From Heterostelium album PN500 (lineage: Eukaryota; Evosea; Eumycetozoa; Acytosteliales; Acytosteliaceae), in the NCBI RefSeq assembly GCF_000004825.1, contig NW_008805090.1:772227-836226 (forward strand): a stretch of DNA of 64,000 nt, read 5' to 3'. Of the stretch, positions 1 to 64,000 are shown piece after piece. The translations under genes and the position numbers were made by a program. Position 1 is the stretch's first letter, and every line of letters begins with the position of its first letter. Under the pieces are notes generated by a model. It did no database searches. It was not told the origin of the DNA and saw nothing but the letters and a program-made list of their open reading frames with translations.

Positions 1-117
1 TAAACCCTTTATTTCATCAACCCATCTCATAAAGCTAGTATTCCAACTAAATTTTGGATTATCGTCTAACGTATATATTTCGATATCAACCACATCATTT
101 GATCTAATTTTAACCAT
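1..117 (-). CDS. 5' part of an unidentified gene cut by the window edge
   Basis: On the minus strand an ATG at 117 opens 39 codons that run off the window without a stop. The peptide starts MVKIRSNDVVDIEIYTLDD and continues to FMRWVDEIKGL; its composition is that of ordinary dictyostelid coding sequence and differs sharply from the A/T-only spacer upstream (118-390). That spacer separates it from the divergent gene at 391, so both probably share a bidirectional promoter region. Too short to assign to a family. Confidence 0.5.
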   Translation of the reverse strand, partial: MVKIRSNDVVDIEIYTLDDNPKFSWNTSFMRWVDEIKGL

Positions 118-390
118 TCACCCACAAGATATTTTTTGTACTACTCTACAATTTTTTTTTTGTACAAAGTCCATTCTTCAAGTAGAATATTCCTTATTCT
201 AAATAAATTCATATTATTATTGTCATTCATAATATTCTTACTTAAAAACTATTTATATATATATTTATTTCATTCACGTATAGATTATATTATCTATTTA
301 CTTATTCTATTATATCTATTTATTAATTAATATCTTTATATAAAGTTTTTTTGTTTCTTATATATTTAAAAAACAAAACACCACATTAGT

Positions 391-2885
391 ATGGAAATTT
401 TTCAAAAAAATTTAAAAGAATTGGTATTATCAAAAAATATCAATGACAATCCCTTTGAAGAAGACAACTACGATTACCACTCGATTGTTGGTGATGTAGT
501 TGTTAGCTATTCAATGTCGGAGGAGCAAATCGAAAAACAGAAGAAGGTTAGAGAGAATTGGCTACAGTGTTACAATATTTACAATGATAAGTCTATCAGT
601 GTCGATATGAGAATTGAAAAAATCAAATCGATTTTGTCGGATTTTGAATTTTCACAATGTAAACTTTCTCATTTCTCTCTACTTGGAAACCATTTCGAAA
701 TGCCTGTCGATCTTACATACAACATTCCTGATATTCAATACAAACTTCATCTGATTGGAATAGGTCACCTAAGAGAATTCCTAGAGTCAATCATTAACTC
801 GAGAATAATAAAGATCCCACAAATCCAGAGAATCAAGAAATATGATAGAAGTGGTAAAGTAGCTAGCGCATTACAATCTAGTTTAGACAATCATGTAAAT
901 ATAAAAAAATAATAATTCAAACAATGGTTAGAAACTAACTTTTTCAATCTTTATAGGTTTATTACAATATGTATTTTAATGAGAATTGTTTATTCCAAAG
1001 CGATGGTTACCAAGATCCAGAATCAAAAGTAAAATATGAAACTTTTTTGTATAAAGTAGACAAGGAAACCAATATCAAGACAATAGTAAAGTTATTTGTA
1101 CCGAAAAGGAATCTGTCCGAATCATTTTCTTTCATGTACTTTGAAGGAAATGACAAATATTCACCATATAAACGATTTGAATATATTTCTTTTGATATGG
1201 CAGAATGTATCAATAAATTTAATAATAAGTAAGTTTAAATTAATATTGATTCTCTAAAAGAAAACTAACATTTCAAAAACAAAAATAGATTCTACGAGCT
1301 GACGGGAAAAGAGTATCCTCAGAAAGATCCTTTCTTACCTACAGATGGGTTCTTTGGTCAGCTACCATGTAACAAAGCCCCTACAATTAGAATTCCCAAA
1401 CTATCAAAAATATTATTTGGTGCACTTAGACAAAATATTTTAATGTAAGTTTGATTTAATAATATCCATTAAAAAATTCTAACAAAACAAATTATTTTAT
1501 AGATCACCAGAAAAAATAGATTCATATATTGATAAACTACCTGATAGTCTTTTGGAAGAGTTCATTTTTGACTGTTTAAATGATAATACACCCAATGGTT
1601 TTGATTCCCTATCAATTGTTTTATCGAAAATTAGAAATAGATCAATCAAGAAACCATCAGATTTCCAAATTATCAACTCTGCAATTGAACACGATCATTG
1701 GTTTGCTTTTAGTTTTGAAAAGGAAATATCCCAGAGTATATTCGTACCAACCTACAACAACTCTTTCAAAATGAATGTTTATGACAACTATGATAAGTTT
1801 ATATTAAAAGAATGGAAACCAATATCAGATGTAAGTAGAAATTCTAGTTTTCTAAATATATCTGAAATTTCTAACAATATTTATGTTTTTATAGAATGAC
1901 TATATTTTTGAAATCCCAAATAAATTGGATTTGGGGTCACCTTCGATAGTAACCAAGGATGAATTCAAGCAGAATTTCAAGATTTACTCAAAGGATGTAA
2001 TCAATGATGATTTCGATTGGAGTAATACAGTGGTTGCTGGATCAACTTTAACTGCCTGCTTAACAGGTGACATGGAGAAACATGAGAGTGGTGACATTAA
2101 TGTTTTCTTCTATGGAATTGATAGAGTCGAGATAACTTCAAAGATATTGAAATACTACTCAAGTTTACCGATTCACTCTAAACCAACCATTGTACACAAT
2201 TTCAAAAACATAATATCAATCTGTTGTCACTATCCATATAGAAATATTACATTCCAATTAGAGTAAGTTATAAATCTTTTTATCATACCAAAAATCTAAA
2301 GAATATTTTATACTAATTTATTTATTACATTTTTGAAACTATAGACCATATATTAGTATCGAACATATTCTTGTAACATGTGATATTAATAGTTGTACTT
2401 TTGCCTATGATGGAACGGAAGTCTATGGATTGTATAGGTCGATGGAAGCAATGAACTTTAGAGCGAATGTGGTTTCTCAGTATCTTTGGATGATTCACGG
2501 TGACATTCATTTCCAGAATCGTATGGTTAAATACTTTGAGAGAGGATTCTCTGTGATTTCACCAGAATACGATTTCTTCATTGATAATGAGGATTTCCAT
2601 CCACACTTCTCCAATACCGGTCTTACTTTGCTGGCATCCGGTGCAAGAGATCAGAACATCTACGATTTCTTGAAGAACCCATTCGCCAATGTACCGTACG
2701 GACCGGATTTTAACAAAGAAAATCTAGAAAAGAAACTATCGCAAGACAACCGATTCAACTTGGTTCCACACTATGACCTCGGTGCAGTTTGTTGCGATTC
2801 TCAAATCAAGAGAAAATTCACATCAATGTCATCAAATGTTGGTTCATTCATAAATATTGGACCAAGATATGATTCTTTATTGTAA
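391..2885 (+). CDS. Six-exon protein with nucleotidyltransferase-like core, function unknown
   Basis: Exons 391-894, 957-1228, 1289-1444, 1503-1830, 1895-2262 and 2345-2885 join in frame at GT-AG sites and give 722 residues. The middle holds VVAGSTLTACL, then GDINVFFYG, and further on DINSCTFAYDG, VYGLYRSMEAMNFRAN and RMVKYFERGF. A glycine/serine strand followed by an acidic D-x-D-like strand and a second D-x-N-S-C strand is the layout of a group of nucleotidyltransferase-fold proteins found in amoebae and large DNA viruses, often next to ankyrin repeats; that link is made from memory of motif style and is inference. No signal peptide or membrane segment is seen. The ORFs inside each exon stop just past the donor, which supports the introns. 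Confidence 0.8.
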
Positions 2886-2944
2886 ATTTAAATAAATAAC
2901 AATTTTGTACATATATATAAACAACATAATTATACAGAGGAGTA

Positions 2945-2946
<2 letters not shown>

Positions 2947-3003
<57 letters not shown>
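2947..3003 (+). repeat. (TTA)n microsatellite
   Basis: About 19 uninterrupted TTA triplets lie between the 3' ends of two convergent genes. They touch the stop codon of the CH-domain gene and so form its 3' untranslated end. Confidence 0.95.
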
Positions 3004-3005
<2 letters not shown>

Positions 3006-3007
3006 TA

Positions 3008-4063
3008 TCAGTTTATTTTGATTCTTGGTATAGAAGGTAAAATGCTATCATTGATAAAGTCTCGTAGCTGAGTGTTTAGATCGAATAGAAATTGTTTGAT
3101 GTTTGCAATTGAAAATATATTGAGTGTTGGTGTGATGATGTTGGTTTTGATGGTTGAAGGTGGATGCTTCGCAATGAAATTCGATAGCTTTATAAAGGTA
3201 GTCCGACTCATTTTGATACCGAAACCTAGTGCTACACATATAAAGAATGGTGCTAAAATATATTTTCTCGTGCCGATGATGCAATCTAAAATATAACCAT
3301 TCAATCCTTTCTTTGGTATTATACATTGATCTTCACTATTATTATTATTGTTATTAGATGATGATTGATCATACATATCTTGTTGTTGTTGTGAATGATT
3401 ATTATTATTGCTATTGTTATTATTATCATTATCAACTTGATAATATGGATAGAAATAAGATATTCCGCCGTTGGCATTGTAATAGTAATCTGTGCCTGTT
3501 GTACTTCGATTCAAGTTAGCACCACCTCCCACACCATTGTAATAGTTCATATTATACAAGTCATTCTTTATATAGTCTTGAAAGTAATCAAACAATGCCA
3601 AGAGGCAATTGAGTACCTGCTGAAGATCGGCACTCTCCAACAAGTCATTAGGATGAAACAACTGATCTTCAGGTACATATAATCTATATAGATAACAATA
3701 AGCAAATGAATGAATGAATGAAACAAAGCTGATTATTAATTAACTAATAACTATTTACCTGCATTTCTTTAAGAACAATTGTATATTTTCGATTTGTTTA
3801 AACTTTGGTAATGGTTCGAAATCACTAAAGTGAATGTAGTCGGCGGGCTGATGAAAGGTGTTCATAATTCGACAGAGAATTCTGCCATCGCGTAACGCTG
3901 GATACAGACTATCATTGTCGAGATTGATTCTCAATATAAATTCGATCAACTGTTTCACAGAGAGTTGTTTGTGTTGTTGTTCGAACTGCTGTTGATAGAG
4001 TCTCTGTTGTTTCTCTGCTATTAATCTACTACTTTCACTCATCTCATAATAATATTTATTCAA
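3008..4063 (-). CDS. Calponin-homology domain protein with C-terminal membrane segment
   Basis: Exon 1 4063-3759 and exon 2 3683-3008, intron 3684-3758, 326 residues. After a Gln-rich start comes VKQLIEFILRINLD, then ALRDGRILCRIMNTF, PLPKFKQIENIQLFLKKCR and, across the splice, LYVPEDQLFHPNDLLES: the core helices of a single CH domain (about residues 30-140), which in this family binds actin or acts as an adaptor. A Tyr/Asn/Ser/Gln low-complexity linker follows, and then a hydrophobic stretch ILAPFFICVALGFGIKM about 80 residues from the C terminus. A single CH domain with a likely membrane segment near the end suggests anchoring of actin to a membrane; that role is inferred. Confidence 0.82.
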
Positions 4064-4979
4064 ATTATTCTAATTATTCTAATCTAATTATTTTCTACTA
4101 TAACAATACTTCAATTCTACCATCAAATTAAAAATAACACTGAACTGATCAAGATCATAAAAAAAAATAACAAAAAATGCATTGCAAATATTTTTTTTTC
4201 TTCATTAATATCCATGTTTTTTTTTTTTTCAATCCTTTTTTATATTTTCTTCCCTGATTTGGGTAACTCTAAATAAATGATTGTTAGAAACAGAAAAAAT
4301 TTTAACCTTTACAACTTTAAAGTTCAATCAAAATCAGTTAAATTCTTTTATAATTCGTTTCATAAAAACCTCTTTAGTATTAATTGTCTAAACTCTTCAA
4401 TCAACTTTTATATTTTACTATTCTATATACTATATTAGCTTTATCCCTTACGCTAATATAGTATTATATATATTGATAGTTGTTGTAAACCTTCTTTCTT
4501 TACAAACATCAACCATGATAAAATTATTTATCCAAAATAGGTAGATTTACAGATTTTAAACTACGAATAATATTCAAGATAAAATGTTTTACCCCACTCA
4601 AATAAAATACAAACTCTTTGTATTTTATTACTAACTATATTGTAAGAATGGTCGAGTGATGATTGAAAAACTATATATTAACACCCACCACCACTAGAAT
4701 CATCACACGAACAACTAATAAAACAATAAATAAAATACTCCTAAACTTCCAAACCAATGAAGATTTTTATGGTTAAAACTATATTCAAGCGAATAACATT
4801 CTTTTTATCTATAAATGTATTTAATAATGATAATATTAAAATTAAAGTTATAATAATATAATTTAGTTATAGTTTTTATTTTATTATTTCTATTACTATT
4901 TATTTCTTAAAATCTTTTTTATATTTTATAATTTGTTATTATTATTATTTAAAAAAATTAAAAGAAACCAATTAGAAAA
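4064..4979. other. Intergenic, divergent promoter region
   Basis: About 0.9 kb of A/T-rich DNA between two divergent start codons. Homopolymer T runs near 4190-4230 and a palindrome-like repeat of CTAATATAGTA around 4430-4460 are seen. No coding or RNA gene recognised. Confidence 0.6.
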
Positions 4980-6026
4980 ATGGATACAATTGAATTAGTA
5001 AATTCAACATTACCATCACATTTGAAAATGACACCGGAAGGAATCCTAATGAGAACGGCATCTTCTTATTTGGTGACATGCGCGTTGTATAGTGTGATTA
5101 AATTAGAGATCTACAAGGAATTTGATGAAGGACCGAGATCTATTTTCGAGATTGCTCAAGAGAGAAAAATAAATCCGGATTTCCTTCAGAGAACGATGAG
5201 AGCGCTCGCTTCACAAGGTATTTTCAAGATGGTGTCGAAAGATGGCAACGACGGAATGTATGACCACACCGAGGCGTCGCGTCTTCTCGAAGATCCAAAT
5301 GGAATAATCGGACTTGTCGAATTCATGACCTGTCCAATGGTGTTCTCAGGATTCAAGAACCTCTCCGATACCATCACGATGGGTGCGCCTCAGGGACCGT
5401 CGCCAGTCGGTTCCTACTCGATGCTGAATCTCGTTCCCAAGGTGCGCGAGATCATGGCGATGTACAACAAATCGGTGGCGATCGGCCGTAAGATGTCTAC
5501 CAACGTGTTTGTAGACGACTTTGATTTGTCACGCTATGAAATCAAGACATTCGTGGAGTTGGGCGGTGACGGTGGACATCTCACAAAGCGACTACTCGAG
5601 AAATATCCATCGATTGAATATGGAGTCAATGTTGACAACGCTTCGAATCTGACAAAAGCGACTACCGCCAGATACAGAGAGGAATCTGGTGATTGGACGA
5701 AATCTTTTAAGACCACCGAACAATGTTATTTCTCTTGTTTCCAGATGCACGAACTTGATGATTCTGTCATTATGAAACTACTCACCAACATTGCCAGCAA
5801 ATTGAAATCCACCAGAAATAAGTTCTTCTTGGTCGAACCTTACATATCTGAAAGCAACGAAATGAGTTTTGGAGCGGTACTCGATCTCAACATGATGCAC
5901 TGTATCAGAAACGGCAAGCTTAGAACCGATAGCGAGTGGAAGCAACTCATTGAGAAAGCAAATTTAAAGATTGAATCAAGATCATATCATCCAAATCAAG
6001 TAGGAGTTATCGTTATATCAAAATAA
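4980..6026 (+). CDS. SAM-dependent O-methyltransferase (family 2)
   Basis: Intronless, 348 residues, the usual length for this family. An N-terminal winged-helix dimerisation region (about 1-110) contains ALYSVIKLEIYKEF and FLQRTMRALASQGIFK. The S-adenosylmethionine site is FVELGGDGGHL (about 185-200), a variant of the D-x-G-G-G-x-G motif. QMHELDD (about 253) keeps the histidine that acts as base in plant and fungal enzymes, and LVEPYISE plus LDLNMMHCIRNGKLRTDSEW match the late family blocks. Dictyostelids use such enzymes to methylate polyketide signals such as the DIF-1 precursor; whether this one does is unknown. The coding sequence is GC-richer than its surroundings, as is common for expressed genes here. 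Confidence 0.9.
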   Translation: MDTIELVNSTLPSHLKMTPEGILMRTASSYLVTCALYSVIKLEIYKEFDEGPRSIFEIAQERKINPDFLQRTMRALASQGIFKMVSKDGNDGMYDHTEASRLLEDPNGIIGLVEFMTCPMVFSGFKNLSDTITMGAPQGPSPVGSYSMLNLVPKVREIMAMYNKSVAIGRKMSTNVFVDDFDLSRYEIKTFVELGGDGGHLTKRLLEKYPSIEYGVNVDNASNLTKATTARYREESGDWTKSFKTTEQCYFSCFQMHELDDSVIMKLLTNIASKLKSTRNKFFLVEPYISESNEMSFGAVLDLNMMHCIRNGKLRTDSEWKQLIEKANLKIESRSYHPNQVGVIVISK

Positions 6027-6406
6027 CTAAATAATCAAACTAACTAAATAAATAGCAAATTAAATGAATATACAAATTATAATTAAGTGACTCGCAAGCT
6101 AAGCTAGAGTATAAACTACTACTAGTTTATTAATTGTTTTATTATTATAATACAATACATTTATTATTGTTGTTTGTTTTGTTATTACTTGTTTAAAGTA
6201 AAAAGAAGAAAAAGAAAAAGAAAAAAAGAAAATAAACTCTTTTTTTTGTTTGATTTTTTTGGTAAAAGGAAATTTGATTTGTATTAATTACACATTATAT
6301 TATTTACTTTTGTATTTTTTTTTTTTTTTTTTTTTTGTTTTATATTGTTCTAACTATTCTAAAAACCGACTACACTACTACTTCTACTGATAGAAGATGC
6401 TACAAT
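6027..6406. other. Intergenic between convergent genes
   Basis: Contains only 3' flanks: an A/G-rich tract at 6195-6235 and a run of about 18 T at 6317-6336. Nothing else supported. Confidence 0.6.
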
Positions 6407-6697
6407 TTACCAGTGACCGTGGTGGTGGTGACCATGGTGGTGGTGACCGTGGTGGTGGTGTCCGGTTTCGTAGACGATGGTGGTGGTTGGTACGACTGGG
6501 GAGACGTAACCAGCTGGGTAGACTGGAGCGACCATTGGAGCGACTGGTGGTGCAACCATTGGAGCGACTGGGTATCCCATTGGGGCGATTGGGGCTACGA
6601 CTGGTGGTGGAACGTATCCGACTGGGTAGACCGGGTTAGTGTAGACTACATCGTAGTGACCGTGATGACCGTGATGATGATGATGATGATGACCCAT
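6407..6697 (-). CDS. Small His-rich, Pro/Val-rich protein
   Basis: A 96-residue ORF with a bipartite low-complexity layout: an N-terminal GHHHHHHHGHHGHY block, a central stretch with repeated APMVAPPVAP and YPAGYVSPV units, and a C-terminal GHHHHGHHHHGHHHHG block ending in W. Histidine clusters at both ends suggest divalent-metal binding or pH-dependent assembly; this is inference. The opposite strand is also open over the same bases, but its Trp-rich product is what a His/Pro-rich gene gives in antisense. No signal peptide is seen. Family unknown. Confidence 0.7.
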   Translation of the reverse strand: MGHHHHHHHGHHGHYDVVYTNPVYPVGYVPPPVVAPIAPMGYPVAPMVAPPVAPMVAPVYPAGYVSPVVPTTTIVYETGHHHHGHHHHGHHHHGHW

Positions 6698-6949
6698 TGT
6701 ATATTATATTAAATGTATATGTATATTATGTATCGAAAAAGTATTATTATAGTATTTAGTTTTTAACTAATTTAATATTTTATTATTACAAATAAATAAT
6801 AATTGTTGTTGTTGTTTTTGATTTTAATTGTGAGATGGAATTTATTGTTGTTTTTGTTGCGTTTTATTGTTTGTTTTTTTTTGGTTTTTGAGAGTTTTTG
6901 TATTCTATTAATTTAATAATAAAAAATTAAAAAATATAAATATCAAAAA

Positions 6950-7161
6950 ATTCAACACTCACACCAAGATCTATTACATCAGCAGGAAACAACCTCATTA
7001 TTCAAAGATTGTTTTGGCATAACAAAAAACAAAAAAAAAATTATCAGGTGATATTTTATTGTTTAATATCAAAGAGAAAAATCATGGATTTGAATTTGTT
7101 TTGACCAACAGAGGTAACGGCATTCCAATTTTAGGTGTCTCTGATATATTCATTGGAAAAG
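6950..7161 (+). pseudogene. Possible gene fragment with IPT/TIG-like peptide
   Basis: Two short open stretches lie in otherwise noncoding DNA: TPRSITSAGNNLIIQRLFWH (near 6965-7015) and, after a possible TTATCAG acceptor, a stretch at about 7049-7161 containing FEFVLTNRGNGIPILGVS. The first resembles the P-x-I-T-S-A-G-N-x-L start of IPT/TIG repeats in dictyostelid surface proteins. There is no start codon or continuation, so it is at best a decayed remnant. Confidence 0.3.
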
Positions 7162-7629
7162 TAAAAAAAAAAAAATAAAAAATCATTTAAATTAAAAGAC
7201 ACAAAAACACAAACACACTTTCCTAATTAATTAAAGTTAGTTAGTGTATGAAATGATCAAATAAATGTAAATCAGTTATTCAAGTTATCATTACTTTATC
7301 TTTATTATTACTATCTTCATTATGATAATTCATTATTTGTTTAATTTTTTTATATATTTATTAAATAAATTTGATAAATTTAACTATTTAATTTATTATA
7401 TGAATTTTTTTTGTTTTTCATATATGTTCATAGATAATAGATTATTTTAAATGATTTGTTAGATTTAACAATGAATTCAATGATTAATGTTGATTTGATT
7501 TACTTTTATGTTGTTGTTGCTGTTGAATTAATTTATTATTTGTTATTGATTGATTGGTAATGTTGATGATTAAAAATTATGATTATATATAATCTATTAG
7601 GTTATTGCTGTTGTTGTTATTATTAATAT
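7162..7629. other. Intergenic, 3' flank of the LSM14 gene
   Basis: A/T-only sequence with poly-A near 7150-7175 and no ORF of note. Confidence 0.6.
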
Positions 7630-9741
7630 TTAATTACTTTCTGCCTTATTAACTTTTTGATATTGAGGCTTACTTGTTGTTGAGTTGTTGGTGTTTGAAG
7701 TGTTGGTGTTGTTTTGATTGTTGTTTTGATTGTTTCTTTGATTGTAATTGTTAAATCTTCTGTTTTGTCCTCTACCTCCACGACGGTGGGCATCGTAGGA
7801 ACGAACGGTCGACATTCCAAAGGTCTCTTGGTCGAGCTTTCTCTGTTCGTAGAGTGTTGTTTTACCCTTGATTGGGGCACCCTCATTGTTTTGCTTATCC
7901 AATGACTCACACGAGATGCTGTCAAAGAAGTTCGATGGTGTGTAAGAGGTGGAGATGGTGATCGATGAGATTCCGTTGACGATGGTTTCGTCGGTGCCGT
8001 TTTCTTCGCTTGGCGATGCTACATCGCTACTTACGGCGGTACCCGATAGTTCCTCGGCCAACTTTTCCTTGTTGAACCTTGAGTTTGACTCTTCAAAGTT
8101 GAATTCCTCCAACTCTTTCTTTGGGAAGGTCTTCTTGTAGCCTCCTCCTGTCTTGTTTTGGAATCCACCAGCGTGGTGATGGTGATGATGATGATTGTTG
8201 TTGTGGTGTCCTGTTGGGTTAGTGTTGTTGGTGTTGTTACTAGATACATTGGTGTTTGTATTTCTCTTGTTGGTGTTATTGTTGCTGTTGGTATTGACTC
8301 TTTGTTGTCTCTGTACTGTATTGTCCATGGCATTACCTGCGTTACCTGCATTGACTTGTTGCTGTTGGTTTGATTGTTGTTGATTTCTTGGTTGATAATT
8401 ATTGTTTCTTGGTTGTCTGTGTTGTCTTTGCTGTTGTTGTTGTTGTTGTGGTTGCGATGGTTGTTGTTGTTGTTGCGGTTCGACAGCGGCAGTTTGGTTG
8501 GCAGCAGCAGCAGCAGTGGCGGCGGCAATAGTGGCAGCAGCAGTGGCTGGTGCAGCTACTGGAGTTGGTTGTGCAACTGGTTGGGCGAGAGGGACGACTG
8601 GATTGACAATTGGTTGTACGTTGGCAGCTGTTGTTGGTTTCGATTGTTGTTGAGCGTTGGCAGCTGGTTGTTGAGCGTTGGTAGCAGTGGATGGTGCAGT
8701 GGCATTACCGGCTACTGGAGTTGGAGTGGCAGTGTTTGGTGCAGCAGAGGTTGGTGGTTTGTAGAATGGTGGTTGTGGTGGCATACCTCCCATATTTGGA
8801 TTCTGACCATAGGCGTAGGGTGGGAATCCATACATTCCGTAGTAAGGATTGTACATCGGTGGGTACTGTTGTGGGAATCCTCCCTGGTGGTTTGGCATTC
8901 CCATTCCAAACTGTGGGAATCCTCCATACATAAATTGACCTGGTTGCTGTGGCATACCTCCCATTGGTGGGAATCCAGGTTGTTGTTGTTGGTTCTTCAT
9001 TAATTGATCAAGTAAGTAATTTATAATTAGTAAAGAGTAGAGTAAAAGTAATAGTGGTTAGAAACAAACTTACCATTGGTGGAACTTGGTTGGGATTGGT
9101 TGATGGTGAACCTGTTGTTGCTGCAGCTGCTGGTTGTTGTTGAGATGGCTTTGAGGATGGAGCTGCTGGGGTTGTTGCGTTGGATGGTTGTGAAGTGGAT
9201 GAAGATGGGGCAGATGTTGTTGTCGAGGTTGGAGTTGGAGTAGCGGTGTTGGCAGTGGATTGGTTGGTTGGAGCGGCTGAGGTGCTTGCAGCAGCGTTCG
9301 ATTGGGTGGTGGTGTTGCTGGCGGATGAAGCTGCAGCGGTTGCCGGTGCCTCATAGACATTCAAATCACTGATATCGCTGCTCTTGAATACAATGAAGTC
9401 GAAAATCTCGTTTGATGGTGGGATGAAACCATTCTCTCTTCTATCTTCAGTTCCATATGATTTAACTGTGTTTTTTCACAAAAAAAAAATAAAAAAATAA
9501 CATTTTTTTTTCAAAAATTTTTTTAAAAAAAAAAGATCGCAAAAAGTTTCGAATTAGATCATCAACCTGTTTATAATATATTATATAAATATAGTTTGAG
9601 AGTTGTTTGCAACTTTAATAACTTACCATTCTTTAGTGCAATTGTATTATCGATTGGATCAATAGTATATAAAATACCTTCGTATTTTATTTGTTTCTTT
9701 GTGATCAAAACAATCTTTGATCCGATGAATTGAGTAGACAT
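7630..9741 (-). CDS. lsm14: LSM14/Scd6/RAP55 family mRNP protein
   Basis: Exons 9741-9627, 9465-9074 and 8994-7630 give 623 residues. The N terminus [20 protein letters not shown], then [14 protein letters not shown] and, across the first splice, VKSYGTEDR is the divergent LSm domain of LSM14 (about 1-80). A long Ala/Thr/Ser/Gln/Asn-rich region follows. The FDF box [17 protein letters not shown] (about 469), the FFD box SNFFDSIS (about 522) and the TFG box [12 protein letters not shown] (about 545) appear in family order, ending with a GG-R-rich [10 protein letters not shown] tract. In the family these elements bind the helicase DDX6 and the decapping scaffold EDC4, giving translational repression and P-body assembly. 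All elements are intact. Exon 1 is too short to stand out as an ORF. Confidence 0.95.
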
Positions 9742-11614
9742 TGTTGTTGTTGTTGATGTTTGTTATCTTATCTTCTACTCTTATTGTTATTATTATTATG
9801 TTATCGTTTCTTATTTATTACTTTTTTTTTTTTGATTTTTTTTTTTATTATTACTTTTTTCTTTCTTTCTTTTTTAAACTAACTTTTCTTTTTATTCTTA
9901 TCTCTACTACTTTTTATTTTTGGTATATCTTTTTTAGGATCAAACGATATCTCTCTATTTATCTAAACCAATGTTTAATAAGTTCTTATATATTATTATA
10001 TTATTATTATAGATCGTTTTTTTTTCAGTATCTGTTCGAGAAATATATAAATTAAACTTTTGATTATTATTTAAATTATTATTAATTCAAATACAAAAAT
10101 AATATAAAAACAACAGAATTATTGAATTATTATAATATATAATATAATATTAACAAGTAAAGGTTATTGTTATTTTAGTAGGTTATTAGTTTTTTGTTGA
10201 TGTTATTGTTGTTGTTGTTGTTGGAAATACAATTAAAATTTAGTTGGTTTGGTGGTGTTGAACCTAAATAAAAAAAAAAAAAAGAAATTTGAAAAAAAAA
10301 AAAAAAAAAACAAACAAAATTTTTGAAAAAAAAAATCAGTTGTTTTTTTTGGTCAGCTGAACCCAAACACACAAAAAACCAATCTATTAATTAAGTGTGA
10401 TCACACCTGACAATCAAATCATCAACTTCACTTTGATTTTAATGAAATGAATGACTTCCAAACAAATAGGTGTTGTATTTATTATTAAACTGATCAATAA
10501 ATGTACAGGTACTACAATAATCAATGTATTGATTGATGACTAAAATAATATTATTAATCAATTCAAATGTCAATTGATTGCCTGAAGAACAACAGTTCTA
10601 ATAATAAAAATGAAATAAAAATGAAATAAAAATTAAATCTTAATGATTTTTGATAAATAATAGAACAATAGGTTGTTTCAGAATGAATAAAATAGGAATT
10701 GATTTATTTATTTATTATTAAATTATAAATTTTATTTTTAGAAAAAGAAATGACTAATTGAAATAATAACGATCCAGTAATATTCTTTTGTTTAAAATTT
10801 ATTTTAAATAATTTAATTTAAACTTTTAAGGTTTAACAATTTTGAATACATTTAACCAAATGAAGAGAATTTAAGAAATCTAACCAAGTTTTGTTTTGAA
10901 ATGTTTGATTCTCCAGTATTGATTCTCTAGCTCATTCTTTCTAAGACAAAGTTGAAATTAGCTCCAAATCTTCTAAATAATCATTCTCAAATGATACTTT
11001 GAAAATCATAGCAGCTTGCTTGGTAGCTAGCAAATGACTTTTAAAAGTTCAAAATTCTTATTACAGTGTGCAAGATTAGGTCAATTTTTTGTTTTCTTTA
11101 TTATTATTATTATAAAATATTACAAATAAATTAACTCTGAACGGAATTGAATTCGATTCAATCAAGAAAATTAAAGAATTAAAAATATTTGTTCCTTTTA
11201 ACTAATCAATCAATAAAAATTTTGAAAAAGCACATTGAATTAAAAAAAAAACAAACAATTTTTTTGCGGTTTATAATATATACAAACAAACAACATCATT
11301 TTGAGATTCAATTTTTCATATTATTTCCTATTCTAAAAAAAAACCTCCAAAAGTAACAGCACTTTATTTATTTTTAATCATAATAATCATAATCATACCT
11401 TCTTGACACTTTATTAATAATAAAATCAATAACAAAATAATAAGTAATAATAAGAATAATAGATAGATAGATAGGTAATAATAATGATAATGAACAAACA
11501 ACAACAACAACAACCAACAATCAATAACAAGTGATAAGATAATTTGATAGATAAGATATAGATTTGATAGATAAGATATAATAGATTTGGCAACAGATAT
11601 AGATTTAAAGAAGA
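9742..11614. other. Intergenic, divergent promoter region
   Basis: Nearly 1.9 kb between the start codons of LSM14 and MED12. Poly-T tracts at 9820-9870, poly-A at 10268-10310 and a (GATA)-like run at 11460-11480 are seen. The spacer is A/T-only with scattered stops; no further gene found. Confidence 0.6.
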
Positions 11615-13201
11615 ATGAATCAACAACAATTACAACAACAACAACATCAGATGCAACAACAACAGCAACAACAACAGCAGCAACAACAGCAACAACAGCA
11701 TCAAATGCAACAACAACAACAGAGAATGCACCAACAGAATATGCGTGGAAATATGGTGGGTGGACAAGTGCATTCCTCCTATATGAACAATCAACAATCA
11801 CATTCTCGTCTAAAGAGATACGAGCTAATACGACCTGATCGAAAAGATCTAGGTCCTGGTTTAGGTCCACCCGATTTCTATCCACTCGATTCAACAGCCA
11901 AAGAAGAGACTTTAAAAGCAGATTATATAATTGGTGGATTTCAAGAGAATTTCGTTATGGTATGTTAATTGTTATTGTTATTATTGCGCTTGTTGTTATT
12001 ATTATTATTATTATTTTAAGTACTTATTATTCTTTGTTATTGTTCAACAACAAAAAGGATGATTCGAAATCATCTTCAGATGAATTTAAAGGTGTAGATA
12101 TTTCAAAGTTGAAAGACAAGTTACTGCAGGCAGTGTACGAAGTGGAGTGGAAAAAAGATGCGTGTCCACCACGGACTGGACCACCGCCACCGAAAGAGCG
12201 ACAAGGCACAAAACGTGCAGTTCCCGAGCAGAATGCATGGATGCAAAGCGCAAGAGATTCTTGGGTTGCAAGACTCGCCGGTAACGAACCACTCTGCAAA
12301 CTTGCACAATCCGTTCCACACGGACACAAAGGTGATTCACTCATAAAGATGCTACTGGAGAATCAGATTCCATTGATTCGTGCCACTTGGTATACAAAGA
12401 TTGTCTATGGTAATATGGTATGTAGTAAACAGTTTGTTAGTTAGTTATTGTTGTTGATGATGATAGAAGTAGTTGTTGTTAACAAGTTGTTTGTTTGTTG
12501 TTTGTTGTTTTTAGCCAAGGAATAAGACACCGGTATGTCCGTCTACCGATTGGACAAAGGTGATGATGCAATGGCTGTTTGCGCTGATTAGGAATTTGGA
12601 TGGCGATTTGAGGAAACCGAATACCTACAGTTCGCTACTCTATATTGAGCGACTGATAAAGTGGAATTTCTACGAGGGACTGCTCAATAAGGATACGCTG
12701 TTGACGATGCTGATCGACCAGATGAACGAGTTGCCGCGTCCCGAGGAAACGGTGATAGTCGCCAGCATGATCCTGTACTACGCCGACACGATGATCCACT
12801 CGTCTTCACTCTCACTGCGTTTCCTCTTCAAATGTCATGATAAACTAACAAAGTTGAATAACTTGATGAATAAGGTTACAACACCACAACAATCACAACA
12901 ATCAATAACAAGTACAACAACAACATCACCAACAAATAACAACTCTTTTATAAAGGAACAAAAGTTATTCTCTATATTATGTACAGTTGCTAAACAGGTT
13001 GCTATTTCACTGCCCGATGTATTCATGTCGTTCAAGAACTACAGGGAGTTGGTCGGATTCATTTGGCCAGCGGTGACGACACTCGACCGCTTGGAACAGC
13101 TCGAATCGAATCAATCTTCACAATTCACATTGAAACTGGCTGTCACACCAGAACACAAATTCTTAAAACGTTATTTTTTAGAAACGGATCTAACAGAAAC
13201 A

Positions 13202-13264
<63 letters not shown>

Positions 13265-16200
13265 CAATTACAAACAACAACATCAACAACAACAACAGTT
13301 CCAACAATATGTAAAAAAGTTTTAGAGATATCAGATATAATCGATGCATTCGATCGTTTCATTTCAAATAACGATATAAGATTGTTATATAATGATATAT
13401 TTGGTACTCAATTATCATTGGTAAGCGAAAAAGAAAAAGAAAAGAAAAAGAAATAGATATTAATGTTAAGAAATTGTTATTATAAATTTAGGAGGACGAT
13501 AAACCAAAAATATTGCTAATATGTGAATGGGCTATTACCAGTTGTAGAAACATTCCATTCATTCATAACATTGCAACCTCTCTTTTGAAACACTATGAAT
13601 CAAATATTCAAACTAAATATACTGTAAATGTATGTTATATATTCATTCTTTCATTCATTCTTATTGACAATCTATTAATATCTTCTGGACTTATTCAATA
13701 ACACCAACAACGAAATAGAAGCAACCTCTACAGAATATACTTGTAAATTTTTTGGAAAACACTAGACCTAATCGACAGGAATTGAGAAACATTTGCTATT
13801 TCTATTCAGAGCTGACGAGAACCAATGTATTCTCACAGAATTCCTATGCGAGATTCCTCATCTCAAGAGGTATACTTGAGAAGTTTAATAATAATAATAA
13901 TAATAATAAAAGTATAGATAATAATAATGATAACAATAATAATAATAATAATAATAATAGTCAAAATCATAAATATTATTTAATGGAATTCCCAATATTT
14001 AATAGTAATGATATACCGACGGCACCGATACAGCAACAGAGAAATCAGAGAAGAACTATACTCTTCCAATCGTCGAGTTCAAAGCTATCGGAACAGATGG
14101 AATCTGTGCGTTCGATCATCAAGCAGTTCCTCGACGACAAGATCGATACACAGACGGTTCTCTCTCATTTCCAAGCACTCTCATTCTACTATCAGACTTC
14201 ACTCATCGAATGGTTATCATTATGTATAAGAATTAAATTCCCACAAACATTAGAGTAAGTTAATATATATTTTATATTTTATATTTTATATTTTATATTT
14301 TATATTTTATATTTTATATTTTATATTTTATATTTTATATTTTATATTGTACATTGTATATTGTATATTATAAAGTTAAAACTAAACTAAATCTAATCTA
14401 AACTAATTCTTTTATATATAGTAAAATTAAATCAACATCAAATATAACATCGATCAATCAAGCACTGAAAGGATTTCACAAGTTTGAATTCCCAATGACA
14501 GAACCTTATATTTCAAAGTGTTTTCTGTTGATGGAATCGATACAGAGTTACAGTAGTATCATTCAATGTTTGTTGGTGTTCTGGCACAACTTTGACAGTT
14601 TACCTGCACTCCACAGACTAATAATAACTACAACACAACGATTGGAGTTACCATTCATCTATACCGATTGTATTAATGAACTTTTAAATATTTTAATCGT
14701 TGGAAATAGCAATAATAACAATAGTAATGGTAATGGTAATGGTAGTAATAATGATAGTAATAATGATAGTATGAATGTAGATAGTAGTGAAACGATTAAT
14801 CAACAACAACAACAACAACATTCACAATCACTTAAACAAGTGTATCTTGTTCATCTTTTAAATAATTATAAATCGATTAAATCGATTGATCAATGGATGA
14901 AGATAAATGGTATAGCTGTTGGTAGCAACAACAACAACAACAACAGCAATGCTAATGGCAATAATCAATCTAAACAACCTACTATAAATCTTATTAAAAG
15001 TGAATTGGTATGTATTAGCTATTAATCTATGATAATCATATATGAATATTTTTACTAATAATATTGATAATGATATTAACTACTTACTACTTAGAATTTC
15101 GATGATTCAATGAATGATAAGACAGAGTTGAGAAATCAATGTATTAGCATAGTCGGTCAGTTACAACAATCCGTTACGGAAAGTGGTCAACTCGATCATT
15201 CTGTCATCTTGCAATTGGTAGAACAGTTTAAGCCTGACCCAATATTCACTCACCAAGAGATTATAACTGTAATGATTCAATCTATCTTTAAATTGAATGA
15301 ACAAATGTAAGTAAAGTGTAAAAAAAGATATAATAGTAATAATAGTAATAATAGTAATAATGGTTATAATATATAATATACTTACTTTTTTTAACTATAT
15401 ATAGTCAACCAGATCAATTTTTATGTCATAGAGCATTGGCTATATTCCTATCGCAACTATCGATTGAATATCATACATCGATGAATCACTTTGAACTACT
15501 GAGTAAGTTGTTCAAAGAGTATCTCGGTCAGTCTGTACATGCAGCCAAGTCACTGATTCAGTTGACTGCTTTGTTCGAGTCGGTATCGTCGTTCCTCATT
15601 GCACTGGTGCTCTCTCACTATGTCGATGCACACTATCTTCTTGCCAACTCACTGCTACCGATAATCTATGAGTTCTTGCCACCTGAACTTCTCTCTAGTC
15701 TGCCGGCATCTTCAACAACATCATCGTCGACACCTCAACAACAACAACAATCTCAAGATTTATCAACATTTAAACTTCATAATCTTTGGTTCTTTATCAA
15801 ATTGATAATGGTATTACTGTTCAATCCGAGCAGTGCATCCAAGCAGATCGAAGAGTACAAACAGGAGTTGCACTCCACTTGCTGCATGGAAAAGACCAGA
15901 TCGCTAGGTTTGCTCTTCCCACTCTTTTGTAAACTCTACGATTACTTTGACAAGTTGGTGAATAGCGGTGGATCGACTTCATCGACCGACGAGTATCTGC
16001 CGATCTTCAATGATGTCAAATCGATCTTGACCGATCCCGACTACAAATATGTATTCCTTACCGACTCACAGAAGCACATTGAATCGATGAAGTCAATGAA
16101 TCTAGATCCGGTCACCAGTAGATATCTATTTAATTTGGTAATGGGTAACTTTAAAGACAGCTCAACAGCAACTCCTGTGACGTCACAGTTGAACTCACAG

Positions 16201-17970
16201 CTGTCGACAGACTTGATGATTCAAACACCCTACGAAAAGTTAAAGTGTGAGAATGTTATCAATTACTCCTATCAGGTGATCAACAATTCTCTGTCGAATT
16301 CATTCAATTGCTATTGGTATATGCATGTTTCCTATATGGAGTTGCGCCTGCTACTCGATGAATGGCAATCGCTGCCACCACTCACTTCCACACCTCCACT
16401 TCGTTCGCCTGTACAGTCACCTATCCTAACGAATGTGCAAGCATCAACCTCAAACACCCCCCAACAACAACAACAACAACAATCACAACAACAACAACAA
16501 CAACAACAATCATCTAATACACCTGAATCTATTTTAACACAATTCATACTTTGTCACTTTGAACAAAACAAAGGCTGGGAAAAGATATTCCTCTATGAGA
16601 AACTATTCCTCTGTCTGCCTCAAACCGTTAGAAACGAGTTGATCAAACTGACAACCATCATTATGGAATCGCAATTCGAAGAATCTTCATTCCTGGCACC
16701 GGAAACCAAGCTCTATCTCTTCTCTCATATCCTCTCGAATCTACCGGTGCGAAAGCGTCCGAATATCGACCAGCGCGAGAAGATGAACAGCAAGAAGGAC
16801 GAACTGCTCCTCCAGGAATCATTCACCGAGCTCATTATCAATATTCTTTCATCGTACGAACCATCGAGTGTCTTCCTTCAGACATTCGTACTTTCACTGT
16901 TGAAGCAGCTCAACCAGTTCCTGAACAACACAAAGATCTACGATTCCGTCAACTTGCCTTCCAACTCGATGGACTCGATCTTGAACTCGCTGTCGATGCG
17001 CGTCTCCTTCCTGGTGCCACTCATCAACACCATGAAGTTGTCAAAGGTCGATTGTCGACTCGAGGACATCTCCATAACCCTACTCAATCTTCTATCACGT
17101 TCCATTGTGCAGTCGGACGAGGACTACGACTTTTTTGGAGCGATCCTCACCATTATGGATCTGCTACTCTCGGACAAGTACGACCAGCAGGCGATGCAAC
17201 AGCAATACTCTGACTACAAGATGCAGACACAACAACAACCCGATCCACGAACAGTCATCAAGCGAAAGCTACACGAGCACTTCCAGCAAATCAAGCATCT
17301 CTTCTCTCCTAGTTTTCTCGCGCGCATCGAACGTCAGATATCGTTCCTCGCGCCAACCGTCACACCGATCACCCCCTACCAAATCGTTCTCCCGCCACAG
17401 ACACTGCAGAATCAGACGCAACACCAACAGGGAAGTGCACTCATTGTCAAACCACACGAGATAAAGCCAACCGTCAACCAAATGGATCCTTGGTCGTTGT
17501 TGGAAGACTTTTCAGACACTCCGATGTCGCCCTCTACGTTTGGCGGTGTTCGAATGGAGCGAAAGGATCTTACCTACATAAAGTCGTCGTTTCCTATCAA
17601 ACAGTCGACAGCGACCAACATGATCCTATCGGAACCGACCTCGCCAATGGAGATTGGAAACTCGAATCAACCGACTCCATCACCTCAGAACTTTCATAAA
17701 TCATCGACGACGCCCTCCAACGGAAACACACCGATGATGGCAAACCAAAAATCCAACTTGAAACGACCGTTCAACGCAACCACCACCACTGGTCAACCAC
17801 CAAGCACTGTCACACCACCTCCCATAAACATGGCCACCAACAATCCAAACCTGCCCACAAACAACAGCAACAACGCCAACAACCCGGGTTTGCCAACCAA
17901 CAATCCAAATAACTATCAAAATTCATTCCCAATTTCATCACAAGCTACAAAGAAAACAAGAGCAACTTGA
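11615..17970 (+). CDS. med12: Mediator complex subunit 12
   Basis: Eight exons: 11615-11959, 12058-12417, 12515-13420, 13492-13629, about 13734-14254, 14422-15007, 15095-15306 and 15405-17970, giving about 1877 residues. After a poly-Gln start, RLKRYELIRPDRKDLG and LGPPDFYPLD (65-92) are the signature of the Med12 N terminus, which activates Cyclin C-CDK8. Exon 2 has KLAQSVPHGHKGDSLIKMLL and QIPLIRATWYTKIVYGN, the next conserved block; LTRTNVFSQNSYARFLISRG in exon 5 is also typical. Poly-Asn (13199-13264) and poly-Gln insertions are dictyostelid-style additions. Length is close to other Med12 proteins (about 2000). The acceptor of exon 5 is uncertain among sites at 13718, 13721 and 13733, all in frame. 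I recall the D. discoideum orthologue being named amiB. Confidence 0.95.
14262..14346 (+). repeat. ATATTTT heptamer tandem repeat in a MED12 intron
   Basis: About 11 copies of ATATTTT in a row just after the donor of the intron 14255-14421. No sign of function beyond intron filler. Confidence 0.9.
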
Positions 17971-18737
17971 TAGTAACTTGAACACGTTAGTATATCTCTC
18001 CCCTCTCACACTCTCTTTTTACAATAAAATAAACAAACAAAAAAACAATTTCAAAAAAAACAACAATATCAAAAAAAAAATAATAATAATATAATATAAA
18101 ATCATTATAATAATTTTAGAGATTTTATCAATTTAAAATTGTGGGGAATTGATTTTTGCTTACTTTCTTTTTAGAGAAAAATCATTCATTTCATTTGAAT
18201 GCTGCAATCAATTACCGCGGATATTAATTTATAACGGTATTATGGAATAATGGGTAATTAAAATAATCTAATTTTTGATTAAAAATTTAACAATTGTTGT
18301 CTTTTTGATGGTGTTAAAAATCACACCCGACAAGTTTATTCAAAAAAAAAAATAATGACTTTAAAAGTATGAGGTGTGTGTTAAAAAAAGATGTGTTTAT
18401 TTTTGATTATTGTTTTTTTTTGTTTTTTTTTTCTACTTTTTTCTGATTGTTGGGCTTCTTTCTGATTTTGCACCACATTTTTTAATTTTAATATACACAG
18501 ATATATTATAAAATATTTGTATACAAATATAATCACAACATTTAGAGAGACGGATTTGCTTCTTCAGCAACAATACAACATACAACATCATTCAATATTA
18601 TTGAATTGAAATCAACTCACCTACTTTAATTTCACCAATTGTATTAGATAGATTTATTATTCAGATATATAATAAATAATTAAAATATAGATTATGATTA
18701 AAAGAGATTATAGATTTAACTTGGCTTTTATCTAATC
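17971..18737. other. Intergenic between two same-strand genes
   Basis: MED12 3' flank with poly-A tracts (18030-18100) and the promoter side of the next gene. Nothing else recognised. Confidence 0.6.
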
Positions 18738-20579
18738 ATGTCTACAGATCAATTTATAAGTAAAACAATTGATACTAATCAAAGGTTTCAAAAACAAACT
18801 AGTACAAAAACACAATATCAAGATGCAATAACTAAAAGTAAGATTTGATTTGATGAATGTTTGTTTTTACAAATATTTCCAAATTTAGTAATATTGTATT
18901 AACTGAAAAAAAAACCTTACATTACATTTTTCATGTTAAGTTATAAAAATATGTTTGGAAAAGAATAGTTTATCAAAAGTAGAGAATTTAAAATCGACTT
19001 TGCCAGAGGTGGAATCGGTGGTGGTCAATGATTCACCGGTTTTCGGATATGTTATGTATATACTGTCGGATTGTTGCCGTGAGATGAAGTTGTTTGACGA
19101 CGCCAATCTCTATGGGAACCAATCGCTGCGGATCAGAATCTCACTGTATGGCGACAAGAGCAATGAAGTCTGTATATGTATAGATTTGTTGGTACAGATT
19201 TCAATGGATTCTTCGCGATTCTCCGATGCCGTAGCACTCTTCCTCAAGTCGTTCAAGTGTAAGGCACACTCACAGTATACCACCTACTCACAGCTGACAG
19301 TCGATTCCATTCGTGTTTCAAACGCATTGCTCTTACAGTCGTCTTCAGAGAGTGCCGCCACTGCTTTCAACCTGTTGGGGCAGTCGGCCGACATCCTCTT
19401 TGATCTGCTGACGGATGAGTCATCGCCACCCAACCAAGATAAAGACACACAGCAAGATCTCAGACACTCTGTAATATCGATACTCCAAGAGAAGGCGAGT
19501 CAACACGAAAAACAAATGCCACCCGACCTCTCGAAATCCGCCAACTGTTTTAAACTAATTTTGAAAATACCTCAACTTTCAAATAAGTATGTATGGAAAT
19601 AGCATAATGAAAGAATAACTGGAATTTACTTACTTATTGAATTATGAAAATTTATATAAATTTAGGGATGAACAATACTCTTATGAATCAATTATCGGTT
19701 GTTTTTCAAAACAATGGTTGTTTGAAGATGTAAAGAATTATATTTCACAATATATTGCAATGGGACAACGATGTTTTAAACCAATATCGGTGGAGATGGC
19801 GAATATTCTCTATTTCTGTGGTGTTATTATGGAGGAGCAATCGGATCGTCCCTCTCCAACTAGATTGTGTGATCTGGTGGATGCACTACGCTACTATTTA
19901 TGTACATTAAAGATTTCCCGTGAGACTGGTGGTGTGTCGCTCAACGAAGAGTCACCGGCATTCGCACAGAAAAAGATGCGTGACAAAATCGAAACGATCA
20001 TCTATAACAATCGACCGCTAAAGATTGAGGATGTTGTGCTGATGGTCGATCGAATGCTACAGATAATATCGATCGATTTTCTCTTGAATATTCAAAAATC
20101 ACAGAATTGGCTGATGCGATACATCTATCCCGATTTCATTGCTGAGGATGCACTCCGCGAGAAAGAAGATACTCTGCCTGCCAAGAGTGGATCACTCTCC
20201 AAGCTGAATGGTTTGATGAAAACCTGGAAGAACCGATGGTTCATTTTGGAGCGAGATGTTTTATCTTATTATAAGAATCAAGGAGTAAGTAGTTTAGTTA
20301 ACAATTTGTTGTTTAACTTTTTCGATATTAAACATTTATTTATTACTCTCACAGGATCCAAAATCAAAAGGTGAAATTAATATATTGGAAATCAAGTCTA
20401 TTGATATTGTAACAAAAGAAAAGAAATTGAAGCCCTATTGCTTCCAAATTAATCATCCAAAACATACACTTGTTTTGGCTACAGATACAGAGGAATCAAT
20501 CAAAGAGTGGGTTTCATTGTTGAACAAGGCAATCCAATACTGGCAAGAGTGGAATTCTAATTTAACTTTGACACTGTAG
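18738..20579 (+). CDS. PH-domain protein with helical repeat N-terminal part
   Basis: Exons 18738-18837, 18941-19586, 19666-20284 and 20355-20579 join in frame to 529 residues. The C terminus (about 418-522) is a pleckstrin-homology domain split by the last intron: KSGSLSKLNGLMKTWKNRWF, ILERDVLSYYKNQ, then KGEINILEIKSID and a closing helix TEESIKEWVSLLNKAIQYW with the invariant Trp. Such domains bind phosphoinositides or act as protein adaptors. The front part has helix pairs such as YVMYILSDCCREMKLFDDAN and FSDAVALFLKSFK that look like TPR repeats, and a region around NWLMRYIYPDFIAE. No enzyme domain is seen. A membrane-linked adaptor is likely; the exact role is unknown. Exon 1 encodes only 33 residues and was found by extending upstream of the ORF. 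Confidence 0.85.
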
Positions 20580-21357
20580 ATTATTAAAAAGAAAATTAAA
20601 TTGTTATTTTTGTATATAGACACAACATCATGTATATATTTTATAGTTTTAGGTATTGATATTTATTTTCTAAGCCAACTAAAAGTTTATAAATAACAAT
20701 TTGAAGTTTGTATTTGATTTTGTTGGTAAAAAGTAATCAGGCATGGCAACAGGAAAAGCACATTCTTTCCACTTTATTACAACAAATAGAAAAAACAAAA
20801 ACAAAAAGAACTTGAATCAGATTATTAAAAAAAATTTGACTATCGATTAATATCTTCAGAATATTATTGTATGGTGTGGTTGGACAGTTGTGGGTTTTGG
20901 AATCAAGGATTCAAAACTTTTTTTTTTGAAGTGCAATACAAGGTGGAAGTTGAGCTATTCAACAACACTACAATTGTACAGCGGTTTTATTGCAACTAGA
21001 AATTAATTAAAATGAACGTCGACTAAAGACCAGGGGGGGAAATGATATCTGTTCTACTCCTTAGGTTGGGACCACCTGGATACCACTACTGATGGAAGGC
21101 TAAGGGAGTCACAACGGTCTTTTAGACGGATGAATGGAAATTTTCCTATGATTAGATCCTCCATTTGTAATCCACAAATAAGAAGCAGAGAATGATTGCA
21201 AAAAATCTTATTTTATAAAAAATAACTTCATTTTGAAGGATTTAAATATAGTAATGAACGGAGGTATATACCACTGACGTATATATGATTATTGGCATAA
21301 GGATTTTCCTGATACCTTATGCCATACCGCACCATCGTCAAACACATCATCAAAAAT
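20580..21357. other. Intergenic, upstream of tRNA-Ser
   Basis: A/T-rich flank with one GC-richer patch at about 21020-21180 that has a run of seven G. The patch does not fold into a known RNA by eye and gives no clear protein; it may be a transposon remnant. Confidence 0.4.
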
Positions 21358-21438
21358 GACAGCTTAGCCAAGTGGTTACGGCGACAGACTTGAAATCTGT
21401 TCCCTTCGGGGGCGCAGGTTCGAACCCTGCAGTTGTCG
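21358..21438 (+). tRNA. tRNA-Ser (anticodon UGA)
   Basis: Acceptor stem GACAGCT pairs with AGTTGTC (one G-U pair), anticodon stem CAGA/TCTG encloses the loop CTTGAAA with anticodon TGA, a long class II variable arm (TTCCCTTCGGGGGC) is present, and the T arm is GCAGG-TTCGAAC-CCTGC. Discriminator base is G, as for serine tRNAs. No intron. Confidence 0.95.
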
Positions 21439-21458
21439 AAACATTTAAAAACCATCTT

Positions 21459-21689
21459 ACCGCCTGCGGTAAAGGTTATGTAAGAATGTCATCTGTGTGA
21501 TGCTTGTGGAGCAAGGTAATTGCATTCTTCCCAGAGTTTAACTTTATTGGCCATCTCAGCCGCCTGTGGCTGAACTGCTCCAACAATAAATAAATAAAAC
21601 ACGAACTGTAGGGTAATATCAAGCTCTACACCTTGACTATCAATAATGGTAGTACAAGGATATTTTTAAAAAAAAAAAAAAAAAAAAAA
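21459..21689 (+). mobile_element. LINE relic (TRE-like), 3' end with poly-A, downstream of tRNA-Ser
   Basis: Beginning about 20 bases after the tRNA and on the same strand. It contains 25 bases (21489-21513) identical to the LINE relic at 45522-45546, which can be read as HLCDACGA, a zinc-knuckle-like C-x2-C. Its last 85 bases, starting CACGAACTGTAGGG, are a diverged copy of the 3' end seen twice near 45 kb and run straight into about 20 A. This is the form of a 5'-truncated non-LTR retrotransposon. D. discoideum TRE3 elements are known to insert downstream of tRNA genes; belonging to that family is inference. Confidence 0.7.
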
Positions 21690-22345
21690 GTAACTTTATC
21701 GGTACTTGCATCTAAGATTGTTTCGAAGCTATAGAAAAAAGAGTTCGATGAAGATGGTATCGAGAGAATGTTCGGTACCATGTCCTCAATCATATCTATC
21801 TTAGATATTCAATAACTGGTGGAGATGATGATTCCTATAGCTTGGAATTGGAAATCGCTAACTATCGTCCAAGAGTGGTATCCTCTAGATACCTACCATA
21901 CCCACCGCCAATGCCCATGCTCAAGGAAATCATTAATACAGAATACTTTGACTACCAGAGTAACTACAACTATCTACATGTACTATGCAACATAATCGAG
22001 AGTACTCCAAACAATGGCACTACACAAGGGTTACAACAACTTCAGTCTATCTCTTTAAAGATCCAAATGAGTTTCTCAACTATGGTAATTTCAATTTCCT
22101 CAGACAACTTTTTAGAATCCACTCGAAAACATTGAAATCTACAATATTGAATATGGATTTTAAATTCATATGTCTATGAAGCAATCTATGAAATTATAAG
22201 CGATACACTTCCACTGTTTAAAGAGAATCATATCGATTTCATTCTTGAAGTATTAGATTTATTGGATTTTGAGGAATTTAGTAGTAAAAAAGGTCATAAT
22301 GATGAAGTACATCAATTTATCTTAAAAAGCTCAAAGTCTATTTAA
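21690..22345 (+). pseudogene. Decayed protein-coding gene, unidentified
   Basis: Three successive stretches of codon-like sequence lie in different frames: one with RVVSSRYLPYPPPMPMLKEI (21842-22010), one with VYLFKDPNEFLNYGNFNFLR (about 22040-22175), and one with AIYEIISDTLPLFKENHIDF continuing to a TAA near 22345. No good splice sites join them and upstream stops interrupt the frame. It reads like one gene broken by frameshifts. Product unknown. Confidence 0.45.
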
Positions 22346-22506
22346 TAAGAAGCAGACTGACTGTGTACGAATATAATTATACAAAAAAATAAAAGGTTAT
22401 TTATTTCTTATTAAAGAATATTCTTTGTCGTTCGTTAAATCTATATATAAATATCTTTACTTCTATCTAATCGTTTAGATAGATTTAAATTTAGTAGTTA
22501 AATTAA

Positions 22507-24652
22507 TTAATTTTGGAATGATGTAGCTTTCATCGATACACTTGATTTTCTTGATAGTCTTGTCTTCATCTTTGTCATATATACATGCATTGTGGTGTTT
22601 CTCTTGTAGATAACAATTGCTACGGCGATTAGAATTGTCAATCCAACGATTGGTACAACAACTGCAACTGGAATCAACCAGTTCTTCTTATCATCTTCGT
22701 CGTATTCTTCACATTCATATTTAAACGATGGCTCTTTCTCGTTGTAGTTGGAACGAACTAACACTGAAAAATCTGGATCTATCGAGGTGTATTGTTCAAA
22801 GTACGGAACAACCATACCCACGAGAAGTGCTCCCGGTTGGTTGTTAAGAACACGGTTCGTCAGAGTAAACGGTCGACCATCTACAATTCCTTTGTTGGGA
22901 AACTGTCCGTACAATCCATAGTACATCAGCGGCATACTGAAACTGTTGCCATACATTACGGATTTGGTTAGCTGTTCCAACTCACACTCACCGGTCGAAT
23001 TGGCAGTGATATTGAATGTGATAAGCAAGTAGTTAAGCTTGGTAGAGAAAGGATAGTTGCTGACATCGATCGAATACTTGACGGTATTATTATGTAGTAC
23101 AAGTGATTCATTCATCCATTTCACATCGGTATAGTTGTTTGAGATCAACATTGACATTACAACGTTTGCTCCATTCGCAAGTGTTGATGTCATAGTGAAA
23201 TTGGTGGCGGTTCCAGATTTCTTCATTTGGCTGAACTCCTCCTGATGGATAATATCACCGGTAGCAGACATCTCAATCAAACTGAAAAACTTGATAAAGA
23301 ATGAAAATTGTTGGTCTTCGTAGGAGAGTTCGGTGGTGGTGTTGGATGTCGGTGTTCCGTTGATAGAGTAGACACACCATGGACGTGTCTCCTCGAATAC
23401 GATCACCGGTGAACCAGAGTAGTTGGAACTGGAGTAACAAGATGGTCCCTGGTGGAAACGGTCACAAACACACACGCCAAGCGGTGAGCAAGTTCCGAAT
23501 CCACTGCACATAGTCTTTCCAGGACAGAGTGGAGTGGTGCAATTGACACCGCCATAGCCAGTGGAGCACTCACACATTTGAGTCTGGAGGTTACAGGTTC
23601 CGTTGTGACAAGAATTGGCTGTGCACGGAACAAACAACACCTGGACATTATATTCGATTCCGTCGTAGTCGACGATGATTCTATCGTTTGGTTTAACAAT
23701 ACGATCCAACTCTGCTTGTATTTGTAAAGGCGATGAGAATAGATTGTATCCAAAGATCTCAAGAGTGTCGGTGCGTATTGTCATGAGTGATGTATTGAAG
23801 GTTGTTACATTGGTTACGATCGTAATCATTTTAGTACCTGCGTACATCGGTTGAACTTGGATTGGTGTAGGCGGTTGGTTTGGCGAGACTTGTAGAGGTT
23901 TGACAACTGTCAAACGTTGAAGATCTATCGAGTTGAAAGAACGCATGTTTCCACAGATATCGTAGGTACCTTCAATTGAAACCAATAGAGTGTTTGATAA
24001 ACCAAAGTTTAATGGTACATCAACAGAACATCTGAAGCTATATAGATTCGATTGACTGCTCATAAATGTTGATTGACAGATTACAGTGTTGATGCTCCAT
24101 GGATAACTATCTTGAACATAGACCATCGATTTAACTGTACTAGCTATTGGTAAAGCAGATCTTATAGTATAATCAACAATAACATTTCTATCGGAAGATG
24201 TTGTATTTCTAGTGAACAATACATTTGTCGATGTACTGAAATCAACCAATTCTAATAAACTAGATGGATCTATAATATATTTATAAGTAAAAGTTTTATC
24301 TTTAATTGAATATATACTACTTACTTTCAACTGTTGAATTGATAATAATATTATTTGGTTGGGTAGTTGGTGCTACTATCAAACAATTGTTACTGTTATC
24401 ACATACTCTTGATATAATGTAAGATAGTGTATGATTACCACAAGTTGTGATTGGTGTAGCGATTGTAAACTTTGCAATTCCATTGGTTTGTACTGTTTGA
24501 TTTCTAACAATATAGTCAACTGTCGAGTAATAAGTTATTGTCATATCTCTAACACCAGATAGATCATCAACTGCTGTAATAGTAAAATCTACCTTATTAT
24601 TTGTTGAATCTATTGAATAACTAACATCAGTAACAATAGGTGGATTAACATC

Positions 24653-24695
<43 letters not shown>

Positions 24696-26887
24696 GATAG
24701 TTGAGTATTAATAAGTTATTAATTCGTTTGATAATCTATTAAATAAAATGTATAACATACCAGCACTATATAATGTAAGTTGATTGATTAATCCTGGTGT
24801 TGGAACATTTGTAACTGATATTGAATTTCTTCTGTTGAGTATGATATACAGTTGACTTGATGTCAAGGTATAACTGGCTGTTATACTGTTGAAATTGAGT
24901 TGAATCGAATAGGTTGTTGTAACTGTTGGTTTAAGAATATCGAGTGAACCAACTGCAACAAACATTGTAGTGTTTAGCTGTTGTGTATCTAATGGAATGT
25001 TTGTTGTATGATTCAAGCTGTCAGTGAGATCTACACTCACTTGATATTGTTGTTGCTGCTGCTGCTCATTCAAATAGGTAATCTGTAGGTATGGTGTAGA
25101 GATATTGGTGACACTGTCCAACAAATGACGCATTCTAATGAATAGAGGTTGTGGTTGTATAATATCTGGACAACTGACTGATGGTACTGTAACATCGGTG
25201 TTATTGCTGTAGACTTCACCGGATTTATACTGGTAGTAATTCTTTAGTTTATCGTAACAACCAATCTTCATTGTTGTGCCACAAGTCACAGGGATGTAAG
25301 CTGCCGATACTTCAGCTGTGAATTGCATGAAGCTGTGGTCGTTGCTTAGCGACTCAGCGTTGGCCGCAGTAAACTTGAGATTAAGATTATCATAGTCAAC
25401 ATAGCATACTTCTATACCGGATGAATCGGAAACATTGAATGATATCCACTTGGAACGACCAACATTGTAAATGTTGATATTCATTATCTGTGGAGGATAG
25501 ATATCGTATTGTGCGGTTGTCGAGTTATAGAGATTCAAAGTAAATCCACTACGCAAAAAGAAAACCAGCGATCTAATATTTGGATGATATCCAACCATTT
25601 GAATGGTACCGTTGTAAAGATTACCTGTGACACCGTATGGATATTGTATAGTTGAGAGAGTACTCTTTGAGGTGGTCACCGTGTAGCTTGGCAGCGTTAA
25701 TCCTTTTGAAGAATAACTAACGTTCATCTGGAAGTAACGGGTGTCAATCATTGCCAGACCATAGGAACCGATAGTTGGGGGAGGTGGCAAGGAGCCAGAT
25801 GTTTCACTGTACGTCAGTGTATTGCCAGTTAGCAATGACTCTGAGAAGACAAGAAGATATTGTCCAAAGCCAATTCCATTTGGCAAGCTAATGTAACGGC
25901 TGTACTCCAGAGTGGTTAGGTTACAGAATGGCAGGATATCGTCATCTTTGAATAAGCTACCAATGGTTATACTTGAGACATTTCTCGGGTCTGCTCCTAC
26001 GATTGTGAAACTAAGACGGTACATCACTGGCAATCCCGAGAGGTTGTCGACCGGCACAATGGTGGCACTGGTAGCAATTATCGAAGTTGCCAAATCCGTT
26101 GGGTAATTGTATGGCACTGGCAATAGAGTTGTATTCGATATCAGATTGGCAGCGAATCTCAATTGTGGATTTACATAGTTTGACAATGCCGGATACACCA
26201 TTACTGTGCTGCCAGCAGAGTCGAATGTTCTCAGTGACGTTCCCTGTGTGATAGGTGTGTAGAATGAAGTATCGAAATTATAAAAGTTGGGAACATTTGC
26301 AAAGTTTCTAGCGACAACATACAACAATGGATCCATTGGAATTGTCGAGTTGCTATAGATTCCATATTGATAGCCGTACGATACTATTGTGACCGGTGCC
26401 ATTGGTATCGATGCAGGTGTTACACACTGGATCGGTGTTGCAGTGAGATCGAGAACCTCCATTGAAACACCGTCGGCATAGATATAAAAGAATGTGTAGA
26501 GTTTCGAGTAGGTACCGACTGAAATCTTCTGGACATCAGTGACATAGGTTCCATCGGTTGGAACTCCGCCAACCAAACGGTCGGTCATTCCAACCACCGA
26601 AGGACTACTATAGTTTACAAAAGAATTATATGTTACACCATGAGAGATATTGGAAGCACTATAAACCAATATCAAACTACATTGAGGTGTAGCATTGAAT
26701 GTCCATTCATTTGAATTTGTTATTCCATTTACACTGATAATTTCAACTATAATTTTTTTATAGATTTTTTTCATATTAATATTTCACTTATCAATCAATC
26801 ATCGAAACTGAAAAATAACTTACTATTAGAGTATACAATATTAAAGAATAAAAAAGAGTAGATTATACCTAAAAATAGTTTATTCAT
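22507..26887 (-). CDS. Large type I membrane protein with EGF-like domains (ComC-like)
   Basis: Exons 26887-26824, 26746-24761, 24651-24325 and 24269-22507 give 1379 residues. Exon 1 encodes the signal peptide MNKLFLGIIYSFLFFNIVYS. A long ectodomain rich in Ser/Thr/Asn/Tyr with many N-x-S/T sites follows. Near residue 1010-1085 are two EGF-type modules (CHNGTCNLQTQMCECSTGYG; then MCSGFGTCSPLGVCVC). The membrane segment is IPVAVVVPIVGLTILIAVAI (about 1318-1342), followed by a short basic tail with Ser-rich KTRLSRKSSVSMK. This is the layout of dictyostelid ComC and related adhesion or communication proteins, which act at the cell surface during development. Family placement is from layout and motif style; a specific orthologue is not claimed. 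Confidence 0.88.
24653..24695 (+). repeat. (AAT)n microsatellite in an intron
   Basis: About 14 AAT/TAA triplets next to the acceptor of the intron 24652-24760 of the EGF-like gene (minus-strand reading ATT). Only intron filler. Confidence 0.9.
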
Positions 26888-28229
26888 TCTATGTATACTA
26901 AATCATATATTGATTGTTGAGAAATAAATAAGTTATACTGGTGATGGTGGTATGGTAACCATTTATTTTCTCAAAGGAGATATCTTGAATTTGAATTAAT
27001 AAAAAACAAAACAAAAATAATAAATATAAAACAACAATAAAAAAATATAAAAATAAAAATAAAAAAAGAGAAGATCAAAAAAAACCTCTTCTACCAAAAA
27101 GTTCTAGGTTTGTTCGAACAATGGTGTGGGTATTATTGTTTTTCAAACTAAAAAACTGTCAAACCACCACAGATCCACTAAAATTTTATTTTTTATTTTT
27201 AATTTTTTTCGAAACGTCAAAAACTTTCATTGTTGGGCAGGTTGATAGGAAGACCAATCAAATCAGATTAAATAGTTTTTATAATTTTGTGCATTACTAG
27301 TAACAGTGGTGGAGTCTTTTGAGAAAAAATAATTTAGAACCTATTTAATTCGGTTGTAGTTAAATTTAATATCATTTAATTAATAGAATTTTTGTATCCA
27401 AAAATATTTTACTTGAGTGGAAACACTCACTTCTTTGGTGATTTCTTAAAACTTTGTCAAAGTTTTTTAGTTGATCTCTTTTTGACCTACTACAAGAAAA
27501 ATGATATGTATCTATCAAATAAAACAATGAAAAATGATCAGATAAAAACAGATTTTTCAATAAACACTCATTTTAGGGGTTTGTGATTACTGATTTGATT
27601 AATTTCAATTCCAAATCAATTATTTTTTGTGATATTTTTCTTTTTTTTTTTTATTTTCTATTTTATCAGTTTGTTCGAATGTTTACCAAACTATAGAATC
27701 AACAACACAATGTTTAATGGTTCATTCTATATTATACACTGTGTATATAGTGTAGATCTTTTTTTTTTTTTGTATTAAATATTCTTAGTTTTCTATCGTT
27801 TGTTGCAGTAGCTTTGTTATTTAATTCACATTGTAGTCGATTTGTTGATTAGTTTTACTTATTATTAGATTAGATTGCATTGAAACAATTTTTAAATTCA
27901 ATAATCATGAATCCTGTCTACAAAACAAAGTAACTTAAATTTAATCAAACATATAATATGTTAAACAAACATAATTAATTAATGAAAATACTATAGTCTT
28001 CAAGTTGCTCTTTGTAGTGTGATCTAATAATATGTTAAAATTTTACGTATGGTTCACTAATAATAATATTTTAAATACTACATCTCGATGCAGATCTATA
28101 GATGCTATTAATTGCCGTTTAACAGACAACACATTGACATCTTTTGGCTTCTAAAGTTGGATTTCTTTCATTGTTCTCCTTTATTATCTTGTATCTTGTA
28201 TCTTGTCTTGTCAGATAAGATTTCGCTAC
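26888..28229. other. Intergenic, start of the gene-poor region
   Basis: Promoter side of the EGF-like gene, then A/T-rich DNA with T runs at about 27630-27655 and 27758-27770. No convincing gene or RNA. Confidence 0.6.
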
Positions 28230-28760
28230 ATCAGTAACTTGTAGCTTTTCTTGGTTTGGGAGCTTCTGTAGTAGTTGGTTGGTAGGTCACTGGAGTCATT
28301 CGATCTATTTCCTGACTGAAACTTGACTCCATAATGCATGATTGTCTAATAATTAAGGAAGAAGAAGCTTGTTAATCCAACCACTTTAAAAAGGATAGCA
28401 GCACATGCAATTAGTTAGTGGAAACACTTGAGAGATATTACCTTTCTGAATATAATAAAGTATCATAATATATTTAATTACTAAACGGTTTATCATATCT
28501 ATCTATATTATTATTATATTATTATAGATTAGGCTTTAATTGGATTACTTGCTGATGAGTCGATTGATGAACTTCGAGTCATTAGATCAACTGACAAAGT
28601 GCATTGAAAAGACTACAGGTAGTATAGTATACTTCAATGGTGTCTGGTTACTTTGGTGTATCGGGAATATTGATGTCCAAGTACACTTCGACCAGTCAAG
28701 CACGAATCCACAGCACAACAACAATAAGACAATCAAATATCTCTAATCAAAGGATCAACA
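28230..28760 (+). pseudogene. Unidentified duplicated gene fragment, copy A
   Basis: About 500 bases that recur at 40900-41395 with roughly 90 percent identity by eye. Open patches can be read in changing frames (for example ESLDQLTKCIEKTTGS, 28570-28617) with stops between, and both copies contain a TTATAG-type acceptor before the last patch. This suggests a multi-exon gene fragment that was duplicated after it decayed, or a repeat with a coding past. No family recognised. Copy A has a 12-base insertion relative to copy B near 28550. Confidence 0.55.
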
Positions 28761-28949
28761 TTAACAGCATCAACAGCTCAATCAATTCAATGCTAAATAT
28801 TGATTGTCTGTTAACCAACAACAATTCAATATGAATTAGAACAATCATAATTTATAATTTTAATAAAAAGCAAAATAATTTAAGATATAATCTAAGCTTA
28901 ATACATAATTTAATAAAATTTAAATATTTGATATTATAATTAGTTGTAT

Positions 28950-29985
28950 ACACGAGAGGCAACCAGCATAACTACGAGAGGAGTCTGGCATAGTAACGAG
29001 AGGAAACCGGCGTAACTACGAGAGGAGACCGGCATAACTACGAGAGGAGACCGGCATAACTACGAGAGGAAATCGGCATGGTAATGAGAGGTAACCGTCA
29101 TAAAGAGAGGAAACCGGCATAACTACGAGAGGAAATCGGCATGGTAATGAGAGGTAACCGTCATAAAGAGAGGAAACCGGCATAACTACGAGAGGAGACT
29201 GGCATAGTAACGAGAGGTAACCGTCATAAAGAGAGGAAACCGGCATAACTACGAGAGGAAACCGGCATATCAACTAGAGGAAACCGGCATAGTGGGGAGA
29301 GGAAACCGGCATAGTGGGGAGAGGAAACCGGCATAGTGGGGAGAGGAAACCGGCATAGTGGGGAGAAGAGACCGGCATAACTACGAGAGGAAACTGGTAT
29401 ATCAACTAGAGGAAACCGGCATAGTGGGGAGAGGAAACCAGCATAGTAACGAGAGGCAACCAGCATAGTGACGAGAGGAAACCGGCATAGTAACTGGAGG
29501 TAACCGGCATAGTGACGTGAGGAAACCAGCATAACGACGAGAGGCAACCGGCATAGTGGGGAGAGGAGACTGGCATAGTAACGAGAGGACCGGCATAGTG
29601 ACGAGAGGAAACCGGCAGAGTAACGAGAGGAAACCGGCATAGTGACGAGAGGCAACCAGCATAGTAACGAGAGGAAACCAGCATAGTGACGTGAGGAAAC
29701 CGGCATAACGACGAGAGGCAACCCGCATAGTGGGACGAGAGGCAAACGGCATAGAAAGAGGAGACCGGCATAACTACGAGAGGCAATTGGCATAGTAACG
29801 AGAGGAAACCGGCATAGAAACGAGAGACAACCGGCATAACGACCGAGAGTCTACGAGTGGAAACCCGGCATAACTACCAGAGGAAATCGGCATAACTACG
29901 AGAGGAAATCAGCATGGTAATGAGAGGCAACTGTCATAGCAACGAGGCATCACTCATAGTAAGGAGGCAAAAGGCATGGTAAAAG
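28950..29985 (-). repeat. 22-base tandem array, about 45 units
   Basis: Unit on the minus strand: TATGCCGGTTTCCTCTCGTAGT, written here in two parts as TATGCCGGTTTCC and TCTCGTAGT. Variants end CGTCACT, CGTCGTT, CGTAGTT, CGTTACT or CTCCCCACT. Because 22 is not a multiple of 3, each frame reads the same 22-residue cycle over three units (such as MPVSSRSYAGFLSSLCRFPL). The longest open run here is 189 residues. Confidence 0.9.
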
Positions 29986-30425
29986 GACTTGGAAAAGAAG
30001 AAAGAGATAAAAGGAGATAAACAAAGTGTTAGTAAAACAAAGATATATATAAGTTAAAGTTATAATTAATAGTTATTGCTTACAAAATTATTTGTATTTG
30101 AAAAATAATGAAAAATGACATTGTGAATGAAATTATAGGTTTATATAGTTTTAAATTTGATTCGTTAACTTACAGTTTGAACTCAAAATTGGCGGTAACT
30201 GTTAAGCGCCAATTAAAAGTATGAATTAATATTCAAATTTGAAATATAAATATTAAAATTAATTAAATAATTCATTTTATTATAATATAATATTCAAAAA
30301 TAAAAAAAACAGGCGATCATTACCAATGAAGAAACAACAAGCTTAATTTTCAATTTTATTAATTTATTGAATTTGCAACACCCCATTTTTATTTGACAAG
30401 TTCATCTTTTTTTTTTTACAAACAT
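28950..30425 (-). mobile_element. Undescribed 22-base-array repeat unit, copy 1
   Basis: Read on the minus strand, it opens with an A run, GATGAACTTGTCAAATAAAA and TGGGGTGTTGCAAAT, has about 440 bases of unique leader (30425-29985), then about 45 copies of a 22-base motif (29985-28950). The leader is nearly identical to those at 36655 and 41925. It holds a TATA-like CTATATAAACC about 30 bases before an ATG that opens MSFFIIFQIQII and meets a GTAAG donor-like site in the same place in all copies. No transposase, terminal repeats or target-site duplication was seen, so the mobile label rests only on dispersed, recent-looking copies. Confidence 0.7.
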
Positions 30426-31217
30426 CAACTAACTTTTAAATTTAAGACATCTGTATATTTAAATATTATTCTATTTAATTGAGAGTATCGGATAAAATGA
30501 CGTTAGCTATTTTCAAAATTTGGAGGTTTCTTATTATTATTGATTATTTTTAAATCTAATTTAAATATTAATATACATGTAAATACTATTAATATCGAAA
30601 TTTTGCTTTTCAATATAAGCAATATTCATATTAATTTGTTATTTCTAAGTAAGTTTTATTAATATCACAATATTTTCAAGAAAAATATTGATCAAAACTA
30701 ACATATTTCTTTCAAATTTCTATCAAATATAGTTTTAGATAGTGATCGTTGATAATAATAAAGAGATAGTTGATTTCTCATTTACTCTCTTCATTTAAAA
30801 ATAAGAAATAAATTAATTTTAATTTTATTTAAAGAACTTATCTTTTTTTTATTTACTTTTTCATTTTATTATTGATAGTTTTCAATTATTGTCATAAAAT
30901 TGTTGTTTTGCCACTTACGCAATTGAAAGTGTTCAATCACTACTAGTGATTAGTGAAACCTTTTGAATAAACAAAAGAAATAATATCAGTATCATATATA
31001 TGTCCCAATACAATCAAAAACAATACTGTATTGAGAAAAAAAAAAATTAAAAAATATATTGGGTGAAAAATTTCCAAATAAATTAGTATTCTTAAATTAC
31101 ATAAATATACATATATAGATATTATAAATTTAGATATTAGCTTTTAAATCTTTTTTACATCATAATCAATATACACTCTCATAAATATATTCATTTTTTT
31201 TATAAATTAAATAAATC
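30426..31217. other. Intergenic, upstream of the poly-Gln gene
   Basis: A/T-rich spacer without recognisable gene. Confidence 0.6.
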
Positions 31218-31750
31218 ATGCATATGTCTCAACAACTTCAAGATAAGATAGATAATTTTCCAATTACCAGCTATTCGTGGGAATTAGTTGGTGTTTATTT
31301 CAAAAAGAAGGCTGAGCTCGATGATGAAGAAGATCGAATGAGTTTCTTTTATTACTTTATCCATGAATTCACTCGAGTCAAAAGGGAATTCGATGAACAA
31401 CAGCAGCAACACAAACAACAACCACAACAAGATAATAATATTGTTAATTATAAGTCGCTGGAGGAAGTTATCCAAAGCTTTCAAATCACAAGTTTATCAC
31501 TGGATTTAGTAACAGTTTACAACCAAAAGAAACTCGAGATTAAAGATGAGTCAGATCGAAATCTGTTCCTTTTGTACTTTTCCAAAGAAAGATCTAGAAT
31601 AGCCAGAGAACAAAATCAACAACAGCAATTACAACAACAACAGCAACAGCAACAACAGCAACAACAGCATTTACAACAACAACAACAACAGCAACAACAG
31701 CAATTACAACAGCAACAGCAACAGCAACAACAGCAACAACAGCAACAACA

Positions 31751-31796
<46 letters not shown>

Positions 31797-31820
31797 CAGG
31801 AACAGCAACAACAGGAACAG

Positions 31821-31855
<35 letters not shown>

Positions 31856-32285
31856 ACCAACTATAAAGAACAACAATAACAATGATAACGATAATATAAA
31901 GTATAAGAAAAACAACAACAATAACACTAAATCAATAGGAAATCAAAATACCTATCAATTTAGAATTCCAGTTAATCAAAATAAAATAGATTACAATATT
32001 AATAACAACAATATAAACAAAATTGATTACATTCATAATAATAAATATTATATTCAAAACTACAAAATAAAAATCATTGACAGATCAAAACCAAACCAAA
32101 ACACCTTCCAATTTAGAAGACCAACTAATTGGAAAGAGAACAACGACAACAAAATCATCAAAATCAACACCAACATTGACAACACTGCCAATTACATTTT
32201 AAACATTATTAACAATATCAAAAACAAACCAAAACCAAATAATAATACCTATCAATTCAGAATTCCCAGTAATAAAAGTAAATAA
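31218..32285 (+). CDS. Poly-Gln protein with duplicated N-terminal motif and C-terminal YQFRIP repeats
   Basis: Intronless, 355 residues. The N-terminal third has two diverged copies of one helical motif: FPITSYSWELVGVYFKKKAE (about 14-33) and FQITSLSLDLVTVYNQKKLE (about 92-111), each followed by D-R-x-x-F-x-x-YF and a basic helix. A Gln tract of about 80 residues with His, Leu and Glu interruptions follows, then a Lys/Asn-rich region with three spaced motifs NQNTYQFRIPVN, NQNTFQFRRPTN and NNNTYQFRIPSN, the last at the C terminus. No known domain recognised. It is the only gene without visible damage in the 28-45 kb repeat region. Codon usage is A/T-heavier than in the housekeeping genes nearby. 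Confidence 0.75.
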
Positions 32286-32336
32286 TAATTATAATAACAG
32301 GATGGAGTGGTGATCTGGATTCTAGGTTCTGGGTTT

Positions 32337-32860
32337 GGTGGTACTGGTCGATGCATGGGTGGCAGGGTGGGCACGATCGAAGGATATTTGTTATGGTAAT
32401 ATGTTATTTATTTATTTATTTATTTATTTATTATTTTTTATTATTTATTTATTTACAATGTAGTTTATTTATTAATATCATATTTGTATATTTTATATAA
32501 AATAGTAGATCAATTTTAAAAGAGTCTGGTTTCTTGACTATATGGTGGTGGTACTGGTCGTTGCATGGGTGGCAGGGTGGGCACGGCCGAAGGATCGTTG
32601 AAAAGGTAATATGTTATTATTAATTTATTTATTTATTTACAATGTTGTTTATTTATTAATATTTTATTGGTATATTATATTTAATAAGAAGATCAATGTT
32701 AAAAGAGTCTGGTTCTTTGGTCATGGTCTTGGCTATATGGTGGTACTGGTCGATGCATGGGTGGCAGGGTGGGCACGGCCGAAGGATCTTTGAAAAGGTA
32801 ATATATTATTATAAATTTATTTTTATTATTTATTTATAATGTTGTTTATTTATTAATATC
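32337..32860 (+). repeat. Triplicated unit of about 200 bases with GC-rich core
   Basis: Three direct copies begin at 32337, 32547 and 32739 (spacing 210 and 192). Each has the core GGTGGTACTGGTCG, then TGCATGGGTGGCAGGGTGGG and CACGGCCGAAGGATC, followed by GGTAATAT and an A/T tail of ATTT repeats. The G-rich core contrasts with the A/T tails. The core is partly open (TGCATGGGTGGCAGG reads as a short peptide), but no gene is supported. From 32861 to 33184 only A/T spacer is seen. Confidence 0.85.
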
Positions 32861-33184
32861 ATATCTGTTTTCTATATTTAAATAATATAAAGTAAAATTC
32901 AGGTTAACGAAGCTCTAGGTTTTTTTTGTAGGTCTATTAAATAATTTAGGAACGAATACAAATATGATTGAAATTAAATATAAATGGATAAATATAATTA
33001 TAAATTAATTTTATAAATATATTAGTTTTATTTATATTTAATTTTAATTATTCTTGTATTCGATATTTTATTTATTTATTTATTATTTGTTTATATCTTT
33101 AATTAATACTAACAACTGACTACATTATTTTTATTATTCTATTTTCCAATATTATAATCAAGCTATTCCAAGTGATCCATTTCA

Positions 33185-33793
33185 ATGGGTTCGTCCTTTT
33201 TTTTTTCTTTCCAGGGTCTGGGATAACTGGGTGTCATTGCTTGTGATCCTTGCCTCTCTTATCAAGCGTGACGGCATGTCTCGATCAGTGAACCCACTGA
33301 TGAGAGCCTAGTTATTAGAGAAACCTGGCGACCTGTACACCCGACCCGCCAGTTGGGGAGATTGTTGTGAGCGGTTGCCTGTGGACGGACGAAGCTGGGA
33401 TGAGCGCACTTGCTTGCAGGTGGTCTTGCACATGGTAACCTCTGTGTTGATCTACAGGATGCATGGCACTGGGTCAAGGGTAGGGAAACCTCCAACACAT
33501 GTTACGGCTTCATATAGTCTGAAAGCAGGTGATACATACGCTGCTAGTCTGTCGCATCTTCGGGTTTGGCGACACAGAGCAGATGGAGGCGACATTCTCT
33601 GTACAGAAGGCAACTCCACAGCTATCACTTTCTTTGTTGCCTCTTCGAAGTTGTTTTATTTGCTTCGGCTTCTAACTCCGCTGTCGATTAGGAACAACAA
33701 CAATTAAAGATGCTGCCGATGGTTTGTGGCAATAAATCCATCGGGGTCTCTAGGTGCCAGTAGACTCCACCTCCACGTGGTTGGCACCGGAAA
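33185..33793. other. GC-rich island of unknown origin
   Basis: About 600 bases at roughly 50 percent G+C in a region near 20-25 percent. Both strands carry open stretches: minus 33498-33262 (with NNLPNWRVGCTGRQVSLITR) and plus 33375-33707. No start, intron or family could be settled. The dense, non-repetitive composition suggests a retroelement remnant, a structured noncoding RNA or transferred DNA. It ends at the inverted repeat starting 33794. Confidence 0.5.
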
Positions 33794-33885
33794 CTCATGG
33801 ATCGATAAGATTTAAAATTTTTTTTTTTTTTTTATATAGTAAAATATGTTTAAAATTAAAAAATATTTTCTTATCGATCCATGAG
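33794..33885. repeat. Perfect 16-base inverted repeat with T-rich spacer
   Basis: CTCATGGATCGATAAG (33794-33809) is matched by its exact reverse complement at 33870-33885. The 60-base spacer holds a run of about 16 T. It lies at the edge of the GC-rich island and could be an element terminus or a strong hairpin. Confidence 0.9.
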
Positions 33886-34317
33886 GCTGAGAGAGTCTAA
33901 ATTTTAATCTTTGCAGCTTTCGATCGATCGATGTTAACTTTGATCTTGGATCACCCACACTTCACCCACCACACTCAGACTCACACCCACACTCACCACA
34001 CAACTCAAAATTTTTTTTTCACTTTTTTTTTTTCACTTTTTTTTTTTTTTCACCTTTTTTTTTTTTTTGCCACCAAAGTCAAACAACACATAATTAATTA
34101 TTTAATTAAAGTAATTCAAGCAACAATCAATCTATTTATTCATATTTATATATATTTTTAATTAACACTATTTAGATATAATAAGGTAAGTTTAATATCA
34201 TTTATGAAACATAATAATAATAATCATCATTATTTATAAAAACTGTAACTTATTAGTTAGCATTAACACATTTATACATTTTTATATATTTAATATCTAT
34301 TTATGATTTTATTATAG
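33886..34317. other. Low-complexity spacer
   Basis: CAC/CACAC-rich stretch (33950-34005) followed by repeated CACTTTTTTTTT blocks (34005-34070) and A/T spacer. A donor-like AAGGTAAGT at 34183 could be left over from the lost 5' part of the proteasome gene. Confidence 0.5.
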
Positions 34318-34975
34318 GCTCTTGTTGAGTGTCAATCATATAGATTATCATTGGATGATGTACCATCTGTAGAATATCTCTAAATATATCGCTGGAATTC
34401 AACAAGTAAATATACTTTGAACAAAACAAAAAGATTATAGCGATCGAGTCAAATATTGATACTAATTTAATGAATTTTAAACAATTGTTATAGAGATACA
34501 CAAAGTGGTGGTGTTAGACCATTCGGTATTTCTACATTTGTCGGTTTCGATTCAGACGGTACACCAAAACTTTTTCAAACAGATCCACCCGGTTCATTGA
34601 AGGAACAGGCAGCCGCCATCGGACGTAACTCAAAGACTGTCAGTGAATTTTTAGAGAAGAACTTTACAGATGAGAGTGATACTGCTTCAATTAAATTGGC
34701 TGTTAGAGCATTGCTTGAGGTAATAATATATTATTCATTTATTACTATAAATATAGTAAACAACTATGACTAACTATTATTATTATTAATACTATTGTGA
34801 TATTAACAAATAAATAGGTTGTAGAATCAGGAAATAAGAATATTGAAATTGCTATCAATAAATGAAATGAACCAATTAAATTGTTCAAGGAATCCGAAGC
34901 GAATAGTTGGTAGATGAAGTCGAAAAGGAGAAGGATGAAGAGAAGGAAGCTGCTGTAACCCCTCCAAAGAAATAA
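34318..34975 (+). pseudogene. psmA7: Proteasome subunit alpha type-7 (alpha4) pseudogene, 5'-truncated
   Basis: Three former exons with surviving splice sites (34318-34405, 34494-34719, 34818-34975). They read ALVECQSYRLSLDDVPSVEY, then [20 protein letters not shown] and [17 protein letters not shown] with [20 protein letters not shown], then VVESGNKNIEIAINK and a C-terminal VEKEKDEEKEAAVTPPKK: clearly alpha4 of the 20S core. Damage: the catalytic-ring N-terminal half is missing; a stop and frame change follow VEYL in the first exon; a TGA interrupts the third exon after AINK; a further frameshift follows SEANS. The introns remain, so it arose from DNA duplication, not from mRNA. A functional copy must lie elsewhere. 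Confidence 0.9.
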
Positions 34976-35254
34976 ATGAGAAGATTAACATAAATTAGTT
35001 AACATTGTCAATCAATCAATCAACCAACCAATATATAACAAACATGTAGCTAATAATAATAATAATAACAACATTGTTTTCTTCACCTACTTCTACTTTT
35101 ATTAATAATAATACTACTTATTTCCTTGATGATAACATAATACACCCCACACTCTTTATAAATTAAAACTTAAAACAACAATATCAATCAATCAAATTTT
35201 AAATAAAAAGTTGATATCTTTCAAATTCTTTATAATTATTTCTTTTATTAACAG

Positions 35255-35885
35255 AGTTGATTCCACTTAGTTGCTGAGTTACCGGATTGAGTTAGTTACC
35301 GGACTGAGTAAGTTGACTTAGTTAACTCAGTTACTGGACTGAGTTAATGACTTAGTTGACTCAGTTACCGGACTCAGTTACCAGATCGAGTTAGTTACCG
35401 GACTGAGTTACCGAACTCAGTTACCGGACTGAGTTACCGGATTGAGTTAGTTACCGGACTGAGTTACCTGACTGAGTTACCTGACTGAGTTACCTGACTG
35501 AGTTACCTGACTGAGTTACCTGACTGAGTTACCGGATTGAGTTAGTTACCGGACTGAGTTACCTGACTGAGTTACCTGAGTTACCTGACTGAGTTACCGG
35601 ACTGAGTTAGCTGACTCAGTTACCTGACTGAGTTACCGGACTGAGTTACCTGACTGAGTTACCTGAGTTACCCTGACCGAGTTACCTGATTCAGTTACCT
35701 GACTCAGTTACTTGACTCAGTTGATGTCTTAGTTGACTCAGTTACCGACTGAGATATGAGTTACCGGACTTAGTTAGTTACCAGACTCAGTTGATTCCAC
35801 TTAGATACCGGTTTGACTTAGTTAACTCAGTAACTGGACTGAGTTGATGACTCAGTTGACTCAGTTGACTCAATTGCCATACTTA
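35255..35885 (+). repeat. 13-base tandem array, about 45 units
   Basis: Consensus GAGTTACCGGACT with common variant GAGTTACCTGACT and longer units where GAGTTA is doubled. Stops occur in the sense frames and 13 is not a multiple of 3, so it is noncoding. Ends diverge gradually into A/C-rich sequence near 35890-36070. Variants create many TGACTCAG sites. Confidence 0.9.
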
Positions 35886-36650
35886 GTTGCCCGAAGCCAG
35901 AGTTTCCGTCAACTCCACAACTCAGATACTGTTGATACTTACCTCAACTACATATCTTAGTTTCGATCAACTCTACATCTCAATTACCATCAACTCCATA
36001 ACTCGGTTACCGATAAACACACCACTCTCAATTTCCATCTGCTCAACTACTCCTTACCATCAGTTTGACAAATCGATAAAATAAAATCAAAAGATATAAA
36101 TGTAAAGGTAGTTTAAATTTTTATTGAAATAGTAATTTTGTTGAATCCAAACATTCATAAATGTTGAATTACTTGACCAGGAGGAGAAGTAGCAAATGTC
36201 ATTCCACTACCACTAATCCAACAACATCATCAACTCAACTTTATGAAATATTTCTGGTAATGAGGTTTTGATGAATTTTTTGTTGTTGTGGTTGTTGTCA
36301 GTTGTGGTTCAGTTGGTAGTTGTATTTTATTAAATTGTCTAAATGTTTATTATAAAATCTTTAATAATTTTATTTGATGTCTGAGTAATTAAGATCTTAA
36401 TTCGGAAACAACTGATTTAATTTAATTTTAACAGTGAAGTGAAACCATTCAACCTATAAAAAGATTTAAATTTAATAAATTAATGAAAATAATGATTATA
36501 GATATTTTAAAAAGAATCTAGTATCTATTCTTTTTATAAATTCAATAAATGAAAGAGATATTTATAACATATAGAATTACTTATTGTAACTTTATTATTA
36601 ATAATATCTTTCAAAAATTAAATTTTTAATTAATTATTATAATTTTAAAA
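35886..36650. other. Spacer between arrays
   Basis: The first 180 bases look like decayed array (CAACTC and GTTACCG remnants). The rest is A/T-rich without a gene. Confidence 0.5.
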
Positions 36651-36654
36651 AAAC

Positions 36655-37935
36655 AACATTTTTTTTTTGCAACAAAAAAAATAAAAAAAAGATGAACTTG
36701 TCAAATAAAAATGGGGTGTTGCAAATTCAATAAATTAATAAAATTGAAAATTATGCTTGTTGTTTCATCATTGGTAATGATCGCCTGTTTTTTTTATTTT
36801 TGAATATTATATTATAATAAAATGAATTATTTAATTAATTTTAATATTTATATTTCAAATTTGAATATTAATTCATACTTTTAATTGGCGCTTAACAGTT
36901 ACCGCCATTTTTGAGTTCAAACTGTAATTTAACGATTCAAATTTAAAACTATATAAACCTATAATTTCATTCACAATGTCATTTTTCATTATTTTTCAAA
37001 TACAAATAATTTTGTAAGTAATATCTAACAATTATAACTCTAACTTTTTTATATTTATGTTTTATTAACTTATCTCTTTTTATCTCTTTCTTCTTTTCCA
37101 AGTCCTTGTTACCATGCCTGTTGCCTACTTACTATGAGTGACGCCTCTTCTATGCCGGTTGTCTCTCGTAGTTATGCCGGTTTCCTCTCGTAGTTATGCC
37201 GGTTTCCTCTCGTCGTTATGCCTGTTTTCTTGTTACTATGCCGGTTGCCTCTCGTCACTATGCTGGTTGCCTCTCGTCACTATGCCGGTCTCCTCTCATC
37301 ACTATGCCGGTCTCCTCTCATCACTATGCCGGTTGCCTCTCGTCACTATGCCAATTGCTTCCTGTCTTTATCCGGTTTCCTCTCGTCACTATGCTGGTTT
37401 CCTCTCGTCGTTATGCCGGTTTCCTCTAGTAATTATGCCGGTTGCCTTTCGTCGTTATGCTGGTTTCCTCTCGTCGTTATGCTGGTTTCCTCTCGTCACT
37501 ATGCTGGTTTCCTCTCGTAGTTATGCCGGTTGTCTCTCGTAGTTATGCTGGTTGCCTCTCATCACTATGCTGGTTTCCTCTCGTCGTTATGCTGGTTTCC
37601 TCTCGTCACTATGCGGGTTGCCTCTCGTCACTATGCCTGTTTCCTCTCGTAGTTATGCCGGTCTCCTCTTTCTATGCCTGTTTCCTCTCGTAGTTATGCC
37701 AGTTGCCTCTCGTCGTTATGCTGGTTTCCTCTCGTCACTATGCTGGTTGCCTCTCGTCACTGTGCTGGTTGCCTCTCGTCACTATGCCAGTTTCCTCTCG
37801 TCGTTATGCCGGTTTCCTCTCGTCACTATGCTGGTTTCCTCTCGTAGTTATGCTGGTTTCCTCTCGTAGTTATGCCAGTTGACTCTCTTCGTTATGCTAG
37901 TCGCTTCTTGTAGTTATGCCAGTCGCTTCTCGTTT
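36655..37935 (+). mobile_element. Undescribed 22-base-array repeat unit, copy 2
   Basis: Same structure as copy 1 but on the plus strand: leader 36655-37130 with GATGAACTTGTCAAATAAAA, a TATA-like box CTATATAAACC near 36948, ATG at about 36975 opening MSFFIIFQIQII and a GTAAG site near 37012; then about 36 units of the 22-base motif (37130-37935). Leader identity to copy 1 is roughly 95 percent by eye. With copy 1 it forms an inverted pair about 6.2 kb apart. Confidence 0.7.
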
Positions 37936-38410
37936 CTATACCGTTTGTCTCTCGTTTCTATCCCAGTCCATTTCCTTTATTTCGACCACCACTCCATCCT
38001 CATCACGATATCTCTATCTGCCATTCCTTTCTCCAGGTACAACCAAAAAAAAGTTTTTTTGTTGCTGGTTGCTACCTGTTTCAAACATATATTTATAATA
38101 TAATACCTCTTGTAAATAAATTCATTATAAATACTTTTTATTTTTTAATATTAATAAATATAAGCTATTTATCTGAGCAATTTATTTATTTATATCTTTA
38201 TTTATTAAATTTTAAAGAAACAACAATAATGAATATTTTATTTAATTTGTTAAGTTTGAAACCATCATAGAATTTGATAGGTCCTCCCGCTTATAGCAAC
38301 TCAATGGTTGCTTTCAATAATGAGACTTTTTAAGGAAAAGATTGAGTATCAATTTCATGAATATTAGTTATATACTTTTTTATTTCACTGCAATCGCAAT
38401 CAAGATTGAT
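37936..38410. other. Spacer
   Basis: Diverged end of the array, then A/T spacer. Nothing supported. Confidence 0.5.
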
Positions 38411-40165
38411 TTAATTTCCAATAAAAGATATTAGATTAGTTTGGTTGTTAAAAGACACAGTTGGATGATATACAAATCTCTGACCCCATCTCCATCCTAC
38501 ATCACACTTTATTTGTTGTTCCGATTGTAATTGTTGTTGTAGTTTCAATTGTATCTCTTTTTCCTTTTCTTTCTTTTGTTTTTCTTGTTGTAGTGTTGCT
38601 TCGTCTACATTATTGTTACTTGATTGTGCATCAACAATTGTTGATGACGATGTAACTGGTTGTATATTAGATGTTGATGTCGATAATCTAAAATTAACAT
38701 TTTAGAATTATATTAATCAAATCAACTGACTCTTCAATAATTCATTAAGAATTCAACTATCACAATTCAAACAGTTTATGGACACGATTTCAAATAACTT
38801 AAATTAATAATCCAGCTGTTTAACAACAAATAAAAAATTTTTGATTAATATCAACATTCAATGAATCAACAAAATATCAATCTACCAAAGTTAACATAAA
38901 GAAATAACCAACAAGTTAATATACAATGAATACCAAATTAGTTAATTAAGAAAAGATTTCTGAGATTGGACAACTGAACTGGTCGAAGAAATCCAACCGT
39001 ATAAATACCATGGAAATCCACTATGGAAATTAATTATTCAACATTATTCAAAATTACCAAATAGTATTATTATCTTCAAATTGTAAATTAAATAAAATAT
39101 TATCTGTAAATATTATACTGTAAATTATATTCCTAAACTATATTACATTTATTAAATCCATATTCCTCGTACCAAAACTATTCCTAATTTTATATCAAAG
39201 TTGTAAGTATTATAAGTATAATATGATATTATTTCCATTGTAAAATAACATTCGATAATGATGGTGTTTTGTTTGTTATTGTGTTGGTGTTTGTGTTTGT
39301 TGTTGACTGTGGATTAATTAGATTTTTTAAAACTAATGAAACTTTTACTGCCACTCCAAGATGATATAGATCTACTTAATAAACTCTCAAAAACTACTTT
39401 CTTTCTATCTTCGACTGTTGAATATCTAATGTTGATTCTCTACCTCTTTAGAATGACAAAGTAGATACCGTATTAGATCTACCACCAATTGTATGAATTG
39501 AAAGTGAATTGTTAACATTTAGTGACGTTGATGATGAATTATTATTATTATTATGTTATGTTGATGTTGTTTGTTTTTGTAAATTGGGGTATAGTTGAAT
39601 GAAAGGATCATCTATAGTAACAATACTGATGTCACAATTATTATTGTTCATTCATTTAAAGTTCCACAAACCCAACATTCTCTGACAATATGAACAATGA
39701 ATATTGATATAGTGGTTGTTGTTATCTCAGTGGTCACTGCCATCAGAAGCATTGCCATTACTGTTGTTACTATAATATTCCAACCACATATCGCCAGAAT
39801 AACAGAGATTCTTGCTTTTAACTCACAGCTATCACTTGTAATCTTTGACGACGATAACAATGCTTTCAAAGGGTTTCTTTTATCGTTTTTCTGTACATTT
39901 GACTATATTTAATGATATAAATGAAAACAATCACAAACACTATAATTAATATAAACCTAAATTTGTATCAGTCAATTATAAATAATAATAAAATACAAAC
40001 CCAAAACTCGATATCTAACAATGGTCCTCTTTTAAATTAAATAATTAATTGTGACATTGATATATGTACGTACGTTGTTGCTGTGACAGTGAATCCGGTA
40101 ACTTAAAATAGAGTCGTTTGTTACATGATAAAATCTTGATCGATTGTGTTTTGTCACTGCATTCT
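38411..40165 (-). pseudogene. ZC3HC1/NIPA-like gene remnant
   Basis: Minus-strand pieces: a Cys-containing exon from 40163 (SDKTQSIKILSCNKRLYFKL, then PDSLSQQQR), a piece at 39869-39800 with ARISVILAICGW, then in another frame INIHCSYCQRMLGLWNF (about 39700-39660), then DISIVTIDDPFIQLYPNLQK, and a last exon 38687-38411 with a coiled-coil-like KQKKEKEKEIQLKLQQQLQ ending in TAA. The pair L-x-CGW followed by C-x2-C-x5-GLWNF is the second zinc-binding block of the NIPA/ZC3HC1 family, which acts at the nuclear pore or in mitotic ubiquitylation. Stops and frame changes between pieces show decay. The family call is moderate; the exon order is consistent. Confidence 0.45.
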
Positions 40166-40583
40166 ATAAAGCAAGAAAGCACACTGAAATGCAACAACAA
40201 AACAAAGTATTTTATTATTATATATAATAGTAAGAGTTAACACATACCAAGCTAATATATAGATGCGGTGTCTCATTATACTGGTTTAAAATATAATTAA
40301 TATTATTTATCATTTTTTTTGAGTTTAAAAATTTATTGATCAATGAAGAAAATTTGTGTATACTCTTTCATACGCTTAATATTGTTAATTTGTTTTAAAT
40401 TACATTTATCTCAAGTATCACATTTAAATCAAACACTACACATATTATTTATTTATTATATTATTATTATTTATTTATTTAAATTCTAAAAGTACTCACC
40501 TCTCAGAACTAAGCTATAAGTATCAAATGATGTTTCCTTGTAATCAATCAAATTAAAAATATATGTTACTACTTAATATATAG

Positions 40584-40899
40584 CCAGGTGTAATTGGATC
40601 GTATAAAACAAGTAAGTAAGAAATAATTAATTAAAAATGGAAATTATTTAGTTAAAACTAATTGTTTTTAAAATAATTTTTAATTAAAAGTTGTAAAAGG
40701 TGAAAAAGTATCTATTTTTGTAGATTTGATGGGTGATGGAAAAAAAGGATTTGTTGATCAATTCTATAAAGAAAAGACTGTTTATATTGGAGATGGAATA
40801 TCTCAATTGGATAGATTAGATTATTTCAGTGGTAATGGTGGTGTGGCAATCGAAATGACTGAGAGAATCTATGAATGTACACCATTCCCCGATTTACTG
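40584..40899 (+). pseudogene. nsun6: NSUN6-like tRNA m5C methyltransferase fragment (PUA domain)
   Basis: Two former exons (40584-40611 and 40691-40899) joined by a normal intron read PGVIGSYKT, VKGEKVSIFVDLMGDGKKGF, TVYIGDGISQLDRLDYFSG and GVAIEMTERIYECTPFPDLL. This follows the PUA domain of NSUN6, where a GNGISELSR-type block and a G-I-R-M-T-E-block occur in the same order. The following methyltransferase domain is absent: the frame hits TAG at 40900, exactly where the repeated fragment (copy B) begins. No upstream exons were found. So it is a fragment of about one domain, with intact reading frame but no catalytic part. Confidence 0.7.
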
Positions 40900-41395
40900 T
40901 AGCTTTTGTTGGTTCGGGAGCTTCTGTAGTTGGTTATTCGGTAACTGGAGTCATTCGATCTATTTCCTGACTGAAACTTTGCTCCATAATGCATGATTGT
41001 CTAATAATTAAGGAAGAAGAAGTTTGTTAATCCAACCACTTTAAAAAGAATAGCAGCACGTGCAGTTAGTTTGGAACCACTAGAGAGATATTATCGTACG
41101 GTACTGAATGAAGGTAATATAATAAAGTATCTTATTATATTTAATTACTAAACGGTTTATCATATCTATCTATATTATTATTATATTCTTATAGATTAGG
41201 CTTTGATTGGATTTCCTGCTGATAACTTCGAGTCATTAGATCAGCTGACGAAGTGCATTGAGAAGACTACAGGTAGTATAGTATTCTTCAATGGTGTCTA
41301 CATAGTATCGGGAATATTGATGTCCAAGTACACCTCGACCAGGCATGAATCTACTTCTCCATACTTTACAATTGTCAAAGATATCTTTTGATAAA
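40900..41395 (+). pseudogene. Unidentified duplicated gene fragment, copy B
   Basis: Second copy of the 28230-28760 sequence. Open patches read VGSGASVVGYSVTGVIRSIS (40908-40970), RIAARAVSLEPLERYYRTVL (41049-41110) and, after a TTATAG acceptor, ESLDQLTKCIEKTTGS and FFNGVYIVSGILMSKY (41229-41335). Stops lie between them. Copy B is slightly better preserved. The family is not recognised. Its left edge coincides with the end of the NSUN6-like fragment. Confidence 0.55.
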
Positions 41396-41920
41396 ATAAA
41401 GTAATACAGATAAGATAATGTTTTAAACAAATTTAGAGTATCAAGTTAGAATTGATAGTGCTTCATTTGAAGTCGATCACCACTATATGTATATATTCAT
41501 TTTATTTAAATTCTTTGATCATTTAATTATCGAGACAACTCACCTATTCAATATATCAAACATAATTAATTCTTTCATTTATCTTCTATAGTAATTAAAT
41601 TTTAATGATTTCATTCTTTGTTTCTTTGATTCACAATTCTTTTAACAAATCACATTTAATATGATCTTTAAAAATCTCAAAGTATCAATAGAAACATATA
41701 TATTCTAAGTCACTCTCATTTTCTAAAACTGTATTTTAAATAATCTTTTTATATTTTTATTAGTTGACGCAAATAAAAACCAATTGTCAACTCTATTATC
41801 ACTAATTGAATTCTCTCATAGTGATAATTGTAAAGTGATAGATAACATTTTTGATTTAAGTAATCAAGAATATCTTATCTTTACAATATTAATATTTCTT
41901 CAATTATTAAAAAAAAAAAA
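41396..41920. other. Spacer
   Basis: A/T-rich; an open stretch of 62 codons at 41784-41972 runs into poly-A and is not convincing. Confidence 0.5.
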
Positions 41921-41924
41921 AAAA

Positions 41925-43105
41925 AAAAATCAAAATTTTTGCAACAAAAAAAAAGATGAACTTGTCAAATAAAAGTGGGGTGTTGCAAATTAAATAAATT
42001 ATTAAATTGTTAACAATTAAAAAATAATGCTTGTTGTTTCTTCATTGGCAATGATCGCTTGCTTTTTTTTATTTTTGAATATTATATTATAATAAAATGA
42101 ATTATTTAATTAATTTTAATATTTATATTTCAAATTTGAATATTAATTCATACTTTTAATTGGCGCTTAACTGTTGCCGCCATTATTGAGTTCAAACTGT
42201 AAGTAAACGAATCAAATTTAAAACTATATAAACCTATAATTTCATTCACAATGTCATTTTTCATTATTTTTCAAATACAAATAATTTTGTAAGTAATATC
42301 TATTAATTTTAACTTTAACTAATTTATATCTTTGTTTTACTAACACTTTGTTTTATCTCCTTTTATCTCTTTCTTCTTTTCCAAGTCCTCTTTACCATGC
42401 CAGTTGCCTACTTACTATGAGTGATGCCTCGTTGCTATGAAGGTTGCCTCTCATTACCATACCAGTTGCCTCTCGTCGTTATGCCAGTCTCCTCTCGTAG
42501 TTATGCTGGTCTCCTCTCGTAGTTATGCCGGTTGCCTCTCGTCACTATGCCGGTCTCCTCTCGTAGTTATGCAGGTTTCCTCTCGTAGTTATGCAGGTTT
42601 CCTCTCGTAGTTATGCCGGTTGCCTCTCGTCACTATGCCGGTCTCCTCTCGTAGTTATGAAGGTCTCCTCCCGTAGTTATGCAGGTCTCCTCCCGTAGTT
42701 ATGCCGGTTGCCTCTCGTCACTATGCCAGTCTCCTCTCGTCACTATGCTGGTTTCCTCTCGTAGTTATGCCAGTCTCCTCTCGTCACTATGCCGGTTTCC
42801 TCTCGTCGTTATGCTGGTTTCCTCTCATAGTTATGCGGGTTGCCTCTCGTCGTTATGCCGGTATCCTCTCGTAGTTATGCCAGTCTCCTCTCGTTACTAT
42901 GCCGGTTTCCTCTCGTAGTTGTGCCGGTCTCCTCTCGTTACCATGCCAGTTGCCTCTCGTCGTGATGCCGGTCTCCTCTCGTAGTTATGCCGGTTTCCTC
43001 TCGTCACTATGCCGGTCTCCTCTCGTTATGCCGGTCTCCTCTCGTAGTTATGCCGGTCTCCTCTCGTTACCATACCAGTTGCCTCTCGTCGTTATGCCGG
43101 TCTCC
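41925..43105 (+). mobile_element. Undescribed 22-base-array repeat unit, copy 3
   Basis: Leader 41925-42395 (GATGAACTTGTCAAATAAAA at 41955, TATA-like box near 42225, ATG at about 42251 opening MSFFIIFQIQII) followed by about 32 units of the 22-base motif (42395-43105). It lies in direct orientation to copy 2 and, like copy 1, is close to a copy of the unknown fragment (copy B at 40900). Confidence 0.7.
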
Positions 43106-43109
43106 TATC

Positions 43110-43425
43110 ACCACTGTCAATGCTCATAATCTCTGTCATTGCCTACAACCTCTGTCCATCCACCTAACCTCTGTCAATGCTCACAACTTCTGTTCATCCA
43201 CCTAACCTGTGTCATTGCCTACAACTTCTGTCCATCCATCTAATCTATGTCATTGCCTACAACTTCTGTCCATCCACCTAACCTCTATCATTGCTTACCA
43301 TCTCTGTCCGTCCACCTAACCTCTGTCATTGCCCACGATCTCTGTCATTGTTCACAATCTGTGTCGGTCCATCCAATCTCTGTCATTGCCCACAATCTCT
43401 CTGTCGATCTCTGTCTGTTGATCAA
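43110..43425 (+). repeat. 38-base tandem array, about 8 degenerate units
   Basis: Unit built from CCTCTGTCATTGCC, TACAACTTCTGTCC and ATCCACCTAA. It follows the 22-base array without a gap, so two unrelated periods adjoin. Partly open on the plus strand, but stops (CTAA) recur; no gene claimed. Confidence 0.85.
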
Positions 43426-44628
43426 AACTCAGTTTGATCCTTAAATCATTATCTGAATTTACCTTTTAAAGAGATCTCTCTTTTATGTTGATTAAACTCA
43501 CTAAATAAAAATAAATTCGTTAATATTAATATCATTAGAGATTTACGCTATGAGTATTTAATAATCTCAACGTTGACCTTTTTTAATTTTATTTAATCAC
43601 TTTATCTTGTTAATCTTTCTTTAACCTTCATTTGTTCCTGTAATAATTGAATCCAAACTGTCGACGATCATCACCAACACCACTTTTGTTCTATTTCCAG
43701 CACCTCCAATACAAGTATAACTTTGAGAGTATAGTCAAACTAATATCAGCAAAATCTTCATTCTTTAGAAACAACCAGCATCACCAGCACTACTCGCATA
43801 GTATATTGACAACTTTTGTCAACAAAAAAATATCTAATCTAACATCACTCTATAATTTGTATTTTTTAATAATTGTTGGTTAGTATTTATATAGTTTAGT
43901 TTACTACTTTTCGATATGAGTATTTGGTATAATATAATATCTTACTACACATATAACACTTGACTAGGCTTAAATTAGAGTTGAATCTTCTAATTCATTA
44001 CTTTCTTAAAATAATTTATTAATATTCTTCATTAAAAACAAGATAAACCAATATAAACTCTATCTTAAAACAAATACTTTGGAAGTAGATCACCAATATA
44101 TAAATATAAATATTATTTGTTTGGATGTGGGATATATATATTGTTTGTGTGGTAGTAGGTAAAACTTACAAATATTGTCATTTTTGGTTTTGGCTATTTG
44201 AGGTAGTGATACTGTAAACGATGTCTGCAGGTTGGATGCTGATTAGTTATTTATTTCTGTCGTAAATACACTATACTGGTTTGAGGGTCTGAAATATTTA
44301 TTTTAAAATTTAGATATGTTTTTTAATTTTTCTATCAAAAAATAAATAAATATATCTAAATTTTCTCAGATCATTGCATCTTGAATGATATCAATTTAAA
44401 ATGATTAAGATGAATAAGAACTCAGATGTGCTCTAAAATGTTATCTTATCTTTCAATATTTATCAATTGAATAAAATAAATAATAATAATATTTTATTAT
44501 TCATACAATCAGTTTATATCATTTTTTCTGTCTATTTAATTTATTAGATGTTTGGCTACTTTGTTTATTTTTAATATTTGTAACAACCACTTTTAGTATT
44601 TATTTTAACAACTAGCAGAGCAAAGTTA
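43426..44628. other. Spacer with one unidentified open stretch
   Basis: A 78-codon open stretch at 43647-43883 has codon-like content (QYKYNFESIVKLISAKSSFF) after a TTTCCAG acceptor-like site near 43700; it may be an exon of a decayed gene. The rest is A/T spacer. Confidence 0.4.
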
Positions 44629-45600
44629 TTTTTTTTTTTTTTTTTTTGCAAAAAAAGATTTGTTGACTCATGATCAGTCAACAAATTGCAGGTATTGATA
44701 TTAACCTGCTAGTTCGTGTTTTATATTATATACATTCTCACACAGGCCGTGAGAAATAGCCAATAAAATATTATTATGATTATTGTTATTATTGTTTATA
44801 GTTATTAATAATTAATAAGTTGAGAGTAGTGTTAGGATAGAATAGATCTAACAGTAGTTGAGTGTTGATGAACAACAGTATAAAGTGGTGGCACGTAGTT
44901 GGAAGGATTTAGATTCCAATGAGATTTAAATTTACCCGTTATTGCAGAGCAATCGACATTGACTCCTTGGGAGATAGAATTAGCTATTGTGATGTTAAGC
45001 TTGTGGTAATTGGCATCGATTAATTTGGTGTAATGGGTGTCTGCTCTCTTGACGGTATTTTCCAGCTTTTATTGGGTACCATCACCAAACATTTAACAGG
45101 GCATCGCCTGCCATAACCAATGTACGATAGCAGCAGTAAGGTGGGTGAAGTGGACAGTAGTACGAATAGGACCGTCGAACTTGATGCACGAGTGCTTCCA
45201 ATTATGTAGTCTATAGTTACAGTACTTGTGGTATATATGTTTGATAAAGGAAAGGAACTGCTGTGAAACTACATTCCTGCATTTTAAGAAGAAATGCTCA
45301 TGTGGGTTGCATGAGTTCAGTGAAGGTGTCACCACAGAACTCACAGATATGACCAGTGCGCTTGTAACCAATTTTTTTTTTTTTTTTTTTTTTTTTGCAA
45401 AAAAGATTTGTTGACTCATGATCAGTCAACAAATTGCAGGTATTGATATTAACCTGCTAGTTCGTAATGTAACCAATGGGTTTTCCCGCTATGCCAAAAG
45501 GGAAGTTAACTAATTATGATCTGCTCCACAAGCATCACACAGATGAACCTTCTTACAAGAAGCGCTTGTGGTTGAAGCGAATCCGCATGCGGACATTTTC
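44629..45600 (-). mobile_element. LINE relic (TRE-like) downstream of tRNA-Arg
   Basis: Read on the minus strand it starts near 45600, just past the tRNA. It shows KKVHLCDACGADHN, then (after the nested insertion) YKRTGHICEFCGDTFTEL and, in the next frame, HEHFFLKCRNV: the C-x2-C...H-x4-C zinc motif found at the C terminus of LINE reverse transcriptases. Coding-like sequence continues to about 44880 (LENTVKRADTHYTKLIDANY). It ends with a two-hairpin 3' region and poly-A (44716-44629). Frameshifts and stops make it dead; the reverse transcriptase core is missing. TRE3-like placement after a tRNA fits known dictyostelid LINE targeting. Confidence 0.75.
45373..45467 (-). mobile_element. Nested, extremely 5'-truncated LINE 3' end with target-site duplication
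   Basis: About 70 bases nearly identical to the 3' end at 44629-44716 plus a poly-A tail (poly-T on the plus strand). It is inserted in the zinc-motif region of the larger relic and flanked by TGTAACCAAT on both sides (45363-45372 and 45468-45477). The duplication and tail mark target-primed reverse transcription that stopped almost at once. Confidence 0.85.
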
Positions 45601-45612
45601 AAATAAAATATT

Positions 45613-45685
45613 TGAGACATGCAGGGCTTGAACCTGCGACCTATTGGTTCGTAGCCAATCGCTCTTCCAACTGAGCTAAAGTCCC
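45613..45685 (-). tRNA. tRNA-Arg (anticodon ACG)
   Basis: Minus strand: acceptor GGGACTT against ATGTCTC (one U-U mismatch, one G-U), D arm GCTCAGTTGGAAGAGC, anticodon stem ATTGG/CCAAT with loop CTACGAA (anticodon ACG), variable AGGTC, T arm GCAGG-TTCAAGC-CCTGC, discriminator A. The single acceptor mismatch may be tolerated; otherwise canonical. No intron. Confidence 0.88.
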
Positions 45686-45775
45686 TTTCTTGTTATTAAT
45701 ATCTTTTTAAAAAAAAATATTTTATAATTTTTGAAATCTCAAAAAACATTGTTTTATATAATTTTCAATAACAAA

Positions 45776-45800
45776 GGGAATTTAACTTAGTTGGAAGAAC
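45776..45800 (+). repeat. Degenerate tRNA-Arg 5' half, inverted
   Basis: GGGAATTTAACTTAGTTGGA with following AGAAC matches the first 25 bases of the nearby tRNA-Arg at 21 positions, but on the opposite strand about 90 bases from the tRNA 5' end. No 3' half is present, so it is a fragment and not a gene. Confidence 0.55.
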
Positions 45801-45987
45801 TACAATTATTTATTATTCTCACTAACTTTGAAAAGATATGATAATTCATTTAAGAGTTCTTGAATTTTTTTTAGATTTTTCTGATCAAAATATGAACAAT
45901 TTTTGTGCAAATCTGATTGATTGACTCATTTAGTTATTCAATTTCTATTATTATATATATATATATATATTAAATTAAATCAAGAAG

Positions 45988-46890
45988 ATGGTTGTATTTA
46001 GATTTCAAGGATCAAATAGTACAGCGACTCCAGATCAACAGCTACAGAATGAAATTGGATACCTCTCTAATCTCGATGACAGTCAACTTACTCAATTGGT
46101 CGATATTATATTCACATTTTTACTATACCAGAAAGCAGAGGAACTGATCGAATCACTGGGTGCATTTGCAGAGCAACATTCAATCAACGAGAACTCCTTA
46201 AAGAACATCATTAGAGGAACTATAATAATACCAATTTAAAATCATTGTAAATCAAACTCTCTTCTATCTACTATAACAACTTTCAACTACTACTTTTTCA
46301 AAACTACTCTACTCTCTAATCTATGATAATAATAAGTTGAACTCGCTTTGTTCTATCATTATTATCACATTTTCATCACATCTCTAAATCAATAATTAAA
46401 TTAGATATAAAAATGATGGACATGTTTACTTTTTAAAGGGTGCTGTCAAATATCATTTAACACCGAATCATGTTAAAGAAGATTTACTTAATTTTAGATT
46501 GTCAGAGGAGCAGGCAGAGTTGATCGCACAGAAATACAAGACCAGTTTTATTGGACTATCGAGATCATTTGTTGGAAATACATTGGCTATCAATCAGGTT
46601 TTGGATATGCAATGGAGATTCGGTGTCACCACTGCCTCTAGCGAATCGAAAAAGGGTGGAAACACTTTTCTACAATTGAAATTGGTACTCGACCAAGGTG
46701 GTGATAATAAACAAGAAGTACACATGGGTAACTATTCTAAAAAACAAACAACTAAATCCATAATTAATTAAACTTTATTTATTTACTAATTTATCATTCA
46801 TCATCATTTTAAGAACTAACATTACCACAATTTTATCAATTCCTCAAAGAAATGGAACAAGCAAAAGCCAGTTTAGAATATTTCAATTAA
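45988..46890 (+). CDS. commd7: COMM domain-containing protein 7
   Basis: Exon 1 from 45988 (MVVFRFQGSNSTATPDQQLQ), exon 2 46439-46727 and exon 3 46814-46890. Exon 2 to 3 joins in frame and contains LSEEQAELIAQKYKTSF, INQVLDMQWRFGVTTASSES and FLQLKLVL, then ELTLPQFYQFLKEMEQAK: the COMM domain in the form typical of COMMD7, part of the Commander complex for endosomal recycling and NF-kB control. Exon 1 holds the helical N-terminal domain. Oddity: exon 1 runs into TAA at 46237, nine bases before the first donor-like GTAAAT (46246), so exons 1 and 2 do not join cleanly. Either a noncanonical donor, a base error, or a disabling mutation is present. Confidence 0.85.
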
Positions 46891-47146
46891 ATTATCAAAA
46901 ACAATCATATCATAGCTCAAGAGGAAATATTATCAATCAAACAAACAATCAAATCAATCATAATAATTTAATTTAAATGTATAATATAATAAATATTTGG
47001 AAAAATTAAAATAGTAATAATAATATTTTTGGGTGTAATAATTTTGGATAATAAAACATTTGTATTATTATTATTTTGGAGGATTTGGGTTGATAGATCT
47101 ATTTTGTTGTTGTTATTTGTTTTTAGGATCAATATTTTTAACATGT

Positions 47147-49277
47147 CTATGGTTGACATCTCTCACGGTAACGTGGGTAGAGACATACGTTACGGATGTG
47201 TTCTTCACCCAAGAACCAGGTCAAGAAACGTTCGACACCAAGACCGTAACCACCGTGTGGAGTGGTACCGTATTTACGTTGGTCGGTGAACCAGTAGTAT
47301 TGCGATGGATCCAATCCTTCCTTCTTGTAGGCGTCCATCAATTGGGTGTAGTCAGAGATACGCATGCTACCACCGACAATCTCACCGACACCTGGCATCA
47401 AAAGATCGGTCGACTCTGTCAAGGTGTTGTCCTCTGGACAACGAGCCATATAGAAAGCCTTCATCTCTGCTGGGAAACGGCAGAAGAAGATTGGCTCACC
47501 GATTTGGTCGTTCATCTTACGCTCGGCGGCCTCTGGGATGTCGTCACCAAACTCAAAGTGAGTCTTGGTGGCTTCGTCCTTGTAGATGTTGTGCTCACGC
47601 ACGTATTTGATTCCATCGGCATAGTCCATACGCTTGAATGGACGCTTTGGTACCTTGGCGTTTGGATTGACCGAGAGGAGCAAATCCTTGTCGATCTTGA
47701 AAATACGCTCGGCAACATCGCAAACCAAATACTCGATACGATCGAGCAAATCTTCGAATGTAATGAATGGACATTCGGCTTCCAAGTGAGTGAACTCTGC
47801 CAAATGACGACGAGTCTTACTCAGCTCAGCACGATACGATTGTGCCATACAAAAAACATCTCCAGCAACTGGAATCATAGTTTCCAAGTATAATTGTGAT
47901 GATTGAGTTAAATATGCCTAGAGATTATCAAATGAATAAGATGTTAATTAATTTCGCTAATCTTCACAAACGCAGACACTTTCGAAAGTTCATTAAAGAA
48001 TTTAACTTACTGGTTGACCGAAATAATCTAAAGTGAACAACTCTGAACCACCTTCACAGAAAGTGTTTACAAGAGTTGGTGGTGAAACTTCATAATATCC
48101 ATTCTCAAAGTAATGATCACGGAATGCCTTCATTGTAATCGATCTAAGTTTCATGATTGAACTGGCTCTTGATCCTCTCAATACAATATGACGTTGATCC
48201 AACATTTGATCTACATTTGAATCCTATTATATTTGTTTGTTTGTTTGTTTTTGTTAATTAACTTGTTGTTGATGATAAACAAACGACATTGATTTGATAA
48301 AGACTGATACTTACAATGTTAATGATACCTTCGAGATCGAGATGAGATGCACCAATTAACTTCCAGTAGTCAACTTGTAACTCTACACCTTGTGGACAAT
48401 GTTTATCGGCTGGTGGAAGTGTCAATGTACCGATGAGTGAGACTGTTGCTTCTCTCTTCAAGTCATCGACAATCGATGGATGTACGAGATCACCTTGCAA
48501 TACACACTGGAGGAATCCAGTACCGTCACGCAACTCGATGAATGCAATCTTACGCTGTGAACGAACATGGTGAATCCAACCCTTGATGTGAACTCTGGTG
48601 TTGGCGATGGCCGGTGAGATGTCTCTGATCTTGAGGAACTTGGCGGCTGGCAACGCTGCGTTCTCAGTGAGAGTGATCTTGGCGAGGGCGTCTTCAACTG
48701 GCTTGGTAGAGACTGGCTTTGATTTCTTCTCCTTGGGTGCCTCCTGTGGCTTTGGACCGAGCACCTTGAGCATCTGGGCATCGAGCAAGTCCTTGACCTC
48801 CTTGAAATCAGCCCACTTCAACGACTCTTTCAGTGGGTTCAAGAGGTCACCGATGGCGATATGCCACTTCTTCTCGGCGATCTCTGCTGACTTCTTGGCA
48901 AAGAGCTCGTCGATGGCTGCCTGCACTTGGGCGGCGGTGACAGTGACACCGACACCGCAGTCCGACTCGAACTTGGCGGCGACAAACTCTGAGTTGTCCT
49001 TGAGGTAGGCAACCAGTGCTTGATACTGTTGTTGCGACTTGATACGACCGTCTCCGATGTAGGCAGCGGCTTGTCCTCTGAGTGGTGACTGTGCCTGTGG
49101 TGAAGTAGCCAAACTGTACAACAAGTTACCGACGGATTTATCGCAACCGGCTTCCACCTTGGCGGCGCCGATCAAGAACTTGATGTTGTCGGTCAACTCT
49201 TTGTTCTTTACTGTGTCTTTAGCACGCTTCTCATCGAATCCAATCGATTGAAATAATGAAATATCTGATTCAGACAT
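47147..49277 (-). CDS. asnS: Asparaginyl-tRNA synthetase, cytoplasmic, with GlnRS-type N-terminal domain
   Basis: Exons 49277-48315, 48223-48011 and 47917-47147 give 648 residues. The C-terminal two thirds are a class II AsnRS: OB-fold anticodon domain with [20 protein letters not shown] (about 228-300), motif 1 [17 protein letters not shown], motif 2 [20 protein letters not shown], motif 3 [15 protein letters not shown] and the end [15 protein letters not shown]. Residues 1-180 instead match the eukaryotic GlnRS N-terminal RNA-binding region: [38 protein letters not shown] and [12 protein letters not shown] with LGPK. A Lys/Pro linker ([14 protein letters not shown]) joins the parts. The enzyme charges tRNA-Asn in the cytosol; the extra part probably raises tRNA affinity (inference). 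Confidence 0.95.
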
Positions 49278-50695
49278 AGTGTTTATACTACTACTACTAT
49301 TTTTATAACTATTCTATATTTTTTATATTTTTAAAAAAATATATTTTTTTTTTTTATTAATAAATTTAATTCTTTTAATTGTTTGTTTGTTACTTTAACT
49401 AAATTATACAATTATATATAGTATAATTAATATAACAAATGTGTGAAAATATCAAGAATTGTGCTAATACTAACAAGTTATATTAATTCAATAATAGTCA
49501 AAATACAACAATCTAAGAAAAGATACAAAATGATAATTGTGAGAAAAAAAAAAAGAATTGTGAATTTTTAAAAAAAAACTTTTCAATCGAACTTCATAGT
49601 TTTAATCTTCGCTTAATCAAAATCAGACAAACTTTAAAATAAATATTTTTATAAGCAACATTTTTATATATACAATTAACATGTTATAATATCATTGTGA
49701 TCAACAAATAATTCACTGAAATGATTAATTTTATTTTTGAATGTATTTCAAAAATAAAAGTTTTTAGACAAAATCATCTTGGATTGAATCAATCATAGCA
49801 CAAATTTTAAGAAGTAAAAACATGTATGTTGACATAATAATCAATGATAGATATATGTCTATGTTTTTTTTTGCAAAATAATATGTATTTTTAACTATTA
49901 AAAAAAAAAAAAAAAAAAAAAGAAAATATCTTTTTTGAAATTTTTTTTTTAATAATAAAAATAAATTTGAAGGGTGTATGCAATAAAAAAAAAAAAAAAA
50001 AAAAAAGAAAGAAATGTGTTTTTTTAAAAAAAAAAAATTAATAAAATCGTTATTAAAAATTTTTTTTTTTTTTTTTAAAAAGTGTATTTTTTTTTTTTTT
50101 TTTTTTCATGAGTTAATTAGAGTTTGTTTTTGTATCATAACAATCAATAATCTAAAACTAAAGTTGAATTAGAATAGAAATATTATTTTTAATTATTTAT
50201 TGTATAAATATCTCTTCATTTTCATTTCATTCTATATTCCTGTTCCTATTCCTATTTTATATTATAACAAAAAAAAAAAAAAGAGTAGTTAGTTAAACTT
50301 TAAGATTTTCGACAATAACATAACACAATCATAAAATAACAAAAAAACAGATTATTTTTCCATCAAACTCTATCAAACTTACAATAGTAGATCTACTGTC
50401 GGTCCAAGTTCCTTATTTAATTAAATCCAAAAAAACAAAACAATAAAAAAAAAAAAAAAATTTTATAAACTTTTTTTTTTTTTATATGTTTTGAATGATA
50501 AGATTCTTGGAGCCAATACAATAACCATATAGCATAGCTATCTATCTATTTAACAGATCTGCCACTATAAACTTTATCATCCTTCATCTTCATCAACATC
50601 AACATCACACCATTACAAACATCATTTCTCAAGATTACATAAAACACAAAAGTTTTCAACTCGACAGCTTGACAACAACGACAACAGCAAAAGCA
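49278..50695. other. Intergenic, divergent promoter region
   Basis: About 1.4 kb with many long A or T runs (49898-49920, 49986-50005, 50062-50105, 50440-50485). No gene found. Confidence 0.6.
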
Positions 50696-53600
50696 ATGCA
50701 AACCGAGAGTAGATACTTAGAATATCCAATGTATGTTCCACCGATCCAGAGTCTACTGTCGTTCAATATCGATGAACTGCTGAATGCACCAAACTCCAAT
50801 TTCGAAATGGCACCGAAAATACCATATTCCAGTCAGCTTGGTGAGGGTGCCATTCATCAGTATACCATCACCAAAGGTGTTCCACTGGTACTGACCAACA
50901 CCCTTGAGGGCTGGGATAAAGATTTATTCTCCTTGGATTATTTGCATGTAAAAATCAATCAACAACTTTTTTTTTGAAATTTCCACAATGTTTTTTTTTT
51001 TAACATTTTTCCAATCACTTTTTTTTTTCCATTTTTTTAGGATCAATTTTCACATATAGATTTAATACATTCACCTAGAGACAATGAAACACATACAGAT
51101 TTAAAAGGATGGACGGTTGGCAAGTTTTGTGACTATCTAAAGGTTTCGCCAGAGGAGCGTAATCCAAAGTATTTGTATGCAAAGGATGTGCAGTGTCCGA
51201 CACCTTGGCGCGACTATCTCAGTAAGAAGCTGGCCAAGAATTTTGTTTATCACAGCAGCTACGACATGATGGCCAATCTACCAGAGTATCTGAGGACCGA
51301 CAATCTGCAGGTCTACATCGGTTCCAACGGAACCTACACGCCCGGACATATGGATAATGTCGGCGCCAATGGACACAACATCATGGTTGGCTCGCAAGAC
51401 TCTGACAGCTCCTCGGCCTACTGGTTTGTAGTGTCGCGACAAGACGCCGATGCAGCCATCGAATTCTGGACCAGCAAAGGCGGTGACATTTTCAATGAGT
51501 CGCGATTCCTGAATCCGCGCGAACTTTTACACGCGCCCTTCAAAGTGTACGTCATCCGGCAGCAAGTCGGTGACTTTGTGCTGATTCCGCCAGAGTCTGT
51601 GCATCAGGTGATCAACATTGGCGCGCCATCGATCAAGATCGCGTGGAACACAGTGTCGGCGCGAACCCTGCCCATCTCATACTACTCGGCGATGCCGCGC
51701 CAGCGAAAACACCTGAAACCTGAACTCTACAGAATCAAAGCGATCGTCTACTATACACTGCGCAAGAAGATGTCGGTGCTGCAAGAGATGAATTTAAATT
51801 GCGATTTGCCAGCGACGCTCGAGTACATAACTCCGCTGCTCGAGATATTCCACCACTTTGTGCAGTCCGAGTCGATTCTCATACCGAAACCATCGTATCC
51901 TTATGCGGCACGCGACGAAACCATTCCGTTTCTGAAACCGTTCAAGTTGTTTGCATCGCAGTTTGTTCACGATCGTCGCTGTGACCATTGCAACAGCGAC
52001 ATATTCAACCGTTGCTACCATTGTCCGGTGTGCAAGAACAACGACGACGAGGTCAATGGACGTGACTACTGCTTCGAGTGTGTCTCTCGCGGATTCGGCT
52101 GTGAGTATCACTTCTCAGAGATGTCGCTGAAGGAGTATATCTCGCACTCCAAGATCAAGAAGGAGCTGGACGGCTTCTACGAGATCTACTCAGAGTTGAT
52201 GTTGCGCTCGGGCAACAAACGCAAGAAAGTCGATGAAGTCATACAGGAGAAACAGGACAAGATATTCGAGCGTTGTGGATTCCTGACGACAGCGACACTC
52301 GCTTATCACGCCGTCTACTTCTCCACGCAGAACGAAGTCAAGTGTCACCAGTGTGAGCGACGCTACAAGAAGCATTCGATCGTCTTTTGCAGCCATTGTC
52401 CAGCGCGCTACTGCAAGAGCTGTTGTCAATCGTATAGCATTGATTTCTATGAACTTATATCCTGTTCCAATTGGAAGTGTTTCAATTGTATTGGAATATG
52501 CTCATGTATTCATTGTTCAACAAATAACAACAACATTAACAACAGTAATAGCATTAATAATAATAATAGTAGTAAAATTAATAATAATAATAATAGTAAT
52601 GAATATTCATTTTCAGAAGATAGTAAACAAATGTCAGCAATTAAATTGTTAAGTGAACAATGTATGTTGACTGAACCCATTCCGATATCATCTTCTTCAC
52701 CGCCAGTTTCATCACCTCCAACCTCCTCTAATCTATACAATCTTTCACCTCCTTCTTCATTCTCATCGTCACCAACATCAAACTCTTTGAAGTCGTCATC
52801 ATCAACTTCATCACTTTTAGCATCGATTCCCTCGATTTCCTCTTTGACCTCTTCAAGAACAACACAGCCAATGGTGATAACCAACTTGACAATAAGTTCA
52901 CCTCAATTAGTTGGAAAGAGTGGTGGTTTGGTTAATATCAACAATATCAACAATATCAACAATATCAACAACAACAATGGTATCAATCATCATTATCATT
53001 CTAAACACCAACACCACCATGGTGGTAAATCATCGATTGAATCAGATGTGCAATTGGAATCAAAGAAGAGACCGATCCAATACAATGAAAAACCAAAGGG
53101 TCGTCCAGCCAAAAATCTCAAAGACTGGACCGATTCACACAAGTTTATTCTCGGTCTCATAGAGATCTACAGGAACGGCTCGAAATACTCCAGTACCAAA
53201 GCATTGCCAGTGGACACTGCCGTTCCAGAGTTGGTTCAACTCTACCTGGAGAATCGTGAGTGTTTTGGTGGACTTCTCTGGGCCAAGACCATCAACTTCC
53301 CGTTGCTGCCGTGTCTGTGGGTGCGCGACCTCACAGTCATCCCGCCATCGACCAAACTGCTGCCGTCGTTGCGTGTCGGCAAGAAGATCGTTGTCCTCTT
53401 CTTTGGCAACCAAGACGAATACGTTGGAATCGTCGGAAAGAAGTCACTGTTTGCTTTTGACGAGGTCAACCAGACACTCCTCCTGAAGTGCTCGTCCGAA
53501 CCACTCAGACAACTCGAGATACTCTTTAGCGTGACCGATCCACTCATCGCCAACAAAAAAGAGATACAAACATTCGACTACAAATCACAAATCGATGAAA

Positions 53601-54325
53601 CCGAAGAGGGATTAGCTGTAAAAGCATCTCTTTATTCTTCAACCAGTAAATTAATATCAACAACAACAACAACAACATCGACATCATCAACAACAACAAC
53701 AACATCACTTCAATCTTTTCCAATGTTATCAACTTCGACATCACCTTCCCATTCCCATTCCCATTCCCCCTCCTCTTCAAATTCCTCACCAACAAACTCG
53801 AATAATAATATAATTTTGACACCTATAACAACATCGCCATCATCAAGTTTGATGAACAACAATGGAATTAAATCAAATATTATACTGCCATCTTTGTTTC
53901 CATCGGCTTCTTCTCAGTCATCTACATCGACATCACCACCACAGCACACATCGACCAAAAGCGCAACAAGCAAACCATCGTCGACCTCTAACCATTTGGC
54001 AAACCTGACTTCACTTGGAAGTGATGATCATTCCCCTCCACTACCACCAACGAAACATCATAAATCACATCATCAAAAACAACCCTGTATTCACTCAAAC
54101 CTTTATAATAATAATAATAATGACAACAACAACAATAATAACAACAACAATAATAATAATAACACAACTCTACCTCATATAATAGAGAAATCTTTATCAT
54201 CATCTTCATCATCAACAACATCTCCTTCTTCACCATTGTCATCATCAACATCAACATCATCATTGTCACCAACATCGACATCGACATCTGCATCACCAAC
54301 CCAGCCAATAATAATGAGAAAGTAA
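50696..54325 (+). CDS. JmjC-domain chromatin protein with zinc fingers, AT-hook and PWWP-like domain
   Basis: Exons 50696-50947 and 51041-54325, 1178 residues. ATG 50696 was chosen; the open frame extends upstream only through non-ATG codons. JmjC domain about 40-295: iron ligands H187-x-D189 in TPGHMDNVGANGH and H272 in PPESVHQVINIG, with K283 (SIKIAWNT) placed like the 2-oxoglutarate lysine. Next are Cys/His clusters: CDHCNSDIFNRCYHCPVCK (about 399-417) and a 4CXXC-R1-type finger CHQCERRYKKHSIVFCSHC to CFNCIGICSCIHC (about 519-576). Then KPKGRPAK, an AT-hook (about 767), and a PWWP-like block GGLLWAKTINFPLLPCLW with IVVLFFGNQDEYVGIV (about 825-900). The rest is Ser/Asn-rich. All JmjC ligands are present, so an active dioxygenase, likely a histone demethylase, is plausible. 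Confidence 0.92.
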
Positions 54326-54510
54326 ATCCAACTACAACAACAATTCAACCTAATTTAAATTACAACTCTATTCAAACTTACAGATTATTATTTATTTTTT
54401 TTCCCAAACTTTCTTTCTCATTATTATTTTATAATCATCAATTCCTAAAATTAAATAAAAAAAACAAATAAATGTAGATAGTAAATAATTATTATATTAT
54501 AAAAGTTACT

Positions 54511-55469
54511 TTATTCATTGTCGCTGCTTAAATCATCGTCATCACTCTCATCGGCATTTGTCAATTTCTTTAGTAATCTCTTTGAACGCTTTTTCTTCCA
54601 AATCTGACTGATCACCTCTGGATCGGCATCGGTATCAGAGTCATCATCGATATCCTCATCGTCAATCTTTAACTTTGAATACTCTGTTGCCTCTTCCAAT
54701 GTCTTGATTCTTGCTTGTCCTTTCAAATCCGACAAATATTCCAAAGCATATTGAAAGTATTTCTCTGGTACCTAATTAATTAATGTGATAATGTTAGTTT
54801 TTTTGTTAAATAAATAATTTGTTTATATTTTTATATATATATTTATTTATTAACACTTACTAAATCTCTACTATAAATATTTTGTAATAATAAAACTTGT
54901 ATTTTCTTGTTGAATTTCCATGACGATCTATTTTGTTTCCAAGTGGATAGGTACTGACTGATTTCAGCACGTTTCTTGTGAGACTCTTGATCTTTCTGTA
55001 GTTTGGTGAGTTGATCTTTCTTGCCTTTCTTCTTTTCCAATTTCTCTTGCTCTAGCTTTTCAAACTCTTTCTCGATTGCCTGTTTCTGTTCTTCTTGTGT
55101 TTGTTTTACTTTTGCTTTCTTTTCTTTCTTTTCACTCAATTGTTTTTCTTTTAAAACTTTACTTTCTTCTGTTTCCGATTCTGATTCTGATGATGACTCT
55201 TCACTACTATCATCATCACTATCACTATCATCATCACTACTACTACTATTATTATCACTCTTTTCACTTTCACTATCTTCACTACTATCATTATCGACTT
55301 GTTTCTTTTTATTTACAACAACATTTTTAGTTGTTTTGGTTATAGTAGTTTGTTGCTCATCCTCTGATTCCTCCTCTGACGATTCATCTTTAACCTTTGA
55401 TTTCTTTAATCTATCGTTATTCTCAATTTCATCTTCTTTTCTCTTTTTATTTATTTTATTATTAGCCAT
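54511..55469 (-). CDS. WKF-domain protein (C7orf50 family)
   Basis: Exons 55469-54861 and 54771-54511, 289 residues. The N-terminal half is highly charged with acidic Ser blocks (SSEEESEDE, DSDSDDDSSEESSSESESE) and a Lys/Glu coiled coil. The conserved domain follows: ISQYLSTWKQNRSSWKFNKK, IQVLLLQNIYSRDL and, across the splice, VPEKYFQYALEYLSDLKGQA. The W-K-F triplet and the VP-x-xYF block are the family signature. Human C7orf50 is a nucleolar protein linked to ribosome biogenesis. An acidic tail ends the protein. The nucleolar role here is inference from family and composition. Confidence 0.88.
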
Positions 55470-55828
55470 ATTTAATATATTAAATCTATTCTTTTTATAA
55501 AACTGTAGTTTTATGCATAAAATCCTATTAATAATTCGTTCGTTTTGTGCACAAAAAACAAAATAAAAAATAATAAAAAAATAATAAAAATTAAAATAAA
55601 TAAAATTTGAAATTAAATTAAATTTAAGATTGAATCTTCATTATTAAACTATTTTTTTTTTAATATTATCCAAACAATAATTATATAACCACATCAATTT
55701 AACAGGACAAAGCAAATACACCATTTTGACATTTCTCTTTTCACTTTTTACTTTTATATAAAATTTGTATTGAACATACTTTTCAAATTAGTTGTTTGTT
55801 TGTTAGTTAGGTTTTAATAATTATTAAT
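55470..55828. other. Intergenic, divergent promoter region
   Basis: A/T-only, with A runs around 55550-55600; no further feature. Confidence 0.6.
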
Positions 55829-57611
55829 ATGGATACAAGTACATTAGTTAAAGAATTTAATTCTTTAATACGAAAGGCAAAGGAATCTGAAAGAGACAAT
55901 ATTCAAATATCATTAAATTTTTATAAGTATGTGTAGAAATGAAATATTGTTATGTTTGAAATTTAAAAGTTACTGATATTTGAATACCTGTTTGTATATA
56001 TATATAGACAAGCATATAAATTATTACCAAATGCACCTAATCTATCGAAAAAGATAGAGTCACTCGAGAGGAAACTAGTAAAGATACAAGCAGAGCTATT
56101 AAAAGAGGATTGGGTACAGATAGAAGGAAATTCAATCGATATAAAAACTAGTGGTGGTGGTACTAGTAATGCACCTATTACATCATCACCAACTATATTC
56201 AATGACTCAAATACAAGTGATGGAATAGATGATTTCTCAATTAAACAAGAGGATGAAGATGATGATGATGATGAACAGAATAACAACAATAACAATAGCA
56301 ACAACATGGGAGAAGAAGATTTAGATGATTTCATTAAAGTAGATGCTACCTCTATTGAAGATATAGATACACTCATCGATAAACTAAAGCTAATGGATAT
56401 CGATGTTGCTCTTAAACTTTTACAACAGAATGACTTTTTTGTAATAAGATCAATGTGTAAACATGCTCAACAAGTAAGTAGAGATAGCAATTATATATGC
56501 ATGTAGGTTGGTTGTAACGAATTATATTTATTAATATATGTTGTTCACAATCTTTTTAATGAACGTTTTTAGAGTGAAGATGTAAATTATATTTCAGAGA
56601 TTGTATACTTTTTGAATGGAATAGGTAATCAGGTGGAAGGAGTGTTCTCACTGTTGGTTAGTGAGTTGGCATGGATCATACCGAATTGCTTTATGGTGGA
56701 GGAGACAAAGGCTGCACAGCATCTCTTGTTACTCGCTGCCATCTTTACACAGACAGGTCCACTTCCTGCTACAGAGTTGGCCAAACTCGATGAGACATTC
56801 CTCGATGAACTCATTGATCTTGGATTCAAATATTTAGATTACTACGATACCAAATGGTTAAATATATTTTATAATACATTGGTAATTAATTATCTAAATT
56901 TAAATTTAGAGAGAGAAAAGAAAAGAAAGAGATCAACTAATACAATCAACAACACTATTCATCTTTTTTATTACTTTAATAATAGCTCGCTTATCAATCA
57001 CAAATCATTGTAAACGATGGATATTCACCATTGATTCATAAACTCTACACAATGCAAAAGGCACCAGAGTTGGGACCTGAATTGATTGCACTTTTAAATA
57101 GAGACAGTAAGTAGCGATATACCTTTTGAGCTTTTTCATAAGCTAACAAAATATTGTTATTATTATTATTTTTTGTAGAGTTTGATTATGGATTGATTGG
57201 ACAGTCTTTATCACTGGTTAGTGATATCTTTAGTTATAGTACAGAGCATAAAGTATCATGTTTCTTTTATTCATCGGACATACCGATTATCATTGATATT
57301 CTAGTTAGAAATATTCATAATCTAAATGAACTGGATCCAGTAAGTAGCAAAACAAAAAAAAAAAAAAAATAGAAATAATAATACTGATTATCAATATTTA
57401 TCTATGTAATATATAGTTGAGATGGCAATATTTAGATGTATTATATATTGTTTTATCACATGAGCATTTCCAACAAACACAGTACCACGTTGATGACATA
57501 ATTACTGTTCTTACAGACATGTTGGACGAGGATTATGCCGAGAAAGATCCAAGAACTGCTTTGGTGTCTAGATCCATTTTGGATTTGATTCAACAACAAA
57601 GTTACCAATAA
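55829..57611 (+). CDS. SPIN90/Dip1/Ldb17-like protein (Arp2/3 regulator)
   Basis: Exons 55829-55926, 56008-56473, 56573-56881, 56986-57106, 57179-57339 and 57417-57611 give 449 residues. Residues 1-50 are a helical leader (KAKESERDNIQISLNFYKQA), then an acidic/Asn linker. The C-terminal 270 residues are all-helical: LDETFLDELIDLGFKYLDYY, LPLIHK-type helices, then VSCFFYSSDIPIIIDILVRN and LRWQYLDVLYIVLSHEHFQQ with YHVDDIITVLTDML. An F-Y-x-x-D-x-x-x-x-ID-I-x-x-R block followed by LR-x-x-YL is typical of the leucine-rich domain of SPIN90/WISH and fungal Dip1/Ldb17. Those proteins activate Arp2/3 without a pre-existing filament to seed linear actin. No SH3 domain or Pro-rich region is present. 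Assigned by motif memory; reasonable confidence. Confidence 0.75.
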
Positions 57612-58874
57612 ACTAAAAAAACAAATGAGTCAAATCGCATCATAATGATTATTTTACCCCTATATTTATATCATTTACCTTTAAGCTTTAAAAAAACTAA
57701 AAAGGGGTCTGAAATCATTCCACTCAAGCCGCAATAATCTTTCTTGAATTGTTTAAGGTAAGAGGGTACTGTTTGCAAATAAAACAACAAACTGTGAAAT
57801 TTCACACTTTTTAGCATCTTTTCAAGAAATGATTGAACAAAAACAATCTGATTAGCTATATGCTACCGACTTTATAAGCATTTAAATGATCATTTTTTGG
57901 GAAATTGAATAAGTGGACATATGAGGTTATATACTCATTGTTTTGTGGTTATAGGATTTACCAAATATATATTTAACTTTAATAATTCACTCTTTTGAAC
58001 TTTGAGTTACCAGTTTGTTTTTGTTTCATAAATGATTATTGGGGTAACAATTTATTCTTTTAAAATAACAACAGAACCCAAATAATCTAATCTCAACAGT
58101 AAGTTTGTTTGTAAACAACAATAACAAAAAACAACAACAAAAAACAAAAACAAAAAAAAAACAACACCATATGGATATGATGACTTGACCTTTTACTACA
58201 TTAAACAAAGTTAATAGTCAACAAAAATAAATATCTTTGAAATAAATAATATTAGTCGGCAACCAATTAAAAAAAAACGATACAAAATGATTGAAGTGTG
58301 TGTTTTTGATTGAAGATAAGCAAACGCAAAACACAAAACCAGAATTTTGAAATGTTGTTTTTTTCGCCCAAAAGTTTTATGGGGTTTATTAATATTTTGG
58401 TCTTTTTAATTTCACCAACCGAAACTTTACTAAATATAATCACGATTCACATAATGACTATATGAATGAATAGTGTTGTTTTTGTTGCTTGTTGTTTTTT
58501 TCAAAGGATGAGAAATGAAAAGACACAATTTCATTGGGCATTGGAAATCAATAAACGAGGAGATGTTTGATGAGTGTGTGTTTTGGGGGTCCTTACTAAC
58601 TTCTTATTACATGCATACATATATATATAAATAGAGTGTTTACCCATTACCGCAAATATCAAATCCACTCAACCTACCACCAAAAAGGTTTCAAAATTTC
58701 CACTAAAATCTTGTCATCTTTCTTATTATCTCTCAGAATTGAAGGTTCTAAACTATAGTTCCTAAAAACTATAAATAATCCAACTTTAATTAATTAATCA
58801 TTCAAACAAATTAAATAAAAGACATTTAAATTAAACTATTCTTTATCTATTCAATACATACATATAATTTCAAA
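57612..58874. other. Intergenic
   Basis: About 1.26 kb without ORF support. A CAAAAA-rich tract lies near 58110-58165. A TATATATATAAATAGAG box (58620-58636) lies upstream of the WAP gene but about 240 bases from its ATG. Confidence 0.55.
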
Positions 58875-59367
58875 ATGAAAGTTATCCTCTCTTTATTAGT
58901 CCTTTTGGTCATTGCCATCTGCGGAGTCCAATCTGTTTGCCCACCAAATACTGATACCAGAACTTGTAAGTAAAATTATGTTTAACTTTAAATGTATCTA
59001 AAGAAAACTTATTTATTAATTTAAATTCAAATACAACTATACAAAAGGCATCTGGTTCAATAACTTGGCTTGTAATGAAAACAAACCATGTCCAAACTAT
59101 GGTCAAGAATGTTGTGCCAACAACTGTGAGTCTTTCTGTTTCCCATCATCACCAGTTACCTGTCCACCAAACACTGACACCAGAACTTGTAAGTCAAATG
59201 AACTATACATAAATAAAAATAGTAATAAAATGATCTATAATATTAATTTTAACATTATTTCAAAATTTTTAGGCATTTGGTTCAATGATACCGCCTGTAA
59301 TGCTAACAAGGCCTGTCCAAATGGAAAGACCTGTTGTGCCAACAACTGTGAGACCTTCTGTATTTAA
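58875..59367 (+). CDS. Small secreted protein with two WAP four-disulfide-core domains
   Basis: Exons 58875-58965, 59048-59188 and 59273-59367, 108 residues. Signal peptide MKVILSLLVLLVIAICGVQS, then two modules of the form CPPNTDTRTC-IWFN, ACN, CPNYGQECC, ANNCESFC. Spacing C-x5-CC-x3-C-x3-C and eight cysteines per module fit the WAP fold, found in protease inhibitors and antimicrobial proteins. Both introns split the same cysteine codon after its first base, so each middle exon is a symmetric phase-1 module. The second module ends at the C terminus (ETFCI). The next gene is a longer relative, so this is a local tandem duplication. Role in amoebae unknown. Confidence 0.88.
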
Positions 59368-59920
59368 ATCATTTTTCACATTCCAACAATAAACCTTTGT
59401 ACATATCATGTTAGTACTATGATATCAAATTTATATATTAATAAAATATTGGTTTTTTTTAAAAAATGATTTGTCAAATTATGATTTAATGAGTACTATA
59501 TGTTTCGCAAAATAAATACAATCTTATTGTAAATTACTTCAATCTAACACTTTTATTCATTTTCTCACAATTTTTGATTTTTATTAAGTTATATATATGA
59601 ATGACACTAATTAAATTAAATAAAAAAAACAGGTGAAAATCACCACATACTTTGGAAAATGATAAACAAGTTGTGGTAAATAAATTTGCGAAAAACAATA
59701 AGATATATACTAAGTTATATATATATTGTATTATAGCAATATGTAGTTAAAAAAAACAATACAATACAATTAAAAAAAATTAATTTGGTTAATTTCATCA
59801 TTGTGATTAAAAAATGATTAATACCAACAATGTTCAAAAAGGAAATTGAACAATTATTTCATTCCAACCATCTAATTAAAAAGATAGAAATTAGGGAATT
59901 TTAATTAATTAAAAGATAGA
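59368..59920. other. Spacer between the two WAP genes
   Basis: A/T-rich; 3' flank of the first gene (AATAAA near 59388) and promoter of the second. Nothing else. Confidence 0.6.
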
Positions 59921-61166
59921 ATGAAATTGTTAATTTTATTTATTCTTTCATTTATTGTTTTTATCAAAGCCGATTGCCCACCGAATATCGATACAAGATT
60001 TTGTTTCTATTTCGACCAATCGGCATGTAACGCCACCAATCCATGTGCACCTGGTCAGGATTGTTGCTCCGACAACTGTCGAACCTTTTGTTATCCAGCA
60101 TTGCCAACGCCACCAAAATTCTGTCCTCAACCATCTTTCGATCAGCGTTTCTGCCGTTGGTTTGATGATCGTGCTTGCAATCTATACCGATCGTGTCCAT
60201 TCAAAGATCAAATCTGTTGTGCCGATAAGTGTGTATCTTACTGCTACCCATCCCGTCAAATTCCACCACCACCCAAATGTCCAGTTATCAACGATCCAAG
60301 AGTCTGTATTTGGTTCAATGATTTAGCTTGCAATGCCTATCGCGCATGTCCAGCCGGACAAAGTTGTTGTAGAAATAACTGTGAATCATTCTGCTATGCA
60401 GATCCCATCAAACCAACACCACCACCAGGACCGAAATGTCCAGTGATCCAAGATGACAGAGTGTGTATTTGGTTTAATGATCTCGCATGCAATGCATCAT
60501 TCCCATGTCAACAGGGTCAATCGTGTTGTAAGACCAATTGTGAATCATACTGCTATGGTGGACAGGTCACACCAACTCCATCACCAACCAACCCACCTTC
60601 AAAGTGTCCAGTAATCGAAAAAGATCCAATTTGTATTTGGTTCAATGATAAAGCTTGCAATGCATCACATGCCTGCCCAACAGGTCAAATCTGTTGTAAG
60701 AAGAACTGTGAATCCTATTGCCATGGAACACCACTACCCACCCCAGAATGCCCATCGATAGTCGACAACAGACTCTGTCTCTGGTTTAATGACCAAGCCT
60801 GCAATGCATCACATGCCTGTCCAACCGGTCAGACTTGCTGTAAGACCAAATGTGAATCATACTGCTTCGCAAGACCAAACCCAAATCCAGATCCAACTCC
60901 ATCACCAACAAAACCAAAACCAACTCCATTACCAACTCCAAAATGTCCAAAGAATACTGATACTCGTCAATGTATGTATTATAAAAAAGAATATTCTTTT
61001 TATTGTTACTAACATGTTGTCTTGTTTTTTTTTTTTTAACTATATTATTTTAGGTATTTGGTTAAACACTGCTGCATGTACAACAAACGAACAGTGTGGT
61101 TCAGGTCGTGCATGTTGTGCTAACAACTGTGAGACTTTCTGTTACCCATCTGTTGGGGGTATCTAA
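59921..61166 (+). CDS. Secreted protein with seven WAP-type domains
   Basis: Exons 59921-60971 and 61054-61166, 387 residues. Signal peptide MKLLILFILSFIVFIKA, then seven eight-cysteine modules, each D-x-R-x-C-x-WFND-x-ACN followed by CP-x-GQ-x-CC and C-E-x-YC, separated by Pro/Thr-rich linkers such as PTPSPTNPPS. The first two modules are the most diverged (FYFDQSACN, RWFDDRACN). Only the last module is set off by an intron, at the same codon position and phase as in the neighbouring two-domain gene. Extracellular, disulfide-rich and possibly glycosylated at N-A-S/T sites. A protease-inhibitor or matrix role is plausible but not shown. Confidence 0.9.
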
Positions 61167-61309
61167 AGAGTTTCAGTTTCATATTATCCTTCATCTTCTC
61201 ATCTCTTCATTTTAATAATAAAACAATAAAGAGTAACTAATATCTTATAAGATAAATGACTATTATATTGATCAATTAATTATTTACAAAAGTATTGCAA
61301 TTAAGATAT

Positions 61310-62273
61310 CTATAATTTCGATTGAGGTAGAGTGAAACTACCATGTTTACCAACACCTGATTTGAATAGATTGGCACCGTTTAAACCTTCAGTCTTTAAC
61401 GATTCATTTCCTAATCTGAATTCATTTCTTATAGCTTCGTCAAACGGTAGATCCCATTGTTGATATGCAGAGATCCTATCGGATCTCATACACATCTGAG
61501 GGAACGATGCAATTAACTTTGCCAAATCAATAGCGTGTTCCAATACCTTTCCTTTTGGTGCAATTCTATTTACCAATCCTCTATAGATGATGTTTGTGAG
61601 TTTATTAAAAAGTTGTAAGTTAATATATTAGTTGATTATGAATATAATAAATCAAAAACTAACTAACATTTCATGAGCTTCTTTTGTATCGACAGCACGA
61701 CCCGTTAGGATTAGGTCGAGTGCACGTGATATTCCTATGAGTCGCGGAAGTCGAATTGTGCCGCCATCGATGAGAGGCACTCCGAATCGACGACAGAATA
61801 CCCCAAAGACGGCGTCTTCTTCGGCGACGCGCATGTCACACCAGCATGCCAATTCGAGTCCGCCTGCCACACAGTATCCAGAGATCGCAGCAATCACCGG
61901 TTTCTTTAGAAGCATTCTACTCAATCCCATAGGCGCATCTCCATCTTCAGACAATCGATTTCTCGAGTCGGGCGATGTCATTGCTTTGAGATCGGCACCA
62001 GAACAAAACACATCGGTACCACCATACAATATTGCAACTTTGAATCGATCGTCATTGTCGATCCTCTGAAAGTGTTCTACTAACTTCTCTGCTGTGTGAC
62101 GATCTACCTTTTTATTATAGTTTACAATATTTGATAATAATCAATAATTGATTCACAAAACATTACTCTCTCTATAATCATACAGCATTTTTTCTTTCGG
62201 GTCTATTAAGTGTTATTATTGCAATGCCTAGCTCACTAAAAGTTGAAAAATCTGCAACTACTTCTTGGCTCAT
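61310..62273 (-). CDS. Enoyl-CoA hydratase/isomerase (crotonase) family protein
   Basis: Exons 62273-62184, 62107-61668 and 61580-61310 give 266 residues, the usual size. Starts MSQEVVADFSTFSELGIAII and TLNRPERKNA. The oxyanion-hole strands are present: FCSGADLKAM and AAISGYCVAGGLELACWCDM. The glutamate in GGLEL corresponds to the first catalytic Glu of rat hydratase. At the second catalytic position the sequence reads RRFGVPLIDGGTIRLPRLIG with no Glu before the glycines, so plain hydratase activity is doubtful; other crotonase chemistry is possible. No PTS1 is seen (ends LPQSKL, a weak SKL-like peroxisomal signal is in fact conceivable). Intron 2 uses a GTTAGT donor. Confidence 0.9.
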
Positions 62274-62563
62274 TCTTCGTTAATTTACTAAGAATATAAT
62301 TAATAATTATAACAAAATTTTATTAATTTAAAAGAATCTTTTTGTATGAAATTTTATGAGAATCAGGCTCTTACAATTGTCCAAAGATCTTCCCGATCTT
62401 TAAGATCTAAGAATTGGGGTTGGATGACTTGTTACAAATTACTGCTGAGATAAAGGAGATATCTTGATTTCTCGTATTTATTGTAACATAACTTATTAAT
62501 TTGGTTTCTAGGAATTTTGATAAAATTCAAAAATATTTATTTTTTATGATTGAATCATCAAAA

Positions 62564-62635
62564 TGCTCTGTCATATAATGGTTAGTATAGTGGACTCTGA
62601 ATCCATTCATCTGAGTTCGAATCTCAGCAGAGCAA
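62564..62635 (+). tRNA. tRNA-Gln (anticodon CUG)
   Basis: Acceptor TGCTCTG pairs fully with CAGAGCA, anticodon stem GTGGA/TCCAT around loop CTCTGAA (anticodon CTG), T arm CTGAG-TTCGAAT-CTCAG, discriminator A, no intron. The D arm ATAATGGTTAGTAT is as in other eukaryotic tRNA-Gln. Confidence 0.95.
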
Positions 62636-63120
62636 ATTTTTAAACTTACCCTCCCCGCATGCCAAACTTCTTTTTAAAAAAGAAAAAATAATCAGACACA
62701 TTTGTAGAAAAGTCATGGATATTTCAGTGAACACTCATAGAAATTCCAAGCCCAAGACTCTTTGGCCAAGTTGGTCCATTAGTAAGCCTTAGAGGACTTG
62801 GGTCGTGGGATCGATCCAATACTCCTAAATATAATAAATAAATACTCAACTCAAACAATACTCCTAAATATGACAAATTCTCTCAAATATAAATAATAAA
62901 TTTTAAAATATTTAATTTAAAAATATTTAATATTTAATTAATATTTACAAACAAATATAATAAATAAAACATTTATCAAATAAATAATAAAGAAAATTCA
63001 ATAATAAATAAAATGTTTAAACACAGTTATAAAGAATAATTGTTAAATAATCTAAATTTATTTATTTTAATGTTTATTTTCAGTGGCAGTGCATGCACAT
63101 CTGTGGTGTTGTCAATATAC
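62636..63120. other. Spacer with a tRNA-like remnant
   Basis: At about 62752-62815 a stretch with TTTGGCCAAGTTGGTCC and GTGGGATCGATCC recalls D and T arms, but no full cloverleaf or clear anticodon stem forms. The remainder is A/T spacer. Confidence 0.4.
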
Positions 63121-63580
63121 TCAAAGGTTTATATTTGGGTATTGTTGGCAACATGCTAAATATGGAAAAAAGAAAAACAGAAAATAGATTCGAATTAGCT
63201 TAAATATTTATTAAAAAAAGAATTAACATACCATTAATATGAGAGGTTGCACAATGTCCAACCTTTTTGTTTGATAATGAAATTGTGAAACATTCACATA
63301 AATTACATTCGAATCTGCTGGTGAGACGCGAAAAAGTAAAATATGTAATTAATGTTGAAAATTTATTTTTTTTATTTTCTAATATTTTGTTGAAAATATA
63401 ATCTTCCAAATCAGTGATATAAATCATAAGATTCCTCTTTAAATTAAGTTGGAATTGATTTATATGGATGATGTTGTTGTTTATGTTGTTGTTATTGCTG
63501 TTGTTATTGATTTCATATGTGAGATCAATGATTTCTTCTGTATACTTGTTTTCCTTTGTTAAATCAATTATAATCTTCAT
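63121..63580 (-). CDS. Small protein with C-terminal Cys/His cluster, unidentified
   Basis: Exon 1 63580-63232 and a short exon 2 63155-63121 joined at GTATGT...TTTAG give 127 residues; without the splice the frame stops at 63200. N-terminal half MKIIIDLTKENKYTEEIIDL with an Asn run, then a helix YITDLEDYIFNKILENKKNK. C-terminal RFECNLCECFTISLSNKKVG followed by HCATSHINACCQQYP: C-x2-C...H-x-x-x-x-H with extra Cys looks metal-binding. Whether a full zinc finger forms is uncertain. No family recognised. Confidence 0.55.
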
Positions 63581-64000
63581 TCTTAATATAAATTGTTTTT
63601 TCTATACAAAAATGAAAATATGATTTGCTATTTATATTAAATTCTATACTATCAAAGTAATGAATGAGTTTACAGTAAAAAATAATATTTTACAATATTA
63701 TATAAAAAGTTAAAAAAGTTAAAAAGATTACAAAATATATTATTCAAAAAATAAAGTTTTACAACAAAAGATAATTAAAATGATCAGAAAATAGTTATTT
63801 TTGAAAATTCTGTAAGTTAACATGAGATAGAGTTCTAAATAGTTTTGTAAACAAGTATATATCCACATTAAATTGTGAACAAATACTCAAGCAAATCATA
63901 TAAAATAAACAAGAAGTGTGAGTAATGTTTATAAACACTGAGAAAAAAAAATTGAAAAGAAGAGAGAGAATATATATATATATATATGGTTGAAATAGGT
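63581..64000. other. Right-edge spacer
   Basis: A/T-rich; (AT)n run at 63972-63987. No gene seen. Confidence 0.6.

Follow-up and report, generated by a model that had tools for sequence, protein, structure and literature searches.

Layout of the locus and its copies

The window, as the whole analysed stretch of 64,000 nucleotides is called here, contains between 28950 and about 38230 a composite repeat in the order array, leader (minus strand), interior of about 6 kb, leader (plus strand) and array, and further downstream a part of another copy. The features were assigned as follows.

28952–29987, minus: left outward array of 22-base units, with its transcript sense on the minus strand
29988–30417, minus: left leader, with promoter, TATA-like box (30147–30141), ATG (30121–30119), donor GTAAG (30083–30079) and acceptor AAG (29990–29988)
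30425–31200, plus: non-coding interior segment, common to other loci
31218–32285, plus: Q-rich open frame of 355 aa, with two related segments of ~60 aa (by eye)
32338–32790, plus: three G-rich exon-like segments (32338–32382, 32547–32592 and 32745–32790; 62–67% GC)
33156–33905, plus: conserved block, with acceptor-like TTTCTTTCCAG, a likely non-coding RNA of ~547 nt (33206–33752) and the ribozyme candidate at its end
33753–33905, plus: candidate HDV-like self-cleaving ribozyme, with P1 (33753–33759), P2 (33761–33766), a long P4 hairpin and J4/2 GCTGAGA
34179–35178, plus: captured, intron-containing piece of the host proteasome alpha-7 gene, present in four of nine copies
35250–35890, plus: 13/26-base array (TTGACTGAGTTACC...), after acceptor-like TTATTAACAG
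36060–36600, plus: non-coding interior segment adjoining the right leader, shared with other loci
36677–37102, plus: right leader, with ATG (36976–36978), donor from 37014 and acceptor AAG (37100–37102)
37103–37960, plus: right outward array of 22-base units
37961–38230, plus: tail with AATAAA-type signal, also found in the right arm of C12, the right arms of the two C7 copies and both C9 arms
41380–43400, plus: broken left arm of another copy, with upstream segment (41380–41925), leader to 42385, 22-base array to 43106 and 38-base array (43110–43400)

The stretch from 28950 to about 38230 is read as a single element since the interval from the first to the second leader copy recurs, whole or in part, at other loci with paired leaders. 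The preliminary description had reported three leader-plus-array copies at 28950–30425 (minus), 36655–37935 (plus) and 41925–43105 (plus), and all of these coordinates and strands were reproduced. Its division into three separate units was not upheld, as the first two copies form an inverted pair facing outward around a common interior, which had been overlooked, and are the two ends of one element, and the copy at 41925 is read as the broken left arm of another.

Across 8 contigs, genome search returned at least 19 leader copies in which 410 or more bases aligned, a count that includes the three of the window; this bears out the proposal of a dispersed repeat with a promoter-like leader and excludes a single local duplication. 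Fourteen of these near-full leaders make up seven outward-facing pairs with a spacing of 6–8 kb, located on C28, C10, C11, C7 (two copies, 73 kb apart), C9 and C12, and their interiors match at least partly and are found in either orientation. The foldback arrangement of long inverted ends with internal tandem arrays is present in all seven pairs, and in C10 and C11 a 38-base array replaces the 22-base array in one arm. Two arms of one element differ by 1.38% on average against 2.98% for same-side arms of different elements, and the true arm pairing ranks best of 5040 pairings, the P-values counting related copies as independent. The arms of the window's own copy are 3.96% apart, compared with 0.3–1.3% in the other six pairs.

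The outer tails vary between copies and the terminus is therefore undefined. At most loci the outer flanks have no mutual match past the tails, and at C25, the single locus inspected by eye in this regard, no target-site duplication was seen. The window and C12 copies share 91–94% identity over long stretches past the arrays, as do those of C12 and C17, which suits segmental duplication. No transposase was found among the scanned open frames of the window, in agreement with the preliminary description. The only trace of a potential autonomous partner, a PIF/Harbinger-type relic, lies between diverged leaders at C12:734–741 kb and is possibly a nested insertion. Targeting to tRNA genes was considered and set aside, a tRNA gene being present at 2 of the 25 loci scanned and another near the window's third copy; a centromeric location was judged unlikely from positions only.

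Within the interior, ten places, the window counted in, carry a part of 30430–31600 that is 650 bases or longer. The Q-rich frame contains internal stop codons in several other copies and diverges like its surroundings, and a sub-threshold Presenilin match (E 0.00088) inside its glutamine run was set aside. Downstream of each G-rich segment come GGTAATAT and a spacer rich in AT (6–13% GC), and the folding of these segments was no better than that of shuffles. The alpha-7 fragment of the other three copies is 93–96% identical to that of the window, and the fragment is 90% identical to its likely parent gene at C11:469307–470357; the five copies that are devoid of it carry a different segment of ~0.5–0.8 kb in the same place. 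Retention of the introns in the captured fragment suggests that segments move at the DNA level.

Leaders and outward arrays

Identity of the leaders to copy 2 was 94% for copy 1 and 89–90% for copy 3, close to but slightly lower than the 95% initially given. The main arrays of copies 1–3 comprised 40.9, 34.2 and 29.3 units by Tandem Repeats Finder, against the 32–45 units described earlier; the third array is followed by the distinct 38-base array at ~43110–43400. The TATA-like box, ATG and GTAAG were confirmed at fixed spacing, with a CCAAG acceptor downstream. All 20 aligned leaders retain the splice donor TTTGTAAG and 17 of them the acceptor, the remaining three carrying the 38-base array type. 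The 22-base array is confined almost wholly to the neighbourhood of leaders or to leaderless second arms (C3:2060 kb and C25:918 kb), the exceptions away from such arms being C10:485 kb and C17:1181 kb. These promoter-like and splice-site sequences point to a transcript that probably runs from leader to array.

The preliminary description had proposed a transcribed gene whose signal-like first exon joins a repeat array, which was considered here as a protein gene in which the 22-base array is translated too. Its spliced architecture is compatible with the conserved TATA-like box, donor and acceptor; additionally, one array is open for 379 codons, and two of the 17 joined frames remain open through short arrays, one over 56 codons without ATG and that of C9 over all 134 codons. 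However, the ATG is missing in 4 of 20 leaders and a further leader has a one-base deletion, and when exon 1 was joined in silico to the array a stop occurred after 10–75 codons in 15 of the 17 leaders. Array order moreover displayed no preference for an open frame over shuffles (16 arrays, P 0.11 to 0.99). Owing to the early stops and the array order a protein-coding array was rejected, and a protein gene is considered highly improbable.

The conserved core and the ribozyme candidate

The best-conserved part of the element is the block 33156–33905. In six copies compared with that of the window, it diverged at 35 of 3282 aligned sites (1.07%) against 589 of 11421 (5.2%) in the flanks, whereas the leaders diverged by 3.6% when pooled and the right leader, at 4.7%, hardly less than the flanks. 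Gene conversion could be an alternative cause of the low core divergence, and in C25 the core is deleted. A coding core was rejected: its 131-codon open frame is marginal, being reached by 44 of 1000 shuffles, has no Pfam match, and the residue is altered at 8 of the 12 variable sites of its ATG-started part. By itself the core has a predicted fold barely more stable than those of shuffled sequences (z −1.2), 12 of 100 of which did as well, and the longest guide-like pairing between core and array was 11 bases, shuffles attaining 12. A hammerhead-like motif near 33290 was discarded, since CTGATGA and GAAAC are present but stem II is absent by eye. The class I RNA promoter motif is WCCCAYAA; it has 6 matches in the window, none near the element, with 9 expected by chance, and this candidate was likewise dismissed.

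The segment 33753–33905 looks like a self-cutting HDV-like ribozyme, with a predicted cut between 33752 and 33753. Its putative nested double pseudoknot has the order P1-P2-P3-P3'-P1'-P4-P2', with a P1 of 7 bp and a P3 with a 7-nt loop. P1, P2, P3, the loop and P2' are identical in 8 of 8 copies, and no changes were observed in P1–P3 (258 aligned sites) or in J4/2–P2 (114) when six copies were compared with the window's. J4/2 reads GCTGAGA in all eight copies and includes a candidate catalytic C; the F. prausnitzii model has GCUAAGA. The match to RF02682 scored 27.9 bits (E 0.013 in 2 kb) and the copies 25.6–28.2 bits, under the Rfam gathering cut-off of 44, as are the retrotransposon ribozymes of the same genome (31–34 bits); sub-cut-off matches to this family were also returned from 8 of 14 control genomes. 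Besides HDV, the core gave three weak minus-strand Rfam matches (up to E 10), far under the cut-off. The genome search listed 12 matches (61 scored of 841 candidates), comprising all eight copies and four others. A fold descriptor, written after the fold was seen and then loosened once, gave one match in 64 kb, none in 40 shuffled windows and 1 in 2000 local shuffles; it matches three of the four other genome matches, and the C3 copy, with one P4 change, escapes it.

Nature of the element and its relation to known systems

We consider it somewhat probable that the repeat is a dispersed, foldback-like, non-autonomous mobile element of ~9 kb, spreading at the DNA level, with outward promoter/array arms giving non-coding transcripts and an interior RNA ended by the HDV-like ribozyme. 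Its long inverted repeats would be the ends, and in each arm an outward promoter would drive a short first exon spliced to the satellite-like array, likely yielding non-coding transcripts. An interior transcript of the sense strand would carry the conserved ~550-nt RNA, and the ribozyme directly downstream would cut itself and so give this RNA a constant 3' end that lacks poly(A). Its task would perhaps be recognition by the mobilising machinery, or it may be used by the host. The sequence itself displays the multicopy inverted pairs, the homogenisation of their arms, the capture of a host gene piece, the conserved block that stops at the ribozyme candidate and the unbroken core helices in eight of eight copies; mobility, transcription, splicing, cleavage and RNA role are all inferred. 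The narrower proposition, that a DNA-level mobile element of a social amoeba, with an outward promoter transcribing a satellite array on either side of its own conserved non-coding RNA, forms the 3' end of that RNA by an HDV-like ribozyme, is offered tentatively.

A host multicopy family of non-coding RNA genes would explain several of the same observations. In such a family the core and ribozyme would serve the cell, the loci would arise by segmental duplication under selection and gene conversion, and the arrays would be passenger satellites. Conservation that is strongest in core and ribozyme and faint in the leaders (3.6% pooled vs 5.2%) is in line with this, as are tails recombining as duplicated loci would, the long outer stretches common to window and C12 and to C12 and C17, and the proximity of the two C7 copies. 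Nevertheless, the outer flanks mostly unmatched past the tails, the presence of both orientations, the captured gene fragment common to four copies and the deleted core of C25 argue otherwise, and we deem the host family rather unlikely. A retrotransposon remnant, in which the ribozyme would mark where a reverse-transcribed element starts at its 5' side, as it does in R2/R4, has a parallel in the same genome, where the four non-element HDV-like matches mark the start of a non-LTR retrotransposon family, one copy of which, read downstream, has a reverse transcriptase. In the element, on the contrary, the ribozyme is internal, at the downstream end of the conserved block, copies do not start at it, no boundary lies at the predicted cut site, no reverse transcriptase was found downstream or elsewhere in the element, and the captured gene keeps its introns. 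This origin is accordingly regarded as improbable.

Pack-MULEs and Helitrons are gene-capturing DNA elements. The mobile element favoured here resembles them in bearing part of a host gene, introns retained, but none of its scanned frames encodes a protein of MULE or Helitron type. Galileo and Tetris, foldback elements of Drosophila, likewise have long inverted ends with internal tandem repeats and are modular and rearranged (PMC4079207 for Tetris), and Tetris is apparently non-autonomous (PMC4079207). In contrast to both, the present termini are undefined, no linked transposase was found among the scanned frames and no target duplication was seen by eye at C25, the outward arms are promoter-like and a ribozyme lies inside. 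The ribozymes of R2, R4, Dong and L1Tc share the nested double pseudoknot and the J4/2 motif of the present candidate and are likewise carried by a repeat (PMC3774820 and PMC4035085), but those of R2 type occupy the 5' end, or a position close to it, of an element with a reverse transcriptase, whereas the present one ends an internal conserved block without a reverse transcriptase. DIRS-1 of Dictyostelium similarly has inverted terminal repeats and a dictyostelid host, and differs in that neither reverse transcriptase nor tyrosine recombinase was detected in our element; PMC5006619, from which this account of DIRS-1 is taken, reports it absent from the P. pallidum assembly.

Titles and abstract beginnings among the literature matches listed, a scope mostly outside subscription journals, contained no description of a dictyostelid HDV-like ribozyme or of this repeat. 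Where mobile elements carry HDV-like ribozymes, the role known for these is mainly the processing of retrotransposon RNA (PMC3774820 and PMC4035085). If the reading as a DNA-level element is true, a ribozyme forming transcript 3' ends in a non-retro element would be a new use, and the repeat could provide a handle on the upkeep and spread of foldback-like repeats with satellite arrays.

Anatomy and genomic distribution of the element

The three copies of a leader followed by a 22-base array lie in the window where the preliminary description placed them, with slightly lower leader identity to copy 2 (94% for copy 1 and 90% for copy 3, against about 95%) and main array rows of 40.9, 34.2 and 29.3 units, against 32-45. 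The leader, used as query against all 39 contigs of the genome (32.9 Mb), returned at least 30 matches, at least 19 of them with at least 410 aligned bases; these are lower bounds, as scoring covers the best candidates only, and the spread of the long matches across 8 contigs contradicts a single local duplication. Fourteen of these 19 leaders make up seven pairs, in each of which a minus copy is followed by a plus copy at a spacing of 6-8 kb, and interior probes fall at the same loci: probe 33000-34165 was matched along most of its length at 8 places, and ten places carry a fragment of 650 bases or more of probe 30430-31600. The common order at these loci, in either orientation, is array, leader, interior, leader and array, and the repeat unit exceeds the extent first described.

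Features of the element in the window and its copies on contigs (C) of the same genome
28950-30425 (-), copy 1, leader and array
36655-37935 (+), copy 2, leader and array
41925-43105 (+), copy 3, leader and array
28950 to about 38230, window copy of the element
33206-33752, core, likely non-coding RNA
33753-33905, HDV-like ribozyme fold
34179-35178, intron-containing copy of part of the host proteasome alpha-7 gene (Pfam Proteasome, E 1.7e-13)
C28, C10, C11, C7 (twice), C9, C12, leader at each end, interior whole or partial (seven loci)
C3, C25, single leader kept
C17, C4, broken off at contig end within the Q-rich frame

Copy 3 is a left arm, because in C9 and C17 its upstream segment (41380-41925) separates the leader from the interior. 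Leaders within an element diverge by a mean of 1.38%, same-side leaders belonging to different elements by 2.98%, and no other of the 5040 pairings does as well as the true one. The window element is atypical in that its own leaders differ by 3.96%; as the nearest relative of its right arm is C12, it is probably recombinant. Window and C12 also have 38359-41377, outside the tail, in common at 91-94%. Tails outside the arrays are of several kinds and are exchanged between arms, as expected if arrays recombine. By anatomy, the nearest kind is a foldback-type transposon; the element is described here as working like one, and is not classed as one because two defining features gave no clear outcome. 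Element ends and a target-site duplication were not made out on inspection by eye at C25 alone.

An old leader pair lies at C12:734-741 kb, with an interior that no interior probe matched; a short stretch beside one leader, when translated, looks by eye like C10 and C3. Between these two diverged leaders is a PIF/Harbinger-type DDE transposase relic (5873-6142 of locus L023) with nine further genome matches, some within longer open frames. The C12 copy contains an insertion whose two ends both match window 38687-38966, a stretch that could be the solo end repeat of a different mobile element.

Conserved block and its probable HDV-like ribozyme

Six copies compared with the window's show 35 differences over 3282 aligned sites in the core and 589 over 11421 in nearby non-coding segments, the interrupted C12 interior being excluded from this count; C12 shows the same contrast across 800 bases, at 98.5% identity. 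The contrast for core and ribozyme holds in each of the six copies singly (p 6e-5 to 6e-12, assuming independent sites). The low-divergence zone runs from near 33156 to within about 30 bases of 33905, and the block is lost in one of nine interior copies (C25). The fold of 33200-33905 is better than that of 20 shuffles (z -4.5), that of the pre-ribozyme part not clearly so (z -1.2).

The 33753-33817 stretch matches the Rfam F. prausnitzii HDV model at full model length, under the curated cut-off (E 0.013 in a 2-kb search, 0.12 in 18 kb). This score alone is weak, because the same family search across genomes gives sub-cut-off matches in 8 of 14 controls. In all eight copies P1, P2, P3, the P3 loop, J4/2 (GCTGAGA) and the P2' that follows it (AGTCTA, near 33895, outside the model's own match) are identical, and changes are confined to the P4 region; judging from the sequence, the true P4 is likely a 17-bp hairpin whose loop is long and AT-rich. 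A whole-fold descriptor, composed after viewing this ribozyme and with P4 relaxed to 4 bp, matched once in the 64-kb window, in none of its 40 dinucleotide shuffles and in one of 2000 shuffled versions of the local sequence; it fails on the C3 copy, which has one change in P4. Ribozyme cleavage would release the conserved RNA at its 3' end.

With 61 of 841 candidates scored, the genome HDV search listed 12 matches, comprising the eight element copies and four others, each of which marks where a copy of one repeat begins.

Second HDV-like ribozyme family
C11:65155
C25:102094
C4:1690559
C3:2558268

The descriptor matches three of these four; P1 and P2 sequences are unlike between the families, with pairing retained in both. 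Downstream of the one read further is a non-LTR-type reverse transcriptase (RVT_1, E 5.4e-21), R4-like by eye. P. pallidum is reported to hold NLTR-C; R4 gave the best alignment to its reverse transcriptase, but its grouping was left unsettled (PMC5006619). Ascaris R4 carries an HDV-like ribozyme (PMC3774820).

Coding potential, captured sequence and neighbouring features

All 20 aligned leaders keep TTTGTAAG, 17 the CCAAG acceptor and 16 the ATG. When exon 1 was joined to the array in silico, the frames of 15 of 17 leaders ran into a stop after 10-75 codons, the other two staying open to the end of a short array (56 codons without ATG, and 134 codons), and across 16 arrays open frames in the real unit order were no longer than those in shuffled arrays. 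These stops and the equivalence with shuffling argue against the proposed signal-peptide gene with a coding array; a spliced non-coding transcript would fit the sequences better. At C25:924.9-926 kb an outward array stops within a few hundred bases of a sequence that looks, by eye, like an exon of a TMEM14-like host gene; transcription of the arrays could thus extend into host genes.

The interior has three G-rich segments between AT-rich spacers, exon-like in look, and a Q-rich frame that is broken in several copies and has diverged to the same degree as the sequence around it. The proteasome fragment, with alpha type-7 as best PDB matches, occurs in four of nine copies, the remaining five having in common a different segment at that place; it is a DNA-level exchange or capture, and C11:469307-470357 is its likely parent at 90% sequence identity. 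Adjoining the element is a 688-aa open frame (24708-26774, minus) with no Pfam match.

At 40142-40206 the minus strand weakly matches the mir-9461 precursor family (28.9 vs 84 bits, E 0.01), probably by chance. A repeat of about 740 bp at 44626-45365, dispersed in more than 30 copies that are 89-96% identical, stops about 250 bases short of a tRNA-Arg gene (45613-45685, minus) and is possibly the end of a tRNA-targeted retroelement.
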